A model generated the notes under the pieces. That model was not told the DNA's origin, did not search any database, and worked only from the letters and a program-made list of their open reading frames with translations. A stretch of DNA of 64,000 nucleotides, taken from NCBI RefSeq assembly GCF_001570565.1, contig NZ_BBXE01000029.1, forward strand, positions 1 to 64,000, written 5' to 3'. Source of the DNA: Herbidospora yilanensis (GTDB taxonomy: Bacteria > Actinomycetota > Actinomycetes > Streptosporangiales > Streptosporangiaceae). The translations under genes and the position numbers were made by a program. Positions 1 through 64,000 of this stretch are shown here, one piece after another. Position 1 is the first letter of the stretch. Each line of letters opens with the position of its first letter.

Positions 1-1
1 G

Positions 2-616
2 ATCGTGGCGGTGTCGGTCCGTCACGGTCTGGCGAGTTACGAGATCCTCGGCCGGCTGATCGGCCTGCAGTCGGCGTGCGCGGTGGGCGACTTCGGCGGG
101 GCCGACGGGCAGGCGGCGCGTCTCGACGTGCTGGCGGCGCGGCATGATCGTCCGCTGACGTCGGTGTTCACGGCGTGGTATCGGGCGTTGCGGGTGGCCG
201 AGGATCCGGGGGTGGCGTTCGCCGTCAAGGAGGCGGCCTATCGGGAGGCGGCGGGGCTGCTGGCGGGGGCGGGGATGCCGGGGTTGAGCGAGGGGTTGCC
301 GGCGTTGGCGTCGTTGTGCCTGCGGGTGCGGCACGGGCGTGCGCCGGAGCCGGTCGATCCGGGGGTGTACGGCCCGTTCGAGCCGTGGGCGGGTGCTTTT
401 CTGCGGGCGGACGCCGATCTGGGCGCGGTGCCCGATCCGCCGGGTGACCTGCTGGCCGAGGCGTTGTGGGTGCTGCTGGCGCGGGCCGCCCGTGCGCGGG
501 GTGACGGCGTGGTGTTCGGGCGGGCGCGGGAGGCGTTGCGGCCGGCGGCGGGGGAGCTGGCGGGGGCGGCGAGTGGTCTGGTGAGCCTGGGGTGGGTGAG
601 GGACGTCATCGGGTGA
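2..616 (+). CDS. AfsR/SARP-type regulator, C-terminal part (5' truncated by window)
   Basis: The open frame runs in from the window edge, so only about 204 C-terminal residues are visible. They are alpha-helical, Ala/Leu/Arg-rich and TPR-like, with stretches such as LIGLQSACAVGDF, FTAWYRALRVA and PPGDLLAEALWVLLARAA that resemble the C-terminal tail of large actinobacterial AfsR/BTAD (SARP) regulators. No DNA-binding or nucleotide-binding domain is in view. The stop at 614-616 is followed by a separate promoter for tenA, so the two are probably independent. Family assignment is from recalled similarity; another TPR protein is possible. Confidence 0.55.
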   Translation: MVAVSVRHGLASYEILGRLIGLQSACAVGDFGGADGQAARLDVLAARHDRPLTSVFTAWYRALRVAEDPGVAFAVKEAAYREAAGLLAGAGMPGLSEGLPALASLCLRVRHGRAPEPVDPGVYGPFEPWAGAFLRADADLGAVPDPPGDLLAEALWVLLARAARARGDGVVFGRAREALRPAAGELAGAASGLVSLGWVRDVIG

Positions 617-622
617 CCCTCT

Positions 623-650
623 TTGCGGGGGGCGGCGGGTCGGTTAGGTT
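623..650 (+). promoter_or_regulatory. Putative promoter of the riboswitch-tenA transcript
   Basis: A TTGCGG element (623-628) and a TAGGTT element (645-650) are 16 bases apart. The predicted start of transcription, near 657, falls just before the TPP aptamer. Confidence 0.45.
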
Positions 651-658
651 GATCACGA

Positions 659-752
659 CATCGCGGGAGCCCGGCGTACCGGGCTGAGAGTGCGGCTGGG
701 CGGCCGCAGACCGCTTGAACCTGACCGGGTCATGCCGGCGTAGGGAGAAGGT
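659..752 (+). promoter_or_regulatory. TPP (THI-box) riboswitch
   Basis: The signature thi-box blocks are in the right order: CTGAGAG at 684-690, CTTGAACCTGACCGGGT at 714-730 and the closing GGCGTAGGGAG up to 747. The last block contains the purine-rich ribosome binding site (GGGAGAAGG, 743-751) eight bases before the tenA ATG. Ligand binding would therefore hide the Shine-Dalgarno directly, as known for translational TPP switches in actinomycetes. No Rho-independent terminator is seen between aptamer and gene. Confidence 0.95.
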
Positions 753-758
753 CTCGTC

Positions 759-1445
759 ATGACGTGTCAGCCGACGTCCGTCACCACGTTCAGCGACGGG
801 TTGTGGCACGCCGCCGCGCCCACTTACGGGGCGATTCTCCGTCATCCGTTCATCACCGGGCTCGTCGACGGGACGCTGCCCCGGGAGGCGTTCCGGCATT
901 TCGTCGTCCAGGACTCCCACTATCTGCGTGACTACGCCCGCGCGCTGGCGGTGTGCGCGGCCAGGGCTCCCGACGAGGAGGCCACCCGGGCGTTCGCCGG
1001 TGACGCGGTGGGGGCGATCGCGGCCGAGCGGGAGATGCACGCCGCGTTCATGGCCGACCTGGGCGGGTCGGCCGAGGAGGCGGCGGCGCAGCCGGTGGGG
1101 CCGACGACGCGGGCGTACACGAGTTATGTGCTGGCGACGGTGTACGGCGGTTCGTTCCTCGACGGGCTGGCGGCGGTGCTGCCCTGTTACTGGATCTACG
1201 CGCGGGTGGGGGCCGATCTGCTGGCGCGGTCGTCGCCTGATCCGCTGTACCGGCGGTGGATCGCGGCGTACGGGGACGAGGGGTTCCAGGAGACGGTGCG
1301 CCGGGTGGTGGCGCTGGCCGACCGGGTGGGCGCGGCGGCGACCGAGGCGCAGCGGGCGCGGGCGGCGGAGCACTTCCTGGCGACGGCCCGTTATGAGTGG
1401 ATGTTCTGGGACGCGGCCTGGCGGCGGGAGTCCTGGCCCGTGTGA
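759..1445 (+). CDS. tenA: Aminopyrimidine aminohydrolase / thiaminase II
   Basis: TenA hydrolyses aminopyrimidines from degraded thiamine and so salvages the pyrimidine half of thiamine. The 228-residue protein has the expected length and the family active-site residues: D52 and Y55 in the [10 protein letters not shown] segment, C143 in VLPCYWIY and E213 in ARYEWMFW. The start at 759 is fixed by the strong GGGAGAAGG binding site, which is part of the upstream TPP riboswitch. Expression should therefore rise when TPP is scarce. No thiC, thiD or thiE gene lies beside it, so this is a stand-alone salvage gene rather than part of a biosynthetic operon. Confidence 0.93.
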
Positions 1446-1506
1446 CGCCGGCGGCCTGCCGTTCGGCGTTCGGGGATTGTCGGTGGGGTTGGCCATGATG
1501 AGGGGC

Positions 1507-3612
1507 ATGAGTGAGACACCTCCCCTGACGTCGATCGCCGATGAGACCGCCTACGCCGAGGCCGTGCAGCTGGCCGTCGACGCGTCGGCCGCCTATTACG
1601 GCGACGGCACCTCCACGCTTGACGACGACGCCTACGACCGGCTGGTGCGCGGGATCGAGGCCTATGAGGCCGGCCATCCCGACCAGGTGCTGCCGTCGTC
1701 GCCGACGGGGAAGGTGGCGGGCGGCGCGGTGGTGGGCGACGTGCCCCACACGGTGCCGATGCTCAGTCTTGACAACGTCTTCGGCCCCGACCAGCTCGCC
1801 GCGTGGGCGGCGTCGCTGGAGCGGCGGCTCGACCACCCGGTCACGGCCTGGAGCGTGGAGGCCAAGCTCGACGGTCTGGCGGTCTCGGCCCGCTACCGGC
1901 GGGGCCGGCTGGTGCAGCTCGTCACGCGGGGTGACGGCCAGGCGGGGGAGGACGTCTCCCATTCCATCGGCACGATCGTGGGGTTGCCCGAGCGGCTGGC
2001 CGAGCCGGTGACGGTGGAGCTGCGGGGCGAGGTGATGATGACCACGGCGCAGTTCGCCGACGCGTGCGCCAAGCGGCAGGCCCACGACGGCACCACCTTC
2101 GCCAATCCGCGCAGCGCGGCGGCGGGCACGTTGCGGACCAGGGACCGTCCCTATGTGTGCGAGCTGACGTTCTTCGGTTACGGCGCCCTGCCGCTGCCGC
2201 CGGGTGACGACTCGCCGCTGGCCGGGCGGCTGCGGGAGCTGCCGCACAGCCAGATCATGGAGTGGGTGGCCGGTCAGGGCGTGCAGACGACGGCGGTGAC
2301 GCCGGTCGCCGGGGTGCTCGTGGCCGACCTGGAGGCGGTGCGGGCGCGGGTGGAGGAGATCGCCGCGGCCCGCGCCGGGCTCGACTTCGGCATCGACGGC
2401 ATCGTGATCAAGTGTGACCTGGCCGCCGACCAGGCGGCGGCGGGGTTCAGCTCGCGCGCCCCCCGCTGGGCGGTGGCCTACAAGCTGCCCGCCACCGAGA
2501 AGATCACCAAGCTGCTGGCGGTGGAGTGGAACACCGGCCGCACCGGCATCATCGCCCCGCGCGCCGTGCTGGAGCCGGTCGAGCTCGACGGGTCGGTCGT
2601 CACCTACGCCACCCTCCACAACGCCGCCGACATCGCCCGGCGCGGCCTGATGCTCGGCGACTCGGTCACCGTCTACAAGGCCGGCGACGTGATCCCGCGG
2701 GTGGAGGCCCCGGTCGTCCACCTGCGCACCGGCGACGAGAGGCCCATCGACATCCCTCGGGTGTGCCCGTCGTGCGGCGACGCCATCGACGCCACACAGG
2801 AACGCTGGCGGTGTGTGCGCGGGCGCGCCTGCCGGGCCATCGCCTCGATCGAATACGCGGTCGGCCGCGACCAGCTCGACATCGAGGGCCTGGCCGTCAA
2901 CCGCATCCAGCAGATGCTCGACGCCGGTCTCATCGCCGACTTCGCCGACCTGTTCTATCTCACCCGCGACCAGTTGCTCGCCCTCGACCGGATGGGCGAG
3001 ACCAGCACCGACAACCTGCTGGCCGCCCTCGAACGCGCCAAGGCGCAGCCGCTCAGCCGGGTGTTCTGCGCGCTGGGGGTGCGCGGCACCGGCCGCAGCA
3101 TGTCCCGTCGCATCGCCGCCCACTTCGGCACGATGGACGCCATCCGCGCCGCCGACGCCGCCGCGATCCAGCAGGTCGAGGGCATCGGCCCGGAGAAGGC
3201 CCCCGTCGTGGTCGCCGAACTGGTCGAACTCGACGCCCTGATCGACAAGCTGATCAAGGCGGGCGTGAACATGACCCAGCCCGGCGTCGTCCGTCCCCCG
3301 GCCGACGAAGCGGCCGACGAAGCGGCCGGGGAGGCGGGCGGGGAGGCGGGCGAGCCGCTCGGCCTCCCGCTGGCGGGCATGTCGGTGGTGGTGACCGGAA
3401 CGATGACCGGCCCCCTGGCGGCGCTGTCGCGCAACGAGGTGAACGAGCTGGTGGAGCGGGCGGGCGGCAAGGCGTCGTCGGGCGTGTCGGCCAAGACGTC
3501 GCTGGTGGTCGCGGGCGACAAGGCCGGCTCCAAGCGGACCAAGGCCGAGAGCCTGGGCGTGCGCGTCGCGACGCCGGAGGAGTTCGCGGGCCTGGTGGCC
3601 GCGTTCCTGTGA
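1507..3612 (+). CDS. ligA: NAD-dependent DNA ligase
   Basis: Seals nicks in duplex DNA using NAD+. The 701-residue product has the standard order: Ia and adenylation domain with the KxDG nucleophile (K120, KLDG), OB fold, a Cys4 zinc finger (C-P-S-C then C and C about residues 420-450), helix-hairpin-helix repeats and a C-terminal BRCT domain starting [13 protein letters not shown] low-complexity Glu/Ala/Gly linker (about residues 600-620) separates the HhH region from BRCT. The start at 1507 was chosen because sequence before it is not LigA-like; ATGs at 1495 and 1498 are alternatives. Actinomycetes often carry two LigA copies, so it may be the housekeeping enzyme or a paralogue. Confidence 0.95.
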
Positions 3613-3683
3613 CCGGCGAGGGGCGACGGCTCCGAGCCGGGCCGCGGCGTGACGGGTCGCCGTCGGGGCGGTGAGCCGAGCCG

Positions 3684-3938
3684 CTATTTGCCGGTGTGGT
3701 CGATGACGTTCCCGTTGGAGCAGTTGTTCAGGTGGTCGCCCACCCAGTTCCCCAGGACCGGGACCACCGCCACCTCCTGCAGGCAGACGGCGGCGGCCGT
3801 GAAGTTCCAGTTGTTCGCCGCGTTCACCCCCGGCCCGAAGTCCGAGCCGGGGTCGTCGGCATGGACGGGCCCCGCGACCCCCGCCGCGACCCCCACCGCG
3901 GCCAGCGCCAGCACGGCCGTCGCGAACGTCTTCCTCAT
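3684..3938 (-). CDS. Small secreted protein of unknown function
   Basis: An 84-residue product with a clear Sec signal peptide (Lys/Arg N-terminus, Ala/Val core, cleavage likely after A27 in PVHA-DD). The mature part is about 57 residues with two cysteines (C52 and C73) that could form one disulfide, and a motif NNWNFTAAA. It recalls small exported surface proteins of actinomycetes but lacks the chaplin pattern. It is convergent with ligA and divergent from the next gene. I do not recognise the family. Confidence 0.7.
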   Translation of the reverse strand: MRKTFATAVLALAAVGVAAGVAGPVHADDPGSDFGPGVNAANNWNFTAAAVCLQEVAVVPVLGNWVGDHLNNCSNGNVIDHTGK

Positions 3939-4000
3939 CGGACCACTCCCCCATCGGTCGACTACAGAGCGTGACCATCGTACGGTGGGACACTGGACTG

Positions 4001-4705
4001 GTGAGCTACTGGCGTTCTCTGTACGAGTCGATCCGCTCGCCGGACGTCCTGTGGCCGTGGTTCGCCGAGCACCCCGACCTGGTGGCCGAGGTCCGGGAGC
4101 TGGGCCGGCCCGGGAGCCACCGGATCGCGCCGGGACACGACCTCCTTGAGCGGCTCTATGCCCTGGGCCGCGTCCTCGACCTGCTCATCGCCGACCACCC
4201 CCGCGCCTATCCGGCGTTCTGCGCCGCCCTGGGCGCGCACCGCGTCGACCGGACGGACTTCCACCCGTTCTTCCACGAGGTGGCGGAGGTCCGGCAGGCG
4301 GCCGACCCCGGTGAGCCGCCGTCGGTCGTCGGGGAGCGCTGGCCCGGCTTCATGGTCGGGACGCTGCTGCTGGCCCGTGCCGGCGTGGTCGTCACCGCGG
4401 GGGAGCGGCACCTGGTCGCCGGGGTCGCCGACCGGTCGGCCATCTACTGGACCCACCACCGCCGCCACCGGCCCGCTCGCGACCTCTCCCACGGCTGGGG
4501 CCACAACTCGCAGTGGCGGACCGACGCGCGCCGCGACTACCTGGCCGGCGGCCGGTTCCACTACAACGTCGACGGCACCGAACGACCGGCCGACCGGGCG
4601 GAGGCCGACCTGGTCCGTCACCGGTGCGGCACCGTGACCGATCCGGGTGGTGACCTGTTCCCCTACGACCTGCGCCACGTCGAACCCGCCATGCTGGAGA
4701 CATGA
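4001..4705 (+). CDS. Hypothetical protein, 234 residues
   Basis: A soluble protein beginning VSYWRSLYESIRSPD with no signal peptide or membrane segment. It contains a conserved-looking THHRRHRPARDLSHGWGHNSQW stretch rich in His and Trp (about residues 160-180), suggestive of an actinobacterial family of unknown role. The GTG at 4001 was preferred over the upstream in-frame GTG at 3971 because a TACGGT -10-like hexamer (3981-3986) lies between them. The stop overlaps the next start by ATGA, implying co-translation with the phosphoesterase. No function can be assigned. Confidence 0.75.
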   Translation: MSYWRSLYESIRSPDVLWPWFAEHPDLVAEVRELGRPGSHRIAPGHDLLERLYALGRVLDLLIADHPRAYPAFCAALGAHRVDRTDFHPFFHEVAEVRQAADPGEPPSVVGERWPGFMVGTLLLARAGVVVTAGERHLVAGVADRSAIYWTHHRRHRPARDLSHGWGHNSQWRTDARRDYLAGGRFHYNVDGTERPADRAEADLVRHRCGTVTDPGGDLFPYDLRHVEPAMLET

Positions 4706-5184
4706 AGATCGTCGTACTGTCCGACACGCACGCGCCGCGTTTCTGGAAGGCGTGCCCGCCGCGGGTGGCCGAGCATCTGCGCGGCGCCGACGTGATCCTG
4801 CACGCCGGTGACGTGTGCGTCGGCCGGGTCCTGGACGAACTGGCCGCCTACGCGCCCGTCCACGCCGTCAAGGGCAACAACGACGGTCCCGACGTGCACG
4901 CGCCCGAGACGCTGGAGCTGACGCTCGGCGGCCTGCGCGTGGCGATGATCCACGACAGCGGGCCGGCCAAGGGGCGGCCGGCCCGGATGCGGGCCCGGTT
5001 CCCCGACGCCGATCTGGTCGTGTACGGCCACTCCCACGTCCCCCTGGACGAGAGCTACGGCGGCCTCCGCGTCTTCAACCCCGGCTCGCCCACCGACAGG
5101 CGCCGCCAGCCCCACGGCACCCTCGGCCTGCTGCGCGTGGAGCACGGAACGCTGGTGGAGGCGGCGATCGTGCCCGTGACCTGA
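4702..5184 (+). CDS. YfcE/MJ0936-type metallophosphoesterase
   Basis: A 160-residue single-domain metal-dependent phosphodiesterase. All family motifs are visible: D8-x-H10, G36-D37, the GNND motif at 58-61, H84 and the closing G109-H-S-H112. This is the short YfcE-like class; its cellular substrate cannot be read from sequence. It is translationally coupled to the hypothetical gene upstream (ATGA overlap at 4702-4705). Confidence 0.9.
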   Translation: MKIVVLSDTHAPRFWKACPPRVAEHLRGADVILHAGDVCVGRVLDELAAYAPVHAVKGNNDGPDVHAPETLELTLGGLRVAMIHDSGPAKGRPARMRARFPDADLVVYGHSHVPLDESYGGLRVFNPGSPTDRRRQPHGTLGLLRVEHGTLVEAAIVPVT

Positions 5185-5207
5185 CCCGCGCCGGGCCGCC
5201 CGCCACC

Positions 5208-5213
5208 TACGAT
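5208..5213 (+). promoter_or_regulatory. Leaderless -10 element (TACGAT) of the lexA-like gene
   Basis: TACGAT ends seven bases before the GTG at 5221. An ATG at 5212 lies inside this hexamer and is therefore an unlikely start. No convincing -35 is seen. Confidence 0.5.
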
Positions 5214-5220
5214 GTCGCAG

Positions 5221-5877
5221 GTGACCGCCTACGACGACGACCTCTTCGAGCACCTCGACACCTCCGCCCTGCCGCCGCGCGGGCAGCGGATCCTGGCCGT
5301 GATCCACGACTGGGTGGTCCGGCACGGATATCCGCCGAGCACCCGGGAGATCGGCGACGCGGTCGGCCTGCGTTCGGCGTCCGCGGTGTCGCGGCACCTG
5401 CGGATCCTGGAGGATCAGGGGTTCCTGCGCCGGGGCACGGCGATGAGCCGGCCGATCGACGTGCGGGCGTTCCTGCGCGGTCCGGCGGCGCGACCGGCCG
5501 CCGACCTGGTCAGCGTGCCCGTCGTGGGCGACATCGCCGCGGGCGTGCCGATCCCGGCCGAGCAGCACGTCGACGACGCGCTGACCCTGCCGCGCGACCT
5601 CACGGGACGGGGCACCGTCTTCGGGCTGCGGGTGCGGGGCGACTCGATGGTCGACGCGGCCATCTGCGACGGCGACATCGTCGTGGTGCGGCAGCAGCCC
5701 GAGGCCCACTCGGGGCAGATCGTGGCCGCGATGATCGACGGCGAGGCGACCGTCAAGGTGTTCCGGCGGCGCGGCGGGCACGTCGTGCTCGAACCCCGCA
5801 ACCCCGCCTACGCCGACATCGACGGCGACGACGCGGTGGTGCTGGGCATCGTCGTGTCGGTGCTGCGGAGCGTCTGA
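5221..5877 (+). CDS. lexA: LexA-family repressor/autopeptidase (possible paralogue)
   Basis: A 218-residue repressor with an N-terminal winged helix (about residues 15-80) and a C-terminal S24 autopeptidase domain. The self-cleavage bond A107-G108 and the catalytic pair S142 (GDSM) and K179 are intact, so RecA-stimulated cleavage should work. The recognition helix reads SASAVSRHLRILEDQG, unlike the usual actinobacterial LexA stretch (STSSVAHQLMALERKG), suggesting a different operator. No CGAAC-N4-GTTCG SOS box was found around the gene, although LexA normally represses itself. The start is set by the leaderless promoter; ATG 5212 is the alternative. It may be a second LexA copy. Confidence 0.85.
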   Translation: MTAYDDDLFEHLDTSALPPRGQRILAVIHDWVVRHGYPPSTREIGDAVGLRSASAVSRHLRILEDQGFLRRGTAMSRPIDVRAFLRGPAARPAADLVSVPVVGDIAAGVPIPAEQHVDDALTLPRDLTGRGTVFGLRVRGDSMVDAAICDGDIVVVRQQPEAHSGQIVAAMIDGEATVKVFRRRGGHVVLEPRNPAYADIDGDDAVVLGIVVSVLRSV

Positions 5878-5956
5878 GCGGAAAATTCCGCGCCCGGATG
5901 TCGAGAACGCGGCGGCGGCTCCGTCCCCGGTTCACCGACGAAGAAGGAGAACCACC

Positions 5957-6397
5957 GTGACGATCAAACGCATGGACAACGTCGCCATCGTGGTCGAGGA
6001 CCTCGAGGCCGCCATCGCGTTCTTCGTGGAACTCGGCATGGACGTGGAGGGGCGGGCGTCCATCGAAGGCGACTTCGCCGACCGGACCGTCGGGCTCCAC
6101 GGCGTCCGCAGCGACATCGCGATGATGCGGACCCCGGACGGCCACGGCCGGCTGGAGCTCACCAAATACCACGCCCCCGCGGCGGTCGGCCCCGACCCGG
6201 GCGCCGTGCCGCCCAACACGCGGGGCTGGCACCGGGTGATGTTCGCGGTCGAGGACATCGACGACGTCGTGGCCCGCCTGCGCGGGCACGGCGCCGAGCT
6301 GGTCGGCGACCTGGTCCGCTACGAGGACACCTACCGGCTCTGCTACCTCCGGGGCCCCGAGGGGATCGTCGTCGCCCTGGCCGAGCAGCTCGGCTGA
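5957..6397 (+). CDS. VOC (glyoxalase/bleomycin-resistance) family protein
   Basis: A 146-residue protein with two VOC half-modules beginning RMDNVAIVVEDLEAAIAFF and GWHRVMFAVEDIDDVVARL. The GTG start has a strong AGAAGGAGA binding site upstream. The substrate is unknown; the fold covers glyoxalases, dioxygenases and antibiotic-binding proteins. The DGPF gene begins 17 bases downstream and the ECF sigma gene follows, so the three probably form one transcription unit. Confidence 0.85.
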   Translation: MTIKRMDNVAIVVEDLEAAIAFFVELGMDVEGRASIEGDFADRTVGLHGVRSDIAMMRTPDGHGRLELTKYHAPAAVGPDPGAVPPNTRGWHRVMFAVEDIDDVVARLRGHGAELVGDLVRYEDTYRLCYLRGPEGIVVALAEQLG

Positions 6398-6414
6398 CCC
6401 GGAGAAGAGGGAAG

Positions 6415-6822
6415 ATGGCCAAGTATCTGCTGCTCAAGCACTACCGGGGCGCGCCCGCGCCGGTCAACGACGTGCCGATGGACCGGTGGACGCCCGAGGA
6501 GGTCGCCGCCCACGTCCAGTACATGGTCGACTTCGCCGCCCGGCTGGAGGGCTCCGGCGAGTTCGTCGACAGCCAGGGCCTGTCGCCGGAGGGGGCGTTC
6601 GTCCGCTACGGCGGCGAGGGGCGGCCGCCGGTCGTCGACGGACCGTTCGCCGAGACCAAAGACCTGATCGCCGGCTGGATGGTGATCGACGTCGAGTCCC
6701 GCGAACGCGCCTACGAACTGGCCGCCGAGTTGTCCGCCGCCCCCGGCGCGGGCGGGCGGCCGATCCACGAGTGGCTGGAGGTGCGCCCGTTCCTGGCCGT
6801 CCATTCGACGGTGTTCGATTGA
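6415..6822 (+). CDS. YCII-related (DGPF) domain protein
   Basis: A 135-residue DGPF/YCII protein with the name-giving D-G-P-F motif (VVDGPFAETKD, about residues 80-90). Proteins of this family are found next to ECF42 sigma factors in many bacteria and are thought to be their main regulatory targets. It sits between a VOC gene and an ECF42 gene. Its last codons lie inside a 14-base tandem duplication. The biochemical activity is unknown. Confidence 0.9.
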   Translation: MAKYLLLKHYRGAPAPVNDVPMDRWTPEEVAAHVQYMVDFAARLEGSGEFVDSQGLSPEGAFVRYGGEGRPPVVDGPFAETKDLIAGWMVIDVESRERAYELAAELSAAPGAGGRPIHEWLEVRPFLAVHSTVFD

Positions 6823-6834
6823 CGGTGTTCGATT
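6807..6834 (+). repeat. Perfect 14-base tandem duplication across the DGPF stop codon
   Basis: The unit GACGGTGTTCGATT occurs at 6807-6820 and again at 6821-6834. The first copy encodes the last residues of the DGPF protein; its stop spans the junction (6820-6822). The second copy ends in the TTG start region of the sigma factor. Confidence 0.95.
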
Positions 6835-7978
6835 GAACGAGGCACTGCTGCGGGAGCTGGTCCCGGCGGTGATCGGGGTGCTGGTCCGCCGCGGGGCCGG
6901 CTTCGCGGCGGCCGAGGACGCCGTCCAGGACGCCCTGGTCGAGGCCGTGCGCGCGGACTGGGCGGAGCCGCCGCGCGACCTCAAGGGATGGCTGATCACC
7001 GTGGCCTGGCGCAAGTTCCTCGACGCCGCCCGCGCGGAGACCTCCCGGCGCGACCGCGAGCTCCGCGCCGAGGGCGAACCCGCGCCCGGCCCGGCCGAGT
7101 CGTCCGACGACACGCTGCGCCTGTACTTCCTGTGCGCGCACCCCTCGCTGACCCCGGCGTCGGCCGTCGCGCTGACGCTGCGCGCGGTCGGCGGCCTGAC
7201 CACCCGGCAGATCGCGCGGGCCTACCTGGTGCCCGAGCCGACCATGGCGCAGCGGATCAGCAGGGCCAAGCGCGCCGTGGCCGGGGTGCGGTTCACCCGG
7301 CCCGGTGACGTCGCCACGGTGCTGCGCGTGCTCTACCTGGTGTTCAACGAGGGCTACTCCGGCGACGTCGACCTCGCCGCCGAGGCGATCCGGCTCACCC
7401 GCCGGCTCGCCGCCATGACGCGGCACGAGGAGGTCGCCGGGCTGCTGGCGCTCATGCTGCTGCACCACGCCCGGCGTCCGGCCCGCACCACCCCCGACGG
7501 CAGGCTGGTGCCGCTGGCCGAGCAGGACCGCGGCCGGTGGGACACCCGCCTGATCGCCGAGGGCGTCGACGTGCTCCAGGCCGCCCTGGCGCGCGACCGG
7601 CTCGGCGAGTTCCAGGCCCAGGCGGCCATCGCCGCCCTCCACGCCGACGCCCCGACGGCCGCGGAGACCGACTGGGTGCAGATCGTCGAGTGGTACGACG
7701 AACTGGTGCGCCTCACCGGCAACCCGGTGGCCCGCCTCAACCGCGCCGTCGCGGTCGGCGAGGCTGAGGGCGCGCGGGCCGGCCTGGCCGCCCTGGCCGA
7801 GCTCGACCCCGGCCTGCCCCGCCACACCGCCGCCGCGGCCTACCTGCACGAGCGCGCCGGCGACCCCGCGACGGCGGCCCGCCTGTACGCCGAAGCCGCC
7901 CGCACGGCCCTCAGCCTCCCCGAACGCGACCACCTCACCCGCCAGGCCGCCCGCCTCAACGCCCGCCCGCGCGAATGA
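6833..7978 (+). CDS. ECF42-type RNA polymerase sigma factor with C-terminal TPR domain
   Basis: A 381-residue protein, much longer than a minimal ECF sigma factor. Region 2 covers about residues 5-75 (EDAVQDALVEA, GWLITVAWRKFLD), region 4 about 110-165 (TTRQIARAYLVPEPTMAQRISRAK) and a long helical TPR-like extension follows. This architecture and the DGPF neighbour define ECF42, a group without an anti-sigma factor whose C-terminal extension is needed for activity. The first in-frame start is TTG at 6833, 10 bases after the DGPF stop and inside the 14-base duplication, so expression probably depends on translational coupling. Confidence 0.9.
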   Translation: MNEALLRELVPAVIGVLVRRGAGFAAAEDAVQDALVEAVRADWAEPPRDLKGWLITVAWRKFLDAARAETSRRDRELRAEGEPAPGPAESSDDTLRLYFLCAHPSLTPASAVALTLRAVGGLTTRQIARAYLVPEPTMAQRISRAKRAVAGVRFTRPGDVATVLRVLYLVFNEGYSGDVDLAAEAIRLTRRLAAMTRHEEVAGLLALMLLHHARRPARTTPDGRLVPLAEQDRGRWDTRLIAEGVDVLQAALARDRLGEFQAQAAIAALHADAPTAAETDWVQIVEWYDELVRLTGNPVARLNRAVAVGEAEGARAGLAALAELDPGLPRHTAAAAYLHERAGDPATAARLYAEAARTALSLPERDHLTRQAARLNARPRE

Positions 7979-8000
7979 TCAAGGAGTCCGCCGGCGTGGG

Positions 8001-8006
8001 TAGGGT
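8001..8006 (+). promoter_or_regulatory. Putative -10 element (TAGGGT) upstream of the FAH-family gene
   Basis: TAGGGT matches the hexamer used at three leaderless genes in this window. Here it would give an untranslated leader of about 45 bases before the ATG at 8057. Confidence 0.35.
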
Positions 8007-8056
8007 GGGTCCGGTCCGAGGACGATTCGTGAGGAACTGCACCGAGGAACCGCACC

Positions 8057-8902
8057 ATGGAACTCTTCCGCCACGGCCCCGCCGGGTCCGAGCGCCCCGC
8101 CGTCCGCGACGAGGACCGCACCTATGACCTGACGCCGCTCACCGCCGACATCGACGGCGCCTTCCTGGCCGACGACGGCGTCGAACGAGCCGCCGCCGCC
8201 CTGGCCGCCGGAGACGTGCCCGAGATCGACACGACCGGCCGGCGCGTCGGCTCGCCCGTCGCCCGCCCGCCGGCCGTGGTGTGCATCGGGATGAACTACG
8301 CCGCGCACGCGGCCGAGTCGGGCGCCGCCCCGCCGCCCTACCCGATCGTGTTCCTCAAGCACCCGGGCTGCGTGGTCGGGCCCGACGACGACGTGATACT
8401 GCCACCCGGCTCGGCCAAGACCGACTGGGAGGTCGAGCTGGCCGTCGTCATGAAGGGCACCCCGCGCTACCTCGACGACCCGTCGCAGGCCCTCGACTAC
8501 GTCGCCGGATACGCCCTGTCGAACGACCTGTCGGAGCGCGCCTTCCAGTTGGAGGAGTCGGGCGGGCAGTGGTCGAAGGGCAAGTGCGCCGAGACCTTCA
8601 ACCCGCTCGGGCCGGTGCTGCGGCCCGCCGCCGAGATCGACCCGACGGCGCTGCGGTTGCGGTCGTGGGTCAACGGCGAGGTCCGGCAGGACTCCAGCAC
8701 GGCCGACATGGTGTTCTCGGTCGCGGAGATCATCCACCACCTGAGCCACTACATGCTGCTGATGCCGGGCGACGTGATCAGCACCGGCACCCCCGAGGGC
8801 GTGGCGCTGTCGGGCCGCTTCCCCTACCTGAAGGTCGGCGACGTCGTCACGATGGAGATCGACGGCCTCGGCCGCCAGGAGCAGGTGATCGTCGCCTACT
8901 GA
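8057..8902 (+). CDS. Fumarylacetoacetate hydrolase (FAH) family protein
   Basis: A 281-residue FAH-fold enzyme, a metal-dependent C-C bond hydrolase, lyase or decarboxylase acting on beta-keto acids. Typical motifs are present: CIGMNYAAHAAE, the DWEVELAVV metal-binding E-x-E, the SNDLSER segment and the GDVISTGTPEG signature. The N-terminal 60 residues form the small extra domain seen in ureidoglycolate-lyase and ketodeoxyfuconate-hydrolase relatives. The binding site GAGGAA precedes the ATG. The substrate cannot be deduced and no pathway gene is adjacent. Confidence 0.88.
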   Translation: MELFRHGPAGSERPAVRDEDRTYDLTPLTADIDGAFLADDGVERAAAALAAGDVPEIDTTGRRVGSPVARPPAVVCIGMNYAAHAAESGAAPPPYPIVFLKHPGCVVGPDDDVILPPGSAKTDWEVELAVVMKGTPRYLDDPSQALDYVAGYALSNDLSERAFQLEESGGQWSKGKCAETFNPLGPVLRPAAEIDPTALRLRSWVNGEVRQDSSTADMVFSVAEIIHHLSHYMLLMPGDVISTGTPEGVALSGRFPYLKVGDVVTMEIDGLGRQEQVIVAY

Positions 8903-9078
8903 GGCGCTCGGGGCGGCCCGTCCAAGTGAGGCCGGGACGTGCCGCGGTCGCCGGCCGACGGCCCGGGCGGCGCCGGACCGGCCGAGCGGCCTCGGCGTGG
9001 CGACGGCGCGGACCGGGACCCGGCCCGCGCGACCGGGTTCAGGCCGTGGTCGCCGCCGGGGACGGGCCCGGCCCCGCC

Positions 9079-9100
9079 GGACCGCCCCTGAGGGCGGCCC
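9079..9100. terminator. Hairpin between convergent genes, putative bidirectional terminator
   Basis: CCGCCC (9082-9087) pairs with GGGCGG (9092-9097) across a four-base loop, with two extra G-C pairs beyond a bulged A. It lies between the FAH stop (8902) and the stop of the secreted-protein gene (9114). The rest of the 211-base gap holds only GC-rich noncoding sequence. There is no T-run. Confidence 0.45.
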
Positions 9101-9113
9101 GGCAGGCGGTCGG

Positions 9114-9422
9114 TCAGCAGACGATGAAGATGCTCTTCCATCCGACCGGCGTGATCTGCTCGGCGTTGCGGTTGCTGTCGAGGGTGAAGTGGGCCGTGCC
9201 CTCGGCGTTGGGCTGGTTGTACATCCGGCCGCTCTGGCCGGTGCCGTACCACTTGTAGGAGCCGCCGAAGGGGATGTTGTTGGTGCCGCACGCGCTGAGG
9301 GCCACGCTCCGGCCCGAGAAGCCGGGGCCCTCGTAGGCCACGTACACCGAGGCGTGGGCCATGCCGGCGGTGCCGGCGACGACGGCGGCGGCGAGCGCGG
9401 AGGTGAGGATGATCCTCTTCAC
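9114..9422 (-). CDS. Secreted peptidase-inhibitor I36/crystallin-like protein
   Basis: A 102-residue exported protein with a signal peptide cleaved after A24 (MAHA-SV) and a mature domain of about 78 residues. Segments YEGPGFSGRSVALSACG and RMYNQPNAEGTAHFT resemble the beta/gamma-crystallin-like I36 peptidase-inhibitor family of actinomycetes. Two cysteines (C45 and C102) probably form a disulfide. GGAAGGA precedes the ATG. The upstream region carries a pair of direct repeats. Inhibitory activity is inferred only from the fold resemblance. Confidence 0.75.
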   Translation of the reverse strand: MKRIILTSALAAAVVAGTAGMAHASVYVAYEGPGFSGRSVALSACGTNNIPFGGSYKWYGTGQSGRMYNQPNAEGTAHFTLDSNRNAEQITPVGWKSIFIVC

Positions 9423-9445
9423 TGTTGTCCTTCCGTGGAGTTGTA

Positions 9446-9478
9446 TTCCGCGGCCATCGTGGAACGTTCCGCGGCCAT
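9446..9478 (-). repeat. Direct repeat pair TTCCGCGGCCAT with central palindrome, putative operator
   Basis: TTCCGCGGCCAT occurs at 9446-9457 and 9467-9478, a 21-base period (two helical turns). Between them lies the perfect palindrome GGAACGTTCC (9461-9470). The cluster is 24 bases upstream of the secreted I36-like gene. The rest of the 238-base gap up to 9660 has no other gene that I can support. Confidence 0.4.
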
Positions 9479-9648
9479 GATCGGGTGCGCCGCGCGCGCG
9501 GTGACCACATGAAGATCGTCATTTTGGACGAGGATCAGCGGGCGGCCCCGCCGCCGCCCAGGTCTGGACATAACCGGCTTGTCCGATCGCACGAACCCGG
9601 CCGGTTCGGGTTGGCCGATCGGCTGAGTACGGCGGCCGGCCGGCGATC

Positions 9649-9654
9649 TAGCCT
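9649..9654 (+). promoter_or_regulatory. Leaderless -10 element (TAGCCT)
   Basis: TAGCCT ends six bases before the ATG of the serine hydrolase at 9661, which has no Shine-Dalgarno. Confidence 0.5.
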
Positions 9655-9660
9655 CGGCAC

Positions 9661-11013
9661 ATGACGACCCCGGAACGCTGGCTTGAGGAGCATCTCGCCC
9701 CGATCCTGGCCGCACGCGGAGTGCCGGGCGCCTCGGTCGCCGTGCTGGCCGAGGGCCGGGTGGTCACCGCCGCCGCCGGGGTGCTCAGCACCGCCACCGG
9801 CGTCGAGGCGACCCCCGACGCGGTCTTCCAGATCGGGTCGATCACCAAGTTGTGGACGAGCGCGCTGGTGCTCCAGCTCGTCGACGACGGCCTGGTCGGC
9901 CTGGACGCCCCGGTGCGCGCCTACCTGCCGGAGTTCGAGGCGGGCGACCCGGCGATCACCGTCCGCCAGCTCCTCTGCCACGTCGCCGGGTTCGAGGGCG
10001 ACATCTTCACCGACACCGGCCGGGGCGAGGACGCCGTCGAGCGCTACGTCGCCTCGATCCGGGACATCCCGCAGCTCTTCGCGCCCGGCGAGGTGTTCTC
10101 CTACAACAACGCCGGCTTCGTCGTCCTCGGCCGCCTGGTCGAGGTCATGCGCGGCGAGCCGTTCGACCGGGTGCTGGTCGACCGGCTCGCCGCGCCCCTC
10201 GGGCTCACCCACGTCTCGCCCAGCCCCTACGAGGCGATCCTGCACCGGGCCGCCGTCGGGCACCTGCCCGGCGAGGGCGGCGGCCCGGTGCCCACGCCGA
10301 CGTGGGCGCTGGCCCGCTCGAACGCGCCCGCCGGGTCGATGCTGGCGATGACCGCGCGCGACCTGGCCCGCTTCGCCGCCATGCACCTGGCCGGCGGCGC
10401 CGGCCTGCTCAGGCCCGGCACGGTGGCGGCCATGTGGCGGCCGCAGGTGAGGCTGCCCCGGCTCGGCACCATGGCCGGCGCGTGGGGGCTGGGCTGGGAA
10501 CTGGAGGAGTACGACGGGCGGGCCGTGGTCGGCCACGACGGCGGCACCATCGGCCAGGCCGCCTTCCTGCGGATCGTGCCCGACCGGGGCGTCGCCGTCT
10601 CGCTGCTGACCAACGGCGGCGACGTCCTGGGCGCCTACGCCGACATCGTCGGGCACCTGCTGGAGGACCTGGCCGGCGTCACGCTGCCGCCCCGGCCGAC
10701 GCCGCCCGCCGAGCCGGAGCCGATCGACCCGGCGCCCTACCTGGGCCGGTACGCCGACACGATCTACGACATCACCGTCAGCCAGGACGCCGACGGCACG
10801 ATCTGGCTCGACCGGGTCCCCAAAGGCGTCATCGCGGAGATCGGCGAGAAGCCGCTGCGGACCCGGCTGGTGCACCTCGAAGGCGACTCGCTGATCGCGC
10901 TGGAGCCGATCCACGGCGTCCATCCCGTCTTCGCCTTCGTCGGACGCGACGAATCGGGGCTCGCGAAGCACATCCACTACGGCCGTGCGGTCTCGAGAAA
11001 GGGAACGCCATGA
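9661..11013 (+). CDS. Serine hydrolase, class C beta-lactamase/penicillin-binding type
   Basis: A 450-residue protein of the class C beta-lactamase / D-aminopeptidase / esterase fold. The nucleophile motif is S60-I-T-K63, the second motif Y148-N-N150, and a C-terminal GHDGG segment replaces the KTG box. A lipocalin-like tail follows (about residues 350-450). There is no signal peptide, so it works in the cytoplasm, unlike true penicillin-binding proteins. It opens a run of five tightly linked genes with a paralogue, a GNAT and an N-acylamino-acid racemase, which suggests action on D-amino-acid peptides, amides or esters. Substrate is inferred only. Confidence 0.88.
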   Translation: MTTPERWLEEHLAPILAARGVPGASVAVLAEGRVVTAAAGVLSTATGVEATPDAVFQIGSITKLWTSALVLQLVDDGLVGLDAPVRAYLPEFEAGDPAITVRQLLCHVAGFEGDIFTDTGRGEDAVERYVASIRDIPQLFAPGEVFSYNNAGFVVLGRLVEVMRGEPFDRVLVDRLAAPLGLTHVSPSPYEAILHRAAVGHLPGEGGGPVPTPTWALARSNAPAGSMLAMTARDLARFAAMHLAGGAGLLRPGTVAAMWRPQVRLPRLGTMAGAWGLGWELEEYDGRAVVGHDGGTIGQAAFLRIVPDRGVAVSLLTNGGDVLGAYADIVGHLLEDLAGVTLPPRPTPPAEPEPIDPAPYLGRYADTIYDITVSQDADGTIWLDRVPKGVIAEIGEKPLRTRLVHLEGDSLIALEPIHGVHPVFAFVGRDESGLAKHIHYGRAVSRKGTP

Positions 11014-11105
11014 CGTCGTCCGTCTCGCACGACCTGACGGCCCCACGGCGCGGCTCCACCCGCCACCTCCTCGCCTCCGCCCACCCCCTGAAGGAGCACA
11101 TGTGA
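11010..11105 (+). CDS. 31-codon linker ORF bridging the two serine hydrolase genes
   Basis: A short frame starts with an ATG overlapping the previous stop (ATGA, 11010-11013) and ends in ATGTGA, where its TGA (11103-11105) overlaps the GTG start of the next gene (11102). AAAGGGA lies 8 bases before its ATG. The product begins MTSSVSHDLTAPRRG and has no recognisable domain. Its most plausible role is to carry ribosomes across the gap for coupling, or it may be a chance frame. Confidence 0.4.
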   Translation: MTSSVSHDLTAPRRGSTRHLLASAHPLKEHM

Positions 11106-12463
11106 ACCAGGCCCACTGGCAGCACCGCCTCGACGAACTCGCCGCCGAGCACGGGGTGCCCGGCGCGCAACTGGGCATCCTGTGCGGCGACGACCTGCTG
11201 ACCCTCGCCACCGGCGTGCTGCACGCCGGGACCGGCCAGCCCGCCGCCACCGACTCCGTCTGGCAGATCGGCTCGATCTCCAAGGTGTGGACGGCCACCG
11301 TCATCATGCGACTGATCGACGAGGGCCGGTTCACCCTGGAGACCCCGGTCGCCGAGGTGCTGCCGGAGTTCCGGCTGCGCGACCCCGAGACCACCGCCGC
11401 CGTCACCGTCTGGCACCTGCTCACCCACACCAGCGGCATCGACGGCGACCTGTTCACCGACACCGGCCGGGGCGACGACGCCCTGGAGAAGTACGTCGCC
11501 CTGCTGGCCGACTCGCCGAGGAACCACCCGATCGGCGCGACCTGGTCGTACTGCAACGCGGGCTACTCGGTGCCCGGCCGGATCATCGAGGTCGCCACCG
11601 GCCAGACCTGGGACCAGGCGATCAGGGAGAAGCTCTTCACGCCGCTCGGCCTGACCCACACCACGACCCTGCCCGAGGAGGCGATGGTCTTCGGCCACGC
11701 GATGGGCCACGTCAAGGGCGGCGACGAACCCGTGGCCGCGCCCGTGTGGGGGCTGCCGCGCGCGGTCGGCCCGGCCGGGCTCATCACCGCGACCGCCGCC
11801 GACGTGCTCGCCTTCGCCCGCATGCACCTGCGCGGCGGGGTCGCCGCCGATGGCACCCGGGTGCTCTCGCGGGAGAGCGCGGCGGCGATGTCGGCGTACC
11901 AGACCGACTGCCCCGAGAAGCGGCTGCTCGGCGACTCGTGGGGCCTCGGCTGGTTCCGCTGCGACTGGCACGGCCACCGCGCCTACGGCCACGACGGCAA
12001 CACCATCGGCCAGGCGGCGTTCCTGCGCGTGCTGCCCGAGGCCGGGGTCGCGGTCGTGCTGCTCACCAACGGCGGCCACACCCACGACCTGTACGCCGAC
12101 CTCTACGACGAGATCTTCGCCGAGCTCGCCGGCGTCCGGCTGCCCGAGCCGTTCCAGCCCCCGGCCGAACCGGCCGCCGCCGACCTCACCCCCTACGCCG
12201 GCACCTACGAGCGCGAGTCGGTGCGCATGGAGGTGTTCGACGACGACGGCAAGCCGACCCTGCGCACCACCGCCACGGGCCCGCTCGCCGGGCTGGAGGA
12301 CGACCCCGTGCAGACGTACGAGATGACCCCGGTCGAGCCCGGCCTGTACGCCGTCCGCCCCGAAGGCATGGAGACGTGGATGCCGGTGACCTTCTACTCC
12401 CTGCCCGCCGGCGAGGAGTACGTCCACTACGGCGCCCGCGCGACCCCGAAGAAGCTCGGCTGA
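11102..12463 (+). CDS. Serine hydrolase, class C beta-lactamase/penicillin-binding type (paralogue)
   Basis: A 453-residue paralogue of the upstream hydrolase with the same plan: S58-I-S-K61, Y150-C-N152 and a C-terminal GHDGN segment followed by a lipocalin-like tail. The two share most motifs (GSI-K-WTA, DTGRG-D), so they arose by tandem duplication and then diverged. The GTG start is fixed by AAGGAG (11091-11096), five bases upstream. There is no signal peptide. The GNAT gene starts two bases after its stop. Possible activities include D-aminopeptidase, amidase or esterase. Confidence 0.88.
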   Translation: MNQAHWQHRLDELAAEHGVPGAQLGILCGDDLLTLATGVLHAGTGQPAATDSVWQIGSISKVWTATVIMRLIDEGRFTLETPVAEVLPEFRLRDPETTAAVTVWHLLTHTSGIDGDLFTDTGRGDDALEKYVALLADSPRNHPIGATWSYCNAGYSVPGRIIEVATGQTWDQAIREKLFTPLGLTHTTTLPEEAMVFGHAMGHVKGGDEPVAAPVWGLPRAVGPAGLITATAADVLAFARMHLRGGVAADGTRVLSRESAAAMSAYQTDCPEKRLLGDSWGLGWFRCDWHGHRAYGHDGNTIGQAAFLRVLPEAGVAVVLLTNGGHTHDLYADLYDEIFAELAGVRLPEPFQPPAEPAAADLTPYAGTYERESVRMEVFDDDGKPTLRTTATGPLAGLEDDPVQTYEMTPVEPGLYAVRPEGMETWMPVTFYSLPAGEEYVHYGARATPKKLG

Positions 12464-12465
12464 CC

Positions 12466-13239
12466 GTGCTCCGCGAACACCTCGGGGCGGCCCGGGACGC
12501 GACCGACCGGGCCCGCGCGGCCGGCGTGGAGATCCGGGAACTCCACGACCTGCCCGCGACCCACGCCATGATCGACCTGCTCGTGAAGATCTGGGGCCGC
12601 CCGCTGATCACCGTGGAGTTCCTCCGCGCCCTGACCCGCGCGGGCAACTACGCCGCCGGCGCCTACGACGGAGACCGCCTCGTCGGCGTCTGCATCGGCT
12701 TTCACGAGGAACCGGCGGCCCGCACCCTGCACAGCCACGTCGCCGGGGTCGTGCCGGGACTGGCCGGCCGCGGCGTCGGCGCCGCGCTCAAGCTCCACCA
12801 GCGGGCCTGGGCCCTCGCCCGCGGCATCCCGACCATCGAGTGGACCTTCGACCCGCTGGTCAGCCGCAACGCCTACTTCAACATCGTCAAACTGGGGGCG
12901 CTCCCGGTGGAGTACCTCCCGAACTTCTACGGCGCCATGCACGACGCGATCAACGGTGCCGACGACACCGACCGCCTGCTGATGCGCTGGAGCCTGCTGT
13001 CCCCGAGGGTCGTCGCGGCCTGCGCGGGCGCGCCGTTCGACCGCCCGGCGGGCGGCCCGTCGAGCCGCCGCGTCGCCACCCCCGGCGACATCGAGGCGCT
13101 GCGCGCCGCCGACCCGGCCGCCGCCGTAGCGTGGCGGCGGCGGCTCCGCGACGAACTGGCGCCGCTGATGACCTCCGGAGGCCGCGTCGTCGACTTCGAC
13201 CGCGACCTCGGCTACCTCGTCGACCTGGAGACCCCATGA
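12466..13239 (+). CDS. GNAT-family N-acyltransferase (COG3375 type)
   Basis: A 257-residue acyl-CoA-dependent transferase. The acetyl-CoA binding loop is VVPGLAGRGVGAALKLHQR (about residues 95-115), followed by WTFDPLVSRNAYFNIVKLGA, typical of the COG3375 family that neighbours N-acylamino-acid racemases. In Geobacillus kaustophilus the equivalent enzyme succinylates D-amino acids before racemisation. Here the gene sits directly between the serine hydrolases and the racemase, with ATGA overlap to the latter. GTG 12466 is the first start in frame. The acyl donor and acceptor are inferred from this context. Confidence 0.85.
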   Translation: MLREHLGAARDATDRARAAGVEIRELHDLPATHAMIDLLVKIWGRPLITVEFLRALTRAGNYAAGAYDGDRLVGVCIGFHEEPAARTLHSHVAGVVPGLAGRGVGAALKLHQRAWALARGIPTIEWTFDPLVSRNAYFNIVKLGALPVEYLPNFYGAMHDAINGADDTDRLLMRWSLLSPRVVAACAGAPFDRPAGGPSSRRVATPGDIEALRAADPAAAVAWRRRLRDELAPLMTSGGRVVDFDRDLGYLVDLETP

Positions 13240-14360
13240 AGCTGCGCGGAATCGAACTGCGCCGTGTCTCGATGCCGCTCGTGGCACCGTTCCGGACCTC
13301 GTTCGGCACCCAGACCGAACGCGACATCCTGCTGCTGAAGGCGGTCACCGACGACGCCGAGGGCTGGGGCGAGTGCGTCGCGCTGAGCGACCCGCTGTAC
13401 TCGGCCGAGTACGTCGAGTCCCAGCAGGACGTGCTGCGCCGCTTCCTGCTGCCGAGGCTGGCCTCGCCGGAGGGGACGGCCGCGCTCGGGCGGTCGGGCG
13501 CGGCGGCCGTCGCGGGGCTGCTGCACCCGTACAAGGGACACCGCATGGCCAAGGCCGCCGTGGAGATGGCGATCCTGGACGCCGAACTGCGCGCCCTCGG
13601 CCGCTCCTTCGGCCGCGAACTCGGCGCCGTCGCCGACCGTGTGCCCAGCGGCGTCTCGGTCGGCATCCACGACTCGATCCCGGCGCTGCTGTCGGCCGTC
13701 GAGGGCTACCTGGACGAGGGGTACGCCCGCGTCAAACTGAAGATCGAGCCGGGCTGGGACGTGGAGCCGGTGGCCGCCGTCCGCGAGCGGTTCGGCGGCG
13801 ACGTGCTCCTCCAGGTCGACGCCAACACCGCCTACACCCTCCGCGACGCCCGCCACCTGGCCAGGCTCGACGCGTTCGACCTGCTGCTGATCGAACAGCC
13901 GCTGGAGGAGGAGGACGTCCTGGGCCACGCCGCGCTGGCGCGGCGGCTCGCCACGCCGATCTGCCTCGACGAGTCGGTCGTGTCGGCGCAGACCGCCGCC
14001 GCGGCGATCACGCTCGGCGCGTGCCAGATCATCAACATCAAACCCGGCCGGGTCGGCGGATACCTGGAGGCCAGGAGGATCCACGACCTGGCCGCCGCCC
14101 ACGGGGTCGCGGTCTGGTGCGGCGGCATGGTGGAGACGGGTCTCGGCCGCGCCGCCAACATCGCCCTGGCCGCGCTGCCCGGCTTCACCCTGCCCGGCGA
14201 CGTCTCGGCCTCCGGCCGCTTCTACCGGACCGACATCACCGAGCCGATCGTCCTGGACGACGGCCACGTCACGGTCCCCACCGGCCCCGGCCTCGGCGTC
14301 GCCCCCATCCCCGGCCTGCTGGAGCAGGTGACGACGTCGGTGGAGTGGATCGCGTTCTGA
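13236..14360 (+). CDS. N-acylamino-acid racemase / o-succinylbenzoate synthase (enolase superfamily)
   Basis: A 374-residue member of the muconate-lactonising/enolase superfamily. The catalytic bases K167-x-K169 and K269 and metal ligands D195, E220 and D245 are all intact. The OSBS and N-acylamino-acid racemase activities coexist in this family. The COG3375 acyltransferase upstream and absence of men genes argue for racemisation of N-acyl amino acids rather than menaquinone synthesis. Its ATG overlaps the GNAT stop. A MenC role remains possible. Confidence 0.88.
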   Translation: MKLRGIELRRVSMPLVAPFRTSFGTQTERDILLLKAVTDDAEGWGECVALSDPLYSAEYVESQQDVLRRFLLPRLASPEGTAALGRSGAAAVAGLLHPYKGHRMAKAAVEMAILDAELRALGRSFGRELGAVADRVPSGVSVGIHDSIPALLSAVEGYLDEGYARVKLKIEPGWDVEPVAAVRERFGGDVLLQVDANTAYTLRDARHLARLDAFDLLLIEQPLEEEDVLGHAALARRLATPICLDESVVSAQTAAAAITLGACQIINIKPGRVGGYLEARRIHDLAAAHGVAVWCGGMVETGLGRAANIALAALPGFTLPGDVSASGRFYRTDITEPIVLDDGHVTVPTGPGLGVAPIPGLLEQVTTSVEWIAF

Positions 14361-14370
14361 GGCGCGCGCC

Positions 14371-14376
14371 TATACT
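14371..14376 (+). promoter_or_regulatory. Leaderless -10 element (TATACT)
   Basis: A near-consensus TATACT ends six bases before the GTG at 14383. It shows that the PucR gene has its own promoter although it lies only 22 bases after the racemase. Confidence 0.6.
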
Positions 14377-14382
14377 CCGGGC

Positions 14383-15873
14383 GTGAGTCAGCGACCGCGA
14401 GCGAGCCTCGGCCGCGTCCTCGACGACCTGGGCTCCACCCTCCTGGAGCTCGTCGCGGGCGACGTCGACCACCCGGAGGGCATCAGCGCCCTGGTCATCT
14501 TCGACCCGCTCGACGAACCCGTGCTCGACCCCCGATCGCTGGTGCTGGGCGTCGGCGTCGACCCCGCCGCCGGCGCGCTGCCCGCGCTGCTGCGCTCCCT
14601 CGGCGGCCACGACACGGTGGCCCTGGTGGTCAGGGCCCCGGTCGCGCTCACCCCGGAGGTGCGGGCCGCCGTCCACGACAGCGGCGTCGCCCTCATCGGC
14701 CTGCGCCGGGGCGCCACGTGGGCGCAGCTCACCGCCCTCATCCGCGCCATGCTCGCCGAGGGCGACATCGGCGTCACCGGCCACGAATCCCTCGGCGGCC
14801 TCCCGTCGGGCGACCTGTTCGCCGTCGCCAACGCCGTGGCCGCGCTCCTGGACGCCCCCATCACCATCGAAGACCGCAGCTCCCGCGTGCTCGCCTTCTC
14901 CGGCCGTCAGGACGAGGCCGACCCCTCCCGCGTGGAGACCGTCATCGGCCGCCAGGTCCCCGAACGCTACGCCAACCGCCTGACCGAACTGGGCGTCTTC
15001 CGCGACCTCTACCGCTACCAGGCCCCCGTCGTCGTCAAACCCCAGGACCTCGGCTACGACGAGACCACCGTGCAGCGCGTCGCCATCGCCGTCCGCGCCG
15101 GCGCCGACGTCCAGCGCAGACTCCGCACCGACCTCATCGGCACCGTCCTGGAAGGCGGCGCCGGAGCCCGCGACGCCCTCGGCCGCCTCGGCCTGTCGGG
15201 CCGCCGCCTCGTCATCGTGAGCGCCGGCCTGCTGCCCGGCCACCCCCACACCGACCTCGAACGCCTCGCCGACGCCCTGTCGGTGCACCTGTCGGCCACG
15301 GTCCCGTCGTCGGCCGTGGCCGCCGTCGGCGGCACCGTCTACGGCCTGCTCCCGGTGGTCGTGACGACCGGCAGCCCCGAACAGCGGGCCGCCCGGCTGG
15401 CCGCCGACTTCGTCGACCGGGTCGACGGCAACCTGCACGCCGTCGTCGCGGTCGCCCCGGCGGGCTCCGACATCAGCGGCATCGTCCACGGGAAGGCCCA
15501 GGCCGACCGCGTGCTGCGGGTGATGCGCGAAGGCCACACGGGCCTGCGCGTGGCCCGGCTCGACGACGTCCAGACCCTCGCCCTGGTCCTCGAACTGCGC
15601 GACCTGGCCGCCGCCCGCGACGAACGCCCGGGGGGCGCGATCGCCCGGCTGATGGACTACGACGAACGCAACAACGCGGGCCTGGTCGAGACGCTGGAGG
15701 CGTGGCTGGACGCGCTCGGCGACGTGGGCAAGGCGGCCGGCGCGCTGTTCATCCACCCCAACACGCTGCGCTACCGGCTGAAGCGCGTCACCGAGGTCGG
15801 CGAGATCGACCTGACCGACCCGGAACAGCGGTTCGCCGCGATGCTCCAGCTCCGCATCCTGGCCCCTCGCTGA
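14383..15873 (+). CDS. PucR-family transcriptional regulator
   Basis: A 496-residue regulator with the C-terminal PucR helix-turn-helix (ALFIHPNTLRYRLKRVTEV, about residues 447-466) preceded by a GGDEF-like/PAS-like sensory region. PucR proteins commonly control purine, amino-acid and small-molecule catabolism genes next to them. Here the likely targets are the hydrolase-GNAT-racemase genes upstream. The leaderless promoter fixes the GTG start. No inducer can be read from sequence. Confidence 0.9.
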   Translation: MSQRPRASLGRVLDDLGSTLLELVAGDVDHPEGISALVIFDPLDEPVLDPRSLVLGVGVDPAAGALPALLRSLGGHDTVALVVRAPVALTPEVRAAVHDSGVALIGLRRGATWAQLTALIRAMLAEGDIGVTGHESLGGLPSGDLFAVANAVAALLDAPITIEDRSSRVLAFSGRQDEADPSRVETVIGRQVPERYANRLTELGVFRDLYRYQAPVVVKPQDLGYDETTVQRVAIAVRAGADVQRRLRTDLIGTVLEGGAGARDALGRLGLSGRRLVIVSAGLLPGHPHTDLERLADALSVHLSATVPSSAVAAVGGTVYGLLPVVVTTGSPEQRAARLAADFVDRVDGNLHAVVAVAPAGSDISGIVHGKAQADRVLRVMREGHTGLRVARLDDVQTLALVLELRDLAAARDERPGGAIARLMDYDERNNAGLVETLEAWLDALGDVGKAAGALFIHPNTLRYRLKRVTEVGEIDLTDPEQRFAAMLQLRILAPR

Positions 15874-15879
15874 GCCCGG

Positions 15880-16449
15880 TCAGGGACCGCTCACCGCGCC
15901 GAGCACCGCCCTGACCGCGTCGAGCCCCCGGTCGAGCCGTCCGCGGTCCACGCCCTCTTCGTACTCGGCCGGCCACCACCAGGAGATCTCCGCGAGGAAC
16001 GGCCCGCGACGGGCGACGACGTACACCTGCGCGATCGGATCGCCGTTGTCGGAACTGGTCGGCACGACGTCCGTGTGCGCCATCGCCTGCCAGCCCCGGA
16101 GTGAGAAGGACCTGAAACAGGGCCGGATCTCGTCGGACAGCCTCCTCGCCTCAGCCGGGCCGGTGAGCCAGATCCGGACGGCGAGGGGATCGGGGCTCTC
16201 GGCCAGCCGGAGCAGGGTCGTGTGGCCGGGCTGGCGCACCCGCACGTCGTCCGCCGCCTCGCACATCGGTCCCAGGGCTGCGTCGAGCGGGCGTGCGACG
16301 CCGTCGGCCGAGCGTGCCGCGTCCAGCCGTTCGGCGACCTCCGCTACGGAGGTCGCCGGGATCTCGGAGGCGAGAAGGGGGGCCGCCGACGACGTCCACT
16401 GGCAGTTCGCCGCGAGCAGCAGGACCGCCAGTGACGGGATCCGCTTCAC
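15880..16449 (-). CDS. Exported hypothetical protein, possible lipoprotein
   Basis: A 189-residue protein with an N-terminal export signal (MKRIPSLAVLLLAANC). C16 could be lipidated but Asn at the preceding position is atypical for a lipobox, so secretion is equally possible. The mature part has two further cysteines (CEAADD and RPCFRSF) and no known domain. It is convergent with pucR and only seven bases separate the stops. Confidence 0.7.
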   Translation of the reverse strand: MKRIPSLAVLLLAANCQWTSSAAPLLASEIPATSVAEVAERLDAARSADGVARPLDAALGPMCEAADDVRVRQPGHTTLLRLAESPDPLAVRIWLTGPAEARRLSDEIRPCFRSFSLRGWQAMAHTDVVPTSSDNGDPIAQVYVVARRGPFLAEISWWWPAEYEEGVDRGRLDRGLDAVRAVLGAVSGP

Positions 16450-16456
16450 GATCCGA

Positions 16457-16615
16457 CTATGGCATTCCCGACACGGGCCCGTCAGCGATGCCGCGTACGC
16501 AGCGGCGGTTGGTGCAGCGTGACCGGCCGACCTCGATCTCGGCGCGGGAGTGCGCGCCGGAGTCCTTCACGCGGTGTGCCGGGCACCCTTCGGTCGGGCC
16601 GCGCAACTCCTCCAT
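16457..16615 (-). CDS. Short ORF, 52 residues, possibly a gene remnant
   Basis: The frame from ATG 16615 to the stop at 16457 has G or C at nearly all third positions, like real genes here. The product begins MEELRGPTEGCPAHR and has three cysteines including a C-T-N-R-R-C pair. Coding-like bias continues upstream of the ATG without a usable start, so the 5' part may be lost. No family is recognised. Confidence 0.35.
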   Translation of the reverse strand: MEELRGPTEGCPAHRVKDSGAHSRAEIEVGRSRCTNRRCVRGIADGPVSGMP

Positions 16616-16653
16616 CTCCAGTTCGAAGGTGCGACGGCCGCCGGTCAGGATTC

Positions 16654-16806
16654 GTGAGCATCCCGTGCCGGCCGGTGTGGCTCGTGTTCGTCAACGACGG
16701 CCACTCCACCGCCGACGTCGCGGAATGGACCCGCGCGGGTGGTCCGGGGCCGGTGCCGCTGCCGCCGATCCTCGAACTGCACCGCTTCAGCGGGCCGTGC
16801 CGCTGA
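16654..16806 (+). CDS. Short ORF, 50 residues, hypothetical
   Basis: GTG 16654 to TGA 16806 encodes MSIPCRPVWLVFVNDGHSTA and onward, ending FSGPCR. Third-position GC is very high and CAGGA precedes the start. Its last 20 bases overlap the end of the convergent glycosyltransferase gene. Together with the divergent short frame at 16457-16615 it fills an otherwise empty 337-base gap. It could be a real small protein or a relic. Confidence 0.35.
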   Translation: MSIPCRPVWLVFVNDGHSTADVAEWTRAGGPGPVPLPPILELHRFSGPCR

Positions 16807-17986
16807 CGCGGTCCACGGCCGCCACGACCGGCGCCGCGCCGTCCTCGCCCGCCACCCCGGCCGCGAGTGACTGGGCGCGGCGCCGGTAGACCGGGTCGCT
16901 GACCACGGTGGTGAGCGCGGCGGCCAGGCGCGCGGAGGTCAGGCGGCGGAACGGGAGCGCGGCCGGGGCCACGCCGAGCGCCGTCAGACGGGAGGCCCAG
17001 AACGGCTGGTCGTGCTTGACCGGCATGGCCACCGCGGGGACGCCCGTCCGCAGCCCGATCCCGGTGGTGCCGGCGCCGCAGTGGTGGGCGACGGCGGCCA
17101 TGTGTGGGAACAGCCAGTCGTGCGGCACGTCGCCGACCGCCAGCACGTCGTCGGAGAGTCGCCCGTGCACGCCCGTCTGCAGCACGCCGCGCAGCCCGGC
17201 CGCTCGCAGCGCGCCGACGGCCAGTTCCGTGTACCGCTCCGCCCGGGTGCCGGCCAGGCTGCCGAAGCCGACGAACACCGGCTTCGGGCCCGACGCCAGG
17301 AAGTCGCGCAACCGCGGATCGGGCCGCCACCCCGGCGGCCGGAACGGCCACCAGTACCCCGTGACCTCCAGTCCCGTCCGCCAGTCGGCCGGGCGCGGCA
17401 CCGCGAGCGGGCTGAACCCGTGGAAGACCGGCCACCGCGTGGTCTCCCGGCGCAGGTAGAGGGCGCGCGGGGTCATCGGGGGCAGCCCCAGGCGGGCCCG
17501 GATCCTCGTGCCCAACCCGGCGACCAGCGGCCCGGCGGCCGGCACCTCGAACGCGAGCCGGGCCGCCCTGCGGTTCCCCCACCGCCCGAGCGAGCGCTGC
17601 GACACGCTCATGACGGGCGGGAAGTCTCCCGTGGGGTCGATCGGCTGCAGGTACACCCCCATGCTCGGCACGCCCATGGCCTCGGCGACGTGACACGCCG
17701 GCGTGCCCGCGACGCCGGTCAGGAGGAGGTCGGCCTTGTGTCCGGCGAGCCCGGCCAGGCCCTCGACGAGCTGGTCGCCGTAGTGCCTGAAGGCGCTGAT
17801 GGAGAGCAGGGAGAGCGGGTCTCCCGGAACCGGCAGGTAGTCCAGGTTCGCGCCGGTCACCAGGTGCCGGTACGGCTCGTGCGCGGCGATGGCCACCTCG
17901 TGCCCGGCCTCGCGTAACCGCGCCCCGAGCCCGGTGTACGGCGCCACGTCCCCGCGCGTGCCGACGCCGACGATCAGAATTCGCAT
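16787..17986 (-). CDS. MGT/UGT-family glycosyltransferase (GT1/GT28 type)
   Basis: A 399-residue inverting GT-B glycosyltransferase. The N-terminal acceptor domain begins MRILIVGVGTRGDVAPY and the C-terminal donor domain has the UGT signature HHCGAGTTGIGLRTGVPAVA (about residues 295-315). Relatives include sterol/lipid glucosyltransferases and macrolide-inactivating enzymes. The ATG at 17986 has a strong AAGAGGAGG site. The gene is divergent from a TetR regulator with repeated operator-like sites between them, so it is likely inducible, perhaps by its own acceptor. The acceptor cannot be assigned. Confidence 0.9.
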   Translation of the reverse strand: MRILIVGVGTRGDVAPYTGLGARLREAGHEVAIAAHEPYRHLVTGANLDYLPVPGDPLSLLSISAFRHYGDQLVEGLAGLAGHKADLLLTGVAGTPACHVAEAMGVPSMGVYLQPIDPTGDFPPVMSVSQRSLGRWGNRRAARLAFEVPAAGPLVAGLGTRIRARLGLPPMTPRALYLRRETTRWPVFHGFSPLAVPRPADWRTGLEVTGYWWPFRPPGWRPDPRLRDFLASGPKPVFVGFGSLAGTRAERYTELAVGALRAAGLRGVLQTGVHGRLSDDVLAVGDVPHDWLFPHMAAVAHHCGAGTTGIGLRTGVPAVAMPVKHDQPFWASRLTALGVAPAALPFRRLTSARLAAALTTVVSDPVYRRRAQSLAAGVAGEDGAAPVVAAVDRVSGTAR

Positions 17987-18004
17987 GCGACCCTCCTCTT
18001 TTGT

Positions 18005-18054
18005 CATACAGTCGCATGACAAAACAGTTTTTACCATGCACTCGCATGAGAAAA
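18005..18054. promoter_or_regulatory. Tandem operator-like repeats between glycosyltransferase and tetR
   Basis: A 20-base element CATACAGTCGCATGACAAAA (18005-18024) recurs with three changes at 18035-18054, exactly 30 bases apart. The first also contains the inverted repeat TGTCAT-N8-ATGACA (18002-18021, partly outside the repeat). This AT-rich island is the only space for both divergent promoters, so repressor bound here could control both genes. Confidence 0.6.
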
Positions 18055-18064
18055 ATGGCGGGCA

Positions 18065-18670
18065 ATGCCGAAGATCGTCGACCACGACGCCCGGCGGCGG
18101 CACATCGCCGACGCCGTGCACCGCATCGTCCACGACAAGGGGATGGAGAGCGTCAGCCTGAGAGAGGTCGCCGCCGAGGCCGACATGTCGATGGGGGCGG
18201 TGCAGTACTACGTCACCACGAAGGAGCAGATGCTGCTGCTCGCGCTGGAGCGCATCGGCATGTGGATCGGGGAGCGCATCGCGGCCGTGGCCGCCCACCA
18301 GCCGACGCCGCTCGACGTGCTCCGGACGACCGTGCTGGAGCTGCTGCCCCTCGACGAGGAGCGCCGCTACCTCAACCGCGTCGGGCTGGCCTTCCAGGCG
18401 AGCTCGGTGGTGAACGAGAACCAGGCCGCCGCGATGCGGTCGGGATACGCGCACCTGCTGGCCTTTCTCGCCGAGCAGATCAGGGCCGCCCAGGCCGCCG
18501 GTCAGCTCGCCGCCGGCCTGGACGCGGGCAAGGAGGCGAGCATCCTGTACGCCTTCGCCCAGGGCGTCGTGAACGCCGCCCTCGTCGGCCACTACACGCC
18601 GCAGGAGGTCACCGCGCTGCTCGACGAGCACCTGGGACGCATGTCCCCGGGCCCGCTTCCTATGATTTGA
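18065..18670 (+). CDS. TetR-family regulator
   Basis: A 201-residue TetR-type repressor. The helix-turn-helix covers about residues 10-55 (SLREVAAEADMSMGAVQYYVTTKEQ) and the rest is the ligand-binding domain with BetI/AcrR-like C-terminal features. It is divergent from the glycosyltransferase and separated from it by two 20-base operator-like repeats, the usual arrangement for autoregulation plus control of the neighbour. Its stop overlaps the promoter of the downstream epimerase. Confidence 0.9.
   Translation: MPKIVDHDARRRHIADAVHRIVHDKGMESVSLREVAAEADMSMGAVQYYVTTKEQMLLLALERIGMWIGERIAAVAAHQPTPLDVLRTTVLELLPLDEERRYLNRVGLAFQASSVVNENQAAAMRSGYAHLLAFLAEQIRAAQAAGQLAAGLDAGKEASILYAFAQGVVNAALVGHYTPQEVTALLDEHLGRMSPGPLPMI
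18661..18666 (+). promoter_or_regulatory. Leaderless -10 element (TATGAT)
   Basis: TATGAT is embedded in the last codons of tetR and ends six bases before the ATG at 18673. The epimerase therefore has its own promoter despite being only two bases from tetR. Confidence 0.55.
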
Positions 18671-18672
18671 AC

Positions 18673-19617
18673 ATGTTCAAAATCGTGATGCCCGGCGGAA
18701 CCGGTCAGGTCGGCACGATCCTGCGGCGCGCCTTACGCGCGGCGGGGCATGACGTCGTCGTCCTCACCAGGCGGCCGTCGCGTGATGGCGAGGTCGGCTG
18801 GGACGGCCAGACGCCGGGCCCGTGGACGAAGGAGATCGACGGCAGCGACGTCGTCGTCAACCTGGCCGGGCGCAGCGTCGACTGCCGCTACACCCCGGCC
18901 AACCTGCGGGCGATGATGGACTCCCGCGTGAACTCCACCCGGGTGGTCGGCGCGGCCATCGCGGCCGCCGCCCGGCCTCCCCGGGTCTGGCTGCAGATGA
19001 GCACCGCCACCCTCTACGCCCACCGCCTCGACGCCCCCAACGACGAGGCGACCGGCGTGATCGGCGGCGGGGAGCCCGGCGTGCCCGGCTACTGGGGGTA
19101 CAGCGTCGAGATCGCCAAGGCGTGGGAAGCGGCGCAGGAGCGGGCCGGGACGCCCGGCACGCGCAAGGTCGCCCTGCGGTCGGCCATGGTGATGAGTCCC
19201 GATCGCGGCGGCGTCTTCGACGTCCTGTCGCGGCTGACGCGGTTGGGTCTCGGCGGGCCGGTGGGCGGCGGCGCGCAGTACGTCTCGTGGATCCACGACC
19301 GTGACTTCGTCCGGGCCGTGGAGTTCCTCGTCGAGCGCGACGACCTCGCGGGCCCGGTCAACCTGGCCGCCCCCGGCCCGCTGCCGCAGCGCGCGTTCAT
19401 GCGCGTCCTGCGGGGAGCCTGGGGCGTGCCGGTCGGGCTGCCCGCCACCCGGTGGATGGCCGAGGCCGGCGCGTTCGTGTTGCGTACCGACACCGAACTG
19501 CTGTTGAAGAGCCGCCGGGTGGTGCCCGGGCGGCTGCTCGGCGCGGGGTTCACGTTCGAGTGTCCCGACTGGGCGGGGGCGGCCGGGGATCTCGTGCGGC
19601 GTCGGCGGCTTACCTAA
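18673..19617 (+). CDS. TIGR01777-type NAD-dependent epimerase/dehydratase
   Basis: A 314-residue extended-SDR protein of the TIGR01777 (YfcH/SulA-homologue) family. The N-terminal Rossmann motif is PGGTGQVGTILRRAL, followed by VVNLAGRSVDCRY and the family-typical SWIHDRDFVRAVEFL. A C-terminal DUF1731-like segment is present. The biochemical role of the family is largely unknown. It is transcribed from its own leaderless promoter just downstream of tetR. Confidence 0.85.
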   Translation: MFKIVMPGGTGQVGTILRRALRAAGHDVVVLTRRPSRDGEVGWDGQTPGPWTKEIDGSDVVVNLAGRSVDCRYTPANLRAMMDSRVNSTRVVGAAIAAAARPPRVWLQMSTATLYAHRLDAPNDEATGVIGGGEPGVPGYWGYSVEIAKAWEAAQERAGTPGTRKVALRSAMVMSPDRGGVFDVLSRLTRLGLGGPVGGGAQYVSWIHDRDFVRAVEFLVERDDLAGPVNLAAPGPLPQRAFMRVLRGAWGVPVGLPATRWMAEAGAFVLRTDTELLLKSRRVVPGRLLGAGFTFECPDWAGAAGDLVRRRRLT

Positions 19618-19670
19618 AGATCGCCACCTTCTGAACATTCCGGGCGGCGGAGCCGGGCACGGCTGACTGC

Positions 19671-21239
19671 GTGAGAGTGGTCGTCGATCTGACCCGGTGC
19701 CAGGGCTACGGCCAGTGTGTCTTCCTCGCGCCCGAGGTGTTCGGCATGGGCGAGGAGGTGCTCCGATACGACCTCGACCCGCCCGACGACCAGCGCGACC
19801 ACATCCTCCGGGCGGCGGCCGCCTGTCCCGTCCAGGCCATCCACCTCGACTGGACGGCCATGCGCGCCATGCCCGCGTCGAGGCCGTGCGGGATCCGGTT
19901 CGAGGGCCGGATCGTCATCGTCGGCGGCTCGCTCGCCGGGGCGCGGGCGGCCGAGGCGCTGCGGCGCGACGGCTTCACCGGGCCGCTGACCGTCATCGGC
20001 GAGGAGGAGGGCGAGCCCTACGACCGGCCGCCCCTGTCGAAGCAGGTGCTCACCGGGCACGTCGCGTCCGAGCACACCAAGTTCCCGAAGGTCCGCCGGG
20101 TGGAGGCCGAGTGGCTGACCGGCACCCCGGCCACCGGGCTCGACGTGGCCGCGAAGAAGGTGCTCCTGGCCGACGGCCGGGAGATCCCGTTCGACCGGGT
20201 GCTGCTGGCCACCGGCACCCGCGCCCGCCCCTGGCCCGTCGAGGCCGAGGCCGCGCTGACGGGCGTGCACACCCTGCGCTCGGCGCGGGACGCGGCCGGC
20301 TTGCGGGCGGCGCTGGCGGCGGGGCCGGAGCGGGTGCTGATCCTGGGCGCCGGGTTCACCGGCAGCGAGATCGCCTCGGTCTGCCGGGAACTCGGCCTGC
20401 CGGTGACCGTCGTCGAACGCGGGTCCGCGCCACTGGTGGCCGCGCTGGGCGGCGTGATCGGCGACGTCGCGGCCGAACTGCAGCGCGAGCACGGCGTCGA
20501 CCTGCGCTGCGACACCACCGTCACCTCGCTGGAGGGCGACGCCGACGGCCGGTTCCGCCGGGCGCGCCTGTCCGACGGCACCACGGTCGAGGCCGACGTC
20601 GCCGTGGTCGCGCTCGGCTCGATCCGCAACGTCGAATGGCTGCGCGGCTCCGGGCTCGCCGCCGGGGTGTGGGGCGTCACCTGCGACGCGGGCTGCCGTG
20701 CCGTCGACCTCAACGGGCTGGTTCTGGACGACGTCTTCGTGGCCGGTGACATCGCGCGGTTCCCGCACCCGCTCTACCAGTACCAGTTCATGACGCTGGA
20801 GCACTGGGGGAACGCCGTCGCGCAGGCCGAGATCGCCGCCCACAACATGATCAGCGACCAGGCCCACCGCTGGCCGCACCTGGCGGTGCCGGTGTTCTGG
20901 TCGAGCCAGTTCGGGGTCAACATCAAGTCGGTCGGCGTGCCGACGTTCGCCGACCAGATCGTCGTCACGCAGGGCTCGACGGCCGACCGCCGGTTCGTCG
21001 CCGCCTACGGCTACCAGGGGCGGATGACCGCGGCCGTCACCTTCGACCAGGGCATGTGGCTGGAGTTCTACCAGCGCCGGATCGAGCAGGCCGCACCCCT
21101 CCCGCAGGGCGGCGCGCGGCCCGCCCGGGTGCCCGAACGGTTGTCGGCCTCCGCCGAGGCGACCGTGGTGGTGACCGGCCACGACCCGGCGGAACGGCGG
21201 GTCTCGCTGCTGCACACACCGGGGGGTGTCACGTCGTGA
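19671..21239 (+). CDS. [3Fe-4S] ferredoxin fused to ferredoxin reductase
   Basis: A 522-residue natural fusion. Residues 1-65 are a complete actinobacterial P450-type ferredoxin with C10-x5-C16 and C52-P, the three-cysteine pattern of a [3Fe-4S] cluster. From about residue 77 follows a putidaredoxin-reductase-like FAD/NAD(P)H enzyme (IVIVGGSLAGARAAEAL; second dinucleotide site VLILGAGFTGSEIAS). The two are usually separate genes. Its stop overlaps the P450 start (GTGA), so the locus encodes a two-component P450 system: NAD(P)H to FAD to Fe-S to P450. Confidence 0.92.
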   Translation: MRVVVDLTRCQGYGQCVFLAPEVFGMGEEVLRYDLDPPDDQRDHILRAAAACPVQAIHLDWTAMRAMPASRPCGIRFEGRIVIVGGSLAGARAAEALRRDGFTGPLTVIGEEEGEPYDRPPLSKQVLTGHVASEHTKFPKVRRVEAEWLTGTPATGLDVAAKKVLLADGREIPFDRVLLATGTRARPWPVEAEAALTGVHTLRSARDAAGLRAALAAGPERVLILGAGFTGSEIASVCRELGLPVTVVERGSAPLVAALGGVIGDVAAELQREHGVDLRCDTTVTSLEGDADGRFRRARLSDGTTVEADVAVVALGSIRNVEWLRGSGLAAGVWGVTCDAGCRAVDLNGLVLDDVFVAGDIARFPHPLYQYQFMTLEHWGNAVAQAEIAAHNMISDQAHRWPHLAVPVFWSSQFGVNIKSVGVPTFADQIVVTQGSTADRRFVAAYGYQGRMTAAVTFDQGMWLEFYQRRIEQAAPLPQGGARPARVPERLSASAEATVVVTGHDPAERRVSLLHTPGGVTS

Positions 21240-22408
21240 CCTGCCCGTTCCAGCGTGTCCTGGCCCCGTCGGGACGCCCCGACCCCTATCCGCTGTACGC
21301 CGAACTGCGCGCCACCCCGGTGGCCCGGCAGGACGACGGCACCTACGTGGTCAGCACCTACCAGGAGATCGTCTCCCTGCTGCACGACCCGCGGGTCAGC
21401 TCCCGCCGCCGCGACCTCGACCGCACCCCGGCCTTCATCGGCCTCGACCCGCCCGAGCACGACCGGCTGCGCCGCCTGGCCATGCGCCACTTCGGCCCGC
21501 CCGCCTCGCCCGGCCGGATCGACGCAATGCGTCCCGACATGCTGGCCGTCACGACGGAACTGATCGACGCCCTCGCCGGGAAACGCCGCGCCGACCTGGT
21601 CGAGGAGGTCGCCTACCCGCTGCCCGTCGCGATGATCTGCCGCCTGCTCGGCGTGCCCCCCGAGGACGAGGGGCGGTTCCACGCCTGGGCCGATGAGCTG
21701 ATCGAGACGCTCGCGCCGGGCGAGGAGCACCGCGCCGAGCGCGAGCGGGCCCGCCGGGAGGTGACCGGCAGGTTCGACCGCTACCTCGGCGACCTGGTCG
21801 ACGCCCGCCGCCGCGAACCCCGCGACGACATGTTGTCGGGGATGATCGCCGACGGCGAGATGACCCGGGAGGAGATCGTCCGGACCGGCGTGCTGCTGCT
21901 GATCGCCGGGCACGAGACCACGATCAACCTGATCGCCAACGGCATGCTCACCTTCCTCCGGAACCCCGACGTCCTGGCCCGCGTCCAGGCGGACCCCGGC
22001 CTGATCGTCCCGGCGGTGGAGGAACTCCTGCGGTTCGAGCCGCCGGTGCAGCTCATCTCCTCGCGGGTGGCGCTGGAGGACCTCACCGTGGGCGGGGTGA
22101 CCATCCCGGCCGGGTCGCCGATCACGCTGGTCCTGGCGGCGGGCAGCCGCGACCCCGCCCACGTGCCCGACCCCGACCGGTTCTCCCTCGACCGCCCGCA
22201 CAACGAGCACCTGGGGTTCGGCGGCGGCGTCCACTACTGCTTCGGGGCGCCGCTGGCCCGGCTGGAGGCGCAGATCGTGCTGACCGAACTGGTCCGCCGC
22301 CTGCGCCACCCGAGGCTGGTGGACGACCCGCCGCCCTACCGCCCGAGCCCGGTCCTGCGCGGCCCGCGCCACCTCGTCGTCGACTACGACGACGTGACGG
22401 GAGGCTGA
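21236..22408 (+). CDS. Cytochrome P450
   Basis: A 390-residue class I bacterial P450. The oxygen-binding I-helix motif is A224-G-H-E-T-T229, the K-helix E263-x-x-R266 and the heme loop FGGGVHYCFG with proximal C335. GTG 21236 overlaps the stop of the ferredoxin-reductase fusion, which is its obvious electron donor. No biosynthetic cluster surrounds the pair, so the substrate is open; xenobiotic, lipid or terpene oxidation are all possible. Confidence 0.95.
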   Translation: MTCPFQRVLAPSGRPDPYPLYAELRATPVARQDDGTYVVSTYQEIVSLLHDPRVSSRRRDLDRTPAFIGLDPPEHDRLRRLAMRHFGPPASPGRIDAMRPDMLAVTTELIDALAGKRRADLVEEVAYPLPVAMICRLLGVPPEDEGRFHAWADELIETLAPGEEHRAERERARREVTGRFDRYLGDLVDARRREPRDDMLSGMIADGEMTREEIVRTGVLLLIAGHETTINLIANGMLTFLRNPDVLARVQADPGLIVPAVEELLRFEPPVQLISSRVALEDLTVGGVTIPAGSPITLVLAAGSRDPAHVPDPDRFSLDRPHNEHLGFGGGVHYCFGAPLARLEAQIVLTELVRRLRHPRLVDDPPPYRPSPVLRGPRHLVVDYDDVTGG

Positions 22409-22411
22409 GGG

Positions 22412-22561
22412 TCAGGCGGTGAGGGCGCGTAGCCGGCGTACGAGGGCGGCTGCAGCGTGGCCGACGCCACCGTCGCCGACGGGGATGTTGTCCGCCTGGG
22501 CGGGCGGCGCGCCGGCCGGCAGTAGCGCCGCCGGCGGCACCAGGGCGCTCCATGAGCGCAT
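22412..22561 (-). CDS. Small secreted peptide, 49 residues
   Basis: ATG 22561 is preceded by a strong AGGAAGG site seven bases upstream. The product has a Pro/Ala-rich export signal with likely cleavage after A23 (AQA-DN), leaving a mature peptide of about 26 residues: a Gly-rich start (NIPVGDGGVGH) and a cationic helix (AAAALVRRLRALTA). It lies 54 bases downstream of cobW and may be in the same zinc-controlled transcript. It is convergent with the P450 gene. Function unknown; an amphipathic or metal-related role is only a guess. Confidence 0.55.
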   Translation of the reverse strand: MRSWSALVPPAALLPAGAPPAQADNIPVGDGGVGHAAAALVRRLRALTA

Positions 22562-22615
22562 GTCTCGTCCTTCCTGATCGGGTCGACGATCATCTTGGGA
22601 AGGCGGAGCATTTCT

Positions 22616-23740
22616 CTAATTCGGCAGGAGCGGCGCGAACGGGTCGTCGTACCGCGCCCAGGCCGACGAGCCCGCCACCGTCTCCTCCGGCGTGAGCAGG
22701 CACGCGTCGAGCAGGGCGTGGATCCGGTCGCGCTCCAGGTCGGGGCCGACGAAGACGAGGTGCTGGACGCGGTCGCCGAGGGGGTCGGTCCAGTCGAGGG
22801 CGGCGGCCGCGCGGCGGGCGGGGGAGACCAGGTCCCAGGCGGCCTCGGGCAGTGCCGCCAGCCACGGTCCGGCGTCCTCGACGGCCATGCCGCCCGCCAC
22901 GGCGTCCCAGCCGAGCAGGCGGTCGGGCCGGGTGGCCAGCCAGAACCGGCCGCGCGAGCGCACCGACTCGGTGACCAGGCCGTCGAGGGCCGTGAACAGG
23001 CGGCCGGGGTGCAGCGGGCGCAGGCGGTGCCAGACGACGGTGGTGACCTCGCCGTCCCGCGCGTCGCAGGGGAGCACGGCGGTGGCCGGGTCGACGCGTT
23101 CGGCCAGCGTCGGGACGTGCAGCGCCGGGCCGGTCACCTCGGGCAGTTCGGCGGCGAACACGGGGGTGGCGGGCGCGAGGTGGGCCAGCAGGGCGCGCGA
23201 GAGGTCGTGGTCCTCCTCGTCGCCGCCGTACAGGACTAGAGCGGTGGCGTACTCCGCCTGCCGGGCCAGCACCTCGGCCAGGTGGCGCCGGTCGCCGGCC
23301 GTGCCGTGGGGGGTCTGCGACAACCGCTCGCCCCGGGCGATGTCGACCGGCAGACGCGCGGCGTGCAGCGCGGTCGCCACGCAGGTCAGGCGCAGCACCT
23401 CGGCCGCCTCCTCGGTGTCGAGCGCCTCGGCGACCGCGCGCGGTTCGACCGCGTCCCACAGGTCCACGATCAGCGGCGACGCGCTTGACGCCCGCCGGAT
23501 CAGCTCGGGCAGCAGGTCCTCCCTGACCGTGCAGGTCACGCATCCGTGCGCCAGCCGCACCTCGGCCCGCTCCAGCACGCCGGAGGCGTCGCGGACAGTG
23601 CGGTCGACCCGGCCGGAGGCGACCTCGCGCAGGTCGTGGTGGACGGCCACCGCGCCGGGGTGGGCGGCCAGCAGACGGTGGACGACGGCGGTGCGGGCGC
23701 GGCGGTGCAGGCCGGCGACCAGGACGACGGGGGTGGTCAT
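22616..23740 (-). CDS. CobW/COG0523-family protein with degenerate P-loop
   Basis: A 374-residue member of the COG0523 family, GTPase metal chaperones often induced by zinc starvation. The metal-binding motif is reduced to C67-V-T-C70. The usual Walker A (GxxGxGKT) is replaced by AGLHRRART (residues 9-17), so nucleotide binding is probably lost or altered. The C-terminal CobW_C domain covers about residues 235-360. The gene is divergent from C-minus ribosomal-protein genes across a Zur box, which supports a role in the zinc-deficiency response. Confidence 0.9.
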
Positions 23741-23762
23741 GGCGGACCTCTCGGGTAGCGAA

Positions 23763-23777
23763 TGAAAACAATTATCA
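23763..23777. promoter_or_regulatory. Putative Zur box
   Basis: TGAAAACAATTATCA is a 7-1-7 imperfect palindrome (5 of 7 pairs) matching the actinobacterial Zur pattern of the TGATAATCATTATCA type. It is the only AT-rich spot in the 77-base divergent region between cobW and rpmG. Zinc-bound Zur would repress both directions. Confidence 0.75.
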
Positions 23778-23817
23778 TTATCATCACATGGACGCGCCTC
23801 AAGGAAGGACCCCGGCT

Positions 23818-23982
23818 ATGGCCAGGAACGAACCGCGCCCGGTGATCAGACTCCGCTCCACGGCGGGCACCGGCTACACCTACGTGACCCGCAAGAACCG
23901 CCGCAACGACCCCGACCGGCTCACCCTCGGCAAGTACGACCCGATCGTGCGCCGGCACGTCGAGTTCCGGGAGGAACGATGA
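23818..23982 (+). CDS. rpmG: 50S ribosomal protein L33, zinc-independent paralogue
   Basis: A 54-residue L33 ([18 protein letters not shown] core) without a single cysteine; the zinc ribbon cysteines of the standard form are replaced. Such C-minus paralogues are made under zinc limitation so that zinc held in ribosomes can be released. AAGGA precedes the ATG. It is the first gene of the L33-L28-S14-L32 operon under the Zur box and overlaps rpmB by ATGA. Confidence 0.95.
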
Positions 23983-24215
23983 GCGCCCACTGCCAGCTCA
24001 CCGGCGTGAAGCCGGTCTTCGGCAACACGGTCTCCCACTCCCACCGGCGCACCCGCCGCCGCTGGGATCCCAACATCCAGAGCCGCCGCTACTGGCTCCC
24101 CACCGAGAACCGGTACGTCCGGCTCACGCTCAGCACCCGCGCGATCAAGACCGTGGACAAGATCGGCATCGAGGCGGTCGTGGCCCGCGTCCGCACCAGA
24201 GGAGAGAGGATCTGA
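23979..24215 (+). CDS. rpmB: 50S ribosomal protein L28, zinc-independent paralogue
   Basis: A 78-residue L28 with the core [21 protein letters not shown] region and the C-minus type C-terminus ([17 protein letters not shown]). Only C5 remains, so no CxxC zinc site is possible. It overlaps its neighbours by 4 bases upstream and 1 base downstream, showing translational coupling in the zinc-starvation operon. Confidence 0.95.
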
Positions 24216-24514
24216 TGGCCAAGAAGAGCAAGATCGCGGCCAACGACCGGCGCGGAGCCGTCGTCGCCCGCTACGCCGCCCGCCGCGCCGAGCTCAAGGA
24301 GCTCATGCGTGTGGGCACGCCGGGGGAGAAGGCGGCCGCCGCCCGTGAACTGGCCCGCCAGCCCCGTGACGCGAGCGCCACCCGCGTGCGCAACCGCGAC
24401 TCCGTCGACGGCCGCCCGCGCGGCCACCTGACCAGGTTCGGCCTGTCCCGGATCCGGTTCCGCGAGATGGCCCACCGGGGCGAGCTCCCGGGCGTCACGA
24501 AGGCGAGCTGGTGA
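24215..24514 (+). CDS. rpsN: 30S ribosomal protein S14, zinc-independent paralogue
   Basis: A 99-residue long-form S14 ([20 protein letters not shown] at the start, [15 protein letters not shown] in the core) without cysteines. The long C-minus form substitutes for the short zinc-binding S14 when zinc is scarce. GGAGAGAGG lies just before the ATG. Confidence 0.95.
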
Positions 24515-24516
24515 CG

Positions 24517-24684
24517 ATGGCCGTCCCGAAACGGAAGACCAGCCGTAGCAACACCCGCCACCGCCGCGCCCAGTGGAAGGCGGCCGCCCCCGGCCTGGTC
24601 CCGATCGTGGTCGACGGCGAACGCCTCCTGGTGCCCCGCCGACTGGTGGTCGGCTACCGGCGCGGCCTCATCGCCGTGCGGTAG
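24517..24684 (+). CDS. rpmF: 50S ribosomal protein L32, zinc-independent paralogue
   Basis: A 55-residue L32 starting [20 protein letters not shown], the invariant L32 N-terminus. The C-terminal half contains no cysteine ([18 protein letters not shown]), so the CxxC pair of ordinary L32 is lost. It starts two bases after rpsN and closes the operon. Its last 17 bases overlap the convergent NmrA-type gene. GTG 24511 is an alternative start. Confidence 0.93.
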
Positions 24685-25495
24685 GCGACTCCGTCTGGCC
24701 GAGGAACTCCCGCAGCGAGCGCGGCGCGCGGCCCACGACGTCGGCGACGGTCGTCGTCGTGCTCGCCCAGCGGCCGTCGCCGATCTGGGCCATCAACCGG
24801 GCCAGGTCACGGGCCGCCGGGGCGGGCAGGCCGCGCTTCTCGAAGTGCGCCGCGCCCTCCTCGACCGGCAGGTCCACGTAACGCACCGGCCGGCCGAGCG
24901 CCCGGGTGAGTTCGGCGGCGATCTCATCGTGGGTCGGCGCGGCCGGGCCGGTGAGCTCGTAGGTCGCGTCGTCGCCGACGGGACGGGTCAGCAGCGCGGC
25001 CGCGACCGCCGCGATGTCGCGCGCGTCGATGTAGCCGACCGGGCCCCGGCCGTACGAGCCGAAGATGCGCCCCTCCTCGTCGACGTCGCCCGCCAGGTTC
25101 TGCATGAAGCCGACCGGCGCCAGGATCGACCACGGCACGCCCGACGCCCTGAGGTGGTCGTCCACCTGCCCGTGCAGGCCGGACGCGAGCAGCCCGGCCG
25201 GCGTCGCGCCGCGCACCGACACCGTGACCACCTGCGCCGCGCCCCGGGCCGCCGCGTGGTCGATCACCGCCCGGTGCGCGGCCACGAAGCCGGGCCAGAT
25301 CGAGCTGTTGAGGAAGAGCCGGTCACCGGGCTCGATCGGGACGCTCTCCGGTTGTTCCAGGTCGCCGACCACGTACGCGCAGCCCAGGTCCGCGCCCTGG
25401 TCCGGCCGCCGCACCACCGCCAGCGCCGCGCCGCCGAGCTCCCGGATCAGCGCCCGCCCGATGGTGCCCGTCGCGCCCGTCACCACGATCGCCAT
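24668..25495 (-). CDS. NmrA-like NAD(P)-binding oxidoreductase
   Basis: A 275-residue atypical SDR with the NmrA-type Rossmann motif [17 protein letters not shown] at the N-terminus and the conserved [14 protein letters not shown] segment. Relatives are NAD(P)H sensors or quinone/ester reductases. The ATG at 25495 is preceded by AGAGGAGG. It is divergent from a TetR regulator with a perfect inverted repeat between them and is very probably repressed by it. Confidence 0.85.
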
Positions 25496-25511
25496 GACGC
25501 CTCCTCTATAG

Positions 25512-25536
25512 TAAGCGGAAGCCAATCGTCCGCTTA
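25512..25536. promoter_or_regulatory. TetR operator: perfect 8-base inverted repeat
   Basis: TAAGCGGA (25512-25519) and TCCGCTTA (25529-25536) form perfect arms around a nine-base spacer. The site lies in the middle of the 55-base region between the divergent NmrA-like and tetR genes and next to a TACTAT/TATAGA-like -10 on the minus strand. Confidence 0.75.
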
Positions 25537-25550
25537 AGGGAGGATCTCAC

Positions 25551-26072
25551 ATGCGCGCCGACGCCCGCCGCAATCGGGACAAGATCCTTGAGGCGGCCCG
25601 CGACGCGGTCGCCGAACGCGGCACCGACGCGCCGATGGAGCTGATCGCCCGCCGGGCCGGTGTCGGGATCGGCACGCTCTACCGCCGTTTCCCCGACCGG
25701 AGCGTGCTCCTCGCGGCGCTGGCGGAGCAGTACGTGCACGAGCTCATGGACGCCCTCGACGAGGCCGCGTCGGCCGGGCCCGACGCGTGGGCGGCCGTGC
25801 GCGCCTTCGTCGTCCACGCCGTCGACGAGAGCCGGGGCGCCGTCGCGGCCGCGCTGGCCGGAACCTCCGCGCCGGAGGCGAGGCGGGCGCTGGTGGCACG
25901 GCTCGACGTGCTGGTCGGTCAGGCGCAGGCCGACGGCGCGATGCGGCCCGACGCCGGCACCGGCGACATCATGGACGTGCTCAACGTCTTCGCCTGCAAC
26001 CCGGGCGTCATCCCGGAGCGTTTCCTGCCGCTCATGCTCGACGGTCTGGGCCGGCGTTCTCCTGGAAGGTGA
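25551..26072 (+). CDS. TetR-family regulator
   Basis: A 173-residue repressor with the TetR helix-turn-helix at about residues 10-55 (MELIARRAGVGIGTLYRRFPDR). The ligand domain is short and of the small AcrR type. GGGAGG precedes the ATG. It is paired with the divergent NmrA-like oxidoreductase. Its 3' end overlaps the convergent HxlR gene by 41 bases. Confidence 0.9.
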   Translation: MRADARRNRDKILEAARDAVAERGTDAPMELIARRAGVGIGTLYRRFPDRSVLLAALAEQYVHELMDALDEAASAGPDAWAAVRAFVVHAVDESRGAVAAALAGTSAPEARRALVARLDVLVGQAQADGAMRPDAGTGDIMDVLNVFACNPGVIPERFLPLMLDGLGRRSPGR

Positions 26073-26439
26073 CGATCGCGTCGCCGTACGCCCTCGCCCA
26101 GTCGGTCAGCACGGCGATCGGCTCGACGAGGGTCAGCCCCAGGTCGGTCAGGGCGTACTCGACGCGCGGGGGAGCCTCGGCGTAGGCGCGGCGTTCGACC
26201 AGGCCGTAGCCCTGGAGACGGCGCAGCGTCTGGGTGAGCACCTTGCGCGAGATGCCGCCCACGAGGTCGACGAGCTCGCCGTGCCGGCACGGTCCCCGGC
26301 TGAGCGCGAACAGCACGACGACCGCCCATTTGCTGGTGATGATCTCGATGGCCAGCCGGGCGGGGCAGTCGGCGAGAAAGACGCTGCCCGCGGAATCACG
26401 CACGCCCCGAAGGGTACCAATCGGTACCTGACGGCTCAT
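26032..26439 (-). CDS. HxlR-family regulator
   Basis: A 135-residue winged-helix HxlR protein with the family core CPARLAIEIITSKWAVVVLFAL and SRKVLTQTLRRLQGYGLVER. HxlR regulators often sense electrophiles or aldehydes through a conserved N-terminal cysteine, here in ADCPAR. ATG 26439 has an AAAGGA site. A GTG at 26403 is an alternative: it lies seven bases after a TACCCT hexamer, giving a leaderless 123-residue form. The divergent esterase is the likely target. Confidence 0.85.
   Translation of the reverse strand: MSRQVPIGTLRGVRDSAGSVFLADCPARLAIEIITSKWAVVVLFALSRGPCRHGELVDLVGGISRKVLTQTLRRLQGYGLVERRAYAEAPPRVEYALTDLGLTLVEPIAVLTDWARAYGDAIVTFQENAGPDRRA
26413..26428. promoter_or_regulatory. Paired GGTACC sites, putative HxlR operator
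   Basis: GGTACC occurs at 26413-26418 and 26423-26428, ten bases apart on one face of the helix. It is 12 bases upstream of the TAGCGT -10 of the esterase and overlaps the possible TACCCT -10 of hxlR. Confidence 0.6.
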
Positions 26440-26445
26440 TAGCGT
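26440..26445 (+). promoter_or_regulatory. Leaderless -10 element (TAGCGT)
   Basis: TAGCGT ends seven bases before the GTG start of the esterase gene at 26453. Confidence 0.45.
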
Positions 26446-26452
26446 CCTTTCC

Positions 26453-27130
26453 GTGAAGACCTTCCTGCTCGTCCACGGCGCCTGGCACGACGGCCGCGTC
26501 TGGGACCGCGTCGCCCCCCTGCTGACCGAAGCCGGGCACCGGGTGCTCGCCCCCTCCCTGACCGGCCACGGAGACAAGGCGCACCTGCTCGGCCCCGGCG
26601 TGGGCCTCGACACCCACATCGGCGACGTCCTGGCCGTCCTCACCGGAGAGGACCTCACCGACGTGATCCTGGTCGGGCACAGCTACGCCGGGATGATCGT
26701 CTCCGCCGTGGCCGGCCGCGTTCCGGACCGGATCTCCGGGCTCGTGTACGTCGACGCGATGGTCCCCGCCGACGGCGAGAGCGTGCTCGACGTCATGCCC
26801 TTCACCCGGCGGTTGATCGACGCCGCCGACGGCTGGCGCATCCCGCCCATGGACGGCGATTTCGGGGTGACCGACCCGGCCGACCTCGAATGGCTGCGCC
26901 CGATGCTCTCGGACGAGTCGGTCCGCTGCTTCCAGCAGCCCGTCCGGTTCGACGAAGCGGCCCTGGCCGCCATCCCGCAGGCCCACGTCCACTGCGTCGG
27001 GGACGTCCCCGGAGGTGCCGCCCGCCGCCCGGTCCCGCCCGGCTCGCAGGTCTGGGAGCTGAGAAGCGGCCACGACTGCATGGTCACCGCGCCGGGGGAG
27101 CTCGCCGAGTTGCTCCTGAAGGCCTTCTAG
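26453..27130 (+). CDS. Alpha/beta hydrolase (EstC/HNL-like esterase)
   Basis: A 225-residue alpha/beta hydrolase. The oxyanion segment is LLVHGAWHDGRVWD, the nucleophile elbow GHSYAG and the catalytic His in SGHDCM near the C-terminus. This EstC/salicylate-esterase-like group cleaves small esters or cyanohydrins. It is divergent from the HxlR regulator and its promoter is overlapped by the paired GGTACC sites. The stop overlaps the end of the convergent tetR gene. Confidence 0.88.
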   Translation: MKTFLLVHGAWHDGRVWDRVAPLLTEAGHRVLAPSLTGHGDKAHLLGPGVGLDTHIGDVLAVLTGEDLTDVILVGHSYAGMIVSAVAGRVPDRISGLVYVDAMVPADGESVLDVMPFTRRLIDAADGWRIPPMDGDFGVTDPADLEWLRPMLSDESVRCFQQPVRFDEAALAAIPQAHVHCVGDVPGGAARRPVPPGSQVWELRSGHDCMVTAPGELAELLLKAF

Positions 27131-27726
27131 GCCTCGGCGACCTGGAGGAGGCGCAGGCTGTTGGCCCAGAGCTGGTCGAGCTGACCGGGGTCGTTGAAGA
27201 GCTTGGCGAACAGGACCGTGCCCTCGATCTGGGCCACGATCGACTTCGCCGCCCCCGGCGCGTCGACCGCCGTCAGCTCGCCGACGGCCTGGGCCTTCTC
27301 GATCGCCCGGCGGATCAGCTCGACCTGCTCGTCGAAGATCGTCCGCAGCTTCTCGCGCATCGGGTCGTCACCTGTGCTCAGCTCCAGGCTGAGGTTGCCG
27401 AACAGGCAGCCGGAGACCACGCCGGCGTCGTTCAGCGACGCGGTCTGCACCTGCACCGTGAACGCGAACAGGTCTTTGAGCCGGTGGACGAGCGGGCCGT
27501 CGCCGTCGAGGATGTGCTGCCAGCGACCGCGTTGCGAGTTCCACTGCAGGTCGATGATCTCCAGGGCGAGCGCCTGCTTCGACTCGAAGAAGTGGTAGAA
27601 GCTGCCCTTCGGCGTGCCCGCCTGCGTACAGATCTCCGCGACGCCGATGGAGCCGTAGGAGCGGCGGGAGAACAGATCGGTGGCGGCGGCGAGGATCCGC
27701 TGCCGAGCGTCTGACGTTCGACCCAT
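27127..27726 (-). CDS. TetR-family regulator
   Basis: A 199-residue TetR protein with the helix-turn-helix IGVAEICTQAGTPKGSFYHFFESKQALALEII, of the AcrR/NemR type with a C-terminal TetR_C domain. It is divergent from the SDR gene, and two operator-like palindromes lie between them. The SDR and SnoaL-like genes are the probable regulon. Confidence 0.9.
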   Translation of the reverse strand: MGRTSDARQRILAAATDLFSRRSYGSIGVAEICTQAGTPKGSFYHFFESKQALALEIIDLQWNSQRGRWQHILDGDGPLVHRLKDLFAFTVQVQTASLNDAGVVSGCLFGNLSLELSTGDDPMREKLRTIFDEQVELIRRAIEKAQAVGELTAVDAPGAAKSIVAQIEGTVLFAKLFNDPGQLDQLWANSLRLLQVAEA

Positions 27727-27738
27727 CTTGCAATTATA

Positions 27739-27785
27739 CGACCGGTCGGCTAAAACGGAAATGTCAGTAGTAGACCGACCGTCTA
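27739..27785. promoter_or_regulatory. Two TetR operator-like palindromes
   Basis: CGACCGGTCG (27739-27748) is a perfect ten-base palindrome within TACGACCGGTCGGCTA. TAGACCGACCGTCTA (27771-27785) has TAGAC/GTCTA arms. They share a GACCG core, are about three helical turns apart and flank the divergent promoter space. Confidence 0.65.
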
Positions 27786-27795
27786 GGAGCATGTC

Positions 27796-28503
27796 ATGTC
27801 GGATCAGCGCGTCGCCGTCATCACCGGCGCATCTCAGGGCATCGGGGAGGCCCTGGTGGCCGCGTACCGCGAGATCGGCTACGCGGTGGTGGCCACCTCC
27901 CGTTCCATCCAGGCCGTTGACGACCCCGACGTGGTCGCCGTGCCCGGCGACATCGCCGAGCCGGCCACCGCCGAGACGGTCGTGAAGACGGCCCTCCACC
28001 GCTTCGGCCGGGTCGACACCCTGATCAACAACGCGGGCGTGTTCGTGGCCAAGCCGTTCACCGACTACACCCACGAGGACTACAAGAAGGTCATCGACAT
28101 CAACGTCGGCGGCTTCTTCTACCTGACCCAGCAGGTCATCGACCCGATGCTGCGCCAGGGCGGCGGCCACATCGTCAGCATCACCACCACGCTCGTCGAG
28201 CGGGCCGACTCCGCCGTGCCCTCGGTGCTGGCCTCGCTGAGCAAGGGCGGCGTCGCGGCGGCCACCAAGTCGCTGGCCATCGAGTACGCCGAGCGCGGCA
28301 TCCGGGTCAACGCCGTCTCGCCGGGCCTGATCGACACGCCGCTGCACGGCGGCGGCGACGCCGAACAACTCGCCCGGCTCCACCCGATGAAGAAGATCGG
28401 GCACGTCCGCGACGTCATTCACGGCGTGCTCTACCTGGAGCGGGCCCCGCTCGTCACCGGGGAGTTCCTGCACGTCGACGGCGGCCAGAGCGCGGGCCGA
28501 TGA
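27796..28503 (+). CDS. SDR-family oxidoreductase lacking the usual catalytic Tyr
   Basis: A 235-residue classical short-chain dehydrogenase fold: TGASQGIG cofactor motif, NNAG at the beta-4 strand and a C-terminal VDGGQSAGR. The YxxxK motif reads A-S-L-S-K (segment SVLASLSKGGVAAATK), so the tyrosine that donates the proton is absent. A homogeneous subgroup with LASL(S/T)KGG is known to me from actinomycetes, so this is a family trait rather than a mutation. Activity may be altered. AGGAG precedes the ATG. It overlaps the SnoaL-like gene by ATGA. Confidence 0.88.
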   Translation: MSDQRVAVITGASQGIGEALVAAYREIGYAVVATSRSIQAVDDPDVVAVPGDIAEPATAETVVKTALHRFGRVDTLINNAGVFVAKPFTDYTHEDYKKVIDINVGGFFYLTQQVIDPMLRQGGGHIVSITTTLVERADSAVPSVLASLSKGGVAAATKSLAIEYAERGIRVNAVSPGLIDTPLHGGGDAEQLARLHPMKKIGHVRDVIHGVLYLERAPLVTGEFLHVDGGQSAGR

Positions 28504-28862
28504 GCGAGCACGTCTTCGCCGGGGTCCTGGCCGCCTGGAAGCACGGCATCGACGTCCACGACCCCGCCGAGATCGGCGCGGTGTTCGCCGAGGACACGCT
28601 GTTCCAGGGCGCCCACCCCGAACCCACACGCGGCCGGGCCTCGGTCGTCGAGTACTACGACGGCCAGCCCGCGGGCCTCCGGGTCGACTACCAGATCATC
28701 GATGCCCGCCGGTCGTCGGACGACGTGATCGCGGGCTACGCCGCCGCCGACTTCACCTACGCGGGCGGCGAGGTCGTCCGCCGTCACGTGACGATGGTCC
28801 TCGAACGCAGGGGCGACAGGTGGCTCGTCGGCCACTACCACGTGTCCCTCAAGCCGACGTGA
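28500..28862 (+). CDS. SnoaL/NTF2-like protein
   Basis: A 120-residue NTF2-fold protein (FAGVLAAWKHGIDVHDPAEI, VFAEDTLFQG, HVTMVLERRGDRWLVGHYH), the pattern of SnoaL-like ketosteroid-isomerase-fold proteins. Its overlap with the SDR gene suggests the two act on one substrate. No catalytic residue can be assigned with certainty. Confidence 0.82.
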   Translation: MSEHVFAGVLAAWKHGIDVHDPAEIGAVFAEDTLFQGAHPEPTRGRASVVEYYDGQPAGLRVDYQIIDARRSSDDVIAGYAAADFTYAGGEVVRRHVTMVLERRGDRWLVGHYHVSLKPT

Positions 28863-28897
28863 CATCACCGTCACCGGAGCCTGTCACGATCCAGGAC

Positions 28898-29575
28898 ATG
28901 AAGGTCATCTTCCGGCGAACGGCGGCCGGGGCGGCAGCCGGAGTGCTCGCTTACGGCCTGGTCGTGCTGGCGATCGTGCTGACCATGCGATCCGGGCTCG
29001 TGAACCTGTACGGGCTGTTCATGATGGCCTACGCCGCGCTGCCCGCGGGAGGGCTGCTGGCCTGGCCCGTCCTCTGGGCGCTCCGGGTGCGGCCCGCCTG
29101 GCCCGTGGCCGGGCTGGGGCTTCTCCTCACCATGTCGGCGGCCTATCTGCTCACCAGTTTCGTCGAACCGGACCCGTACCTGCTGATCCCGGTCATCGTG
29201 GGCGTCTACGCCGTGGTGGCGCTGGTCACCACTCCGGGCCTGACCGAGCGGCTGGCGTGGTGGCGAACGGGCGCCGCCGTGGCGCGGGTGCCGTTGCTCG
29301 CCCCCGACCTGACCGGCTACCGGATAGAGGTGGTGGACGCCTCCCCGGGCTTCCTGCACTACCGGCTGGTCCCGGCCGCCGGCCCGGCGGTCGGGGTGAC
29401 GATCTGGCCTCCGGGGTTCGGTGGCCTGGAGGGCCGGGTCGTCGAGCGCCGCGACGCGACGGTGGCGATCACCGCCGGTCCGGACGTCCCGCGGGAGCTG
29501 GTGGAGGTGATCGCCTGGACCCTCGCTCCCCGGCCCGGTCTCTTCCAGGGCGTTTCTGTCGGGGAGGGCCGATAG
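28898..29575 (+). CDS. Membrane protein of unknown function
   Basis: A 225-residue protein with about four predicted membrane helices in the first 135 residues (for example GVLAYGLVVLAIVLTM and LLIPVIVGVYAVVALV) and a soluble C-terminal domain of about 90 residues. Two His/Glu-poor beta-like stretches (YRIEVVDASPGFLHYRLVPA) show no known signature. A weak CAGGA lies before the ATG. It is not clearly in an operon. Confidence 0.7.
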   Translation: MKVIFRRTAAGAAAGVLAYGLVVLAIVLTMRSGLVNLYGLFMMAYAALPAGGLLAWPVLWALRVRPAWPVAGLGLLLTMSAAYLLTSFVEPDPYLLIPVIVGVYAVVALVTTPGLTERLAWWRTGAAVARVPLLAPDLTGYRIEVVDASPGFLHYRLVPAAGPAVGVTIWPPGFGGLEGRVVERRDATVAITAGPDVPRELVEVIAWTLAPRPGLFQGVSVGEGR

Positions 29576-29578
29576 GGT
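29573..29578 (+). promoter_or_regulatory. Leaderless -10 element (TAGGGT)
   Basis: TAGGGT overlaps the stop of the membrane-protein gene and ends six bases before the GTG at 29585. Confidence 0.55.
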
Positions 29579-29584
29579 CCCGGC

Positions 29585-30811
29585 GTGAACGCGTGGGAGC
29601 AGGTCCGGAAGTACGTCGAGGCCGGTGACGACGCCGGGCTGGCCGCCCACCTCGGCTCGCTCGGCGACGCCGGTCGCAGGGCCGTCGCCGGGGAGTTGCC
29701 CCGTCACCTGTCCGGCCGGTCGCGCGCCGAGGTCGCCGACCAGGCGTCCGGGCTCCGGGTCGCGGGGGCGGCCTGCTTCTCCGGCGCGGCGCAGGTCGCC
29801 GCATGGCTGAACCGCCGCGACCTCCGGCTCCCGCGGCGGCCGAGGGCCGACGCCGCCCGCGTCGCCGAGGTGCTCCGGCGCAGAGACGACAGGTGGCGGC
29901 GTGACCTGGCCCACCGGCTCGTCACCGGCCTGCGGCCGGGCGAGCGCAGGGGATGGCAGAACGTCGACGGGCAGCCCGGCTACGACCTGGCCGCGCGGCT
30001 CGCGATCGAGACGGGCATCGAGGTGCCCGAGAACGACGCCTTCGTCGTGGGCTGGTTGTGGGACGTGTGCCACCGGTTCTGGCAGGGCGGGCGGCTCGGC
30101 CTGCTCCGAGACGACCCGTTCCTCGACGTCCTCACGCCCCGGGTGTTCGCCGCCGAGGGCGCCGCCGCGCCGCTGATCCACGACTGGAAGTGGAACAGCG
30201 CCTACAACAAGCACACCGTCATCAGCGCGCTGGCCGATCTCGCGGCCGAGGGGCGGCTCGACCGGCGGGCGCTCCTCGACGGGTGCGTGACGCGGTTCCT
30301 GACCCACGGCCACGACCGCGACATCGAACCGTTCACCGTCCTGTGGGAGCGGCTGCGCCCCGAGCCCGCCGAGCTCCCCGTGGTCGACCTGGTCAGGGTG
30401 CTGCCGGTGGCCGCGCCGCCGCTCGCGCGGCTGGCCGCCGGCGAGCTGGGCCGGGTCCCGCTCGACGTCGATCTGTTCGGCGAGGCGGTGGGTGCGCTGG
30501 CGTTCCGGCCGGAGAGGAGACACGTCACGACCGCGCTCCAGCGGATCGCCCTCGCGCGGCCCGAGGAGGCCGACGGCGCGCTCGCGGCGCTGGCGCTCGT
30601 CTTCGGTCAGCAGACCCCCTCGCTCCGCGACCGGGCCGTGCGTCTCGCGCTCAAGCTGGCTCCGCACGCGTCCCCGGAGACGTCCGGCGTGGTCCGCGCC
30701 GCCGCCGCGGGGCTGCCGGCGGAACTCCGCGACCAGATCGCCGGGGCGTTCGGCGCGGTCGAGGCGGAGCCCCCGGAGGTGCTGACGCCCGGCGAGCCGT
30801 CGAGGCGATGA
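29585..30811 (+). CDS. HEAT-like repeat protein, DUF6493-type
   Basis: A 408-residue helical protein without signal or membrane segments, starting MNAWEQVRKYVEAGDD. It resembles the N-terminal part of actinobacterial DUF6493 proteins (from memory), which are usually much longer. The WNSAYNKHTVISALADLAAEGRLDRRALLDG stretch looks like paired HEAT helices. It overlaps the next gene by ATGA, and that gene looks like more of the same protein, so the pair may be a split gene. Function unknown. Confidence 0.7.
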   Translation: MNAWEQVRKYVEAGDDAGLAAHLGSLGDAGRRAVAGELPRHLSGRSRAEVADQASGLRVAGAACFSGAAQVAAWLNRRDLRLPRRPRADAARVAEVLRRRDDRWRRDLAHRLVTGLRPGERRGWQNVDGQPGYDLAARLAIETGIEVPENDAFVVGWLWDVCHRFWQGGRLGLLRDDPFLDVLTPRVFAAEGAAAPLIHDWKWNSAYNKHTVISALADLAAEGRLDRRALLDGCVTRFLTHGHDRDIEPFTVLWERLRPEPAELPVVDLVRVLPVAAPPLARLAAGELGRVPLDVDLFGEAVGALAFRPERRHVTTALQRIALARPEEADGALAALALVFGQQTPSLRDRAVRLALKLAPHASPETSGVVRAAAAGLPAELRDQIAGAFGAVEAEPPEVLTPGEPSRR

Positions 30812-31176
30812 AGATCCTGGCCGTACGCGGTGAGCTCGCCGCCGCCGATTTCGGCTGGGCACTCGGCGAGTCGGTCAGGTCGGGCGCCGTGCCGCCGAAC
30901 CGGGCGACGCCCGCCTTCGAGGAGCTCGCGTTGTCGGGAGCCCACCGGGAGACGTGGGGGATCCTGGCCGAGGCGCTGCCCCTGCCGCTGCGCCGCCCCG
31001 GCGGGCGTGCTCCCCACGGGCTGGCCGGCCTGCTCGACGTGGCGGTCACGGCGGCCGTGCTCTCCGGGGCCCGGGGCGAGGTGCCGGGGCTGGCCGAGGC
31101 GGCGGCCCGCAAGACGACCAGCCGGGTGAGTGATATGGCCCGCCTTCTTCTTGACACGATCGGCGCGCCGGAATAG
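30808..31176 (+). CDS. Short helical protein, possible C-terminal half of the DUF6493-like gene
   Basis: A 122-residue product beginning MKILAVRGELAAADFGWALGE, Ala/Leu/Arg-rich and helical like the gene before it. It starts on the ATGA overlap with that gene and so is co-translated. It could be the displaced end of an originally longer protein or an independent partner. No motif is recognised. Confidence 0.65.
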   Translation: MKILAVRGELAAADFGWALGESVRSGAVPPNRATPAFEELALSGAHRETWGILAEALPLPLRRPGGRAPHGLAGLLDVAVTAAVLSGARGEVPGLAEAAARKTTSRVSDMARLLLDTIGAPE

Positions 31177-31193
31177 AAAATTCCATGCTTTAT

Positions 31194-31212
31194 GAGCGGG
31201 GGCCGTCCGCTC
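31194..31212 (+). terminator. Weak hairpin after the helical-protein pair
   Basis: GAGCGG (31194-31199) pairs with CCGCTC (31207-31212) across a seven-base loop, 17 bases after the stop. No T-run follows. The remaining 165 bases up to 31378 are relatively AT-rich and probably hold the promoter of the next gene, though no clear hexamers were found. Confidence 0.3.
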
Positions 31213-31378
31213 GAATGCGATAACGGCCGCGTCAAAAGGCGACGCCTCGATTCTCCGGCTCATCCGGGCAATTCCGTACGGCCATTTCCGGCTGAGAGTT
31301 TCACGGGCGACCTGCGCTTCCTCCGCTCGCGGGGGAGGTTCGCTGGCCTGTCACACGGGAGAAGCGGAGCATCCGGGC

Positions 31379-32443
31379 ATGAAGCTGCGCATCGCCCTGA
31401 TCGCCGGAGCCCTGCTCGCGATCGTCACCCCGCTCCCGGCCCTCGCGGCCGATACGACCCCGCCGTCCCGTCCCGGCGGCCTCATGTCCTGCCCGCCGCC
31501 GAGCTCGCAGAGCGGCATGGTCGGCATCTGCTGGACGCCGTCGACCGACGACAGCGGCTCGGTGGCCGGCTACGACGTGTACATGCTCACCTCGACGGGG
31601 TTCGTGAAGACCTCGTCGCCCACGAGCAGCCCCACCATCGTCGGCGGCCTGGTGCGCGGACGCGCCTACACCTTCTACCTCGTCGCCCGTGACCTGTCGG
31701 GCAACGTGAGCCTGCCCTCGTCGTTCATCACGCTCACGGGCACCACCGGCATGCAACTGCCCTCGCCGTCGCCCGAGCCCGGCGACACCCAGCCGCCGAG
31801 TCAGCCGCAGAACGTGCGGGACGGCTGCCTGTTCGACTTCCCCGGCACCGCGTTCTGCTGGGACGCCTCCACCGACGACGTGGGCGTGACCGGCTACGAC
31901 GTCTACCGCCAGACGGTCGGCGGCTGGATCAAGGTCGGGAGCACCGGCACGCAGTATCGCATGTTCAGCGAGGGCGGCCTGGTCACCGGCCAGTACTACA
32001 CCTATTCCGTGGTCGCCAGGGACGCCGCCGGCAACGTCAGCCCGCCGTCGAGCCCCACCCAGATCCTGGCCCGGCAGGGCCTCCCGGTGCCCCCCAGCCC
32101 GAGCCCGAGCCCGACGGCCGGCGCGTGCGAGGTCGGATACGACAGCGCGGCGTGGACGACCGGCATGAGCGTGTGGATGACGCTGAAGAACACGGGCACG
32201 ACCGCCGTCAACACCTGGAGCCTGGAGTTCGACTTCCCCGACGCCGGTCAGCGGGTGACCTCGGGACACAACGCGACGTGGTCGCAGTCGGGGCGGCACG
32301 TGACCGCGCGCAACGTCGTCTGGAACGCCCAGATCGCGCCGGGCGCGACGCTCAACCTCGGCTTCAACGGCGCCCACTCGGGCCTGAACCCGGAGCCGAC
32401 GGCCTTCACGCTCAACGGCCTGACCTGCACGGTCAAGGCCTGA
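31379..32443 (+). CDS. Secreted protein with two FnIII domains and a CBM2 cellulose-binding module
   Basis: A 354-residue exported protein: signal peptide (cleavage about residue 24, ALA-AD), two fibronectin type III domains (about 25-118 and 136-225, each ending YLVARDLSGNVS / YSVVARDAAGNVS), a Pro-Ser linker (PPSPSPSPSPT) and a C-terminal family 2 carbohydrate-binding module with a Cys at both ends. There is no catalytic domain. In actinomycetes FnIII-CBM2 units normally follow a glycoside hydrolase, so this is a stand-alone polysaccharide binder, perhaps an adhesin or helper protein. Confidence 0.9.
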   Translation: MKLRIALIAGALLAIVTPLPALAADTTPPSRPGGLMSCPPPSSQSGMVGICWTPSTDDSGSVAGYDVYMLTSTGFVKTSSPTSSPTIVGGLVRGRAYTFYLVARDLSGNVSLPSSFITLTGTTGMQLPSPSPEPGDTQPPSQPQNVRDGCLFDFPGTAFCWDASTDDVGVTGYDVYRQTVGGWIKVGSTGTQYRMFSEGGLVTGQYYTYSVVARDAAGNVSPPSSPTQILARQGLPVPPSPSPSPTAGACEVGYDSAAWTTGMSVWMTLKNTGTTAVNTWSLEFDFPDAGQRVTSGHNATWSQSGRHVTARNVVWNAQIAPGATLNLGFNGAHSGLNPEPTAFTLNGLTCTVKA

Positions 32444-32841
32444 CCGGCCGGGTGCCGGGGTCCGTCGCCACGCACGGACGCCGGCACCCCCGAGCTCACG
32501 GGGGTGTGCCGCTGACGGAGCCGCCGGATCACCACGATCAGGTCGGCGAGCGCGACCACCGCCAGGACGGCCATGACGACGCCCAGGAACGCGAGGCCGA
32601 TCAGGAAGGCCACCACCGCCAGGGCACCGCAGACGACCATGCCGAAGATCGCCAGCACCACCCGGAGGCCGAGGGGGCTCTCCGGGCGCTCCGACGTCGG
32701 CGAGAAGGTCTCCCAGAACCTGTCGCCCAGCCTCTTCGCACGTTTCCCGTCGATCGGCCTCTCCCTCCGGTGGCCCCTCCTGTCCACGCTAACGAGGCGC
32801 GCCGGGCCTGTCGCCATGGCCGGGTAACGCCCGGTCCCCAC
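32248..32841 (-). CDS. Small membrane protein (DUF6343-like) with anomalous 3' extension
   Basis: The convincing part lies at about 32500-32800: an Arg-rich N-terminus, then two membrane helices (LRVVLAIFGMVVCGALAVVAF and VVMAVLAVVALADLIVVI) and an Arg-rich end, like actinobacterial DUF6343 proteins (from memory). The reading frame does not stop there but runs 196 bases into the antisense of the CBM2 gene and through its terminator. A TGA lies one base out of frame right after RQRHTP, so a frameshift may have removed the true stop. The start is uncertain; ATG 32841, ATG 32817 and a GTG near 32793 are candidates. Confidence 0.5.
   Translation of the reverse strand: MGTGRYPAMATGPARLVSVDRRGHRRERPIDGKRAKRLGDRFWETFSPTSERPESPLGLRVVLAIFGMVVCGALAVVAFLIGLAFLGVVMAVLAVVALADLIVVIRRLRQRHTPVSSGVPASVRGDGPRHPAGQALTVQVRPLSVKAVGSGFRPEWAPLKPRLSVAPGAIWAFQTTLRAVTCRPDCDHVALCPEVTR
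32450..32489 (+). terminator. Strong 9+6 base-pair hairpin after the CBM2 gene
   Basis: GGGTGCCGG (32450-32458) pairs with CCGGCACCC (32481-32489). After a single G-G mismatch, GTCCGT (32460-32465) pairs with ACGGAC (32474-32479) across an eight-base loop. It starts seven bases after the stop. No T-run, which is usual in actinomycetes. Confidence 0.65.
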
Positions 32842-32865
32842 CTGCGCAAATGCGAGCGGTCGTGG

Positions 32866-34107
32866 TCATCGAGGCGAAGGTGCGTCGTCGTGGGCGATGT
32901 GCATGAGCTGCCGCCACAGGACGACCAGGAACATCGCCGAACCGGCGAACGCGAACCAGAACGGGGCCGCGACCCCGAAGCGGGTGGCCAGGACGCCGCC
33001 GATCAGTGAGCCGACCACGAGGCCGCCGTACACGCAGACGGTGTTGACGCTGCCCACGCGGCCCTGCAGTCCGGCCGGGACGGCCCGCTGGCGGACGGTG
33101 AGCGAGGTGGTGCCCCAGATGAACGCGTGCGCGCCGAAGACCAGGAAGACGGCCCCCGCGACCCAGGGGGAGTGGGTGAGGGCCAGGCCCAGGTGGGTGA
33201 GCGTCTCGATGACGAGCCCGATCCGCATCAGGGCGCCGAGGCTGACCCTGCGGGTGATCGCCCCGTAGAGGGCGGTGCCGATGAGGCCGCCGACGCCGCC
33301 GATGGTGGTCATCAGGCCGAATCCCAGGGCGCCGAGGCCGAGCTGCTCCCGGGTGTAGAGGACCAGCACCGACCAGGCCGCGCCGAACGTGAAGTTGAAG
33401 ATCAGGATCGTGAGGACCAGCGTGCGGACGGCCGGGTGGCGGAAGGTCCAGCCGAAACCCTCGACCAGCTCGCGCACGGCGTTGGGCCGGCCGCCGGCGA
33501 CCGGCCGGGGGTGCGGTGGCAGGGTGACCCGCGAGACCAGCACGATCGCCGCCGCCACCAGGAGCAACTGGCCGGCGAACGGCCAGGCCAGGCCGACGCC
33601 GAACAACGCCGCGCCGACCGGCGGCCCGGCGAGCTGGTTGAGCGTGATGAAGCCGGTGCCCAGGCGGGCGTTGGCGACGACCAGGTCGTCGCGGTCGACC
33701 ATCATCGGCGTCAGCGTGGCGGTCGCGTTGTCGGCGAAGACCTCGGCGACCGCGCGCAGGGCGAGCAGCACCAGCGCCGCCCCGACCGTCACCAGGCCGG
33801 TCGCCATCAGCACGACGAGCAGGATCAGCACCAGGGCCCGCGCCGCGTTCGCGGCCAGCACGATCCGGCGCCGGTCGTGCCGGTCGGACAACACGCCCGC
33901 GTACAGGCCGAACAGCAGCGGCGGCGCCCAGCTCACCAGCGCCGACAACGAGATCATCAGCGGGTCGCTCGTCAGCGACGCGACCAGCAGCGGGCCCGCC
34001 GCGGCGGCGATCCCGTCACCCAGGTTCGACAACCAGCTCGACGCCAGCAACCACCGGAAACCCCGTCCGAGGCGCGCGGGGAGAACCCGCTCCACAACCG
34101 TGACCAC
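32866..34107 (-). CDS. MFS transporter, EntS-like (MFS_3)
   Basis: A 413-residue, 12-helix major facilitator protein. The loop 2-3 motif is LYAGVLSDRHDRRRIVLAAN and the sequence follows the MFS_3/EntS type of siderophore or drug exporters (FITLNQLAGPPVGAALFG). The GTG at 34107 was chosen because MFS similarity starts there and a TATGGT hexamer lies nine bases upstream; the frame is open further 5'. It follows the WYL regulator on the same strand and may be controlled by it. Substrate unknown. Confidence 0.88.
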   Translation of the reverse strand: MVTVVERVLPARLGRGFRWLLASSWLSNLGDGIAAAAGPLLVASLTSDPLMISLSALVSWAPPLLFGLYAGVLSDRHDRRRIVLAANAARALVLILLVVLMATGLVTVGAALVLLALRAVAEVFADNATATLTPMMVDRDDLVVANARLGTGFITLNQLAGPPVGAALFGVGLAWPFAGQLLLVAAAIVLVSRVTLPPHPRPVAGGRPNAVRELVEGFGWTFRHPAVRTLVLTILIFNFTFGAAWSVLVLYTREQLGLGALGFGLMTTIGGVGGLIGTALYGAITRRVSLGALMRIGLVIETLTHLGLALTHSPWVAGAVFLVFGAHAFIWGTTSLTVRQRAVPAGLQGRVGSVNTVCVYGGLVVGSLIGGVLATRFGVAAPFWFAFAGSAMFLVVLWRQLMHIAHDDAPSPR

Positions 34108-34160
34108 GGGCGCAAGACCATACGTTCCGGATAAGCCCGAGGGCAACGCGTTTTCCGGTC

Positions 34161-35129
34161 TCACCCTCCGTAGCGGGCGGCGAGCGCGGCGGCGCGGTCG
34201 CGCAGGGCGGCGCGCAACCACGGCGGCGTGAGTGCCTCCGCGCCCGCGCCCAGCCGCCACAGCGCCCACACGGCGTGCCGGGAGTCCTGGAAGGTGACCT
34301 CCAGCCGCAACCGGCCGTCCGGTTCGGTCTCCTCGGTGAGCACGGCCAGCGCGGTGCCCGCCAGTTCCTCGCGCCGCGCCGCGTCGAGCAGGACCAGCAC
34401 GGCGACCTGGTCGCCGCCCGCCCGGAACCGGGTGCCGCGCTCCTGCCAGGCCCGGCCGAGGTCGACCCGCGCGGGCCGGTCCGCCGGTTCGGCGAGCTCC
34501 TCGACGGCCGCGATCCGCGACAGCCGGTAGGTGCGGTCGGCACCCGACCGCGTGGCCAGCAGATATCCCCGGTCGCGCACGGTCACCAGGCCGATCGGGT
34601 CGACCGTGCGCCACTCCGGCTCCCGGTCGGCGGCGGCGTAGTGGATGCGCAGCCTGCGCCCGGTGAGGACCGCGCGCAGCACCCCGGCCACGACGGCGTC
34701 GGGCGCCTCCTCGCGGACCAGCCGCCGCGACAGCAGGTCGGTCTCCGGGTCGACGAGCAGCCGTTCGGCCGCCCCGGCGGCGGTGTCGCGATAACCGTCG
34801 GGCAGCGCGTCGACCACCTTGAGCATCGCCGACGCGAGCGCCGAACCGAGCCCGAAGGCGTGCGCGCCGCGCCGCGACCCCGCGACCAGCAGGGCGAGGG
34901 CCTCGTCGGGGGTCAGCCCGGTGAGCTCGGTGCGGAACCCGGGCAGCAGTACGAAACCGCCGTGCCGGCCGCGTTCGGCGTAGACCGGCACCCCCGCCGC
35001 CGACAGCGCCTCGATGTCGCGCAGGACGGTCCGGGTCGACACCTCCAGCTCGCGGGCCAGCGCCGGCGCGGACATCCGGCCGTGCCGCCGGAGCAGCAGC
35101 ACCAGGGAGACCAGCCGGTCGGCACGCAT
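34161..35129 (-). CDS. WYL-domain (DeoR-type) transcriptional regulator
   Basis: A 322-residue regulator: N-terminal HTH_11 (RADRLVSLVLLLRRHGRMSA, then ELEVSTRTVLRDIEALSAAG), central WYL domain (RLRIHYAAADREPEWRTVDP, RDRGYLLATR) and the WCX C-terminal extension. WYL domains bind nucleic acid or small ligands. The RidA gene is divergent from it and the MFS gene is downstream, both plausible targets. The start is fixed by a leaderless TAGGGT. Confidence 0.92.
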   Translation of the reverse strand: MRADRLVSLVLLLRRHGRMSAPALARELEVSTRTVLRDIEALSAAGVPVYAERGRHGGFVLLPGFRTELTGLTPDEALALLVAGSRRGAHAFGLGSALASAMLKVVDALPDGYRDTAAGAAERLLVDPETDLLSRRLVREEAPDAVVAGVLRAVLTGRRLRIHYAAADREPEWRTVDPIGLVTVRDRGYLLATRSGADRTYRLSRIAAVEELAEPADRPARVDLGRAWQERGTRFRAGGDQVAVLVLLDAARREELAGTALAVLTEETEPDGRLRLEVTFQDSRHAVWALWRLGAGAEALTPPWLRAALRDRAAALAARYGG

Positions 35130-35135
35130 ACGGAA

Positions 35136-35141
35136 ACCCTA
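35136..35141 (-). promoter_or_regulatory. Leaderless -10 element (TAGGGT, minus strand)
   Basis: Read on the minus strand, TAGGGT ends six bases before the ATG at 35129. Confidence 0.6.
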
Positions 35142-35228
35142 GAAGGAATACACGACAGAGGATGTCGTGATTCACCGGAAGGCTCCTGCCGGTACGACGA
35201 ACGCAGACGAAACGAACGGAGCTTTCTC

Positions 35229-35630
35229 GTGGCGATGCAGCGGACGGCCGTCAACCCGGTGACGTGGTCGGCGGACCTGGGCTTCAACCAGGGCGAACTC
35301 GTCTCCGGGGAGACCCGGACCCTCTACGTCTCGGGCCAGACCGCGATGAACGCCGACGGCGGGCCGGAGCACCAGAACGACATGGCGGCACAGGTGGCGC
35401 TGAGCCTCGACAACCTGGAGGCGGTGCTCGCGGCGGCGGGCATGTCGCTGGAGAACCTGGTGCGGCTCAACGTGTACACGACCGACGTCGACCTGCTATT
35501 CCGGCACTACGGCGTGCTGGCGTCGCGGCTGGGCGCGGCCGGGGTGGCGCCGGCCACGACGATGCTGGGGGTGACCCGGCTGGCGGTCCCGGGGCTGATG
35601 GTCGAGCTGGAGGCGACCGCCGTGTCGTGA
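35229..35630 (+). CDS. RidA/YjgF-family protein
   Basis: A 133-residue RidA-family protein, which forms a trimer and hydrolyses reactive enamines/imines from PLP enzymes. The core LYVSGQTAMNADGGPEHQND, RLNVYTTDVD and the C-terminal PGLMVELEATA match, but the catalytic Arg of RidA proper (in the R-x-x-V-x-V stretch) is not clear, so it may be an Rid paralogue. ACGGAG lies nine bases before the GTG; ATG 35235 is an alternative. It is divergent from the WYL regulator. Confidence 0.9.
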   Translation: MAMQRTAVNPVTWSADLGFNQGELVSGETRTLYVSGQTAMNADGGPEHQNDMAAQVALSLDNLEAVLAAAGMSLENLVRLNVYTTDVDLLFRHYGVLASRLGAAGVAPATTMLGVTRLAVPGLMVELEATAVS

Positions 35631-35659
35631 ACCATGGAATCATCCGTAAAACACGTCCG

Positions 35660-35688
35660 TTGACCGTAATGCGACCCGATGACGGGAT
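35660..35688 (+). promoter_or_regulatory. Putative promoter upstream of the guanidine riboswitch
   Basis: TTGACC (35660-35665) is 17 bases from CGGGAT (35683-35688). Transcription would begin at about the first base of the aptamer. Confidence 0.4.
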
Positions 35689-35692
35689 TCGC

Positions 35693-35744
35693 CCGGACGA
35701 GACGCGCCGTACCCGGACTGCCAAGACGACGCTCCGGAAGGAGC
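35693..35744 (+). promoter_or_regulatory. Guanidine-III (ykkC-III) riboswitch with Shine-Dalgarno hairpin
   Basis: The 40-base aptamer (35693-35732) follows the guanidine-III consensus closely: CCGGACGAG, then GCGCCGTACCCGG, then CAAGACGACGC. P1 is CCGG with CCGG; the pseudoknot pairs GCGCCGT (35704-35710) with ACGACGC (35726-35732) with one mismatch. Immediately after, GCTCC (35731-35735), loop GGAA and GGAGC (35740-35744) form a hairpin that hides the GGAG binding site. Bases 35731-35732 belong to both structures, so ligand-stabilised pseudoknot should open the site and turn translation on. Confidence 0.88.
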
Positions 35745-35748
35745 CGTC

Positions 35749-36072
35749 ATGGCCTGGGTCCTCCTCATCGCCGCCGGTCTGTTCGAGGTCGCGATGGCCT
35801 ACTCCCTCAAGCTGAGCGACGGGTTCTCCGTCCCCCTTCCCACGGTCGCCTTCGCCGGGTTCGCCGTCCTGAGCTTCGGCCTGCTGGCCGCCGCGCTCAA
35901 GAGCCTCGACGTCGGCACCGCCTACGCCGTCTGGACCGGCATCGGCGCCGTGGGCACGGCCACCCTCGGCATGGTCGTGCTGGGCGACGGCGTGAGCCTC
36001 CTGAAGATCGCCTCGATCGTCCTCATCCTCGCGGGAGTGGCCGGCCTCAACCTGGCGGGCGCCGCCCACTGA
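35749..36072 (+). CDS. gdx: Guanidinium exporter of the SMR family (Gdx/SugE)
   Basis: A 107-residue, four-helix small multidrug resistance protein. The essential membrane glutamate is E13 (LFEVAMAYSLKLSDG), and the helix-3 stretch VGTAYAVWTGIGAVGTATLG is typical of the Gdx branch. The protein works as an antiparallel dimer exchanging guanidinium for protons. The guanidine-III riboswitch directly upstream supports this function over general drug export. AAGGAG lies five bases before the ATG. Confidence 0.93.
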   Translation: MAWVLLIAAGLFEVAMAYSLKLSDGFSVPLPTVAFAGFAVLSFGLLAAALKSLDVGTAYAVWTGIGAVGTATLGMVVLGDGVSLLKIASIVLILAGVAGLNLAGAAH

Positions 36073-36100
36073 GGGCGGCCGGACGCGGGGGCTGGGCGAC

Positions 36101-36129
36101 GCGGGGGCGGGGTGACGCCCCGCCCCCGC
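36101..36129. terminator. Perfect 12-base-pair hairpin, bidirectional terminator
   Basis: GCGGGGGCGGGG (36101-36112) pairs perfectly with CCCCGCCCCCGC (36118-36129) across TGACG. It lies between the convergent gdx stop (36072) and the next stop (36135). Confidence 0.8.
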
Positions 36130-36134
36130 CGCTT

Positions 36135-37214
36135 TCACTGGGTCGAGGTGTACGACACGAACGACGCGCGGTCGACGCGCGTCACCCCGGTCCAGCACTG
36201 CACGTTCCGCACTGTGGCGACCGCGCCCGTGGTGTTCCACAACGTCTGCAGGTTGCAGTGGTCAGGGTTGTTCCCGAACGCCGTCACCTGCACGTGGTCC
36301 ATCGGGAAACCGACCCGGGGGAAGGTGACCATGCGCAGGCCCACACCGGCCGAGCGCACGGTGTTGATCCCGCTCTGCGAGTTGTAGTTGAGCCCGGGAG
36401 GCGTGGGCGAGTAGGGCCCGGGGTTGGCCGGCGTGTGGTCGAAGGTGTACGCGAACGCCTTCGGCGGCACATAACGCCCGTTGATGTTGCGCTCCCGCTG
36501 GTAGGTCAGGCTCCAGCCGGAGTTCATCGGGGTGTTCACCGCGTTGAAGCACCGCACTTCGATCTGCTGGACGGCCACCCCGGGGGCCCAGTTGACGACC
36601 TTGCACCTGGCCTGGGTCAGGTCGTTCTGCGCCGTCACCTGGATGTTCCCGGCCGCGGCCGAGAAGCCGAGGCCGTTCATGTCGACCTTGTACCAGCCCA
36701 CGCCCAGCACGTTGACGATGTTGGCGCCGCCCGCGGAGTTGAAGGAGGCGACGGTCCCGCCGTTGTAGTGCACGTAACCGAAGGCCTGCCCGGCGGGCCC
36801 GACCATCGGCGGCGTGCTCTCCGACCAGGTGACCGTGAACGGTGTGGAGACCGGCGTGCCGCCGAACTGGTGACATCTGACCACGACGATCTGGTCGGGC
36901 CCGACCGGCATCCACTTGGCGACCTGGCAGATGTAGGGCGCGTTGGCCACCGCCGTGGCGTGGGCGACGCCGCCGGGGCCCGCGATCTGCGGGAACCGGA
37001 CGATCGTCTCGCCGGGCACGCCCGGGGTCACGCTGACGTTGAAGCCGCCCGGCCAGCTTCCAGCCTGGTGGGCAAGGCTGGGGATGCCGGCGGGGACGTC
37101 GACGTAGGCGAAGCCCCAGCGGTTCGGGACGGCGGCCTGCGCGGGGGTCACGGCCACCTGCACGAGCCCGAGGCCGATCGCGACCGCCATCAGGATCCTT
37201 GATAATCGCGTCAC
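36135..37214 (-). CDS. Secreted protein with three internal repeats
   Basis: A 359-residue exported protein with a signal peptide (cleavage about residue 27, AQA-AV). The mature part consists of three roughly 105-residue repeats, each starting with an aromatic strand (WGFAYVD, AFGYVHY, AFAYTFD), passing V-T-A and C-x2 to 5-W, then a VVRC / EVRC / NVQC strand and ending in a T/S-W/Y-type strand. Each repeat has one cysteine pair. GGAAGGAAA precedes GTG 37214. No family is recognised; a surface or extracellular beta-sandwich protein is likely. Confidence 0.8.
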   Translation of the reverse strand: MTRLSRILMAVAIGLGLVQVAVTPAQAAVPNRWGFAYVDVPAGIPSLAHQAGSWPGGFNVSVTPGVPGETIVRFPQIAGPGGVAHATAVANAPYICQVAKWMPVGPDQIVVVRCHQFGGTPVSTPFTVTWSESTPPMVGPAGQAFGYVHYNGGTVASFNSAGGANIVNVLGVGWYKVDMNGLGFSAAAGNIQVTAQNDLTQARCKVVNWAPGVAVQQIEVRCFNAVNTPMNSGWSLTYQRERNINGRYVPPKAFAYTFDHTPANPGPYSPTPPGLNYNSQSGINTVRSAGVGLRMVTFPRVGFPMDHVQVTAFGNNPDHCNLQTLWNTTGAVATVRNVQCWTGVTRVDRASFVSYTSTQ

Positions 37215-37298
37215 GGGTTTCCTTCCGGTGTGAGAAGTTGTCACGCCGTTCATAAACCGGAAACGTGTTTGTGAGAAGCGGGGGTCCCGAAAAGTGAG

Positions 37299-37313
37299 AC
37301 GGCCGTCGGCCGT
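37299..37313 (-). terminator. Hairpin after the MmyB-type regulator gene
   Basis: ACGGCC and GGCCGT pair across three bases; on the minus strand CTCACTTTT follows. It lies nine bases beyond the stop at 37322. Confidence 0.5.
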
Positions 37314-37321
37314 TTTACTCG

Positions 37322-38164
37322 TCAGAGTTCGGCGGCCATAACGGAATGGTCTGCCAGGAGCCGGAGTTTCCGGTGGCTTTCGCTTCCCGGGACCGCCGTG
37401 TAAACCAGGAGCGAGTGCCCTTGTTCGGGGTCGAGAAGCGCCTGGCAGGCCAGTTCGACGACCCCGACGACGGGGTGCGTGAAACGTTTGACGTCGTTGT
37501 ATCGGACGCCGATTTCGTGCTCTTTCCAGACGGCCCGGAATTCCTCGCTGCGGTCGAGCAGGAGCCGCTGGAGACGCGCCGCCTTCGAGCCGGGGCCGCG
37601 AAGGGTGACCACGCCGCGCAGCCCGGCGGCGAAGACGCGGGAGTGCAGCGCGTGTTCGTCGGGATGGTAGAGCGCGCGGGTCGCCGGATCGGTGAACCAG
37701 CGGTATCCGATGCTGCGCGCCGGGCCCGTGTAACGGGTGAGGTCGCCGGTCAGCGCGACGCCCAGAGGGGTCTGCCGCAGCGTCTCGCCGAGTTCGGTGA
37801 CGATCTCGGCGGGGGTGTCGGCGAGCCGGTCGAAGATGCGCAGCAGCCCGGGGCCGATGTGCTCGCCGGAGGTGCCCCGCACGGGCGGGTTGTGCCCGGC
37901 CAGGCGGAGCAGGTGGTCGCGTTCGTCGAGCGACAGCCGCAACCCCTGCGCGATCGAGGCGATCATCTGCTCCGACGGGTGGGGGCCGCGCTCGCGTTCC
38001 AGCCTGCTGTAGTAGTCGGCGGAGATGTGGCAGATCGCGGCGACCTCCTCGCGCCGCAGCCCGGCCGTCCGGCGTCGCCGCCCGCGCGGGAGGCCGACGT
38101 CCTCCGGCTGGAGCGACTCGCGCCGCAGGCGCAGGAACTCGGCCAGCCCGGTCCGGTCGATCAT
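37322..38164 (-). CDS. XRE-family regulator with MmyB-like ligand domain
   Basis: A 280-residue regulator. Residues 1-90 are an XRE helix-turn-helix ([26 protein letters not shown], the standard MmyB-group motif), followed by the MmyB-like PAS-type domain ([34 protein letters not shown]) thought to bind fatty acids or similar ligands. This group typically represses a divergent SDR gene, which is exactly the neighbour here. Confidence 0.92.
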
Positions 38165-38318
38165 GCTCGCGTCCTCCCCTCACACCGGCTGTGTCTCGTT
38201 CTACCACCGGCTCCGACCACGCGGTCCCGGCCAGCCTGGGATCGGCAGGCCGTGGATGGCGGCGCCGATCGGCGGGAACCTGGGACCGCCCCGACTTCCC
38301 GAACCGAGGAGCAGCACC

Positions 38319-39281
38319 ATGGCACGCACGCAGCCGGACATCACGGTCCCCGGCCTCGCCGGGAGACGCGCCGTCGTCACGGGCGCCGCCGCCGGCGTCG
38401 GACTCGTCGTGGCGGCCCGCCTGGCCGCCGCCGGGGCCGAGGTCGTCATGCCCGTGCGCGACCGCAGGAAGGGCGAGGCGGCGATCGCGAAGATCAGGGG
38501 GCGGCGGCCGGACGCCGTCGTGTCGCTCCGGGACCTCGACCTGTCGTCGCTCGACTCGGTCGCCGCGCTCGGCGCCACGCTGCGCGGCGAGGACCGGCCG
38601 ATCCACATCCTCGTCAACAACGCGGGGGTGATGACCCCGCCCGAGCGGCGGACCACCGCCGACGGGTTCGAGCTGCAGTTCGGCACCAACCACCTGGGCC
38701 ACTTCGCCCTCGTGGCCCATCTGCTGCCCCTGCTGAGCGCCGGAAGGGCCCGGGTGACCTCGCAGATCAGCATCGCCGCGAACCAGAACGCCGTCAACTG
38801 GGACGACCTCAACTGGGAACGGCGCTACCACGCCCAGCGCGCCTACAGCCAGTCGAAGATCGCGTTCGGCCTGTTCGGGCTCGAACTGGACCGGCGCGGC
38901 CGGGCCTGGGGGATCACCAGCAACCTCGCCCACCCGGGCATCGCCCCCACCGGCCTGCTGGCCGCGCGCCCCGAGATGGGACGGGCGAAGGACACCCTCG
39001 GCGTGCGCGCCATCCGCGTCCTGTCCCGCTTCGGAATCCTCGCCGGCACGGTCGAGTCGGCGGCCCTGCCCGCCCTGCTCGCCGCCACCTCGCCCGACGC
39101 GCGCGGCGCGCGCCTCTACGGCCCGAGCGGCCTGGCGAACCTGTCGGGCCCGCCCGCCGAACAGGCCCTCTACTCCCGGCTCCGCGGCGAGGACGACGCG
39201 AACCGCGTCTGGCGGATCTCCGAGGAGCTCACCGGCGTGACGTTCGCGCCTGATCCGTCGAACCGGCGCGACCACCCCTGA
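38319..39281 (+). CDS. SDR-family oxidoreductase (retinol-dehydrogenase-like)
   Basis: A 320-residue classical SDR with TGAAAGVG cofactor motif, NNAGVMTPP, catalytic Ser in SQIS and an intact Y-S-Q-S-K motif. The C-terminal extension ([12 protein letters not shown]) is characteristic of this subgroup, which commonly sits divergent from MmyB-type regulators. The start ATG 38319 has GAGGAG upstream. Substrate unknown. Confidence 0.92.
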
Positions 39282-39288
39282 GTCGGAG

Positions 39289-40317
39289 TCACAGACGCCG
39301 GGTGAGGCCGGTCAGGATCCTGGCGGCGGGCTCGGCCGCGGCGTTGTGGTAGCCGGTGCCGGCCCACAGGTTGACGCGTTCGGGGTCGCCCGCGGCGACG
39401 GCCGCCTTGCGGATCGGGCTGGTCAGGTGGTGGAGGGCCGGATAACCCGCCGGGGCCTGGGCGGAGTGGCGGTCGGTGAACTCGTTGCGCAGGCCCCGCG
39501 CCGGTCTGCCGGTGAACGCGCGGGTGACCACCGTGCGGCGGCGGGTGTCGGCGAGCGCGTCGCGGTGCGGGGCCGACGCGCCGCTCTCGTCGGAGCGCAG
39601 CAGCACGGTGCCGACGCTCACCGCGTCCGCCCCGGCGGCCAGGGCCGTGCCGACCGCCGTCGGGGTCGCGATGCCGCCCGCCGCGATCAGCGGCAGGTCC
39701 ACGGCCGCCCCGACCTCGCCGAGCAACCGGGGAAGGGGGATCTCCGGGGGGATCCGGTCGGGGGTGAACGTGCCCGAGTGGCCGCCGGCGGCGCACGCCT
39801 GGACCACCAGGAGGTCGACGCCCAGACCGGCGGCGGCCCGCGCCTCCCCGGCCGAGGTGACGGTCTGCACGACGAGGGTGCCGGCGGCCCGCAGCGCCGT
39901 GACGACCCGGGCGGCGGGCAGGCCGAAGGTGAAGCTCACCACCGGGACCGGATCGGCCAGCAGCAGGTCGATCTTGTCCGCCCAGTGGTCGTCGTCCTCG
40001 ATCGGCTCCACGCCGCTCACGTCGACGCCGTACCGGTCGGCGTCGGCGCGCAGCAGGTCGGCGTACTCGCGGTAGCGGCGCCGGTCGACCGGCACCGGGT
40101 TGGGGGCGAAGACGTTGACGCCGAAGGGCACGCCCGAGGCGCGGACCTGGCCGATCTGCCCGGCGAGCGCGGCCGGGCTCTGGTAGCCGGCGGCGACGAA
40201 CCCGAGGCCCCCCGCCTTCGCCGCCGCGACCACCAGCGCCGGCGTGCTGCCCCCGCCGGCCATGGGGGCCGCCAGAACGGGGGAGGTCAACCCCAAGCCG
40301 ATGAGCGTACTGTGCAC
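39289..40317 (-). CDS. Nitronate monooxygenase family protein
   Basis: A 342-residue TIM-barrel flavoprotein of the NPD/nitronate monooxygenase family (APMAGGGSTPALVVAAAKAG at the start, QACAAGGHSGTF with the catalytic His, PLIAAGGIATPTAVGTALAAGADAV FMN-phosphate site). It oxidises alkyl nitronates such as propionate 3-nitronate, or is a related enoyl reductase. GAAGGGA lies before GTG 40317. Its 3' end is seven bases from the convergent SDR stop. The 192 bases between it and the next gene hold no supportable gene. Confidence 0.9.
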   Translation of the reverse strand: MHSTLIGLGLTSPVLAAPMAGGGSTPALVVAAAKAGGLGFVAAGYQSPAALAGQIGQVRASGVPFGVNVFAPNPVPVDRRRYREYADLLRADADRYGVDVSGVEPIEDDDHWADKIDLLLADPVPVVSFTFGLPAARVVTALRAAGTLVVQTVTSAGEARAAAGLGVDLLVVQACAAGGHSGTFTPDRIPPEIPLPRLLGEVGAAVDLPLIAAGGIATPTAVGTALAAGADAVSVGTVLLRSDESGASAPHRDALADTRRRTVVTRAFTGRPARGLRNEFTDRHSAQAPAGYPALHHLTSPIRKAAVAAGDPERVNLWAGTGYHNAAAEPAARILTGLTRRL

Positions 40318-40509
40318 GATCGGTCCCTTCGTCGGCGTCAGAGGACGAGGCTCACCCGTTCGACGCCAGGCCGATTTCGTGGCGTCCGGAAATGCCCATT
40401 GTCGTGCATCGATGCCTGACGGTCATGGATGTGGAGCTCCGGCGCCTGAGGGCGTTGGCCGGCCGGCTGGTGCGCGGGTTCGTCGAGGCCCCGCTCCAGG
40501 CGTGACCGC

Positions 40510-41157
40510 TCACGGCACCAGGCCCGTCTCATAGGCGATGATGACGAGCTGCACCCGGTCGCGGGCGGCCAGCTTCACCAGCAGGCGCGTCACGTGGGCC
40601 TTGACCGTCGCGGCGCTGATGAACAGCTCCGCCGCGATCTCGGCGTTCGACCGGCCGCGCCCGATCAGGGTGAGCACCTCGCGCTCGCGCCCGGTGATCC
40701 CGGTCAGCACGCGGGCTTCCGGGCGGGGGCCGGGCCGGGCGGCGAAGGCGGCGATCAACCGGCGGGTCACCCCCGGCGCTATCAGGGCGTCCCCGGCGGC
40801 GACCACCCGCACGGCGCTCAGGATGTCGTCGAGCGCCATGTCCTTCACCAGGAAGCCGGCGGCTCCGGCGCGGAGGGCGCCGTAGACGTTCTCGTCGTCG
40901 TCGAAGGTCGTCAGCACCACCACCCGCGTGCCCCCGGCCGCCTCGGTGATCCGCCGGGTCGCCTCGATGCCGTCCATGCCGGGCATCCGGATGTCCATCA
41001 CGACCACGTCGGGGCCGAGCTCCCGGGTGAGGCGGACCGCTTCGGCGCCCGTGCCGGCCTCGCCGGCGACCTCCAGGCCGGGCGCGTCGGCGATCACCAT
41101 GCGGAGCGCGGTCCGGATCAGCGGCTGGTCGTCGGCCAGCAGCACGCGCACGGTCAC
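40510..41157 (-). CDS. NarL/LuxR-family response regulator
   Basis: A 215-residue two-component regulator. The receiver domain has the acidic pair in ADD, phospho-acceptor Asp in DVVVMDIRMPG and the Lys in FLVKDM; the C-terminal LuxR-type helix-turn-helix is TGREREVLTLIGRGRSNAEIA. GTG 41157 overlaps the stop of the histidine kinase gene (GTGA), so the two are made together. Targets are unknown; the divergent hydrolase-acyltransferase pair is a candidate. Confidence 0.95.
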   Translation of the reverse strand: MTVRVLLADDQPLIRTALRMVIADAPGLEVAGEAGTGAEAVRLTRELGPDVVVMDIRMPGMDGIEATRRITEAAGGTRVVVLTTFDDDENVYGALRAGAAGFLVKDMALDDILSAVRVVAAGDALIAPGVTRRLIAAFAARPGPRPEARVLTGITGREREVLTLIGRGRSNAEIAAELFISAATVKAHVTRLLVKLAARDRVQLVIIAYETGLVP

Positions 41158-42200
41158 CGCGCCTCCAAGGGCAGCCGGGCCGCCACCCGGAACCCGCCCC
41201 CGGGCGCGGGACCGGCGGCGAACTCGCCGCCCAGCAGCGCGGCCCGCTCCCGCATGCCGGCCAGCCCGAACCCGGGCGTGACCGCCCCCCGGCCGCCCCG
41301 CCCGCCGTCGACGATCTCGACGGCCACCTCGGTTTCGCGGTAGTCGATCGTCACCGCGCACGAGCCGGTCGCGGCGTGCCTGGCCACGTTGGTGACGGCC
41401 TCCTGGATGATCCGGTACGCCGCCATGTCGACCTCCGGCGGCAGGTCCCGCCGCCCGCCGAGCTCCCGGATCTCCACGCGCAGCCCCGCCGAGGCGAGCC
41501 GCGGCAGGTCGGCCAGCCCGCCCGCGGGGGCCGGGTCGCCGTCGCGCAGCGCGACCAGCATGCGGCGCAGCCCCGTCAGCACCTCGCGCCCGGCCGTCTC
41601 GATCTCGCCGAGCGCACGCGCCGCCTCCTCGGGCCGGGTCTCGATCACCCGCCGGGCGGCCCCGGCCTGGAAGGCGATGACGCCGATGGAGTGGGCGACC
41701 GTGTCGTGGAGCTCGCGGGAGATGCGCAGGCGCTCGTCGGTGACGGCCTGGGCGGCGGTCCAGCTCAGCCGGGCCGCGCCGTGCTCCCCGGCCTGCCGGG
41801 CGGCCCGGCCGAGCAGCCAGGCGATGACGGCGAACAGCACCAGCACGTAGTAGGCGGGCGGCGCGGGCACCAGGCAGAGGATCTCCACGCCCGCCGTCGC
41901 GGCCAGGGCGATCGAGGAGACGCGCCGGGAGGTGGTGGCGGCGATCCGGTAGAGGCCGAAGGCGACCACGGCGAGCTGGGTGAACGGCAGGACCCCGATC
42001 GAGAGCCACCCGCCGAGGGGGAGAGCGGCCAGCAGGAGGGCGAGCCCGGCCGGCGGCAGCCGATCGAGCAGCGAGCCGCCCGCCACGACCAGGGCGGTCG
42101 TGACCGCCATCACGGCCAGGTCGGACGCGGCCGGGGAGCCGCCACGCGACAGGAACATCACCAGCACGCCGACCGCCCACGGCGGGACCGTCCACCTCAT
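41154..42200 (-). CDS. Sensor histidine kinase, HisKA_3 type
   Basis: A 348-residue membrane kinase with five or six helices in the first 135 residues, then the HisKA_3 dimerisation/phosphotransfer domain (ERLRISRELHDTVAHSIG with phospho-His in ELHD) and the HATPase domain (IIQEAVTNVARHA N-box; GFGLAGMRERAALLGG G-box). No extracellular sensor loop of size is present, so the signal is probably sensed in the membrane. ATG 42200 is chosen because a TACGAT ends six bases upstream; the longer frame from 42254 is unlikely. Confidence 0.93.
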   Translation of the reverse strand: MRWTVPPWAVGVLVMFLSRGGSPAASDLAVMAVTTALVVAGGSLLDRLPPAGLALLLAALPLGGWLSIGVLPFTQLAVVAFGLYRIAATTSRRVSSIALAATAGVEILCLVPAPPAYYVLVLFAVIAWLLGRAARQAGEHGAARLSWTAAQAVTDERLRISRELHDTVAHSIGVIAFQAGAARRVIETRPEEAARALGEIETAGREVLTGLRRMLVALRDGDPAPAGGLADLPRLASAGLRVEIRELGGRRDLPPEVDMAAYRIIQEAVTNVARHAATGSCAVTIDYRETEVAVEIVDGGRGGRGAVTPGFGLAGMRERAALLGGEFAAGPAPGGGFRVAARLPLEAR

Positions 42201-42206
42201 GGGCCG

Positions 42207-42212
42207 ATCGTA
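42207..42212 (-). promoter_or_regulatory. Leaderless -10 element (TACGAT, minus strand)
   Basis: On the minus strand TACGAT ends six bases before the histidine kinase ATG at 42200. Confidence 0.55.
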
Positions 42213-42301
42213 GGTTCGCCGGCGGGGTACGGGGATCGGACCGTGGTCGTACACCCTCGCTCCGATGCGTCCCTCCGGCGGGCTCCGGCATCGTCCCCGG
42301 C

Positions 42302-43153
42302 ATGAAGCGTCTGCTGTCGTCCCTCCTGCTCGCCGTGTCGGTGGCCGTGTCGGTGGCCGTGCCGGTCGCCGGCCAGGGCGTCGTCGCCCCGCCGGAGACC
42401 CCGGTCGCCTTCGGCCCGGCTCAGTACACCCTGACCAGGGAGGCCATCGGCCGTGCCGCCCGGCTCGCGGCCGAACGGGGTGACACGACGAGGGCCGCGT
42501 CGTTGCGCGCGATGGCCGTGCCGTCGCGCACGTTCCTGGCCTTCGACGGCCGCGACGGCGGCACGGCGATCGAGGTCGTCGGTATGCTCCCGGCGCGCAC
42601 CGTGGCGGTCGTCGTCCCCGGCGCGGGCACCACCCTCGACGCCTACGGGCGGCTCCGCGGCGGCACGATCCGCCTGCGGGCCGCGCTCGGGGCCGGTTCC
42701 GCGGTCGTCGCCTGGCTCGGCTACCCGACCCCGCGGCTGGTCAGCCTCGCCGCGGTGACCACGGCCCGGGCCGACGCCGCGGCCCCGCGCCTGCGCGCCT
42801 TCGTCCAACGGCTCGCCGCCGTCCTCCCGGGCGCGCGGATCTCCCTGCTCTGCCACTCCTACGGGGCCGTCGTGTGCGCCCGCGCCGCGCCCGGCCTGCC
42901 GGTCGGGAACCTGATCCTGTACGGCGCCGCGGGCGTACCGGCCCCCTCGGCCGCCGCCCTGGGCGGCCCGGCGACCGTCTGGGCCGGTCGTGGCCGTGGC
43001 GACTGGATCGGCGACGTGCCGGCCGTCTTCGGCCCCGACCCCACGGCCCCGGGCTTCGGGGCGCGGCGGTTCGACGCGGGCGACGCCGGGCACGGCGACT
43101 ACCTGCTGGGCCGGTCGCTGGCGAGCATCGCCCGGATCGTGGCCCATGCGTGA
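42302..43153 (+). CDS. Exported alpha/beta hydrolase, DUF1023-like
   Basis: A 283-residue protein with a signal peptide (about residues 1-25, ending PVAGQG) and a domain with the nucleophile motif C-H-S-Y-G (ISLLCHSYGAVVCARAA) and a late DAGHGDY containing the probable catalytic His. This matches the actinobacterial DUF1023 alpha/beta-hydrolase type. It overlaps the acyltransferase gene by eight bases and is divergent from the two-component system. The pair may remove and add acyl groups on a cell-surface molecule. Confidence 0.85.
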   Translation: MKRLLSSLLLAVSVAVSVAVPVAGQGVVAPPETPVAFGPAQYTLTREAIGRAARLAAERGDTTRAASLRAMAVPSRTFLAFDGRDGGTAIEVVGMLPARTVAVVVPGAGTTLDAYGRLRGGTIRLRAALGAGSAVVAWLGYPTPRLVSLAAVTTARADAAAPRLRAFVQRLAAVLPGARISLLCHSYGAVVCARAAPGLPVGNLILYGAAGVPAPSAAALGGPATVWAGRGRGDWIGDVPAVFGPDPTAPGFGARRFDAGDAGHGDYLLGRSLASIARIVAHA

Positions 43154-44147
43154 CCGGGGCGTCGACGCCCTGCGCGCGCTCGCCATCGCCGGGGTCGTGT
43201 GCGGCCACTGGCTCGTCACCGCGCTCGTCGCCGACAGCGGCACGATCAGGGTGACGAGCCCGCTGAAACACCTGCCCGAGCTCGCGCCGGTGTCGTGGCT
43301 CCTTCAGACGATGGCGCTGTTCTTCCTGGTCGGCGGCATGGTCGCGGCCCGGAGCACGACCCCGCCGAGGCTGCGCCTGATCCGGTTGCTGCGCCCGCTG
43401 CCCGCGCTCGCCGGGGTGTGGGCCGTGGTGGTGGTCGTGCTGCTGGCGTGCGGCGCCGACCCCGCGACGGTGGCGGCGCTGGCGAAGCTGGTGTGGGCGC
43501 CGCTCTGGTTCCTGCCCGTGTACGGGGCGCTCATGGCCGCGGCCCCGCTGGTCGCCCGGCTGCACCCCGGCTGGCCGGTGGCCGTGGTCGCGGCCGTCGA
43601 CGTGGCCCGGTTCGGCTTCGGCGCCCCCGGCTGGGTCGGCTGGATCAACGTGGGGGCGGCCTGGCTGGTGCCCTTCTGCGTCGGGTTGTCGTGGCGGCGG
43701 TTCGACGGGCGGCCCCTGCTGGTGGGCGGGGCCGCCGCGACCGCCGTGCTGATCACGGTCGGCGGCTACCCGGCGGCCATGGTCGGCGTGCCCGGGGCGG
43801 CGTTGTCGAACCAGTCGCCCCCGACGCTGGCGGCGGTGACGTTCGGGCTCGCCCAGGCGGGCGCGGCCCTGCTGCTGCTCGAACCGCTCCGCCGGCTGAT
43901 GCGCCGCCCGGCCCTGTGGGGCGCGGTGGCGGCGGTGAACGTGTCGGCGATGACCGTCTACGTGTGGCACCAGACGGCGCTCATCGTGGTGACCGCGCTC
44001 GCGCTGCCCGCCGGGCCGCTGGCCGGGCTGCACACCGTGCCGGGGCATCTCGGCTGGGTGGCGGCCCGGCTGGCCTGGTTGCCGGTGTTCGCGCTGGCCC
44101 TGACCGTGGCGGCCCGATCGGCGGCTCTCATCCGGGCGTGGGGTTGA
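43146..44147 (+). CDS. Membrane acyltransferase (Acyl_transf_3 family)
   Basis: A 333-residue polytopic protein with about ten membrane helices. The N-terminus RGVDALRALAIAGVVCGHWL holds the family R-x-D-x-LRA and H motif, and FLVGGMVAARS and YVWHQTALIV are also typical. Such enzymes O-acetylate or acylate cell-surface glycans and antibiotics. It is translationally coupled to the exported hydrolase upstream. Its 3' end lies 20 bases inside the convergent adoK gene. Confidence 0.9.
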   Translation: MRDRGVDALRALAIAGVVCGHWLVTALVADSGTIRVTSPLKHLPELAPVSWLLQTMALFFLVGGMVAARSTTPPRLRLIRLLRPLPALAGVWAVVVVVLLACGADPATVAALAKLVWAPLWFLPVYGALMAAAPLVARLHPGWPVAVVAAVDVARFGFGAPGWVGWINVGAAWLVPFCVGLSWRRFDGRPLLVGGAAATAVLITVGGYPAAMVGVPGAALSNQSPPTLAAVTFGLAQAGAALLLLEPLRRLMRRPALWGAVAAVNVSAMTVYVWHQTALIVVTALALPAGPLAGLHTVPGHLGWVAARLAWLPVFALALTVAARSAALIRAWG

Positions 44148-45123
44148 CCCCGCGCAGCAGCGGGCCGATCGCCGCCGCCGCGTCGGGGCCGTAGGCCTCG
44201 GCCAGGCGTTCGGTCCCTTGCGCCGCGTCGAGCGTCCACTCCTGGCTGCCGACGCTCTCCAGCACGGCGGTCGCGACGAGCGACGCCAGCCGGGCGGCGT
44301 GGTCGAGCGGCAGGCCGCCGTCGAGGCCCGCGAGGAAGCCGGCCCGGAAGGCGTCGCCCACCCCGGTCGGGTCGCGCGCCTCCCGCGCCGGGACCGCCTC
44401 GATCTCGAAGCGGGTGCCGTCGCCGGTCACGATCCGGGCGCCCTTGCCGCCGAGGGTGGTGACGCGCAGGCCCACCCGCCGCATGACCTGCGCCTCGGTC
44501 CACTCGGTGCGGCGCAGCAGCAGGTCCCACTCGTACTCGTTGGTGAACAGGTAGGCCGCGCCGTCCACCAAAGTGCGGCACTCGTCCCTGGTCAGGCGGG
44601 GGAGCTGCTGGGACGGGTCGGCGGCCACCGGCACGCCCAGCCGGTGGGCCTGCCCGGTGTGGGCCAGCATCGCCTCGGGCGCGCCCGCGCCGACCAGCAC
44701 CAGGCCGACCCCGCGGGCGGCCACGATCGGGGCCAGGTCGACCTCGCCGGAACGGCTCATCGCGCCCGGGTAGAACGAGGCGATCTGGCACTGGTCGTCG
44801 TCGGTCACGCAACTGAAGCGCGGGGTGTGCGCCCCGGTGACGGTGAGCACGCCCGAGCAGTCGACGCCGTGCCGTTCCAGCCAGGAGCGGTAGTCGGCGA
44901 AGTCCGCGCCGACCGCGCCCACCAGGACCGGGCTCCGGCCCAGCACGCCCAGCGAGAAGGCGATGTTGGCGGCGACGCCGCCGCGCCGGATCTCCAGGTC
45001 GTCCACGAGGAAGCTCAGCGAGAGGCGGTCGAGCCGGTCGGCGATGAGGTGGTCGGCGAAGCGGCCGGGAAAGTGGCTGAGGTGGTCGGTGGCGATCGAG
45101 CCGCTGACCGCGACGGGGGCCAT
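44128..45123 (-). CDS. adoK: Adenosine kinase (PfkB family)
   Basis: A 331-residue PfkB-family kinase that closely matches Mycobacterium adenosine kinase: VTGSIATDH-like start (VSGSIATDHLSHFPGRF), LSFLVDDLEIRRGGVAANIAF, FTNEYEWDLLL and the catalytic DPTGVGDAF anion-hole motif. It phosphorylates adenosine to AMP. As the last gene of the methyl-cycle operon it would remove adenosine released from S-adenosylhomocysteine and pull that reaction forward. No S-adenosylhomocysteine hydrolase gene is in the window. Confidence 0.92.
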   Translation of the reverse strand: MAPVAVSGSIATDHLSHFPGRFADHLIADRLDRLSLSFLVDDLEIRRGGVAANIAFSLGVLGRSPVLVGAVGADFADYRSWLERHGVDCSGVLTVTGAHTPRFSCVTDDDQCQIASFYPGAMSRSGEVDLAPIVAARGVGLVLVGAGAPEAMLAHTGQAHRLGVPVAADPSQQLPRLTRDECRTLVDGAAYLFTNEYEWDLLLRRTEWTEAQVMRRVGLRVTTLGGKGARIVTGDGTRFEIEAVPAREARDPTGVGDAFRAGFLAGLDGGLPLDHAARLASLVATAVLESVGSQEWTLDAAQGTERLAEAYGPDAAAAIGPLLRGVNPTPG

Positions 45124-45137
45124 GATGGGATCTCCTG

Positions 45138-46028
45138 TCAGAAGACGACGGTCGTGCGGCCGTCGACGAACACCCGGTCGGCGCAGTGCCAGTCGACCGC
45201 GCGGGCCAGCACGGCCCGCTCGACGTCGGCGCCGCGCCGGGCCAGGTCGGCCGAGCTGAGGCGGTGGGAGACCCGCACCACGTCCTGCTCGATGATGGGG
45301 CCCTCGTCGAGGTCCTCGGTGGCGTAGTGGGCGGTCGCGCCGACCAGCTTCACGCCGCGCTGCTTGGCCCGTTCGTACGGCCCCGCCCCCGCGAACGCCG
45401 GCAGGAACGAGTGATGGATGTTGATCACCGGCACGCCCGCGCGCCGGAGGAAGTCCCCCGACAGGATCTGCATGTACCGGGCCAGCACCACCAGTTCGGC
45501 CCGGCCCGCGATGGCCGCGAGCTGGGCCCGCTCCGCCTCCGCCCTGGTCTCCCTCGTCACCGGGATGTGCACATAGGGCACCCCGAACCCGGCGACGTCG
45601 TGTTCCAGGTCGGGATGGTTGGAGACGACCGTGACCACCTCGATGGGCAGTTCGCCCCGGCGCGCCCGCCACAGCAGGTCGAGCAGGCAGTGGTCGTGCC
45701 GGGAGACGAAGATCGCCACCTTCGTCGGCGTCCCGGAGGGCCGGAGCCGGAACTCCGCGCCCAGCGGCCCCGCCACCTCGGCGGCGAACCGCCGCTCCAG
45801 CGGGTGCAGCCCCTCCCGCGCGTGCTCCAGGTGGAACTCGACCCGCAGCATGAACCGCTCACCGGTCGAGAACTGGTCCGACTGCAGGATGTCGGCCCCG
45901 TTGCGGTGCAGGAACGTGGTGATCAGGGCGACGATGCCGGGCCCGTCGGGGCACGCCACGACCAGGCGGCCGACGTCGTGCGCCACGGCGGCCCGCGCGG
46001 GCGGGGTGCTCAGTCCGGTGGCCGCCAT
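45138..46028 (-). CDS. purU: Formyltetrahydrofolate deformylase
   Basis: A 296-residue PurU: N-terminal ACT domain (RLVVACPDGPGIVALITTFL) and C-terminal formyltransferase-like domain with the N-x-H and D catalytic signature (INIHHSFLPAFAGA, VGATAHYATEDLDEGPII). It hydrolyses 10-formyl-THF to formate and free THF. ATG overlaps the metK stop by one base (TGATG). In this operon it could return THF and dispose of surplus one-carbon units as formate. Confidence 0.95.
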   Translation of the reverse strand: MAATGLSTPPARAAVAHDVGRLVVACPDGPGIVALITTFLHRNGADILQSDQFSTGERFMLRVEFHLEHAREGLHPLERRFAAEVAGPLGAEFRLRPSGTPTKVAIFVSRHDHCLLDLLWRARRGELPIEVVTVVSNHPDLEHDVAGFGVPYVHIPVTRETRAEAERAQLAAIAGRAELVVLARYMQILSGDFLRRAGVPVINIHHSFLPAFAGAGPYERAKQRGVKLVGATAHYATEDLDEGPIIEQDVVRVSHRLSSADLARRGADVERAVLARAVDWHCADRVFVDGRTTVVF

Positions 46029-47254
46029 CAGACGCCCGACGGCATGGCGTCGGCGGTGAGCCCGGCGGCCACCCGCAGCGCGTCGGCCCGGTCGGTCCGC
46101 TCCCACGGCAGGTCGACGTCGGTGCGCCCGAAGTGGCCGTAGGCGGAGGTCGGCCGGTAGATGGGCCGGTGCAGGTCGAGGTGGTGGCGGAAGGCGGCCG
46201 GGCGCAGGTCGAAGCACTCCTCGACCAGCCGGTCGATCAGCGCCGGGTCGACCCGCTCGGTGCCGAAGGTCTCCACCAGCAGCGAGACCGGCCTGGCCAC
46301 CCCGATCGCGTACGCGACCTGGACCTCCGCGCGCCGGGCGAGTCCGGCCGCCACGACGTTCTTGGCGACGTGCCGGGCGGCGTAGGCGGCCGAGCGGTCC
46401 ACCTTCGAGGGGTCCTTGCCGGAGAACGCGCCGCCGCCGTGCCGGGCGACGCCGCCGTAGGTGTCGATGATGATCTTGCGGCCGGTCAGGCCCGCGTCGC
46501 CCACCGGGCCGCCGACGACGAACCGGCCGGTCGGGTTGACCAGCAGGGTGCGGTGGAGCTCCGCGGGGTCGGACAGCTCCTCGGGCAGCACCGGCGCCAC
46601 CACGTGGCGCCACAGGTCCTCGCGGATGCGGTCGGCGGTGGCCTCCTCGGCGTGCTGGGTGGAGACCAGCACCCGGTCGACCGCCACCGGCACGCCGTCG
46701 CGGTAGCGGATCGTCACCTGGGTCTTGCCGTCGGGCCGCAGGTAGCCGAGCAGGCCGGTTCTGCGGACCTCGGCGAGGCGGCGGGCCAGCCGGTGGGCCA
46801 GCGTGATCGGGGCCGGCATGAGCTCGGGGGTCTCGTCGCAGGCGTAGCCGAACATCATCCCCTGGTCGCCCGCGCCGACCCGGTCGAAGTCGTCCTCCGC
46901 GCGGCCCTCCCGGTGCTCGGCGGCCACGTCGACGCCCCGGGCGATGTCGGGCGACTGCTTGTCGAGGGCCACCAGCACCGCGCAGTGCGCGCCGTCGAAG
47001 CCGTACGCGCCGTCGTCGTAGCCGATCTCCGTGACGGTGTCGCGGACGATCCTCGGGTAGTCGAGCGGCTCGGGGGTGGTGATCTCCCCGGCCAGCACGA
47101 CCATGCCGGTGGTGATCAGCGTCTCGCAGGCCACCCGGGACATCGGGTCGGCCGCGAGCGCGGCGTCGAGGACGGCGTCGGAGATCGCGTCGGCGATCTT
47201 GTCGGGGTGCCCCTCGGTCACCGATTCCGAGGTGAACAGGACGTCCTTGCTCAT
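46028..47254 (-). CDS. metK: S-adenosylmethionine synthetase
   Basis: A 408-residue MAT with all signatures: [35 protein letters not shown] and the P-loop-like [16 protein letters not shown]. It makes SAM from methionine and ATP. It is probably an additional copy dedicated to this locus, since the housekeeping metK is normally elsewhere in actinomycetes; that cannot be tested here. It overlaps the MetE-like gene by ATGA and purU by one base. Confidence 0.96.
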
Positions 47255-48276
47255 GCGGTCGCTCCTTGAGAGATGAGTTCGTCCCGGACCAGCCGGGCCC
47301 CCTCGACCATCGCGGCGAGCTTGGCGCGGGCCACCGCGCCGGTGACGCCGCGCAGGCCGCAGTCGGGGTTGACGAAGAGACGGTCGGCGGGCAGGTGGCG
47401 CAGCGCCCGCCGGATGCGGCTGGCCACGAGGGCGGGGGACTCGACCTCCCAGGTCTTCACGTCCACCACGCCCAGCCCGAGGTCGCCGGGCCAGCCGAAC
47501 TTCTCGATGATGGCCAGGTCGTCGTCGCCCTTGCGGGCGAACTCCAGCACGAGCTGGCCGACCCCGGCCCGCAGGACCTCGGGGAACAGGAAGTCGTAGT
47601 GGCCCTCCCACGACGGGCGGGCGTAGCGGTTGCCGTAGCAGACGTGCAGCGCCCACGTGGCCGCCACGCCCTCGGTCACCACGTTGACCGCGTCGACGGC
47701 CAGGCCGGCGTGGCGGGGGTGCCCGGCCAGGAACGGCTCGTCGATCTGCAGCAGCGTGGCCCCGGCCGCCGCCAGCGCCCGCGCCTCGGCGTTCAGCACG
47801 GCGGCCATCGCCATCACCAGGTCGCGCCGGTCGTGCCCGCCCAGGTCGCGGACCCGGCAGGCCAGCGAGAACGGGCCGGTGAAGGAGAACTTGACCGGCG
47901 CGGCCGTGTGGGCGGCGGTGAAGGCGTAGTCGGCGGCCAGGCCCAGCGGCGAGGGCCCCTCGGGGACGGGCAGGGAGGCGACGCGGGCCTCGTGGTAATC
48001 GAAGTAGAAGTCCTTGACGGGGTCGGGGATCTCGATGCCCGGCATGCGGGCCAGGGTGTAGTCGACGTCGTTGTCGCGGCGCAGTTCGCCGTCCGAGACG
48101 ATGTCGATCCCGGCGAGCTCCTGGTCGCGCAGCGCGGCCTTGATCGCCATGTCGTGCACGTCCTGGAGCTGGCCGTCGCTCATCCGGCCCCGGCAGTGGT
48201 CGGTCTTGAGCCGCTCCATCCACTCGGGCACGGGGTAGGAGCCGACGACGGTCGTGGGCAGCGGGGGAAGGCTCAT
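47251..48276 (-). CDS. Core MetE-like cobalamin-independent methionine synthase
   Basis: A 341-residue protein corresponding only to the catalytic (C-terminal) barrel of MetE. Zinc ligands are visible: H-x-C in LHVCYGN, a later Cys in NPDCGLR and Glu in the intervening strand. It starts [14 protein letters not shown]. Core-MetE proteins can take methyl groups from methylcobamide-type or small donors rather than from polyglutamyl methyl-THF. In this operon it would regenerate methionine for metK. ATGA overlap with metK shows coupled expression. Confidence 0.9.
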
Positions 48277-48278
48277 GG

Positions 48279-49667
48279 TCAGTCCCTCGCCTGGGCGGTC
48301 ATCGTGACGACGTTGTTCCGGAACGGCTCGTAGTGCACGTCGAAGCCGCGACGGCGGCCGATGTGGGCCAGCAGGGGGCCGTTGACCCAGTTGACGACCG
48401 AGCCGTCGTACTTGCCGGGGCCGCGGAACATGGTGCGGTAGCCGTCGACGTCGGTGACGAACAGGTCGTGGCAGACCAGCCGGCCGTGCGGGTGGAGCAG
48501 GTGCAGGCTGTCGGTGAAACTGGCCACCGCGCCGTTGCTGACGTGCATGCGCACGTCCCGGCCCGACTCCAGCAGCGGGCGCAGCGCCTCCCCGTTGAAC
48601 CTCGGGGTCACCTGGTAGGCGTCGAGCCCGGCCAGCGGGACGTACCGCTCCTCCAGGCGCACCGCCGACCAGGCCCGCCGCCAGAACGCCACCGCCGCGT
48701 CGAGGTCGGGGAAGCGGCCGGGGTCGGCCTCGGCCAGCAGGCGCGGGCCGAGTTTGAGCAGGCGGCGCACCGGGGCCGGGTCCTCCCCGGCCGGCAGGTA
48801 GGCCCGTGTCTCCACCAGGTAGGTGCGGTCGCTGAGCTGGGCGACCTCGTCGGTCGGGAGGTTGTCGTACATGTTGGAGACGTAGACGAGGAAGACCTTG
48901 TACTTGAGGAAGCCCAGCGAGGTCAGCGGCCGGGTGGCGTCGAGGGCGACCGCGCTGACCCGGCCCGCGTGCTCGGCCACCGCCTGCCCGGCCAGATCGA
49001 GCACGTGCCGCGAGTAGTCGCACATGAGGTAGTGCAGCCGCCGGTAGTAGTCGCCGCCGCAGGCGCGGTCGGCGCGGCGGAACTCGTCGAGGAAGACCTT
49101 GGCCTGGTTGCCGTTGCCGACGCCCAGCTCCACCACCACCAGCTCGTCGGGCAGCGCGCCCGCGCGGGCCAGGTCGTCCCACGCGCCGAACAGGTCGAGG
49201 ATCAGGTCGCGGGCGGCGTCGCGGTCGCGGGCGTCGCTCTCGCCGCCGGGCAGCGCCTGCTCGTAGCCGCGCCCGGTCGACTTCTCCCACGCCTCCAGGG
49301 CGTTCCAGTAGAGGGCGTTGAAGTCCCACACGCAGCTCCGCGAGCCGGGACCCCAGTCCTCCAGGTAGGCGCGGCCCGCCGTGCCGTCGCGCAGCACCGC
49401 CTCGGCCCGTTCGCCCAGCGGCACGTCCCCGGCCCGCCGCACGTCGACCGCCAGCTCCAGCCCCTCCCGGCCGGGCGGCAGGATCGGCCGGGCGTCCACG
49501 GGCTCGCGGAAGTTCTCCCGGTACTGCACCCAGTCGCAGACCACCCGCACCCGCGCCAGGTCCCACGGCGAGCGCACCAGCGCGCCCACCACCGGCCCGA
49601 CGGAGGCGGTCAGGTCGACCGGGGCGGCGGCCCGCAACCGGGCGTGCGGCCTAAAGTCGATCAACAT
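48279..49667 (-). CDS. Large S-adenosylmethionine-dependent methyltransferase, unknown substrate
   Basis: A 462-residue protein with a class I SAM motif in the middle ([20 protein letters not shown], about residues 173-192), flanked by a 170-residue N-terminal region ([22 protein letters not shown]-type segment, Trp-rich) and a long C-terminal part. It recalls the MidA-like group but is not clearly one of the known small-molecule methyltransferases. It overlaps metF by 17 bases and is two bases from the MetE-like gene, so it is probably the consumer of SAM made by this operon. Confidence 0.8.
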
Positions 49668-50580
49668 CGGGATCGCCCTTCCTGATCTCGGCCCGGCGCA
49701 GCAGGTCGGGCACCTCGTCCTCGTGGCCGAACACCATGAGGTGCGCCCCCCTCACGCCGGGCGTCGCGGCCAGCTCGCGCAGCGTCTCCTCGCAGATGGC
49801 CAGGCCCTCCTCCTCGACGCGGCGTTCCGGCACCCCGCGCAGCCGCCGCGCCACCTCGTCGGGCACGTGCACGCCGGGCACCCCCGTGCTCAGGAACGCC
49901 AGCATGCGCAGCGACCGGATCGGCCCCACCCCGGCGAGCACCGCGCACCGTTCGGTCACGCCCTCGTCGCGGAGCATCGCGGTCCAGCGGGCGAAGGCGG
50001 GCAGGTCGAAGACGTACTGGGTCTGCGCGAACTCCGCGCCCGCCGCGGCCTTCTTCGCCAGCCGCCGCGCCCGCGCGGCCGTCGGCGGGGCGAAGGGGTT
50101 CTCCACCGTCCCGATCAGCCACGACGGCCGGCGGCCGAGCGGCCTGCCGGACAGCAGCACGCCCTCGTCCCGCATCCGGCGCGCCGTCCAGACGAGCTGC
50201 ACGCCGTCGAGGTCGAAGACCGGTTTCGCCTCCGGGTGGTCGCCGAGCGAGGGGTGGTCGCCGGTCAGCAGCAGCACGTTCGGGACCCCGAGCGCGGCGG
50301 CCCCGATCAGGTCCGACTGGAGCGCGATGCGGTTGCGGTCGCGGCAGGTGAGCTGCATGACGGGCTCCACGCCCGCCGCGCGCAGCAGCACGCTCGCGGC
50401 CAGGCTCGACATGCGCGCGTTCGCGCCCTGGTTGTCGGTGACGTTGGCGGCGTCCACCCAGCCGCGCAGCGCCTTCGCCCGGCGGGTGATCGCGTCGGGG
50501 TCGGCGTCGCGGGGCGGCCCCACCTCGGCGGTCACCACGAACCGCCCGCCGTCGGCGAGCGCGGCGCGCAGCCCGCTCAT
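49651..50580 (-). CDS. metF: 5,10-methylenetetrahydrofolate reductase
   Basis: A 309-residue MTHFR barrel (FVVTAEVGPPRDADPD at the start, NVTDNQGANARMSS, LTCRDRNRIALQSDLIGAAALGVPN, AEFAQTQYVFD). It produces methyl-THF, or runs in reverse when methyl groups are in excess. It lacks the NADH-binding add-ons and is directly coupled (one-base overlap) to the MetV-like zinc protein upstream, the pairing known for MetF-MetV complexes in acetogens. It is separate from any housekeeping metF I could identify. Confidence 0.93.
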   Translation of the reverse strand: MSGLRAALADGGRFVVTAEVGPPRDADPDAITRRAKALRGWVDAANVTDNQGANARMSSLAASVLLRAAGVEPVMQLTCRDRNRIALQSDLIGAAALGVPNVLLLTGDHPSLGDHPEAKPVFDLDGVQLVWTARRMRDEGVLLSGRPLGRRPSWLIGTVENPFAPPTAARARRLAKKAAAGAEFAQTQYVFDLPAFARWTAMLRDEGVTERCAVLAGVGPIRSLRMLAFLSTGVPGVHVPDEVARRLRGVPERRVEEEGLAICEETLRELAATPGVRGAHLMVFGHEDEVPDLLRRAEIRKGDPDVDRL

Positions 50581-51059
50581 CAGCCGTCGCCCAGGGCCGT
50601 CGTCAGGCCCTCGTCGCGGCCCTGCCAGTAGTTCAGCCAGGAGCTGCGGCTCCACTCGCGGTTGTCCGCCGGACGCTGGAGCAGGTCGAGGTCGCCGCCT
50701 CGGCCGGCCGAACCGGCCCGTTCGGCGGCCGTCACCCAGACGCAGCGCAGCGAGCGGTCGACCTCGCAGGAGCCGTCGGCCGACACACCGCCGCACGGCC
50801 CGTTGCGCAGTTGCTTGGGGCAGGTCATCGGGCACGCGTAGCCGGTCACGGGCAGCGCGCACTGGCCGCACATGCGGCAGCCGAACAGCCGTTCCTTCAC
50901 GGCCCGCTCGCCGGAGGTGAACCAGCGCGCCAGCCGGGGCCGGCCCTCCACGAAGGCGGCCAGCCGCCGGTAGAAGGGGTTGGGGGCCAGGCCGGCGTGC
51001 AGCGTGTACGCGAGCCGGGCCGAGATCCTCGGCCGGAAGGGCCTGGGCTCGTTGACCAT
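50580..51059 (-). CDS. MetV-like cysteine-rich MTHFR-associated protein
   Basis: A 159-residue protein with a dense cysteine block (FGCRMCGQCALPVTGYACP, then C-P-K-Q-L-R-N-G-P-C-GG, about residues 60-95) like the MTHFR C-terminal zinc/FeS domain PF12225 (MetV). MetV proteins partner with MetF and are rarely found outside anaerobic or C1-specialised bacteria. It is the first gene of the seven-gene methyl operon, and metF starts on its stop codon. The N-terminal 55 residues are Arg-rich without a known motif. Confidence 0.85.
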   Translation of the reverse strand: MVNEPRPFRPRISARLAYTLHAGLAPNPFYRRLAAFVEGRPRLARWFTSGERAVKERLFGCRMCGQCALPVTGYACPMTCPKQLRNGPCGGVSADGSCEVDRSLRCVWVTAAERAGSAGRGGDLDLLQRPADNREWSRSSWLNYWQGRDEGLTTALGDG

Positions 51060-51168
51060 CAATAGCTCCTCAGGTCGCCGTTCCCCACACGGTCGCAAAA
51101 CGGGCACACGCCGGTCTTCGGGCGCGGTCGCAGGATTCCGGCCAGCGAGTTTGTGCCGCACGACAGTT

Positions 51169-51174
51169 AGGGTG
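51169..51174 (+). promoter_or_regulatory. Leaderless -10 element (TAGGGT)
   Basis: TAGGGT ends six bases before the GTG of the extradiol-like gene at 51181. The 121-base region shared with the divergent methyl operon also holds GTGCGGCAC (51154-51162 area), a nine-base palindrome that could be an operator. No SAM riboswitch pattern was found. Confidence 0.6.
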
Positions 51175-51180
51175 GCGGCG

Positions 51181-52040
51181 TGCGCACTCTGGGATACGTC
51201 GGGGCGCAGTCGCCCAACGCCGCCGACTGGCTGGACGTCGGGCCGCGGATCTTCGGGTTCGAGGCGTACGAGACGGCCGGCACGGTCCGGGTGCGCTGGT
51301 GCGACCGCTCCCACCGGCTGGCGATCCACCCCGGCGGCCCCGACCGGCTGCTCTACCTGGGCTGGGACCTCGGCGACGACGCCTCACTGGCCGAGGCGGT
51401 GGCGCGGGTCGAGAGCGCCGGGTTCACCGTCGAACGGGGCGCCGCCGCGCTGGCGGCCGAGCGGTCGGTCCGGGAACTCGTCCACTTCGACGACACCTTC
51501 GGGCTGCGGCACGAACTGTTCGTCGGCCAGGAGGGGCGGCCCCAGCCCTACCGGGGGTCGCGGGCGGTGACCGGCGACCTCGGGCTCGGGTTCGTCGCCC
51601 TGCGGGTGCCCGACCTGCAGCGCGGGCTCGACTTCTACCGCGACGTCATGGGCATGCGGGTGTCCGACGCGATCAACCTCGGGCCGCGCCACGGTGAGAT
51701 GTGGTTCCTGCGCTGCAACCGGCGGCACCACAGCGTGGCCCTGCTGGAGGGCGGGGAGACGCTCCGGCTCGAACACCTCATGATCGAGACCGCGCTGATC
51801 GAGGAGGTCGAGAACGCCTGGGACCTGGCCGAACGCGAGATGGAGGCGTTCGTCAGCCCCGGCCGCCGCCTGTCGGACAACATGTTCCTGTTCCGGGTGG
51901 CCACCTCGACCGGGTTCGACGTCTGCTACGGCTGGGGCGCGACCCCGGTCGACGACGCGTGGATCCCGCGCTACCTCGACTCCTCCCGCACGGGCGGGCT
52001 CGTCTACTCGGCGGCGGCCGTGGTGACCGCGCGTCCCTAG
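51181..52040 (+). CDS. Extradiol-dioxygenase-like VOC protein with lost metal ligands
   Basis: A 286-residue two-module type I extradiol dioxygenase fold (BphC-like): N-terminal module about 1-125, C-terminal module from GLGFVALRVPDLQRGLDFY. In active enzymes the iron is held by His-His-Glu. Here the first His is F138 (GLGF), the second is kept (H199 in LEHLM) and the Glu is replaced by C249 (FDVCYGWG). The general-acid His pair H183-H184 remains. It may have a different metal, be inactive, or act as a binding protein. It faces both the methyl operon and the PucR-transport cluster. Confidence 0.82.
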
Positions 52041-53323
52041 CCCGGGATCTCCCCGAGGGTCTCCAGGATCTCCAGGGCGACCTGGGCGGCCAGCCGGTCG
52101 CGGTAGTTCTCCAGGTCCAGGCCGGTGATCTCCTCCACCCGCTTGATGCGGTAGGTGATGGTGTTGGGGTGGACGTGCAGCAGCTCGGCCGCCCGGCGCA
52201 GGCTGTTGTTCTCCTGGAAGTAGCACCTCAGCGTGCCGACGTACTTGGAGTGGCGTTCGCGCTCGTGGCGCAGCAGCGGGCCGAGGATGTCGGTGGCGAA
52301 CTCGCGCAGCGCCTCCGGGTCGGGCACCTGGAGCAGCAGGCGGCTGATGCCGAGCGAGTCGAAGGCCACCACCGCGCCGCGCCGGCCGAGCCGCCGGATC
52401 GCCTCGTTGGTGCGGCGGGCCTCCTCGTACGAGCGCGCGATGTGGCCGGGCTCGCGGAACCGGCCGCCGATGCCGACCGACACCGCGACGTCGGGGAACA
52501 GCGCGCCCAGCCGCTGCACGCAGACCGCGCCGACCTGCTCGGCCGGTTCCCGCATCACCACGACGACCTCGCCCGGCCGCACGACCGTGATGGCGTCGGG
52601 GGCCTGCGCGGTGAACAGGCGCGCGGTGGCCGCGCAGGCGTGCTCGGCCAGCAGCCGGGCCCGTTCCGACCCGCCGGGCGGCGGCTCGACCAGCACCGAC
52701 AGGACCCGGTGCTCGCGGTCGTCGTCGAAGCCCAGGTGGTGGGCCCAGCGCACGACCTCCTCGTTGTCGCGGGCCGAGCCCGACAGCAGGCCCTCCATCA
52801 GGTCGTCGCGCACCTGGCTGCCCGCCGTGGAGATGACGCGGTCGCGGGCCAGCACCACGCCGGAGATCGTGGCCGCGTGTTCGGCGATCATCAGGTGGAG
52901 CTCCTCGGCCTGGCCCGCCGGGTCGTCCATGAGCGAGACGAGGTAGGCGGGGGCGGTGTCGCCGATCAGGATCGGCGCCACGATCACGATCGAGCCCTTG
53001 GCCGGGCCGGGCACCCGCATCGCGCGCCGGGTCCGGCCCGCCATCGCCAGCGTGTGCGCCAGCCGGGGGTGGATGAGGTGGTCGTGGACGTACTGGACGG
53101 CGTCCGGGCCGCTCACGCCGGGGGAGGCGGCGGCCAGGATGCCGATCTTCTGGCTGATGACCGCGACGGTGACGCCGGTGCGGCGGGCGACGAGTTCGGC
53201 CACGGCGCCGATGTCGGCGTCCTGCATGGCCAGGCCGGACAGGTGGCGGTAGGTCTCGACCAGGTCGCGGAGGGTGCGGTTCTCCTGACTGATCTGGCCG
53301 ATGGGGGTGACGGGTTCGGCCAC
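52037..53323 (-). CDS. PucR-family transcriptional regulator
   Basis: A 428-residue PucR-type activator/repressor. N-terminal sensory domain (TVAVISQKIGILAAASPG), a GGDEF-like central part and the C-terminal PucR helix-turn-helix with the signature ELLHVHPNTITYRIKRVEEI. It is divergent from the ABC transporter operon and its stop overlaps the extradiol-like gene, so it probably controls uptake and catabolism of the transported compound. GAGGAAC precedes GTG 53323. Confidence 0.92.
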   Translation of the reverse strand: MAEPVTPIGQISQENRTLRDLVETYRHLSGLAMQDADIGAVAELVARRTGVTVAVISQKIGILAAASPGVSGPDAVQYVHDHLIHPRLAHTLAMAGRTRRAMRVPGPAKGSIVIVAPILIGDTAPAYLVSLMDDPAGQAEELHLMIAEHAATISGVVLARDRVISTAGSQVRDDLMEGLLSGSARDNEEVVRWAHHLGFDDDREHRVLSVLVEPPPGGSERARLLAEHACAATARLFTAQAPDAITVVRPGEVVVVMREPAEQVGAVCVQRLGALFPDVAVSVGIGGRFREPGHIARSYEEARRTNEAIRRLGRRGAVVAFDSLGISRLLLQVPDPEALREFATDILGPLLRHERERHSKYVGTLRCYFQENNSLRRAAELLHVHPNTITYRIKRVEEITGLDLENYRDRLAAQVALEILETLGEIPG

Positions 53324-53370
53324 GGCGGTTCCTCGGGTTTTCCATGTGCTGCGAACCAGAGAACCGTAGA

Positions 53371-53404
53371 GGTTCCTGGGGTGGAACCTGAAGTCCCCGG
53401 TTCC
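53371..53404. promoter_or_regulatory. GGTTCC/GGAACC operator-like cluster
   Basis: GGTTCC (53371-53376) and GGAACC (53383-53388) form a perfect 6-6-6 inverted repeat. A further GGTTCC lies at 53399-53404 and two AACC half-sites precede it (about 53354 and 53363). The cluster sits between pucR and the ABC operon, closer to pucR. Confidence 0.6.
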
Positions 53405-53492
53405 CCGGCGGGGCTATACACGCCTGATGACCTGGCGGAACGCCGGGCTTCGTAACACTCCCGACTCCGCCGATTTACGCCGTGGTAGCCCC

Positions 53493-53521
53493 TTGACGCG
53501 AACTTACCCGCAGGGCAGCAT
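53493..53521 (+). promoter_or_regulatory. Putative promoter of the ABC-transporter/catabolic operon
   Basis: TTGACG (53493-53498) and CAGCAT (53516-53521) are 17 bases apart. The transcription start would be near 53528. Confidence 0.5.
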
Positions 53522-53542
53522 GGCGTAACAAATATCAAACGT

Positions 53543-53563
53543 TTTGTCCAATTATCGGACAAA
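53543..53563. promoter_or_regulatory. Inverted repeat TTTGTCC-N7-GGACAAA downstream of the promoter
   Basis: Perfect seven-base arms (53543-53549 and 53557-53563) flank AATTATC. The site lies about 15 bases after the predicted transcription start, a position suited to repression. It is one of the few AT-rich stretches in the window. Confidence 0.65.
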
Positions 53564-53588
53564 GCCTGGTACGCGGCGGGAGGTGGCG

Positions 53589-54536
53589 GTGGGCATCCGC
53601 ATGATCATCCGTCGGCTCGGTGGCGGCCTGCTGGTCCTGTGGCTGGTGTCGATCCTCACGTTCCTGCTGGTCCACCTGATTCCGGGTGACCCGGCCGAGG
53701 CGGTCGCGGGTGAGAACGCGACCGCCGCGGACGTCGAGCGCATCCGCGCCGAACTCGGCCTGGACCGGCCCGTCCTGGAGCAGTACGTCACGTGGTTCAC
53801 GGGCGTGCTGCGCGGCGACCTCGGCCGCTCGCTCTTCACCGACAAGACGGTGGTCGACTCGATCGCCGGCAGTGCCCCGCCGACCCTCGTCATCACGCTG
53901 ATGGCGATCGTCGTCGCGGTGCTGGTGGGGGTGAGCGCCGGGATCGTGGCGGGGCTGACCCGGGGGAGCAGGGTCGACCGCGCGGTGTCCGCGCTGGCCA
54001 CGCTCGGCATCGCGATGCCGAGCTTCTGGCTGGCGATGGTGCTGGTGTCGGTGTTCTCGCTCACCAACCCCTGGCTCCCGGCCACCGGGTACGCCGAACT
54101 CTCCGAGGGCTTCGGCACCTGGTTGTCCCACATCGTGCTGCCGTCGACCGCGCTCGGCCTGGCCACCGCGGCCGAACTGGCCCGGCACACGCGCGGATGC
54201 GTGGCCGACGTGCTGACGCGGCCCTATATAAGGACGGCGCGCGCGAGGGGCGCCTCGGGCGGCTGGCTGGTGCGGCGGCACATCCTGCGCAACGCCGCCA
54301 TCCCCGTGGTGACCGTGCTCGGCCTGCAGGCCGGCCGGCTGCTCGGGGGCGCGATCGTCATCGAGGCCGTGTTCGGCATCTCCGGCCTCGGCACCCTGGC
54401 CGTCAACGCGGTGCTGCAGCGCAACTACCCGATCATCCAGGGATACGTGCTGCTCTGCGCCGTCGTCGTCGTCCTGCTCAACCTCATCGTCGACCTCGCC
54501 TACGGCTGGATCAACCCGAAGGTGCGCACGGCATGA
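53589..54536 (+). CDS. Dipeptide/oligopeptide-type ABC transporter permease (DppB family)
   Basis: A 315-residue membrane protein with six helices. N-terminus RLGGGLLVLWLVSILTFLLV and the EAA-type loop (RHTRGCVADVLTRPYIRTARARG) are typical of the DppB/OppB family. It forms the channel together with the next gene. GTG 53589 has GGGAGG five bases upstream; an ATG at 53601 is an alternative. The operon continues with overlapping stops through to 62883. Confidence 0.93.
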   Translation: MGIRMIIRRLGGGLLVLWLVSILTFLLVHLIPGDPAEAVAGENATAADVERIRAELGLDRPVLEQYVTWFTGVLRGDLGRSLFTDKTVVDSIAGSAPPTLVITLMAIVVAVLVGVSAGIVAGLTRGSRVDRAVSALATLGIAMPSFWLAMVLVSVFSLTNPWLPATGYAELSEGFGTWLSHIVLPSTALGLATAAELARHTRGCVADVLTRPYIRTARARGASGGWLVRRHILRNAAIPVVTVLGLQAGRLLGGAIVIEAVFGISGLGTLAVNAVLQRNYPIIQGYVLLCAVVVVLLNLIVDLAYGWINPKVRTA

Positions 54537-55426
54537 CCCTCGTCACCAGGCGCGCGAGCGCCCCCAAGATCCCCGGACCGGCCCGGACCTCCCCGGGCCG
54601 CAGGGTGCTGCGCGGTGTGCTGCGCCGCCCCGCCGTCGCCACGGCGGCCGGATTCCTGCTGCTGCTGATCGTGCTGGCGGTGGCCGGTCCGCTCATCTCC
54701 CCGCACGACCCCGACACGCAGGATCTCGGCAACCGCTTCGCCGGGCTGAGCTGGACCCACCTGCTCGGCACCGACGAGTTCGGCCGCGACGTCGCCAGCC
54801 GCGTCATCCAGGCCGCCCGCATCGCGCTGGCCGCGCCGCTCATCTCGGTGGGCGTGGCCGTGCTCATCGGGCTGCCGCTCGGATTGTGGGCGGGACTGCG
54901 CAAGGGCCTGGTCGACGCGGTCGCCGGTCGGCTGGCCGACACCGTGCTCAGCCTGCCCGCCATGGTGGGCGCGCTGGCCATCCTCGCGGTGCTCGGTCCC
55001 GGCCTGGTCAACGCGATGATCGCGATCGGCATCATCTTCGCGCCCGGCCTGTTCCGGGTGGTGCGCGGCGCGACGCTGGCGGTCGCGGAGGAGACGTTCG
55101 TCGACTCGGCGGTGGCGATCGGCTCGCCGACCCGGCGCACCCTGTGGGTGCACATCCTGCCCAACATCGCGGCCCCGCTGCTGGTCCAGGTGACCATCCT
55201 CATGGGCGTCGCGCTGCTGGCCGAGGCCAGCCTGAGCTTCATCGGGCTCGGCGTGCAGCCGCCGGAGGCGAGCTGGGGGTCGATGCTCAAGGCCGCCTAC
55301 ACCAACCAGTTCGACGCGCCCTTCTCGGTGGTTCCGCCCGGGGTCGCGATGGTCCTGACCGTGCTGGCCTTCAACACCATCGGTGACGCGATCCGCGACG
55401 CGGTCGGCCTGAGGAGGGGCAGATGA
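54533..55426 (+). CDS. Dipeptide/oligopeptide-type ABC transporter permease (DppC family)
   Basis: A 297-residue permease with the DppC N-terminal extension, LISPHDPDTQDLGNRF and GTDEFGRDVASRVI signatures and an EAA loop (EETFVDSAVAIGSPTRRTLW). It pairs with the DppB-type protein. It overlaps both neighbours by ATGA. Confidence 0.93.
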   Translation: MTLVTRRASAPKIPGPARTSPGRRVLRGVLRRPAVATAAGFLLLLIVLAVAGPLISPHDPDTQDLGNRFAGLSWTHLLGTDEFGRDVASRVIQAARIALAAPLISVGVAVLIGLPLGLWAGLRKGLVDAVAGRLADTVLSLPAMVGALAILAVLGPGLVNAMIAIGIIFAPGLFRVVRGATLAVAEETFVDSAVAIGSPTRRTLWVHILPNIAAPLLVQVTILMGVALLAEASLSFIGLGVQPPEASWGSMLKAAYTNQFDAPFSVVPPGVAMVLTVLAFNTIGDAIRDAVGLRRGR

Positions 55427-56394
55427 CGTTGTTGTCCGTGGAAGGGCTGACCATCGACCTGCCGGGCACGCAGCCCGGTCTCGTCGAGGACGTGACCTTC
55501 GAGGTGAACGAGGGCCGCTGCACCGCCCTCATCGGCGAGTCGGGCTGCGGCAAGTCGCTGACGTCGCTGGCCGTCCTCGGCCTGCTGCCGCCGTCGGTGC
55601 GGGTCTCGGCCGGCGCCGTCGTGTTCGACGGGGTCGACCTGCTCACCTGCTCCCCGCGCCAATTACGCAAGATCCGCGGCGGCCCGGTCGGCATGGTGTT
55701 CCAGGAGCCGATGAGCAGCCTCAACCCGAGCATGACCGTGGGCGACCAGATCGCCGAGGCCCGCCGCCTGCACCTGGGCGAAGGCCGCAAGGTCGCGCTC
55801 GCGCGGGCGAAGGACCTGCTCGACCGGGTCGGCATCCCCAACGCGGCCCGGCGGCTGGCGGCCTACCCCCACGAGATGAGCGGCGGCATGCAGCAGCGTG
55901 TCATGATCGCCGCGGCCATCGCCTGCGACCCCCGGCTGATCATCGCCGACGAGCCCACCACCGCGCTCGACGTCACCATCCAGGCCGAGATCCTCTCCCT
56001 GCTGCGCGACCTGCAGCGCGACCTCGGGCTCGCGGTGCTGCTGGTCACCCACGACCTGGGCGTGGTCGCCGACTTCTGCGACGACGTCGTGGTCATGTAC
56101 GCCGGCCACATCGCCGAACGCACCGGCGTCGACGACCTGTTCTACCGGCCCGCGCACCCCTACTCCGCCGCCCTGCTGGCCGCCGTGCCGCAGGCCGGGC
56201 AGTCGCGCTCCCGCCTGACGGTGATCCCGGGCCGGGTGCCCACGGCCGGGGCGTTCCCGCCGGGCTGCCGGTTCGGGCCACGCTGCGCCCACTTCACCGC
56301 GCCGGAGTGCGCGCGGCCGCAACCCCACGGGCGCACCCGCTGCGGCCGGGTCGCCTCGGGAGACCTGGTGCTGGAAGGGGCGCTCCATGGCTGA
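55423..56394 (+). CDS. ABC transporter ATP-binding protein (DppD/OppD family)
   Basis: A 323-residue ATPase: Walker [10 protein letters not shown]-loop [10 protein letters not shown], signature MSGGMQQR, Walker [13 protein letters not shown] and the C-terminal oligopeptide-transporter domain with conserved cysteines ([20 protein letters not shown]), which in relatives carries an Fe-S cluster or zinc. It powers uptake together with the DppF-type ATPase and overlaps it by eight bases. Confidence 0.95.
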
Positions 56395-57394
56395 CGACCG
56401 TGTCGTGCTGCGGGTCAGCGGGCTGACCAAGTCGTTCCCGGTACGCCGCGGCGCCTTCGGCCGCGCGCTGGAGAGCGTGCGCGCCGTCGACGGCGTGGAC
56501 CTGGAGGTGCGCGCCGGGACCACCGTCGGCATCGTCGGCGAGTCGGGCTCCGGCAAGACCACGGTCGGCCGCCTGATGGCCCGGCTGCTCACCCCCGACC
56601 GGGGCACCGTCGAGGTCGAGGGCCGCGACGTCAGCCGCGCCAGGGGCGCCGAGCTCAAGGCCGTGCGCGCCCGGCTGCAGGTGGTCTTCCAGGACCCGTA
56701 CGGCGCGCTCGACCCGACCAAGACGGTCGCGCACGCCGTCGCCGAACCGCTGCTGGTGCACGGCCGGATCAGGCGCGGCGAGATGCGCGAGCACGCCGCC
56801 GCGCTGCTGGCCCGGGTGGCGCTCGACCCCGCCTTCGCCGACCGCTACCCCGACGAGTTGTCCGGCGGCCAGCGGCAGCGGGTGTGCATCGCCCGCGCGC
56901 TGGCGTTGTCGCCGAGCGTGCTGGTGGCCGACGAGCCGACCTCCGCGCTCGACCTGTCGACCCGGTCGGAGATCCTCAACCTGCTGCTGTCCATCCAGGA
57001 GGAGACCGGCCAGGCGCTGGTGCTGGTCTCGCACGACTTCGCCACCGTCCGGCACCTGTCGCACCGGATCGCGGTCATGTACCTGGGGCGCATCGTGGAG
57101 GAGGGCCCCGCGGAGCGGATCGCGGAGAGCCCGCGCCATCCGTACACCGAGGCGCTGCTGTCGGCGGTGCCGCTGCCCGACCCGCGCGCCCAGCGCGCCC
57201 GCGAGCGCATCGAGCTGGGCGGTGACCTGCCCGACCCGGCCGACCCGCCCTCCGGGTGCCGTTTCCACACCCGCTGCCCGGTGGTGATGGACGTGTGCCG
57301 CACCGAGGACCCGGAGCTGCTGGCCGTGGAGCGGGGGCACCGGGTGGCCTGCCTGCGCCACCAGCCGGCCCCGGCGAAGGAGAAGGTGCGATGA
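56387..57394 (+). CDS. ABC transporter ATP-binding protein (DppF/OppF family)
   Basis: A 335-residue ATPase partner: Walker A GESGSGKT, Q-loop FQDPYGALDP, signature LSGGQRQR, Walker B VLVADEPTSALD and the C-terminal cysteine cluster (SGCRFHTRCPVVMDVCR). The full importer is the two permeases, two ATPases and the binding protein at 62996. It overlaps the CoA-transferase gene by ATGA, linking uptake and catabolism. Confidence 0.95.
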   Translation: MADDRVVLRVSGLTKSFPVRRGAFGRALESVRAVDGVDLEVRAGTTVGIVGESGSGKTTVGRLMARLLTPDRGTVEVEGRDVSRARGAELKAVRARLQVVFQDPYGALDPTKTVAHAVAEPLLVHGRIRRGEMREHAAALLARVALDPAFADRYPDELSGGQRQRVCIARALALSPSVLVADEPTSALDLSTRSEILNLLLSIQEETGQALVLVSHDFATVRHLSHRIAVMYLGRIVEEGPAERIAESPRHPYTEALLSAVPLPDPRAQRARERIELGGDLPDPADPPSGCRFHTRCPVVMDVCRTEDPELLAVERGHRVACLRHQPAPAKEKVR

Positions 57395-59493
57395 CCGTGC
57401 TCTCGGGGGTCAGGGTGGTCGACTTCGGCCATCACGTGGCCGGGCCGCTGCTGGCCCTGATGCTGGCCGACCAGGGCGCCGACGTCGTCCGGGTGGACCG
57501 TCCCGGCGTCGCGCCCGGCCGCCACGACGCCGTGCTCAACCGCGGCAAACGCCGCATCACGCTCGACCTGAAGCGCGACCTCGACACGGCCCTCGCGCTG
57601 GTGGCGCGGGCCGACGTGGTCGTGGAGAACTTCCGGCCGGGGGTGATGGACCGGCTCGGGCTGGGTGCGGCGCGGCTCCGGGCCGCCCACCCCCGGCTGG
57701 TCTACTGCTCGCTGCCGGGCTTCGCCGCCGCCGATCCCCGCGCGGGCCTGCCGGCCTGGGAGGGCGTCGTCGCGGCGGCCACCGGCAACTGCCGGGTCCG
57801 CGCCGGCTACCTGCCCGAGGGGCGGGACCCCGACAGCCCCGTGTACGCCGCCCTCCCGGTCGCCTCCAACTTCGCCGCCTTCTGCGGCGCCTTCGCCGTG
57901 GTGGCCGCGCTGACCGAACGGCACCGGACCGGGCGCGGCGACCGGATCGAGGTGCCGCTGTTCCACGCGATGTTCGAGGCCGTCGGCGGCTCCGGCGCCT
58001 ACCCGGTGGAGCGCGGCCTGCTGCCCGAGCGGGCCATCCGCGCCAACGGCAGCGGCACCTACCGCTGCGCCGACGGCCGCTGGGTGCAGTTCAACCCGAT
58101 CGGCGCGACCCCGCGCTTCCGCACCTGGTTCCTCGACGCCGCCGGAGCGCCGGAGGCCGACGACCTCACCGGGCTGTTCCTGACCAGGACCGCCCAGGAG
58201 TGGGAGGACCTCGCGCACGACGCCGGGGTGCCGCTCGCCATGGTGCGCACCGCGGCGGAGTGGCGGGAGAGCACGCACGCCCGGGAGTCGGGCGAGGTCG
58301 CGGTGGTCGACGACCCGCTGCTCGGCCCGACGGCGGTGCCCGGCCCCGCGGTGTGGTCGTCACGCGGCCCGGCGGCGCGACCACACCCGCGCAGCCTGCC
58401 GGACGGCGACCGCGCGGAGATCCTGGCCGAACTCGGCGCCGACGTCCCGGAGAGCACGCCCACCGGCGACCCCCGGCCGCCCTACGCGGGCCTGAACGTG
58501 CTCGATCTCACCCAGATCCTGGCCGGGCCGACCGCCGGGCGGGTGCTCGCGGAGTTCGGGGCCGAGGTCACCAAGGTCAACTCGCCGCAGCGGCGCGTCG
58601 GCGCGCACGGCTTCGTCAACCGGGGCAAGCGCACCGTGCTCCTGGACGTGAAGTCGGCCGCCGGGCAGCAGGTGCTCTGGAAGCTGATCGAGCGGGCCGA
58701 CGTGCTCACCCACAACTTCCCCGGCCGCACCGCCGAGAGCTACGGGCTCGGCTACCACCACGTGCGGGCCCGCCGCCCGGACATCGTCTACGTCTCGGTC
58801 GGCTGCTACGGCCGGGGCGGCCCCTGGTCGGAGCGCCGGGGCTACGAGACCCAGGGGCAGGCCGCCACCGGCATCATGGCGCTGACCGGCGGCGACGGCC
58901 CTCCGGCCGTGTTCGGGCCCTACAACGTGCTCGACTACGGCACCGGCCTGCTGGCGGCCTTCGCCGCCGCGCTCGGCCTCCACCACCGCGCCGTCACCGG
59001 CGAGGGGCAACACGTCCACGCCTCGCTCACCCAGACCGGCCTGCTCCAGCAGGCGGGCGTGCTCACCGCGAGCGAGCGGCAGCGCTACCACCGCGCCGCC
59101 GACGGATGGTTCTTCCTCGGCGTGCGCGACGACCGGCCGCCGCCCGTCGTCGACCCCGAGGAGACCGTCGAGGCCTGCGTGCGGAAGCTGGTCGCCGACG
59201 GCCACGGCGCGCACGCCGTCGTGCGGCTCGCCGACCTGATGACCGATCCGCTGCCCCGCTCGCTGGGGCTGACCGTCGCCCAGACCTCCGAAGAGGTCGG
59301 CGAGGTCGTGATGCCCGGCATCGCGATCACCGCCGAGGGCAACCCGCCCCGCCTGGGCGCGCCGGTCAGGCGGCCCGGCGCGGACGCCCGCGCCGTATTG
59401 GCCGATCTCGGGCTCGCCGCCGAGGCCGACACGCTGGCCGGGGCGTGGGCCGTGCAACTCGACCGCCTTCCCTCCGGCTGGGACCACTTCTGA
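57391..59493 (+). CDS. Tandem-domain CoA-transferase III (CaiB/BaiF), fused
   Basis: A 700-residue protein that is two complete family III CoA-transferase halves in one chain (about 1-360 and 365-700; each begins with VRVVDFGHHVAGPLLALMLA or LNVLDLTQILAGPTAGRVLA). Family enzymes swap CoA between carboxylic acids using a catalytic Asp in PxxD-x3-QA-x2-G; here the equivalent positions are Glu in both halves (E124 in PAWEGVVAAATG and E486 in GYETQGQAATG). Either the enzymes use Glu or the activity has changed. ATGA overlap with the transporter ATPase implies the imported acid is its substrate. Confidence 0.88.
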   Translation: MTVLSGVRVVDFGHHVAGPLLALMLADQGADVVRVDRPGVAPGRHDAVLNRGKRRITLDLKRDLDTALALVARADVVVENFRPGVMDRLGLGAARLRAAHPRLVYCSLPGFAAADPRAGLPAWEGVVAAATGNCRVRAGYLPEGRDPDSPVYAALPVASNFAAFCGAFAVVAALTERHRTGRGDRIEVPLFHAMFEAVGGSGAYPVERGLLPERAIRANGSGTYRCADGRWVQFNPIGATPRFRTWFLDAAGAPEADDLTGLFLTRTAQEWEDLAHDAGVPLAMVRTAAEWRESTHARESGEVAVVDDPLLGPTAVPGPAVWSSRGPAARPHPRSLPDGDRAEILAELGADVPESTPTGDPRPPYAGLNVLDLTQILAGPTAGRVLAEFGAEVTKVNSPQRRVGAHGFVNRGKRTVLLDVKSAAGQQVLWKLIERADVLTHNFPGRTAESYGLGYHHVRARRPDIVYVSVGCYGRGGPWSERRGYETQGQAATGIMALTGGDGPPAVFGPYNVLDYGTGLLAAFAAALGLHHRAVTGEGQHVHASLTQTGLLQQAGVLTASERQRYHRAADGWFFLGVRDDRPPPVVDPEETVEACVRKLVADGHGAHAVVRLADLMTDPLPRSLGLTVAQTSEEVGEVVMPGIAITAEGNPPRLGAPVRRPGADARAVLADLGLAAEADTLAGAWAVQLDRLPSGWDHF

Positions 59494-59501
59494 GGAGAAC
59501 G

Positions 59502-60722
59502 ATGGAGTACGACCTGCTGGTCCGGGGCCACGTCCTGGACCCGGGCCAGGGCCTCGACGGCCCCATGGACGTCGCCGTCACCGGCGGACGCGTCACCGCC
59601 GTGGCCCCGCGACTGGACGCCGCCCGCGCCCGCCGGGTGATCGACGCGACGGCCCCGGGCCGGCACGTCGTCCCGGGCCTGATCGACCTGCACACCCACG
59701 TCGCGCACGGCGCGATCACCCCCGGCGTCGGCATGGAGGGCTGCGACCCCGACGACATCGGGGTGCGGGCGGGCGTGACCACGGTCGTGGACGCCGGCTC
59801 GGTCGGCGTGGCCAACATCGGCGTCTTCGGCGCCTTCATCCAGCCCCGCGCCCGCACCCGCGTCGTGCCGTTCCTCAACGTCGGCAGCCACGCGCACACG
59901 ATGCCGAGCATGGTCGACGTCCACGACCTGGCCGAGATCGACCGCGCGGCCATCGCCCGCTGCGTCGCCGCCAACCCCGGGCTGGTCAGGGGCGTCAAGT
60001 TGCGGCTGGTCGGCCCGCTGGTGGCCGAACGCGGCAAGGAGGTCGTCGCCGCCGCCAAGGACGTGGCGCGCGAGCACGGCGTGCCGCTGATGGTGCACAT
60101 CGGCGACCTGTCGGCGCACCGGCGGCCCGAACCCGAACGCCTCACCCCGGTCACCCGCTTCGCCGTCGACCAGCTCGACCCCGGCGACATCCTCACCCAC
60201 CTGTGCACGCCCAACCCGGGCGGCGCCACCGACATGGACGCCGCCCTGATCGAGGCCCGCGAGCGCGGCGTGATCCTCGACGCCGCACTCGGCCGGGGCA
60301 ACTTCGGCCACCGCGTGGCCCGCGAGCAGCGCGAACGCGGCCTTCCGCCGGACACCGTCAGCAGCGACCTCACCCTCGCCGGGCAGGGTTTCCACTCGCT
60401 GGTCGAGTGCATGGCCAAGTTCCTGGCCGTCGGCTACGACCTCCCCGACGTCGTGCGCATGACGACGGCCAACGCCGCCCGCGCCCTCGGCATGGGCGAG
60501 GAGCTGGGCGCGATCGCCCCGGGCCGCGCGGCCGACCTGACCATCCTCGACGTCGTCGCGGGCGACTTCGCCTTCGTCGACACCGCCCGCGAGACCTTCC
60601 ACGGGACGCGGGCGCTGGCGCCCGTGCACACCGTCAAGGGCGGAGAACTGTTCGCCCCCGGCTGGGGCGCCCACCCGTGGGGCTGGTTGCCCGCCCGCCG
60701 CGGTCACGAGGTCGCGCCGTGA
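59502..60722 (+). CDS. Amidohydrolase/deacetylase-family metallohydrolase
   Basis: A 406-residue dihydroorotase-like amidohydrolase: the first metal pair in LIDLHTHV, a carboxylated-Lys region (VRGVKLRL), MVHIGD and TVSSDLTL. It is close to the EF_0837/AHA_3915 amidohydrolase/deacetylase family, linked to D-amino-acid or N-acyl substrates in other bacteria. GAGGAGAACG before the ATG is a clear binding site. In this operon it could open an amide or cyclic imide of the imported compound before or after CoA activation. Confidence 0.88.
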   Translation: MEYDLLVRGHVLDPGQGLDGPMDVAVTGGRVTAVAPRLDAARARRVIDATAPGRHVVPGLIDLHTHVAHGAITPGVGMEGCDPDDIGVRAGVTTVVDAGSVGVANIGVFGAFIQPRARTRVVPFLNVGSHAHTMPSMVDVHDLAEIDRAAIARCVAANPGLVRGVKLRLVGPLVAERGKEVVAAAKDVAREHGVPLMVHIGDLSAHRRPEPERLTPVTRFAVDQLDPGDILTHLCTPNPGGATDMDAALIEARERGVILDAALGRGNFGHRVAREQRERGLPPDTVSSDLTLAGQGFHSLVECMAKFLAVGYDLPDVVRMTTANAARALGMGEELGAIAPGRAADLTILDVVAGDFAFVDTARETFHGTRALAPVHTVKGGELFAPGWGAHPWGWLPARRGHEVAP

Positions 60723-61687
60723 GACGCGCCGACGCCTCCTGGGCCAGGACGCCCGAGGGCGTCACCCACCGCGACGTCACCGACGTGGCGATCGGGCCCG
60801 GCGACCAGGTCTTCCTGTTCACCCGCTTCGACCACCAGGTTCTCGTGTACGAACCCGACGGCGCCTTCGTGCGCGCGTGGGGCCGGGGGGTCTTCACGCT
60901 CCCGCACGCCCTGACCGTCGGCCCCGACGGCTCGGTCTACTGCGTCGACGCGGGCGACCACAGCGTGCGCCGCTTCACCCCCGAAGGCGAGCTGCTCCAG
61001 ACCATCGGCACCCCGGGCGAGCCCTCCGACACCGGCTACACCTCCGAGGGCCCCACCCGCGTCCACCGGGTCGAGCGGGTGCGCCGCCCGGCCGGGCCGT
61101 TCAACCGCTGCACCGACCTGGCCGTCGGCCCGGACGGCGACCTCTACGTCAGCGACGGCTACGGCAACTGCCGCGTCCACCGCTTCTCGCCGGACGGCGA
61201 ACTACGCCACTCCTGGGGCGCGGCCGGCACCGGGCCCGGCGAGTTCCACCTCCCGCACGGCCTCGACGTCACCCCCGACGGCCGGGTCCTGGTCGCCGAC
61301 CGGGAGAACGACCGCGTCCAGGTCTTCGACGCCGACGGCCGCTTCCTGACGGCCTGGACCGACGTCCGGCGGCCGTGCGCCCTGACCACCGCCCCGGACG
61401 GCGCCGTCTACGTCGCCGAACTCTGGCGGCCCAAGGGCACCCGCTCCTTCGTCCGCGGCGAGGCCGCCGAAGACCAGCCGGGACGGGTGACCGTGCTCGA
61501 CCCGGACGGCCGGGTGCTCGACCGGTGGGACGGCGCCGGCGAGTTCATCGCCCCGCACGGCATCGCGCGGGACTCGCGCGGCGACGTGTACGTCGCCGAG
61601 GTGACCTACAGCTTCGCCGTCCGGCCGGGTCTGGCCGACCCGTCGTGCGGCGGCCACCAACTCCAGAAATTCGAGGGGATCGGATGA
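60719..61687 (+). CDS. NHL-repeat beta-propeller protein, PAL-like
   Basis: A 322-residue six-bladed NHL propeller (blades typified by LTVGPDGSVYCVDAGDHSVRRF, LAVGPDGDLYVSDGYGNCRVHRF, LDVTPDGRVLVADRENDRVQVF). The PAGPFNRCTDLAVGPDGDLY segment is the motif of peptidyl-alpha-hydroxyglycine alpha-amidating lyase. There is no signal peptide, unlike eukaryotic PAL. It overlaps neighbours by four bases each. It may be a lyase for N-hydroxyalkyl amides or a scaffold protein. Confidence 0.8.
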   Translation: MRRADASWARTPEGVTHRDVTDVAIGPGDQVFLFTRFDHQVLVYEPDGAFVRAWGRGVFTLPHALTVGPDGSVYCVDAGDHSVRRFTPEGELLQTIGTPGEPSDTGYTSEGPTRVHRVERVRRPAGPFNRCTDLAVGPDGDLYVSDGYGNCRVHRFSPDGELRHSWGAAGTGPGEFHLPHGLDVTPDGRVLVADRENDRVQVFDADGRFLTAWTDVRRPCALTTAPDGAVYVAELWRPKGTRSFVRGEAAEDQPGRVTVLDPDGRVLDRWDGAGEFIAPHGIARDSRGDVYVAEVTYSFAVRPGLADPSCGGHQLQKFEGIG

Positions 61688-62883
61688 GACGCGACGACCG
61701 GCGGATTCTCACCACGCACGGCGGCAACCTGCCCCGCCCTGCCGACCTGGACACGCTCATCGCCGACGGGCGCCGGGAGGAGGTGCTGGCCCGGCTGCCC
61801 TCGGCGGTCGGCGAGGTCGTGGACCTCCAGATCGCCTGCGGCCTCGACACCGTCAACGACGGCGAGTACGTCAAGGCCGCCAACATGTCCGGCTACAGCG
61901 GCTACATCCACGCGCGGGTGACCGGCTGGGAGACCCTGCCGATCGACCCGGCCGTGCCGCCGAAGCGCGAGTACGTCGCCGCCCGCGACCGCGACGAGTT
62001 CCCCGGCACCTACGCCTCGGGCCTGTGGCTGGCCGGCTCCGGCGGCCCGGTCCGCCCGGGATTCTCCACCCCGGGCGCGGCCCCGAAGATGCCCGCCGTC
62101 GAGCGGGTCTGCACCGCGCCGATCACCTACGTCGGCCACGACGCCATCGCCGCCGACGTCGACGCCCTCAGGACGGCCCTCGTGGGCCGCGAGGCGGACG
62201 GCTTCGTCGCCGCGCTCGGCCCGCTCAGCCTCGGCGCGGGCGCGCGCAACGTGTTCTACGCGAGCGAGGAGGACTACATGTTCGCCGTCGCGGAGGCCCT
62301 CCGCGAGGAGTACAAGGCGATCACCGACGCCGGTCTGGTGCTCCAGATCGACGAACCCGAGTTCGCCACCACCTGGCAGTTCCACCCCACCTGGGACGTC
62401 GCCGACCTGCGGCGCTACCTGGAGTCCGCGGTCGAGGTGATCAACCACGCCATCGCCGGCCTGCCGCCGGAGCAGATCCGCATGCACACCTGTTGGGGCA
62501 GCGGCCACCGCCCGCACACCCAGGACATCGGCCTGCGCCACATCGCCGACCTGCTCGTGAAGGTCAACGCCTCGGCGTACGCGATCGAGGCGGGGAACGT
62601 CCGGCACGCCCACGAGTGGCGGGTGTGGGAGGACGTGAAGCTGCCCGACGGCAAGATCCTCATCCCCGGCGTGGTCAGCCACGCCACCGACCTGGTCGAA
62701 CACCCCGAGCTGGTGGCCGAGCGGCTGGTCAACTTCGCCTCGGTGGTCGGCCGGGAGAACCTGCACGCCGGCACCGACTGCGGGATCGGCTCGCGGGTCG
62801 GCCACGAGGAGATCGTCTGGGCGAAGCTGCGTGCTCTCGCCGACGGCGCGGCCATCGCCTCGGAGCGGCTGGCCGGCAAGTAG
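61684..62883 (+). CDS. MetE-like cobalamin-independent methyltransferase (MetE II family)
   Basis: A 399-residue methionine-synthase-II-family barrel. It starts ILTTHGGNLPRP, the mark of this family, and keeps the zinc ligands H-x-C in RMHTCWGSGH, a Cys in GTDCGIG and a Glu strand (LQIDEPEFA). Members catalyse thiol-dependent methyl or alkyl transfers, including epoxyalkane:CoM transferase, and methionine synthesis. Being last in the transport/CoA operon, it may take a methyl group from the imported compound. The rare second MetE-like gene sits in the opposite operon at 47251. Confidence 0.88.
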   Translation: MRRDDRRILTTHGGNLPRPADLDTLIADGRREEVLARLPSAVGEVVDLQIACGLDTVNDGEYVKAANMSGYSGYIHARVTGWETLPIDPAVPPKREYVAARDRDEFPGTYASGLWLAGSGGPVRPGFSTPGAAPKMPAVERVCTAPITYVGHDAIAADVDALRTALVGREADGFVAALGPLSLGAGARNVFYASEEDYMFAVAEALREEYKAITDAGLVLQIDEPEFATTWQFHPTWDVADLRRYLESAVEVINHAIAGLPPEQIRMHTCWGSGHRPHTQDIGLRHIADLLVKVNASAYAIEAGNVRHAHEWRVWEDVKLPDGKILIPGVVSHATDLVEHPELVAERLVNFASVVGRENLHAGTDCGIGSRVGHEEIVWAKLRALADGAAIASERLAGK

Positions 62884-62887
62884 ACGT

Positions 62888-62907
62888 CCGGCGGGCCCGC
62901 CCGCCGG
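62888..62907 (+). terminator. Hairpin between the catabolic operon and the binding-protein gene
   Basis: CCGGCGGGC (62888-62896) pairs perfectly with GCCCGCCGG (62899-62907). The loop is minimal so the stem probably opens to eight base pairs. It follows the stop by four bases and is trailed by an A-rich stretch. It may be a processing or attenuation site that lets the lipoprotein be made in different amount. Confidence 0.5.
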
Positions 62908-62995
62908 CCGAGAAAAGACAAGCAAGCGGATCCGTGCCGACGCGTCGGGGACGAGCCGGAAGCACCGCGACATCCGAAAGATGGAGGCAAGGGCC

Positions 62996-64000
62996 GTGAA
63001 ACGAACATCAGTCACATCGGCCGGTGCGATCCTCGCCATCGTGCTCGTCCTCACCGCCTGCGGCGGCACGGACGCGAACGGCGGCGGGAACGCCCAGGGG
63101 ACCTCGGCGGGATTCGACCGGAACGCCGTCCTGCGGTGGGCCGTGCCGGGCATGCCGACCTCCTTCGACCCCCGCAAGTCGGCCCCGCTCGACCCGGTCT
63201 TCCTGGACGTCGTCTACGAGAGCCTGGTCAACCGCACCCCGGCCGGGGAACTCGTGCCGGGCCTGGCCACCGAGTGGAAACTGGGCGACGACAACACCAC
63301 GATCACCTTCACGCTGCGTCCCGGCGTGAAGTTCCACAACGGCGAGGCGTTCGACGGGGCGGCCGTGAAGGCCAACCTGGAGGCCTTCAAGAAGGAGGGC
63401 GCGCTCGCGGGCACACTCGCCGGCCTCGACAAGGTCGACGTGCTCGCCCCCGACCAGGTCAGGCTCACCTTCGCCGAGCCGTCGGGCTACATGATCAACG
63501 TGCTGGCCGGAGAGGCCGGCATCGTGGTCGCGCCGAGCGCGCTCGGCGACCCGGGCCTGACCGGCAAGCCGGTCGGCACCGGCCCGTTCCAGCTCGACGT
63601 CCTCGGCGAGGGCAAGGTCACCTTCAAACGGTTCGACGGCTACTGGGACGCGGGCCGCATCACCCTCGGCGGCATCGAGATGGCCGTCTACTCCGACGAG
63701 TCGACGCGGCTGCGCGCCGTCAAGTCGGGCCAGGCCGACGGCACGTCCATCACCCCGAGCCAGATCAAGGAGTCGGAGGCGGCCGGCCTGACCGTCATCA
63801 AGGGCGCCAACACCACGTTCAACGGCATCCTGATCAACACCAGCTCGGGCAAGCTCACCGACCCCAAGGTGCGCGAGGCGATGCTGTACGCCATCGACCG
63901 CGCCTCCATCAGCAAGAACCTCTACGCCGGGGTGTGCACACCCGCCGTGCAGCCGCTCCAGCAGGGCTTCTGGGCGAACGTGCCCGAGCTGAACGACGTC
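62996..64000 (+). CDS. Solute-binding lipoprotein of dipeptide-type ABC transporter (3' end beyond window)
   Basis: At least 335 residues of a family 5 extracellular solute-binding protein, still open at the window edge. A lipoprotein signal ends L19-T-A-C22. The mature part has the family start (LRWAVPGMPTSFDPRKS, YESLVNRTPAGELVPGLATEW). It is the binding component for the importer encoded at 53589-57394. GTG 62996 has GGAGG eight bases upstream; ATG 62981 is an alternative. The true stop cannot be given. Confidence 0.93.
   Translation, partial: MKRTSVTSAGAILAIVLVLTACGGTDANGGGNAQGTSAGFDRNAVLRWAVPGMPTSFDPRKSAPLDPVFLDVVYESLVNRTPAGELVPGLATEWKLGDDNTTITFTLRPGVKFHNGEAFDGAAVKANLEAFKKEGALAGTLAGLDKVDVLAPDQVRLTFAEPSGYMINVLAGEAGIVVAPSALGDPGLTGKPVGTGPFQLDVLGEGKVTFKRFDGYWDAGRITLGGIEMAVYSDESTRLRAVKSGQADGTSITPSQIKESEAAGLTVIKGANTTFNGILINTSSGKLTDPKVREAMLYAIDRASISKNLYAGVCTPAVQPLQQGFWANVPELNDV

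Follow-up and report, generated by a model that had tools for sequence, protein, structure and literature searches.

The DNA studied comes from Herbidospora yilanensis (assembly GCF_001570565.1, contig NZ_BBXE01000029.1, positions 1-64,000 of the forward strand), and this whole stretch of 64,000 nucleotides is referred to here as the window. The block of interest has the order dioxygenase-PucR-DppBCDF-CaiB2-AmiH-NHL-MetE-like-SBP-SDR and forms the left third of an island of about 34 kb, collinear with its relatives over the range 51180 to contig position 85163 or beyond. Beside it, on the minus strand, lies a SAM-cycle operon at 44128-51059. The features are listed in Table 1.

Table 1. Features of the SAM-cycle operon and of the adjoining catabolic block, with the matches on which each assignment is based.
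Feature	Coordinates	Strand	Evidence
PfkB-family kinase, putative adenosine kinase	44128..45123	-	PF00294; NCBIfam ribokinase-type models all below cut-off
Formyltetrahydrofolate deformylase PurU	45138..45986	-	TIGR00655, 349.5 bits (cut-off 285.95)
Second, dedicated S-adenosylmethionine synthetase MetK	46028..47254	-	TIGR01034, above cut-off
Core-MetE type methionine synthase without N-terminal half	47251..48276	-	PRK04326, 261 bits (below cut-off 406); A5 alignment
Orphan SAM-dependent methyltransferase MTase462	48279..49667	-	No Pfam or NCBIfam family
Methylenetetrahydrofolate reductase (MetF-like)	49651..50580	-	PF02219, 115.6 bits; NCBIfam models below cut-off
MetV-like partner (DUF5981)	50580..51059	-	PF12225 (scanned as 50580-51200)
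BphC/HsaC-like extradiol dioxygenase	51180..52040	+	TIGR03213, 180 bits, below cut-off; kept in block
PucR-family regulator	52037..53323	-	PF13556 (HTH_30), PF17853 (GGDEF_2)
Candidate operator	53543..53563	.	Inverted repeat TTTGTCC-N7-GGACAAA
ABC permease, DppB type	53583..54536	+	PF00528; kept in relatives
ABC permease, DppC type	54533..55426	+	PF00528, PF12911
ABC ATPase, DppD type	55423..56394	+	PF00005, PF08352
ABC ATPase, DppF type	56387..57394	+	PF00005, PF08352
Fused double class III CoA-transferase (CaiB2), 700 aa	57391..59493	+	Two PF02515 (CoA_transf_3) stretches
cog3964/PRK09237-like amidohydrolase-superfamily metal hydrolase (AmiH)	59502..60722	+	PRK09237, 321 bits; PDB relatives 8wzy, 2ogj, 2ics
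PAL-like NHL propeller	60719..61687	+	3fvz match; invariant His/Tyr/Arg
MetE-like zinc methyltransferase (predicted), marker of the system	61684..62883	+	PF01717 (Meth_synt_2)
Substrate-binding lipoprotein (SBP)	62981..64000, on to contig position 64540	+	PF00496; kept after MetE-like

Pfam and NCBIfam profiles recover every gene named in a preliminary description of this DNA: the PucR regulator, the Opp/Dpp permeases and ATPases, the 700-residue CoA-transferase, the amidohydrolase, the NHL propeller and the MetE-like protein. That description also had the genes joined by overlapping stop and start codons. This holds at six junctions, with 4-base ATGA or GTGA overlaps at 54533, 55423, 57391, 60719 and 61684 and an 8-base overlap at 56387 (DppD/DppF), and fails between the CoA-transferase and the amidohydrolase, which are separated by an 8-base gap. 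For the DppB-type permease, a GTG start at 53583 is likelier than TTG at 53544.

The candidate operator is expected 0.01 times per window when up to two mismatches are allowed. Its core is found at the block promoter in 7/7 full-block genomes, with three other sites in all. The transporter subunits are of generic Opp/Dpp/Nik types and could reflect ordinary uptake of dipeptides or metal chelates next to miscellaneous hydrolases. This reading is considered extremely unlikely, as no NCBIfam transporter match shown reaches its cut-off and a form of the same operator precedes VOC-hydrolase-monooxygenase genes. Uptake of nickel, heme or opines was likewise dropped, the transporter models shown all being below cut-off.

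Aspartate is the catalytic residue of class III (CaiB/FRC) CoA-transferases. In CaiB2 this residue is absent and a glutamate takes its place, with E124 and E486 invariant in 9/9 orthologs; the second-half glutamate was placed opposite the aspartate of FRC 10uh by alignment and that of the first half by its matching motif. The double-domain layout presumably resembles that of DddD, the DMSP-cleaving double CoA-transferase with a catalytic aspartate. AmiH does not reach the cog3964 family cut-off (321 bits against 371, PRK09237), and the characterised member of the family it resembles is an acetyl-mandelate esterase. The propeller residues H63, H180, H280, Y148 and R195 are invariant in 13/13 sequences with PAL-like spacing; they may correspond to the three metal-binding histidines and the catalytic tyrosine and arginine of PAL. 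The earlier likening of this protein to a hydroxyglycine lyase stands for its middle part, where PAL (3fvz) gives the best single-stretch match among the stretches inspected (75.6 bits). Over the whole sequence, the NHL proteins Thin and TRIM71 score above PAL.

The island also encodes an extradiol-type dioxygenase, a flavin monooxygenase, hydrolases and an HpcH/HpaI aldolase, with CoA ligases farther along. This set of dioxygenase, monooxygenase, hydrolases and aldolase looks more like aromatic catabolism. The suggestion of an amide substrate has no specific support. Steroid ring degradation was also dropped: the dioxygenase and hydrolase are HsaC/HsaD-like, yet far below cut-off. Methylated purines, which would fit PucR and PAL-like lyase chemistry but not the aromatic-type enzymes, were set aside as well.

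The MetE-like protein is a divergent protein of 399 amino acids (the family is about 400) that falls below the NCBIfam cut-offs. Its PF01717 match is limited to the C-terminal part, and a Pfam scan shows that the N-terminal, methyl-THF-binding half of the canonical tandem-repeat MetE is absent. The predicted structure (pLDDT 74.8) matches the fold of the MetE catalytic half. The zinc ligands of the superfamily, His-x-Cys, Glu and Cys, align with those of core-MetE, as do the DGE and DEP motifs, and H268, C270, E302 and C366 are invariant in 13/13. The homocysteine-binding motif of the superfamily's catalytic half is (I/V)GS; in the alignment, the MetE-like protein has GGN opposite the VGS of core-MetE. 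Because of this change, the thiol may differ from homocysteine. Epoxyalkane:coenzyme M transferase is a MetE-family zinc enzyme used in catabolism, and the MetE-like protein could be an enzyme of that kind, in which a zinc-bound thiol attacks an electrophilic carbon and no demethylase is involved. The common fold and zinc site and the altered homocysteine pocket agree with this proposal, but it leaves the co-travel of MetK, AhcY, MetF, FolD and PurU unexplained and is judged improbable.

The SAM-cycle operon reported beside the block is real: PurU and MetK score above cut-off, and MTHFR and DUF5981 are found by Pfam. Its MetK is an extra copy, the other MetK of the genome being on contig C28, and the genome also encodes MetH. 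AhcY and FolD are missing from the window operon, although Pseudonocardia and Micromonospora have both in theirs; the window genome carries two AhcY elsewhere. No corrinoid gene was noticed on reading through the operons. Across loci, MetK, AhcY, MTHFR and core-MetE accompany the methyltransferase, with the kinase placed to the PfkB family and core-MetE below cut-off. MTase462 has the features of a class I SAM methyltransferase, namely a conserved motif I (ELGVGNG) and a MidA-like (Rossmann) fold; its predicted structure (pLDDT 81.7) is nearest to MidA/COG1565 (TMq about 0.43).

Conservation was followed in a sample of 200 genomes of the same family. Apart from the window genome, six sampled genomes have a MetE-like of 83% identity or more; the full block order is kept in 6/6 of them, the proteins sharing 64-90% identity, and NHL-MetE-like-AmiH is kept in 6/6 genomes with a MetE-like at 67-71%. 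Near MetE-likes of at most 50% identity, NHL, AmiH and CaiB2 were found at 0/8 loci (tblastn at 1e-15 over the stretch read). Co-conservation had been named beforehand as one point on which the proposal could fall; its retention in 6/6 relatives is not that of a chance neighbourhood, and the synteny supports a co-conserved catabolic system with its own importer.

The association with the methyltransferase reaches further than the block. MTase462 occurs in 35/200 genomes overall and in 12/13 of those with a MetE-like of at least 67% identity. With any MetE-like (1e-40) it is found in 22/30 genomes, against 13/170 without (Fisher p=4e-14); counted by genus, p=1.4e-4. These Fisher tests ignore shared descent, and the genus count scores g15 as having both, its genes lying in different species. 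Among 25 chosen named genomes, MTase462 occurs in 12/13 with a MetE-like of at least 61% and in 1/12 with one of at most 47%. This test covers 26 of 80 named loci, L117 and L106 sharing a genome that was counted once, and the named loci come partly from genomes in the 200-genome sample, so that the sets overlap. A MTase462 match is absent from Nonomuraea fuscirosea and G126 (77% complete), both with a MetE-like. In Rothia, Kocuria and Curtobacterium, PurU stands beside distant MetE-likes; this was left uncounted as support because the neighbours look like housekeeping genes and MTase462 is absent there.

In the Alphaproteobacteria, a different orphan methyltransferase-like protein, MTase15, is found in 20/20 genomes from 22 chosen loci (of the 80 named, separate from the 26 above). 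MTase15 has no Pfam or NCBIfam match, is called a methyltransferase from a glycine-rich motif read by eye, and one member compared directly with MTase462 shows no similarity. Among 149 sphingomonad-family genomes, it occurs in 7/39 with a MetE-like at 1e-40 and 0/110 without (p=5e-5), so that 32/39 lack it; at a cut of 1e-80, picked after the scores were known, the counts are 4/4 and 3/145. In G233, MTase15 lies among housekeeping-looking genes. One alphaproteobacterial genome holds MetE-like, core-MetE, FolD, PurU, an MTHFR-domain protein, AhcY, MetK and a kinase within about 58 kb.

It could be argued that two independent systems, an island for aromatic or acid catabolism and a spare SAM-cycle operon of the ordinary kind, are neighbours by chance. 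The MTase462 operon and the MetE-like do lie on different contigs in Acrocarpospora pleiomorpha and A. macrocephala, and the 13/170 genomes noted above have MTase462 without a MetE-like. Seven such loci were read, and at four of them MTase462 is accompanied by a relative of PucR and by a fusion of the homocysteine methyltransferase/MTHFR type, the family model having been applied to one of these four. Against this stands the co-occurrence in family genomes, in named genomes of two phyla and in Alphaproteobacteria with a dissimilar methyltransferase-like protein. Chance adjacency is thus very improbable, and the tie to the SAM-cycle operon holds even where the genes are on separate contigs.

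The data suggest that the conserved uptake and degradation block of these soil bacteria is coupled to a private methyl-group cycle, which would be a new way of handling a methylated, probably aromatic compound. Our tentative model, put at somewhat less than an even chance, is a regulated catabolic island in which an organic acid is imported and degraded, its methyl group being removed by the MetE-like protein without cobalamin, cycled through SAM and oxidised to formate. The Dpp-type importer would take up the acid. The fused CoA-transferase, the metal hydrolase and the PAL-like propeller would activate or degrade it, followed by the dioxygenase, monooxygenase, hydrolases, aldolase and CoA ligases. 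The MetE-like protein would transfer the substrate methyl to homocysteine, giving the demethylated substrate and methionine, which the dedicated MetK would convert to SAM. The orphan methyltransferase would then turn SAM into SAH with folate as its putative acceptor. AhcY would release homocysteine and adenosine, the latter probably removed by the PfkB-family kinase, and MetF/MetV, FolD and PurU would take methyl-THF to formate. The computed basis is gene content, synteny, the shared operator-like site, MetE-like/methyltransferase co-occurrence and the conserved zinc site. The ring-cleavage-type genes of the island hint at a methoxylated aromatic; we infer both this substrate and the direction of methyl flow.

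The demethylation scheme does not explain the core-MetE beside the cycle, the SAM route costs ATP, and oestrogen degraders use this gene set for methylation. Catabolic methylation is the main rival reading, held to be somewhat unlikely. The operon would regenerate SAM, MTase462 (MTase15 in sphingomonads) would methylate a substrate or intermediate, and the MetE-like protein would recycle the methyl group or act elsewhere. According to PMC7448270, Denitratisoma has nearly the same gene set near a catabolic methyltransferase; here PurU and FolD are added. However, PurU dissipates C1 units and does not supply them, and the methyltransferase is often unlinked to the catabolic block. MetE-likes are also often multiplied in genomes with a single MTase462 (five genomes at 5:1, G116 at 8:1), a pattern that would follow from MetE-likes being specific to their substrates while using one common cycle. 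The seven full-block genomes hold one MetE-like each, so this paralog argument rests on other genomes.

A wider form of the demethylation model is that Actinomycetota, Chloroflexota and Alphaproteobacteria share a cobalamin-free route. Homocysteine would receive the methyl groups of natural methoxy- or N-methyl compounds through substrate-specific MetE-likes, and folate oxidation would be fed by two orphan SAM:tetrahydrofolate methyltransferases that are unrelated to each other. We know of no enzyme for the latter reaction, and this generalisation is regarded as unlikely. If demethylation is right, the MetE-like family that now bears the name of methionine synthase would gain a function, as would two methyltransferase-like families without a Pfam or NCBIfam match. 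Aerobic soil bacteria could then remove methyl groups with neither oxygenases nor vitamin B12, methoxy groups derived from lignin and humus being a candidate source. Even with the methyl direction wrong, the locus would add a new case to the pathways that bring their own SAM supply.

A literature search, in which some queries were narrow and subscription journals were mostly outside scope, found no paper on a MetE-like/SAM-cycle system. H4folate-linked demethylation (chloromethane cmu operons, LigM/DesA, dicamba demethylase) uses GcvT-like or corrinoid methyltransferases. It shares the MetF, FolD and PurU route of methyl oxidation and differs in that it is not known to need a SAM cycle; metF and purU are absent from the main text of one dicamba demethylase paper. 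Epoxyalkane:coenzyme M transferase shares the MetE-family zinc enzyme, whereas the partners here are SAM-cycle and folate genes. The propeller shares with PAL a single-stretch match and the His/Tyr/Arg spacing, but is bacterial, stand-alone and paired with a MetE-like gene, with PAL scoring below Thin and TRIM71. Dehalococcoides core-MetE is likewise a single MetE catalytic half with a zinc site; it uses methylcobalamin, according to PMC7005905, whereas the marker here is a divergent MetE-like protein below the NCBIfam cut-offs. In anaerobic oestrogen degradation, as given in PMC7448270, the Denitratisoma emtABCD locus has AhcY, adenosine kinase, MTHFR, methionine synthase and MetK genes near the catabolic methyltransferase, and these SAM-regeneration proteins are more abundant on oestradiol. 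In both systems, genes of this SAM-regeneration type lie with a methyltransferase and genes of catabolism, the adenosine kinase here being putative. In Denitratisoma the methyltransferase and methionine synthase are cobalamin-dependent, whereas the genomes compared here combine core-MetE, PurU, FolD, MetE-like paralogs and an orphan methyltransferase.

The block, the larger island to which it belongs and the SAM/C1 module very probably constitute a single real system. Every member of the gene list in the preliminary description was found again in the window by gene calling and domain matches, and that list was correct. The junctions within the block include five 4-base overlaps, one 8-base overlap and one 8-base gap.

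Features of the block, the adjoining SAM-cycle operon and the remainder of the island (positions in the window)
Feature	Position	Placement	Remarks
SAM-cycle operon	44128-51059, minus strand	left of 51180, opposite strand	DUF5981/MetV-like, MTHFR, MTase462, core-MetE, MetK, PurU, PfkB-family kinase
Extradiol-type dioxygenase	from 51180	first gene of block, reading rightward	
PucR regulator		after the dioxygenase	divergent
Candidate operator	53543-53563	upstream of dppB	perfect inverted repeat TTTGTCC-AATTATC-GGACAAA
Four Opp/Dpp-type ABC genes		right of PucR	
CaiB2 CoA-transferase	57391-59493	right of ABC genes	700 aa; two CoA_transf_3 stretches
AmiH		right of CaiB2	amidohydrolase superfamily
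NHL propeller		right of AmiH	
MetE-like protein	61684-62883, plus strand	after the propeller	
Family-5 binding lipoprotein		right of MetE-like	extends beyond window end
Remainder of island			SDR, two PF04909 proteins, DUF6282 protein, HpcH/HpaI aldolase, cupin-like protein (named by reading, without a Pfam match), CoA-transferase subunits, HsaD-like hydrolases, two CoA ligases, aldehyde and alcohol dehydrogenases, flavin monooxygenase, acyl-CoA dehydrogenase

Among 200 genomes of the family, the MetE-like protein was detected at 1e-40 in 30: seven, counting that of the window, reach at least 83% identity, six lie at 67-71% and the others at 50% or less. It was found in none of the six other genomes listed from the same genus. 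Twenty loci around these genes were read, and block partners were sought by tblastn at 1e-15. The entire block is present in the same order in all six other close loci (at least 83%). The propeller, MetE-like protein and AmiH occur together in all six intermediate loci (67-71%), and none of the eight distant loci holds the propeller, AmiH or CaiB2 at this threshold. A scan of named genomes, in which 80 of 203 loci were kept, extends the distribution to Acrocarpospora, Nonomuraea, Microbispora, Phytohabitans, Micromonospora, Pseudonocardia, Desertimonas, sphingomonads, Chloroflexota and others. Where the MetE-like identity is about 59% or higher, the propeller lies directly upstream in 37 of 56 loci and an amidohydrolase is adjacent in 25; neither arrangement was seen in the 24 loci with more distant proteins. 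Clusters of MetE-family genes also occur elsewhere: four in a row on a Chloroflexi contig (L116:14-4729; two named by reading), and three MetE-like genes in a Dehalococcoidia genome (L137:6377-12310) with a TPP-type enzyme among them and Rieske-type oxygenase genes after them (names by reading).

Acrocarpospora pleiomorpha matches nearly every gene called between 51180 and contig position 85163, at 68-91% identity; for the HpcH/HpaI aldolase no match was found. Collinearity stops left of 51180, where the corresponding place in that genome yields just a few scattered weak matches. The block is thus the leftmost third of an approximately 34-kb island. The names of the remaining island genes come mostly from below-cut-off or domain-level matches, and some from reading the sequence.

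The candidate operator has a chance expectation of 0.01 in the window at up to two mismatches, and its core occupies the same position in all six other blocks. A search of seven whole genomes at this tolerance recovered the block promoter in each, with three additional sites altogether; the reversed control pattern gave none. Two of these sites (one each in G027 and G079) precede the island's VOC-hydrolase genes, and a form with three mismatches precedes the VOC gene of the window genome. These operator-like sites suggest that the two island ends are controlled together as a single regulon, with PucR as the putative binder. The third site, on another contig in G146 (L252:6922-8310), precedes an apparent second copy of the binding-protein gene (by reading). 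The listed TTG start of dppB falls within the candidate operator, and translation more probably begins at the GTG at 53583.

The 462-aa orphan methyltransferase of the SAM-cycle operon, MTase462, could be assigned to no family in Pfam or NCBIfam; modelled with AlphaFold (mean pLDDT 81.7), it is similar to MidA/COG1565 methyltransferases. It is present in 35 of the 200 family genomes: 22 of the 30 with the MetE-like protein (1e-40) versus 13 of the 170 without (Fisher 4e-14), or 9/12 versus 9/56 by genus (p=1.4e-4). Where MetE-like identity is at least 67%, the count is 12 of 13. Among 25 named genomes, reached via 26 loci chosen from the 80, MTase462 occurs in 12 of 13 with a MetE-like protein of at least 61%, Nonomuraea fuscirosea being the exception, and in 1 of 12 with one of at most 47%. 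Because the two genes lie on separate contigs in A. pleiomorpha and A. macrocephala, their co-occurrence is not explained by close linkage alone. The recurring operon order is MetV-MetF-MTase462-core-MetE-MetK, to which Pseudonocardia and Micromonospora add AhcY, PurU, PfkB and FolD. Outside the operon, the window genome encodes a further MetK, a full MetH and two AhcY; the operon MetK is thus additional, and core-MetE is one of at least two methionine synthases. The two AhcY genes are in tandem (G000:C13:491212-493865). As counter-evidence, four of the seven MTase462 loci read in genomes free of the MetE-like protein (L172, L173, L176 and L180) adjoin a PucR relative together with a fusion of the homocysteine-methyltransferase/MTHFR type, which in one of the four exceeds the PRK08645 cut-off. 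This fusion perhaps substitutes for the MetE-like enzyme.

A second lineage is provided by the sphingomonads, in which a different family, MTase15, lies near the MetE-like gene. It matches no Pfam or NCBIfam model and has no detectable similarity to MTase462; its methyltransferase name rests on a SAM-type glycine motif read by eye. MTase15 is present in all 20 alphaproteobacterial genomes reached via 22 chosen loci. In a sample of 149 genomes from one sphingomonad family, it occurs in 7 of 39 with the MetE-like protein (1e-40) versus 0 of 110 without (p=5e-5); it is absent from the other 32 of the 39, and one of the seven genomes (G233) has it surrounded by housekeeping-looking genes. One Sphingomonas carries, within approximately 58 kb, a MetE-like protein, propeller, PF04909-type hydrolases, cupin-like and HpcH/HpaI-like proteins, core-MetE, FolD, PurU, an MTHFR-domain protein, AhcY, MetK, two MTase15 and a PfkB-like kinase (FolD, AhcY and MTHFR confirmed by family models, others named by BLAST or reading). 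In another, MetE-like (36%), core-MetE (35%) and MTase15 are contiguous. A similar functional set around a different methyltransferase makes a case for one pathway.

Structure comparison indicates that the MetE-like enzyme retains the MetE catalytic fold. Its zinc site (His-x-Cys, Glu, Cys) is invariant and alignable to core-MetE, the THF-binding half is absent and the (I/V)GS motif has become GGN. The enzyme would pass a substrate methyl group to a thiol bound by the zinc, in the simplest case homocysteine. Such transfer at catabolic flux would demand both homocysteine return and methyl oxidation; the former could proceed through MetK, a SAM-dependent methyltransferase, AhcY and adenosine kinase, and the latter through MTHFR, FolD and PurU. 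The preliminary description had proposed uptake and degradation of a methylated acid or amide. That interpretation is partly supported: the genes stand together as one system, and this specific demethylation mechanism is a tentative proposal, somewhat short of probable. The part of core-MetE in the cycle is unexplained by it. An extradiol-type dioxygenase lies closely behind the MetE-like gene in eight sphingomonad loci (with a MarR-like regulator between them in L078). The window block has such a dioxygenase too, and these enzymes would be a natural sequel to the formation of a catechol from a guaiacyl ring by O-demethylation, which makes methoxylated aromatics a candidate substrate class.

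In the second half of CaiB2, Glu replaces the formyl-CoA transferase Asp, which is catalytic in the family; Glu also stands at the corresponding motif of the first half, and both are invariant in 9/9 orthologs. The middle stretch of the propeller matches PAL at 75.6 bits in a single stretch, whereas Thin and TRIM71, in the two alignments shown, reach no more than 35 and 44 bits in any one stretch and exceed PAL in summed score. The spacing of the propeller's invariant residues is compatible with that of PAL. The nearest PDB relatives of AmiH are 8wzy, 2ogj and 2ics. The top PDB sequence matches of the binding protein are AgaA and YliB, which single out no particular ligand.

A serious alternative is catabolic methylation by MTase462, with the operon serving in SAM regeneration. 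Anaerobic oestrogen degraders are described as having genes for adenosylhomocysteinase, adenosine kinase, MTHFR, methionine synthase and MetK near emtABCD, which regenerate SAM for substrate methylation (PMC7448270), and the operon gene set is very similar. PurU and the expansion of MetE-like genes weigh against this alternative. The ratio of MetE-like to MTase462 genes reaches 8:1 in genome G116 and 5:1 in G105, G171, G167, G153 and G185, and is 1:1 in the seven full-block genomes; many MetE-like proteins beside one MTase462 fit specific demethylases feeding one common cycle. Other described systems include a core-MetE with methylcobalamin as the methyl source (PMC7005905), and methyltransferases joining betaine or DMSP demethylation with methionine synthesis (PMC12478193, PMC12366255). 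Together, these show that demethylation can be tied to methionine chemistry.
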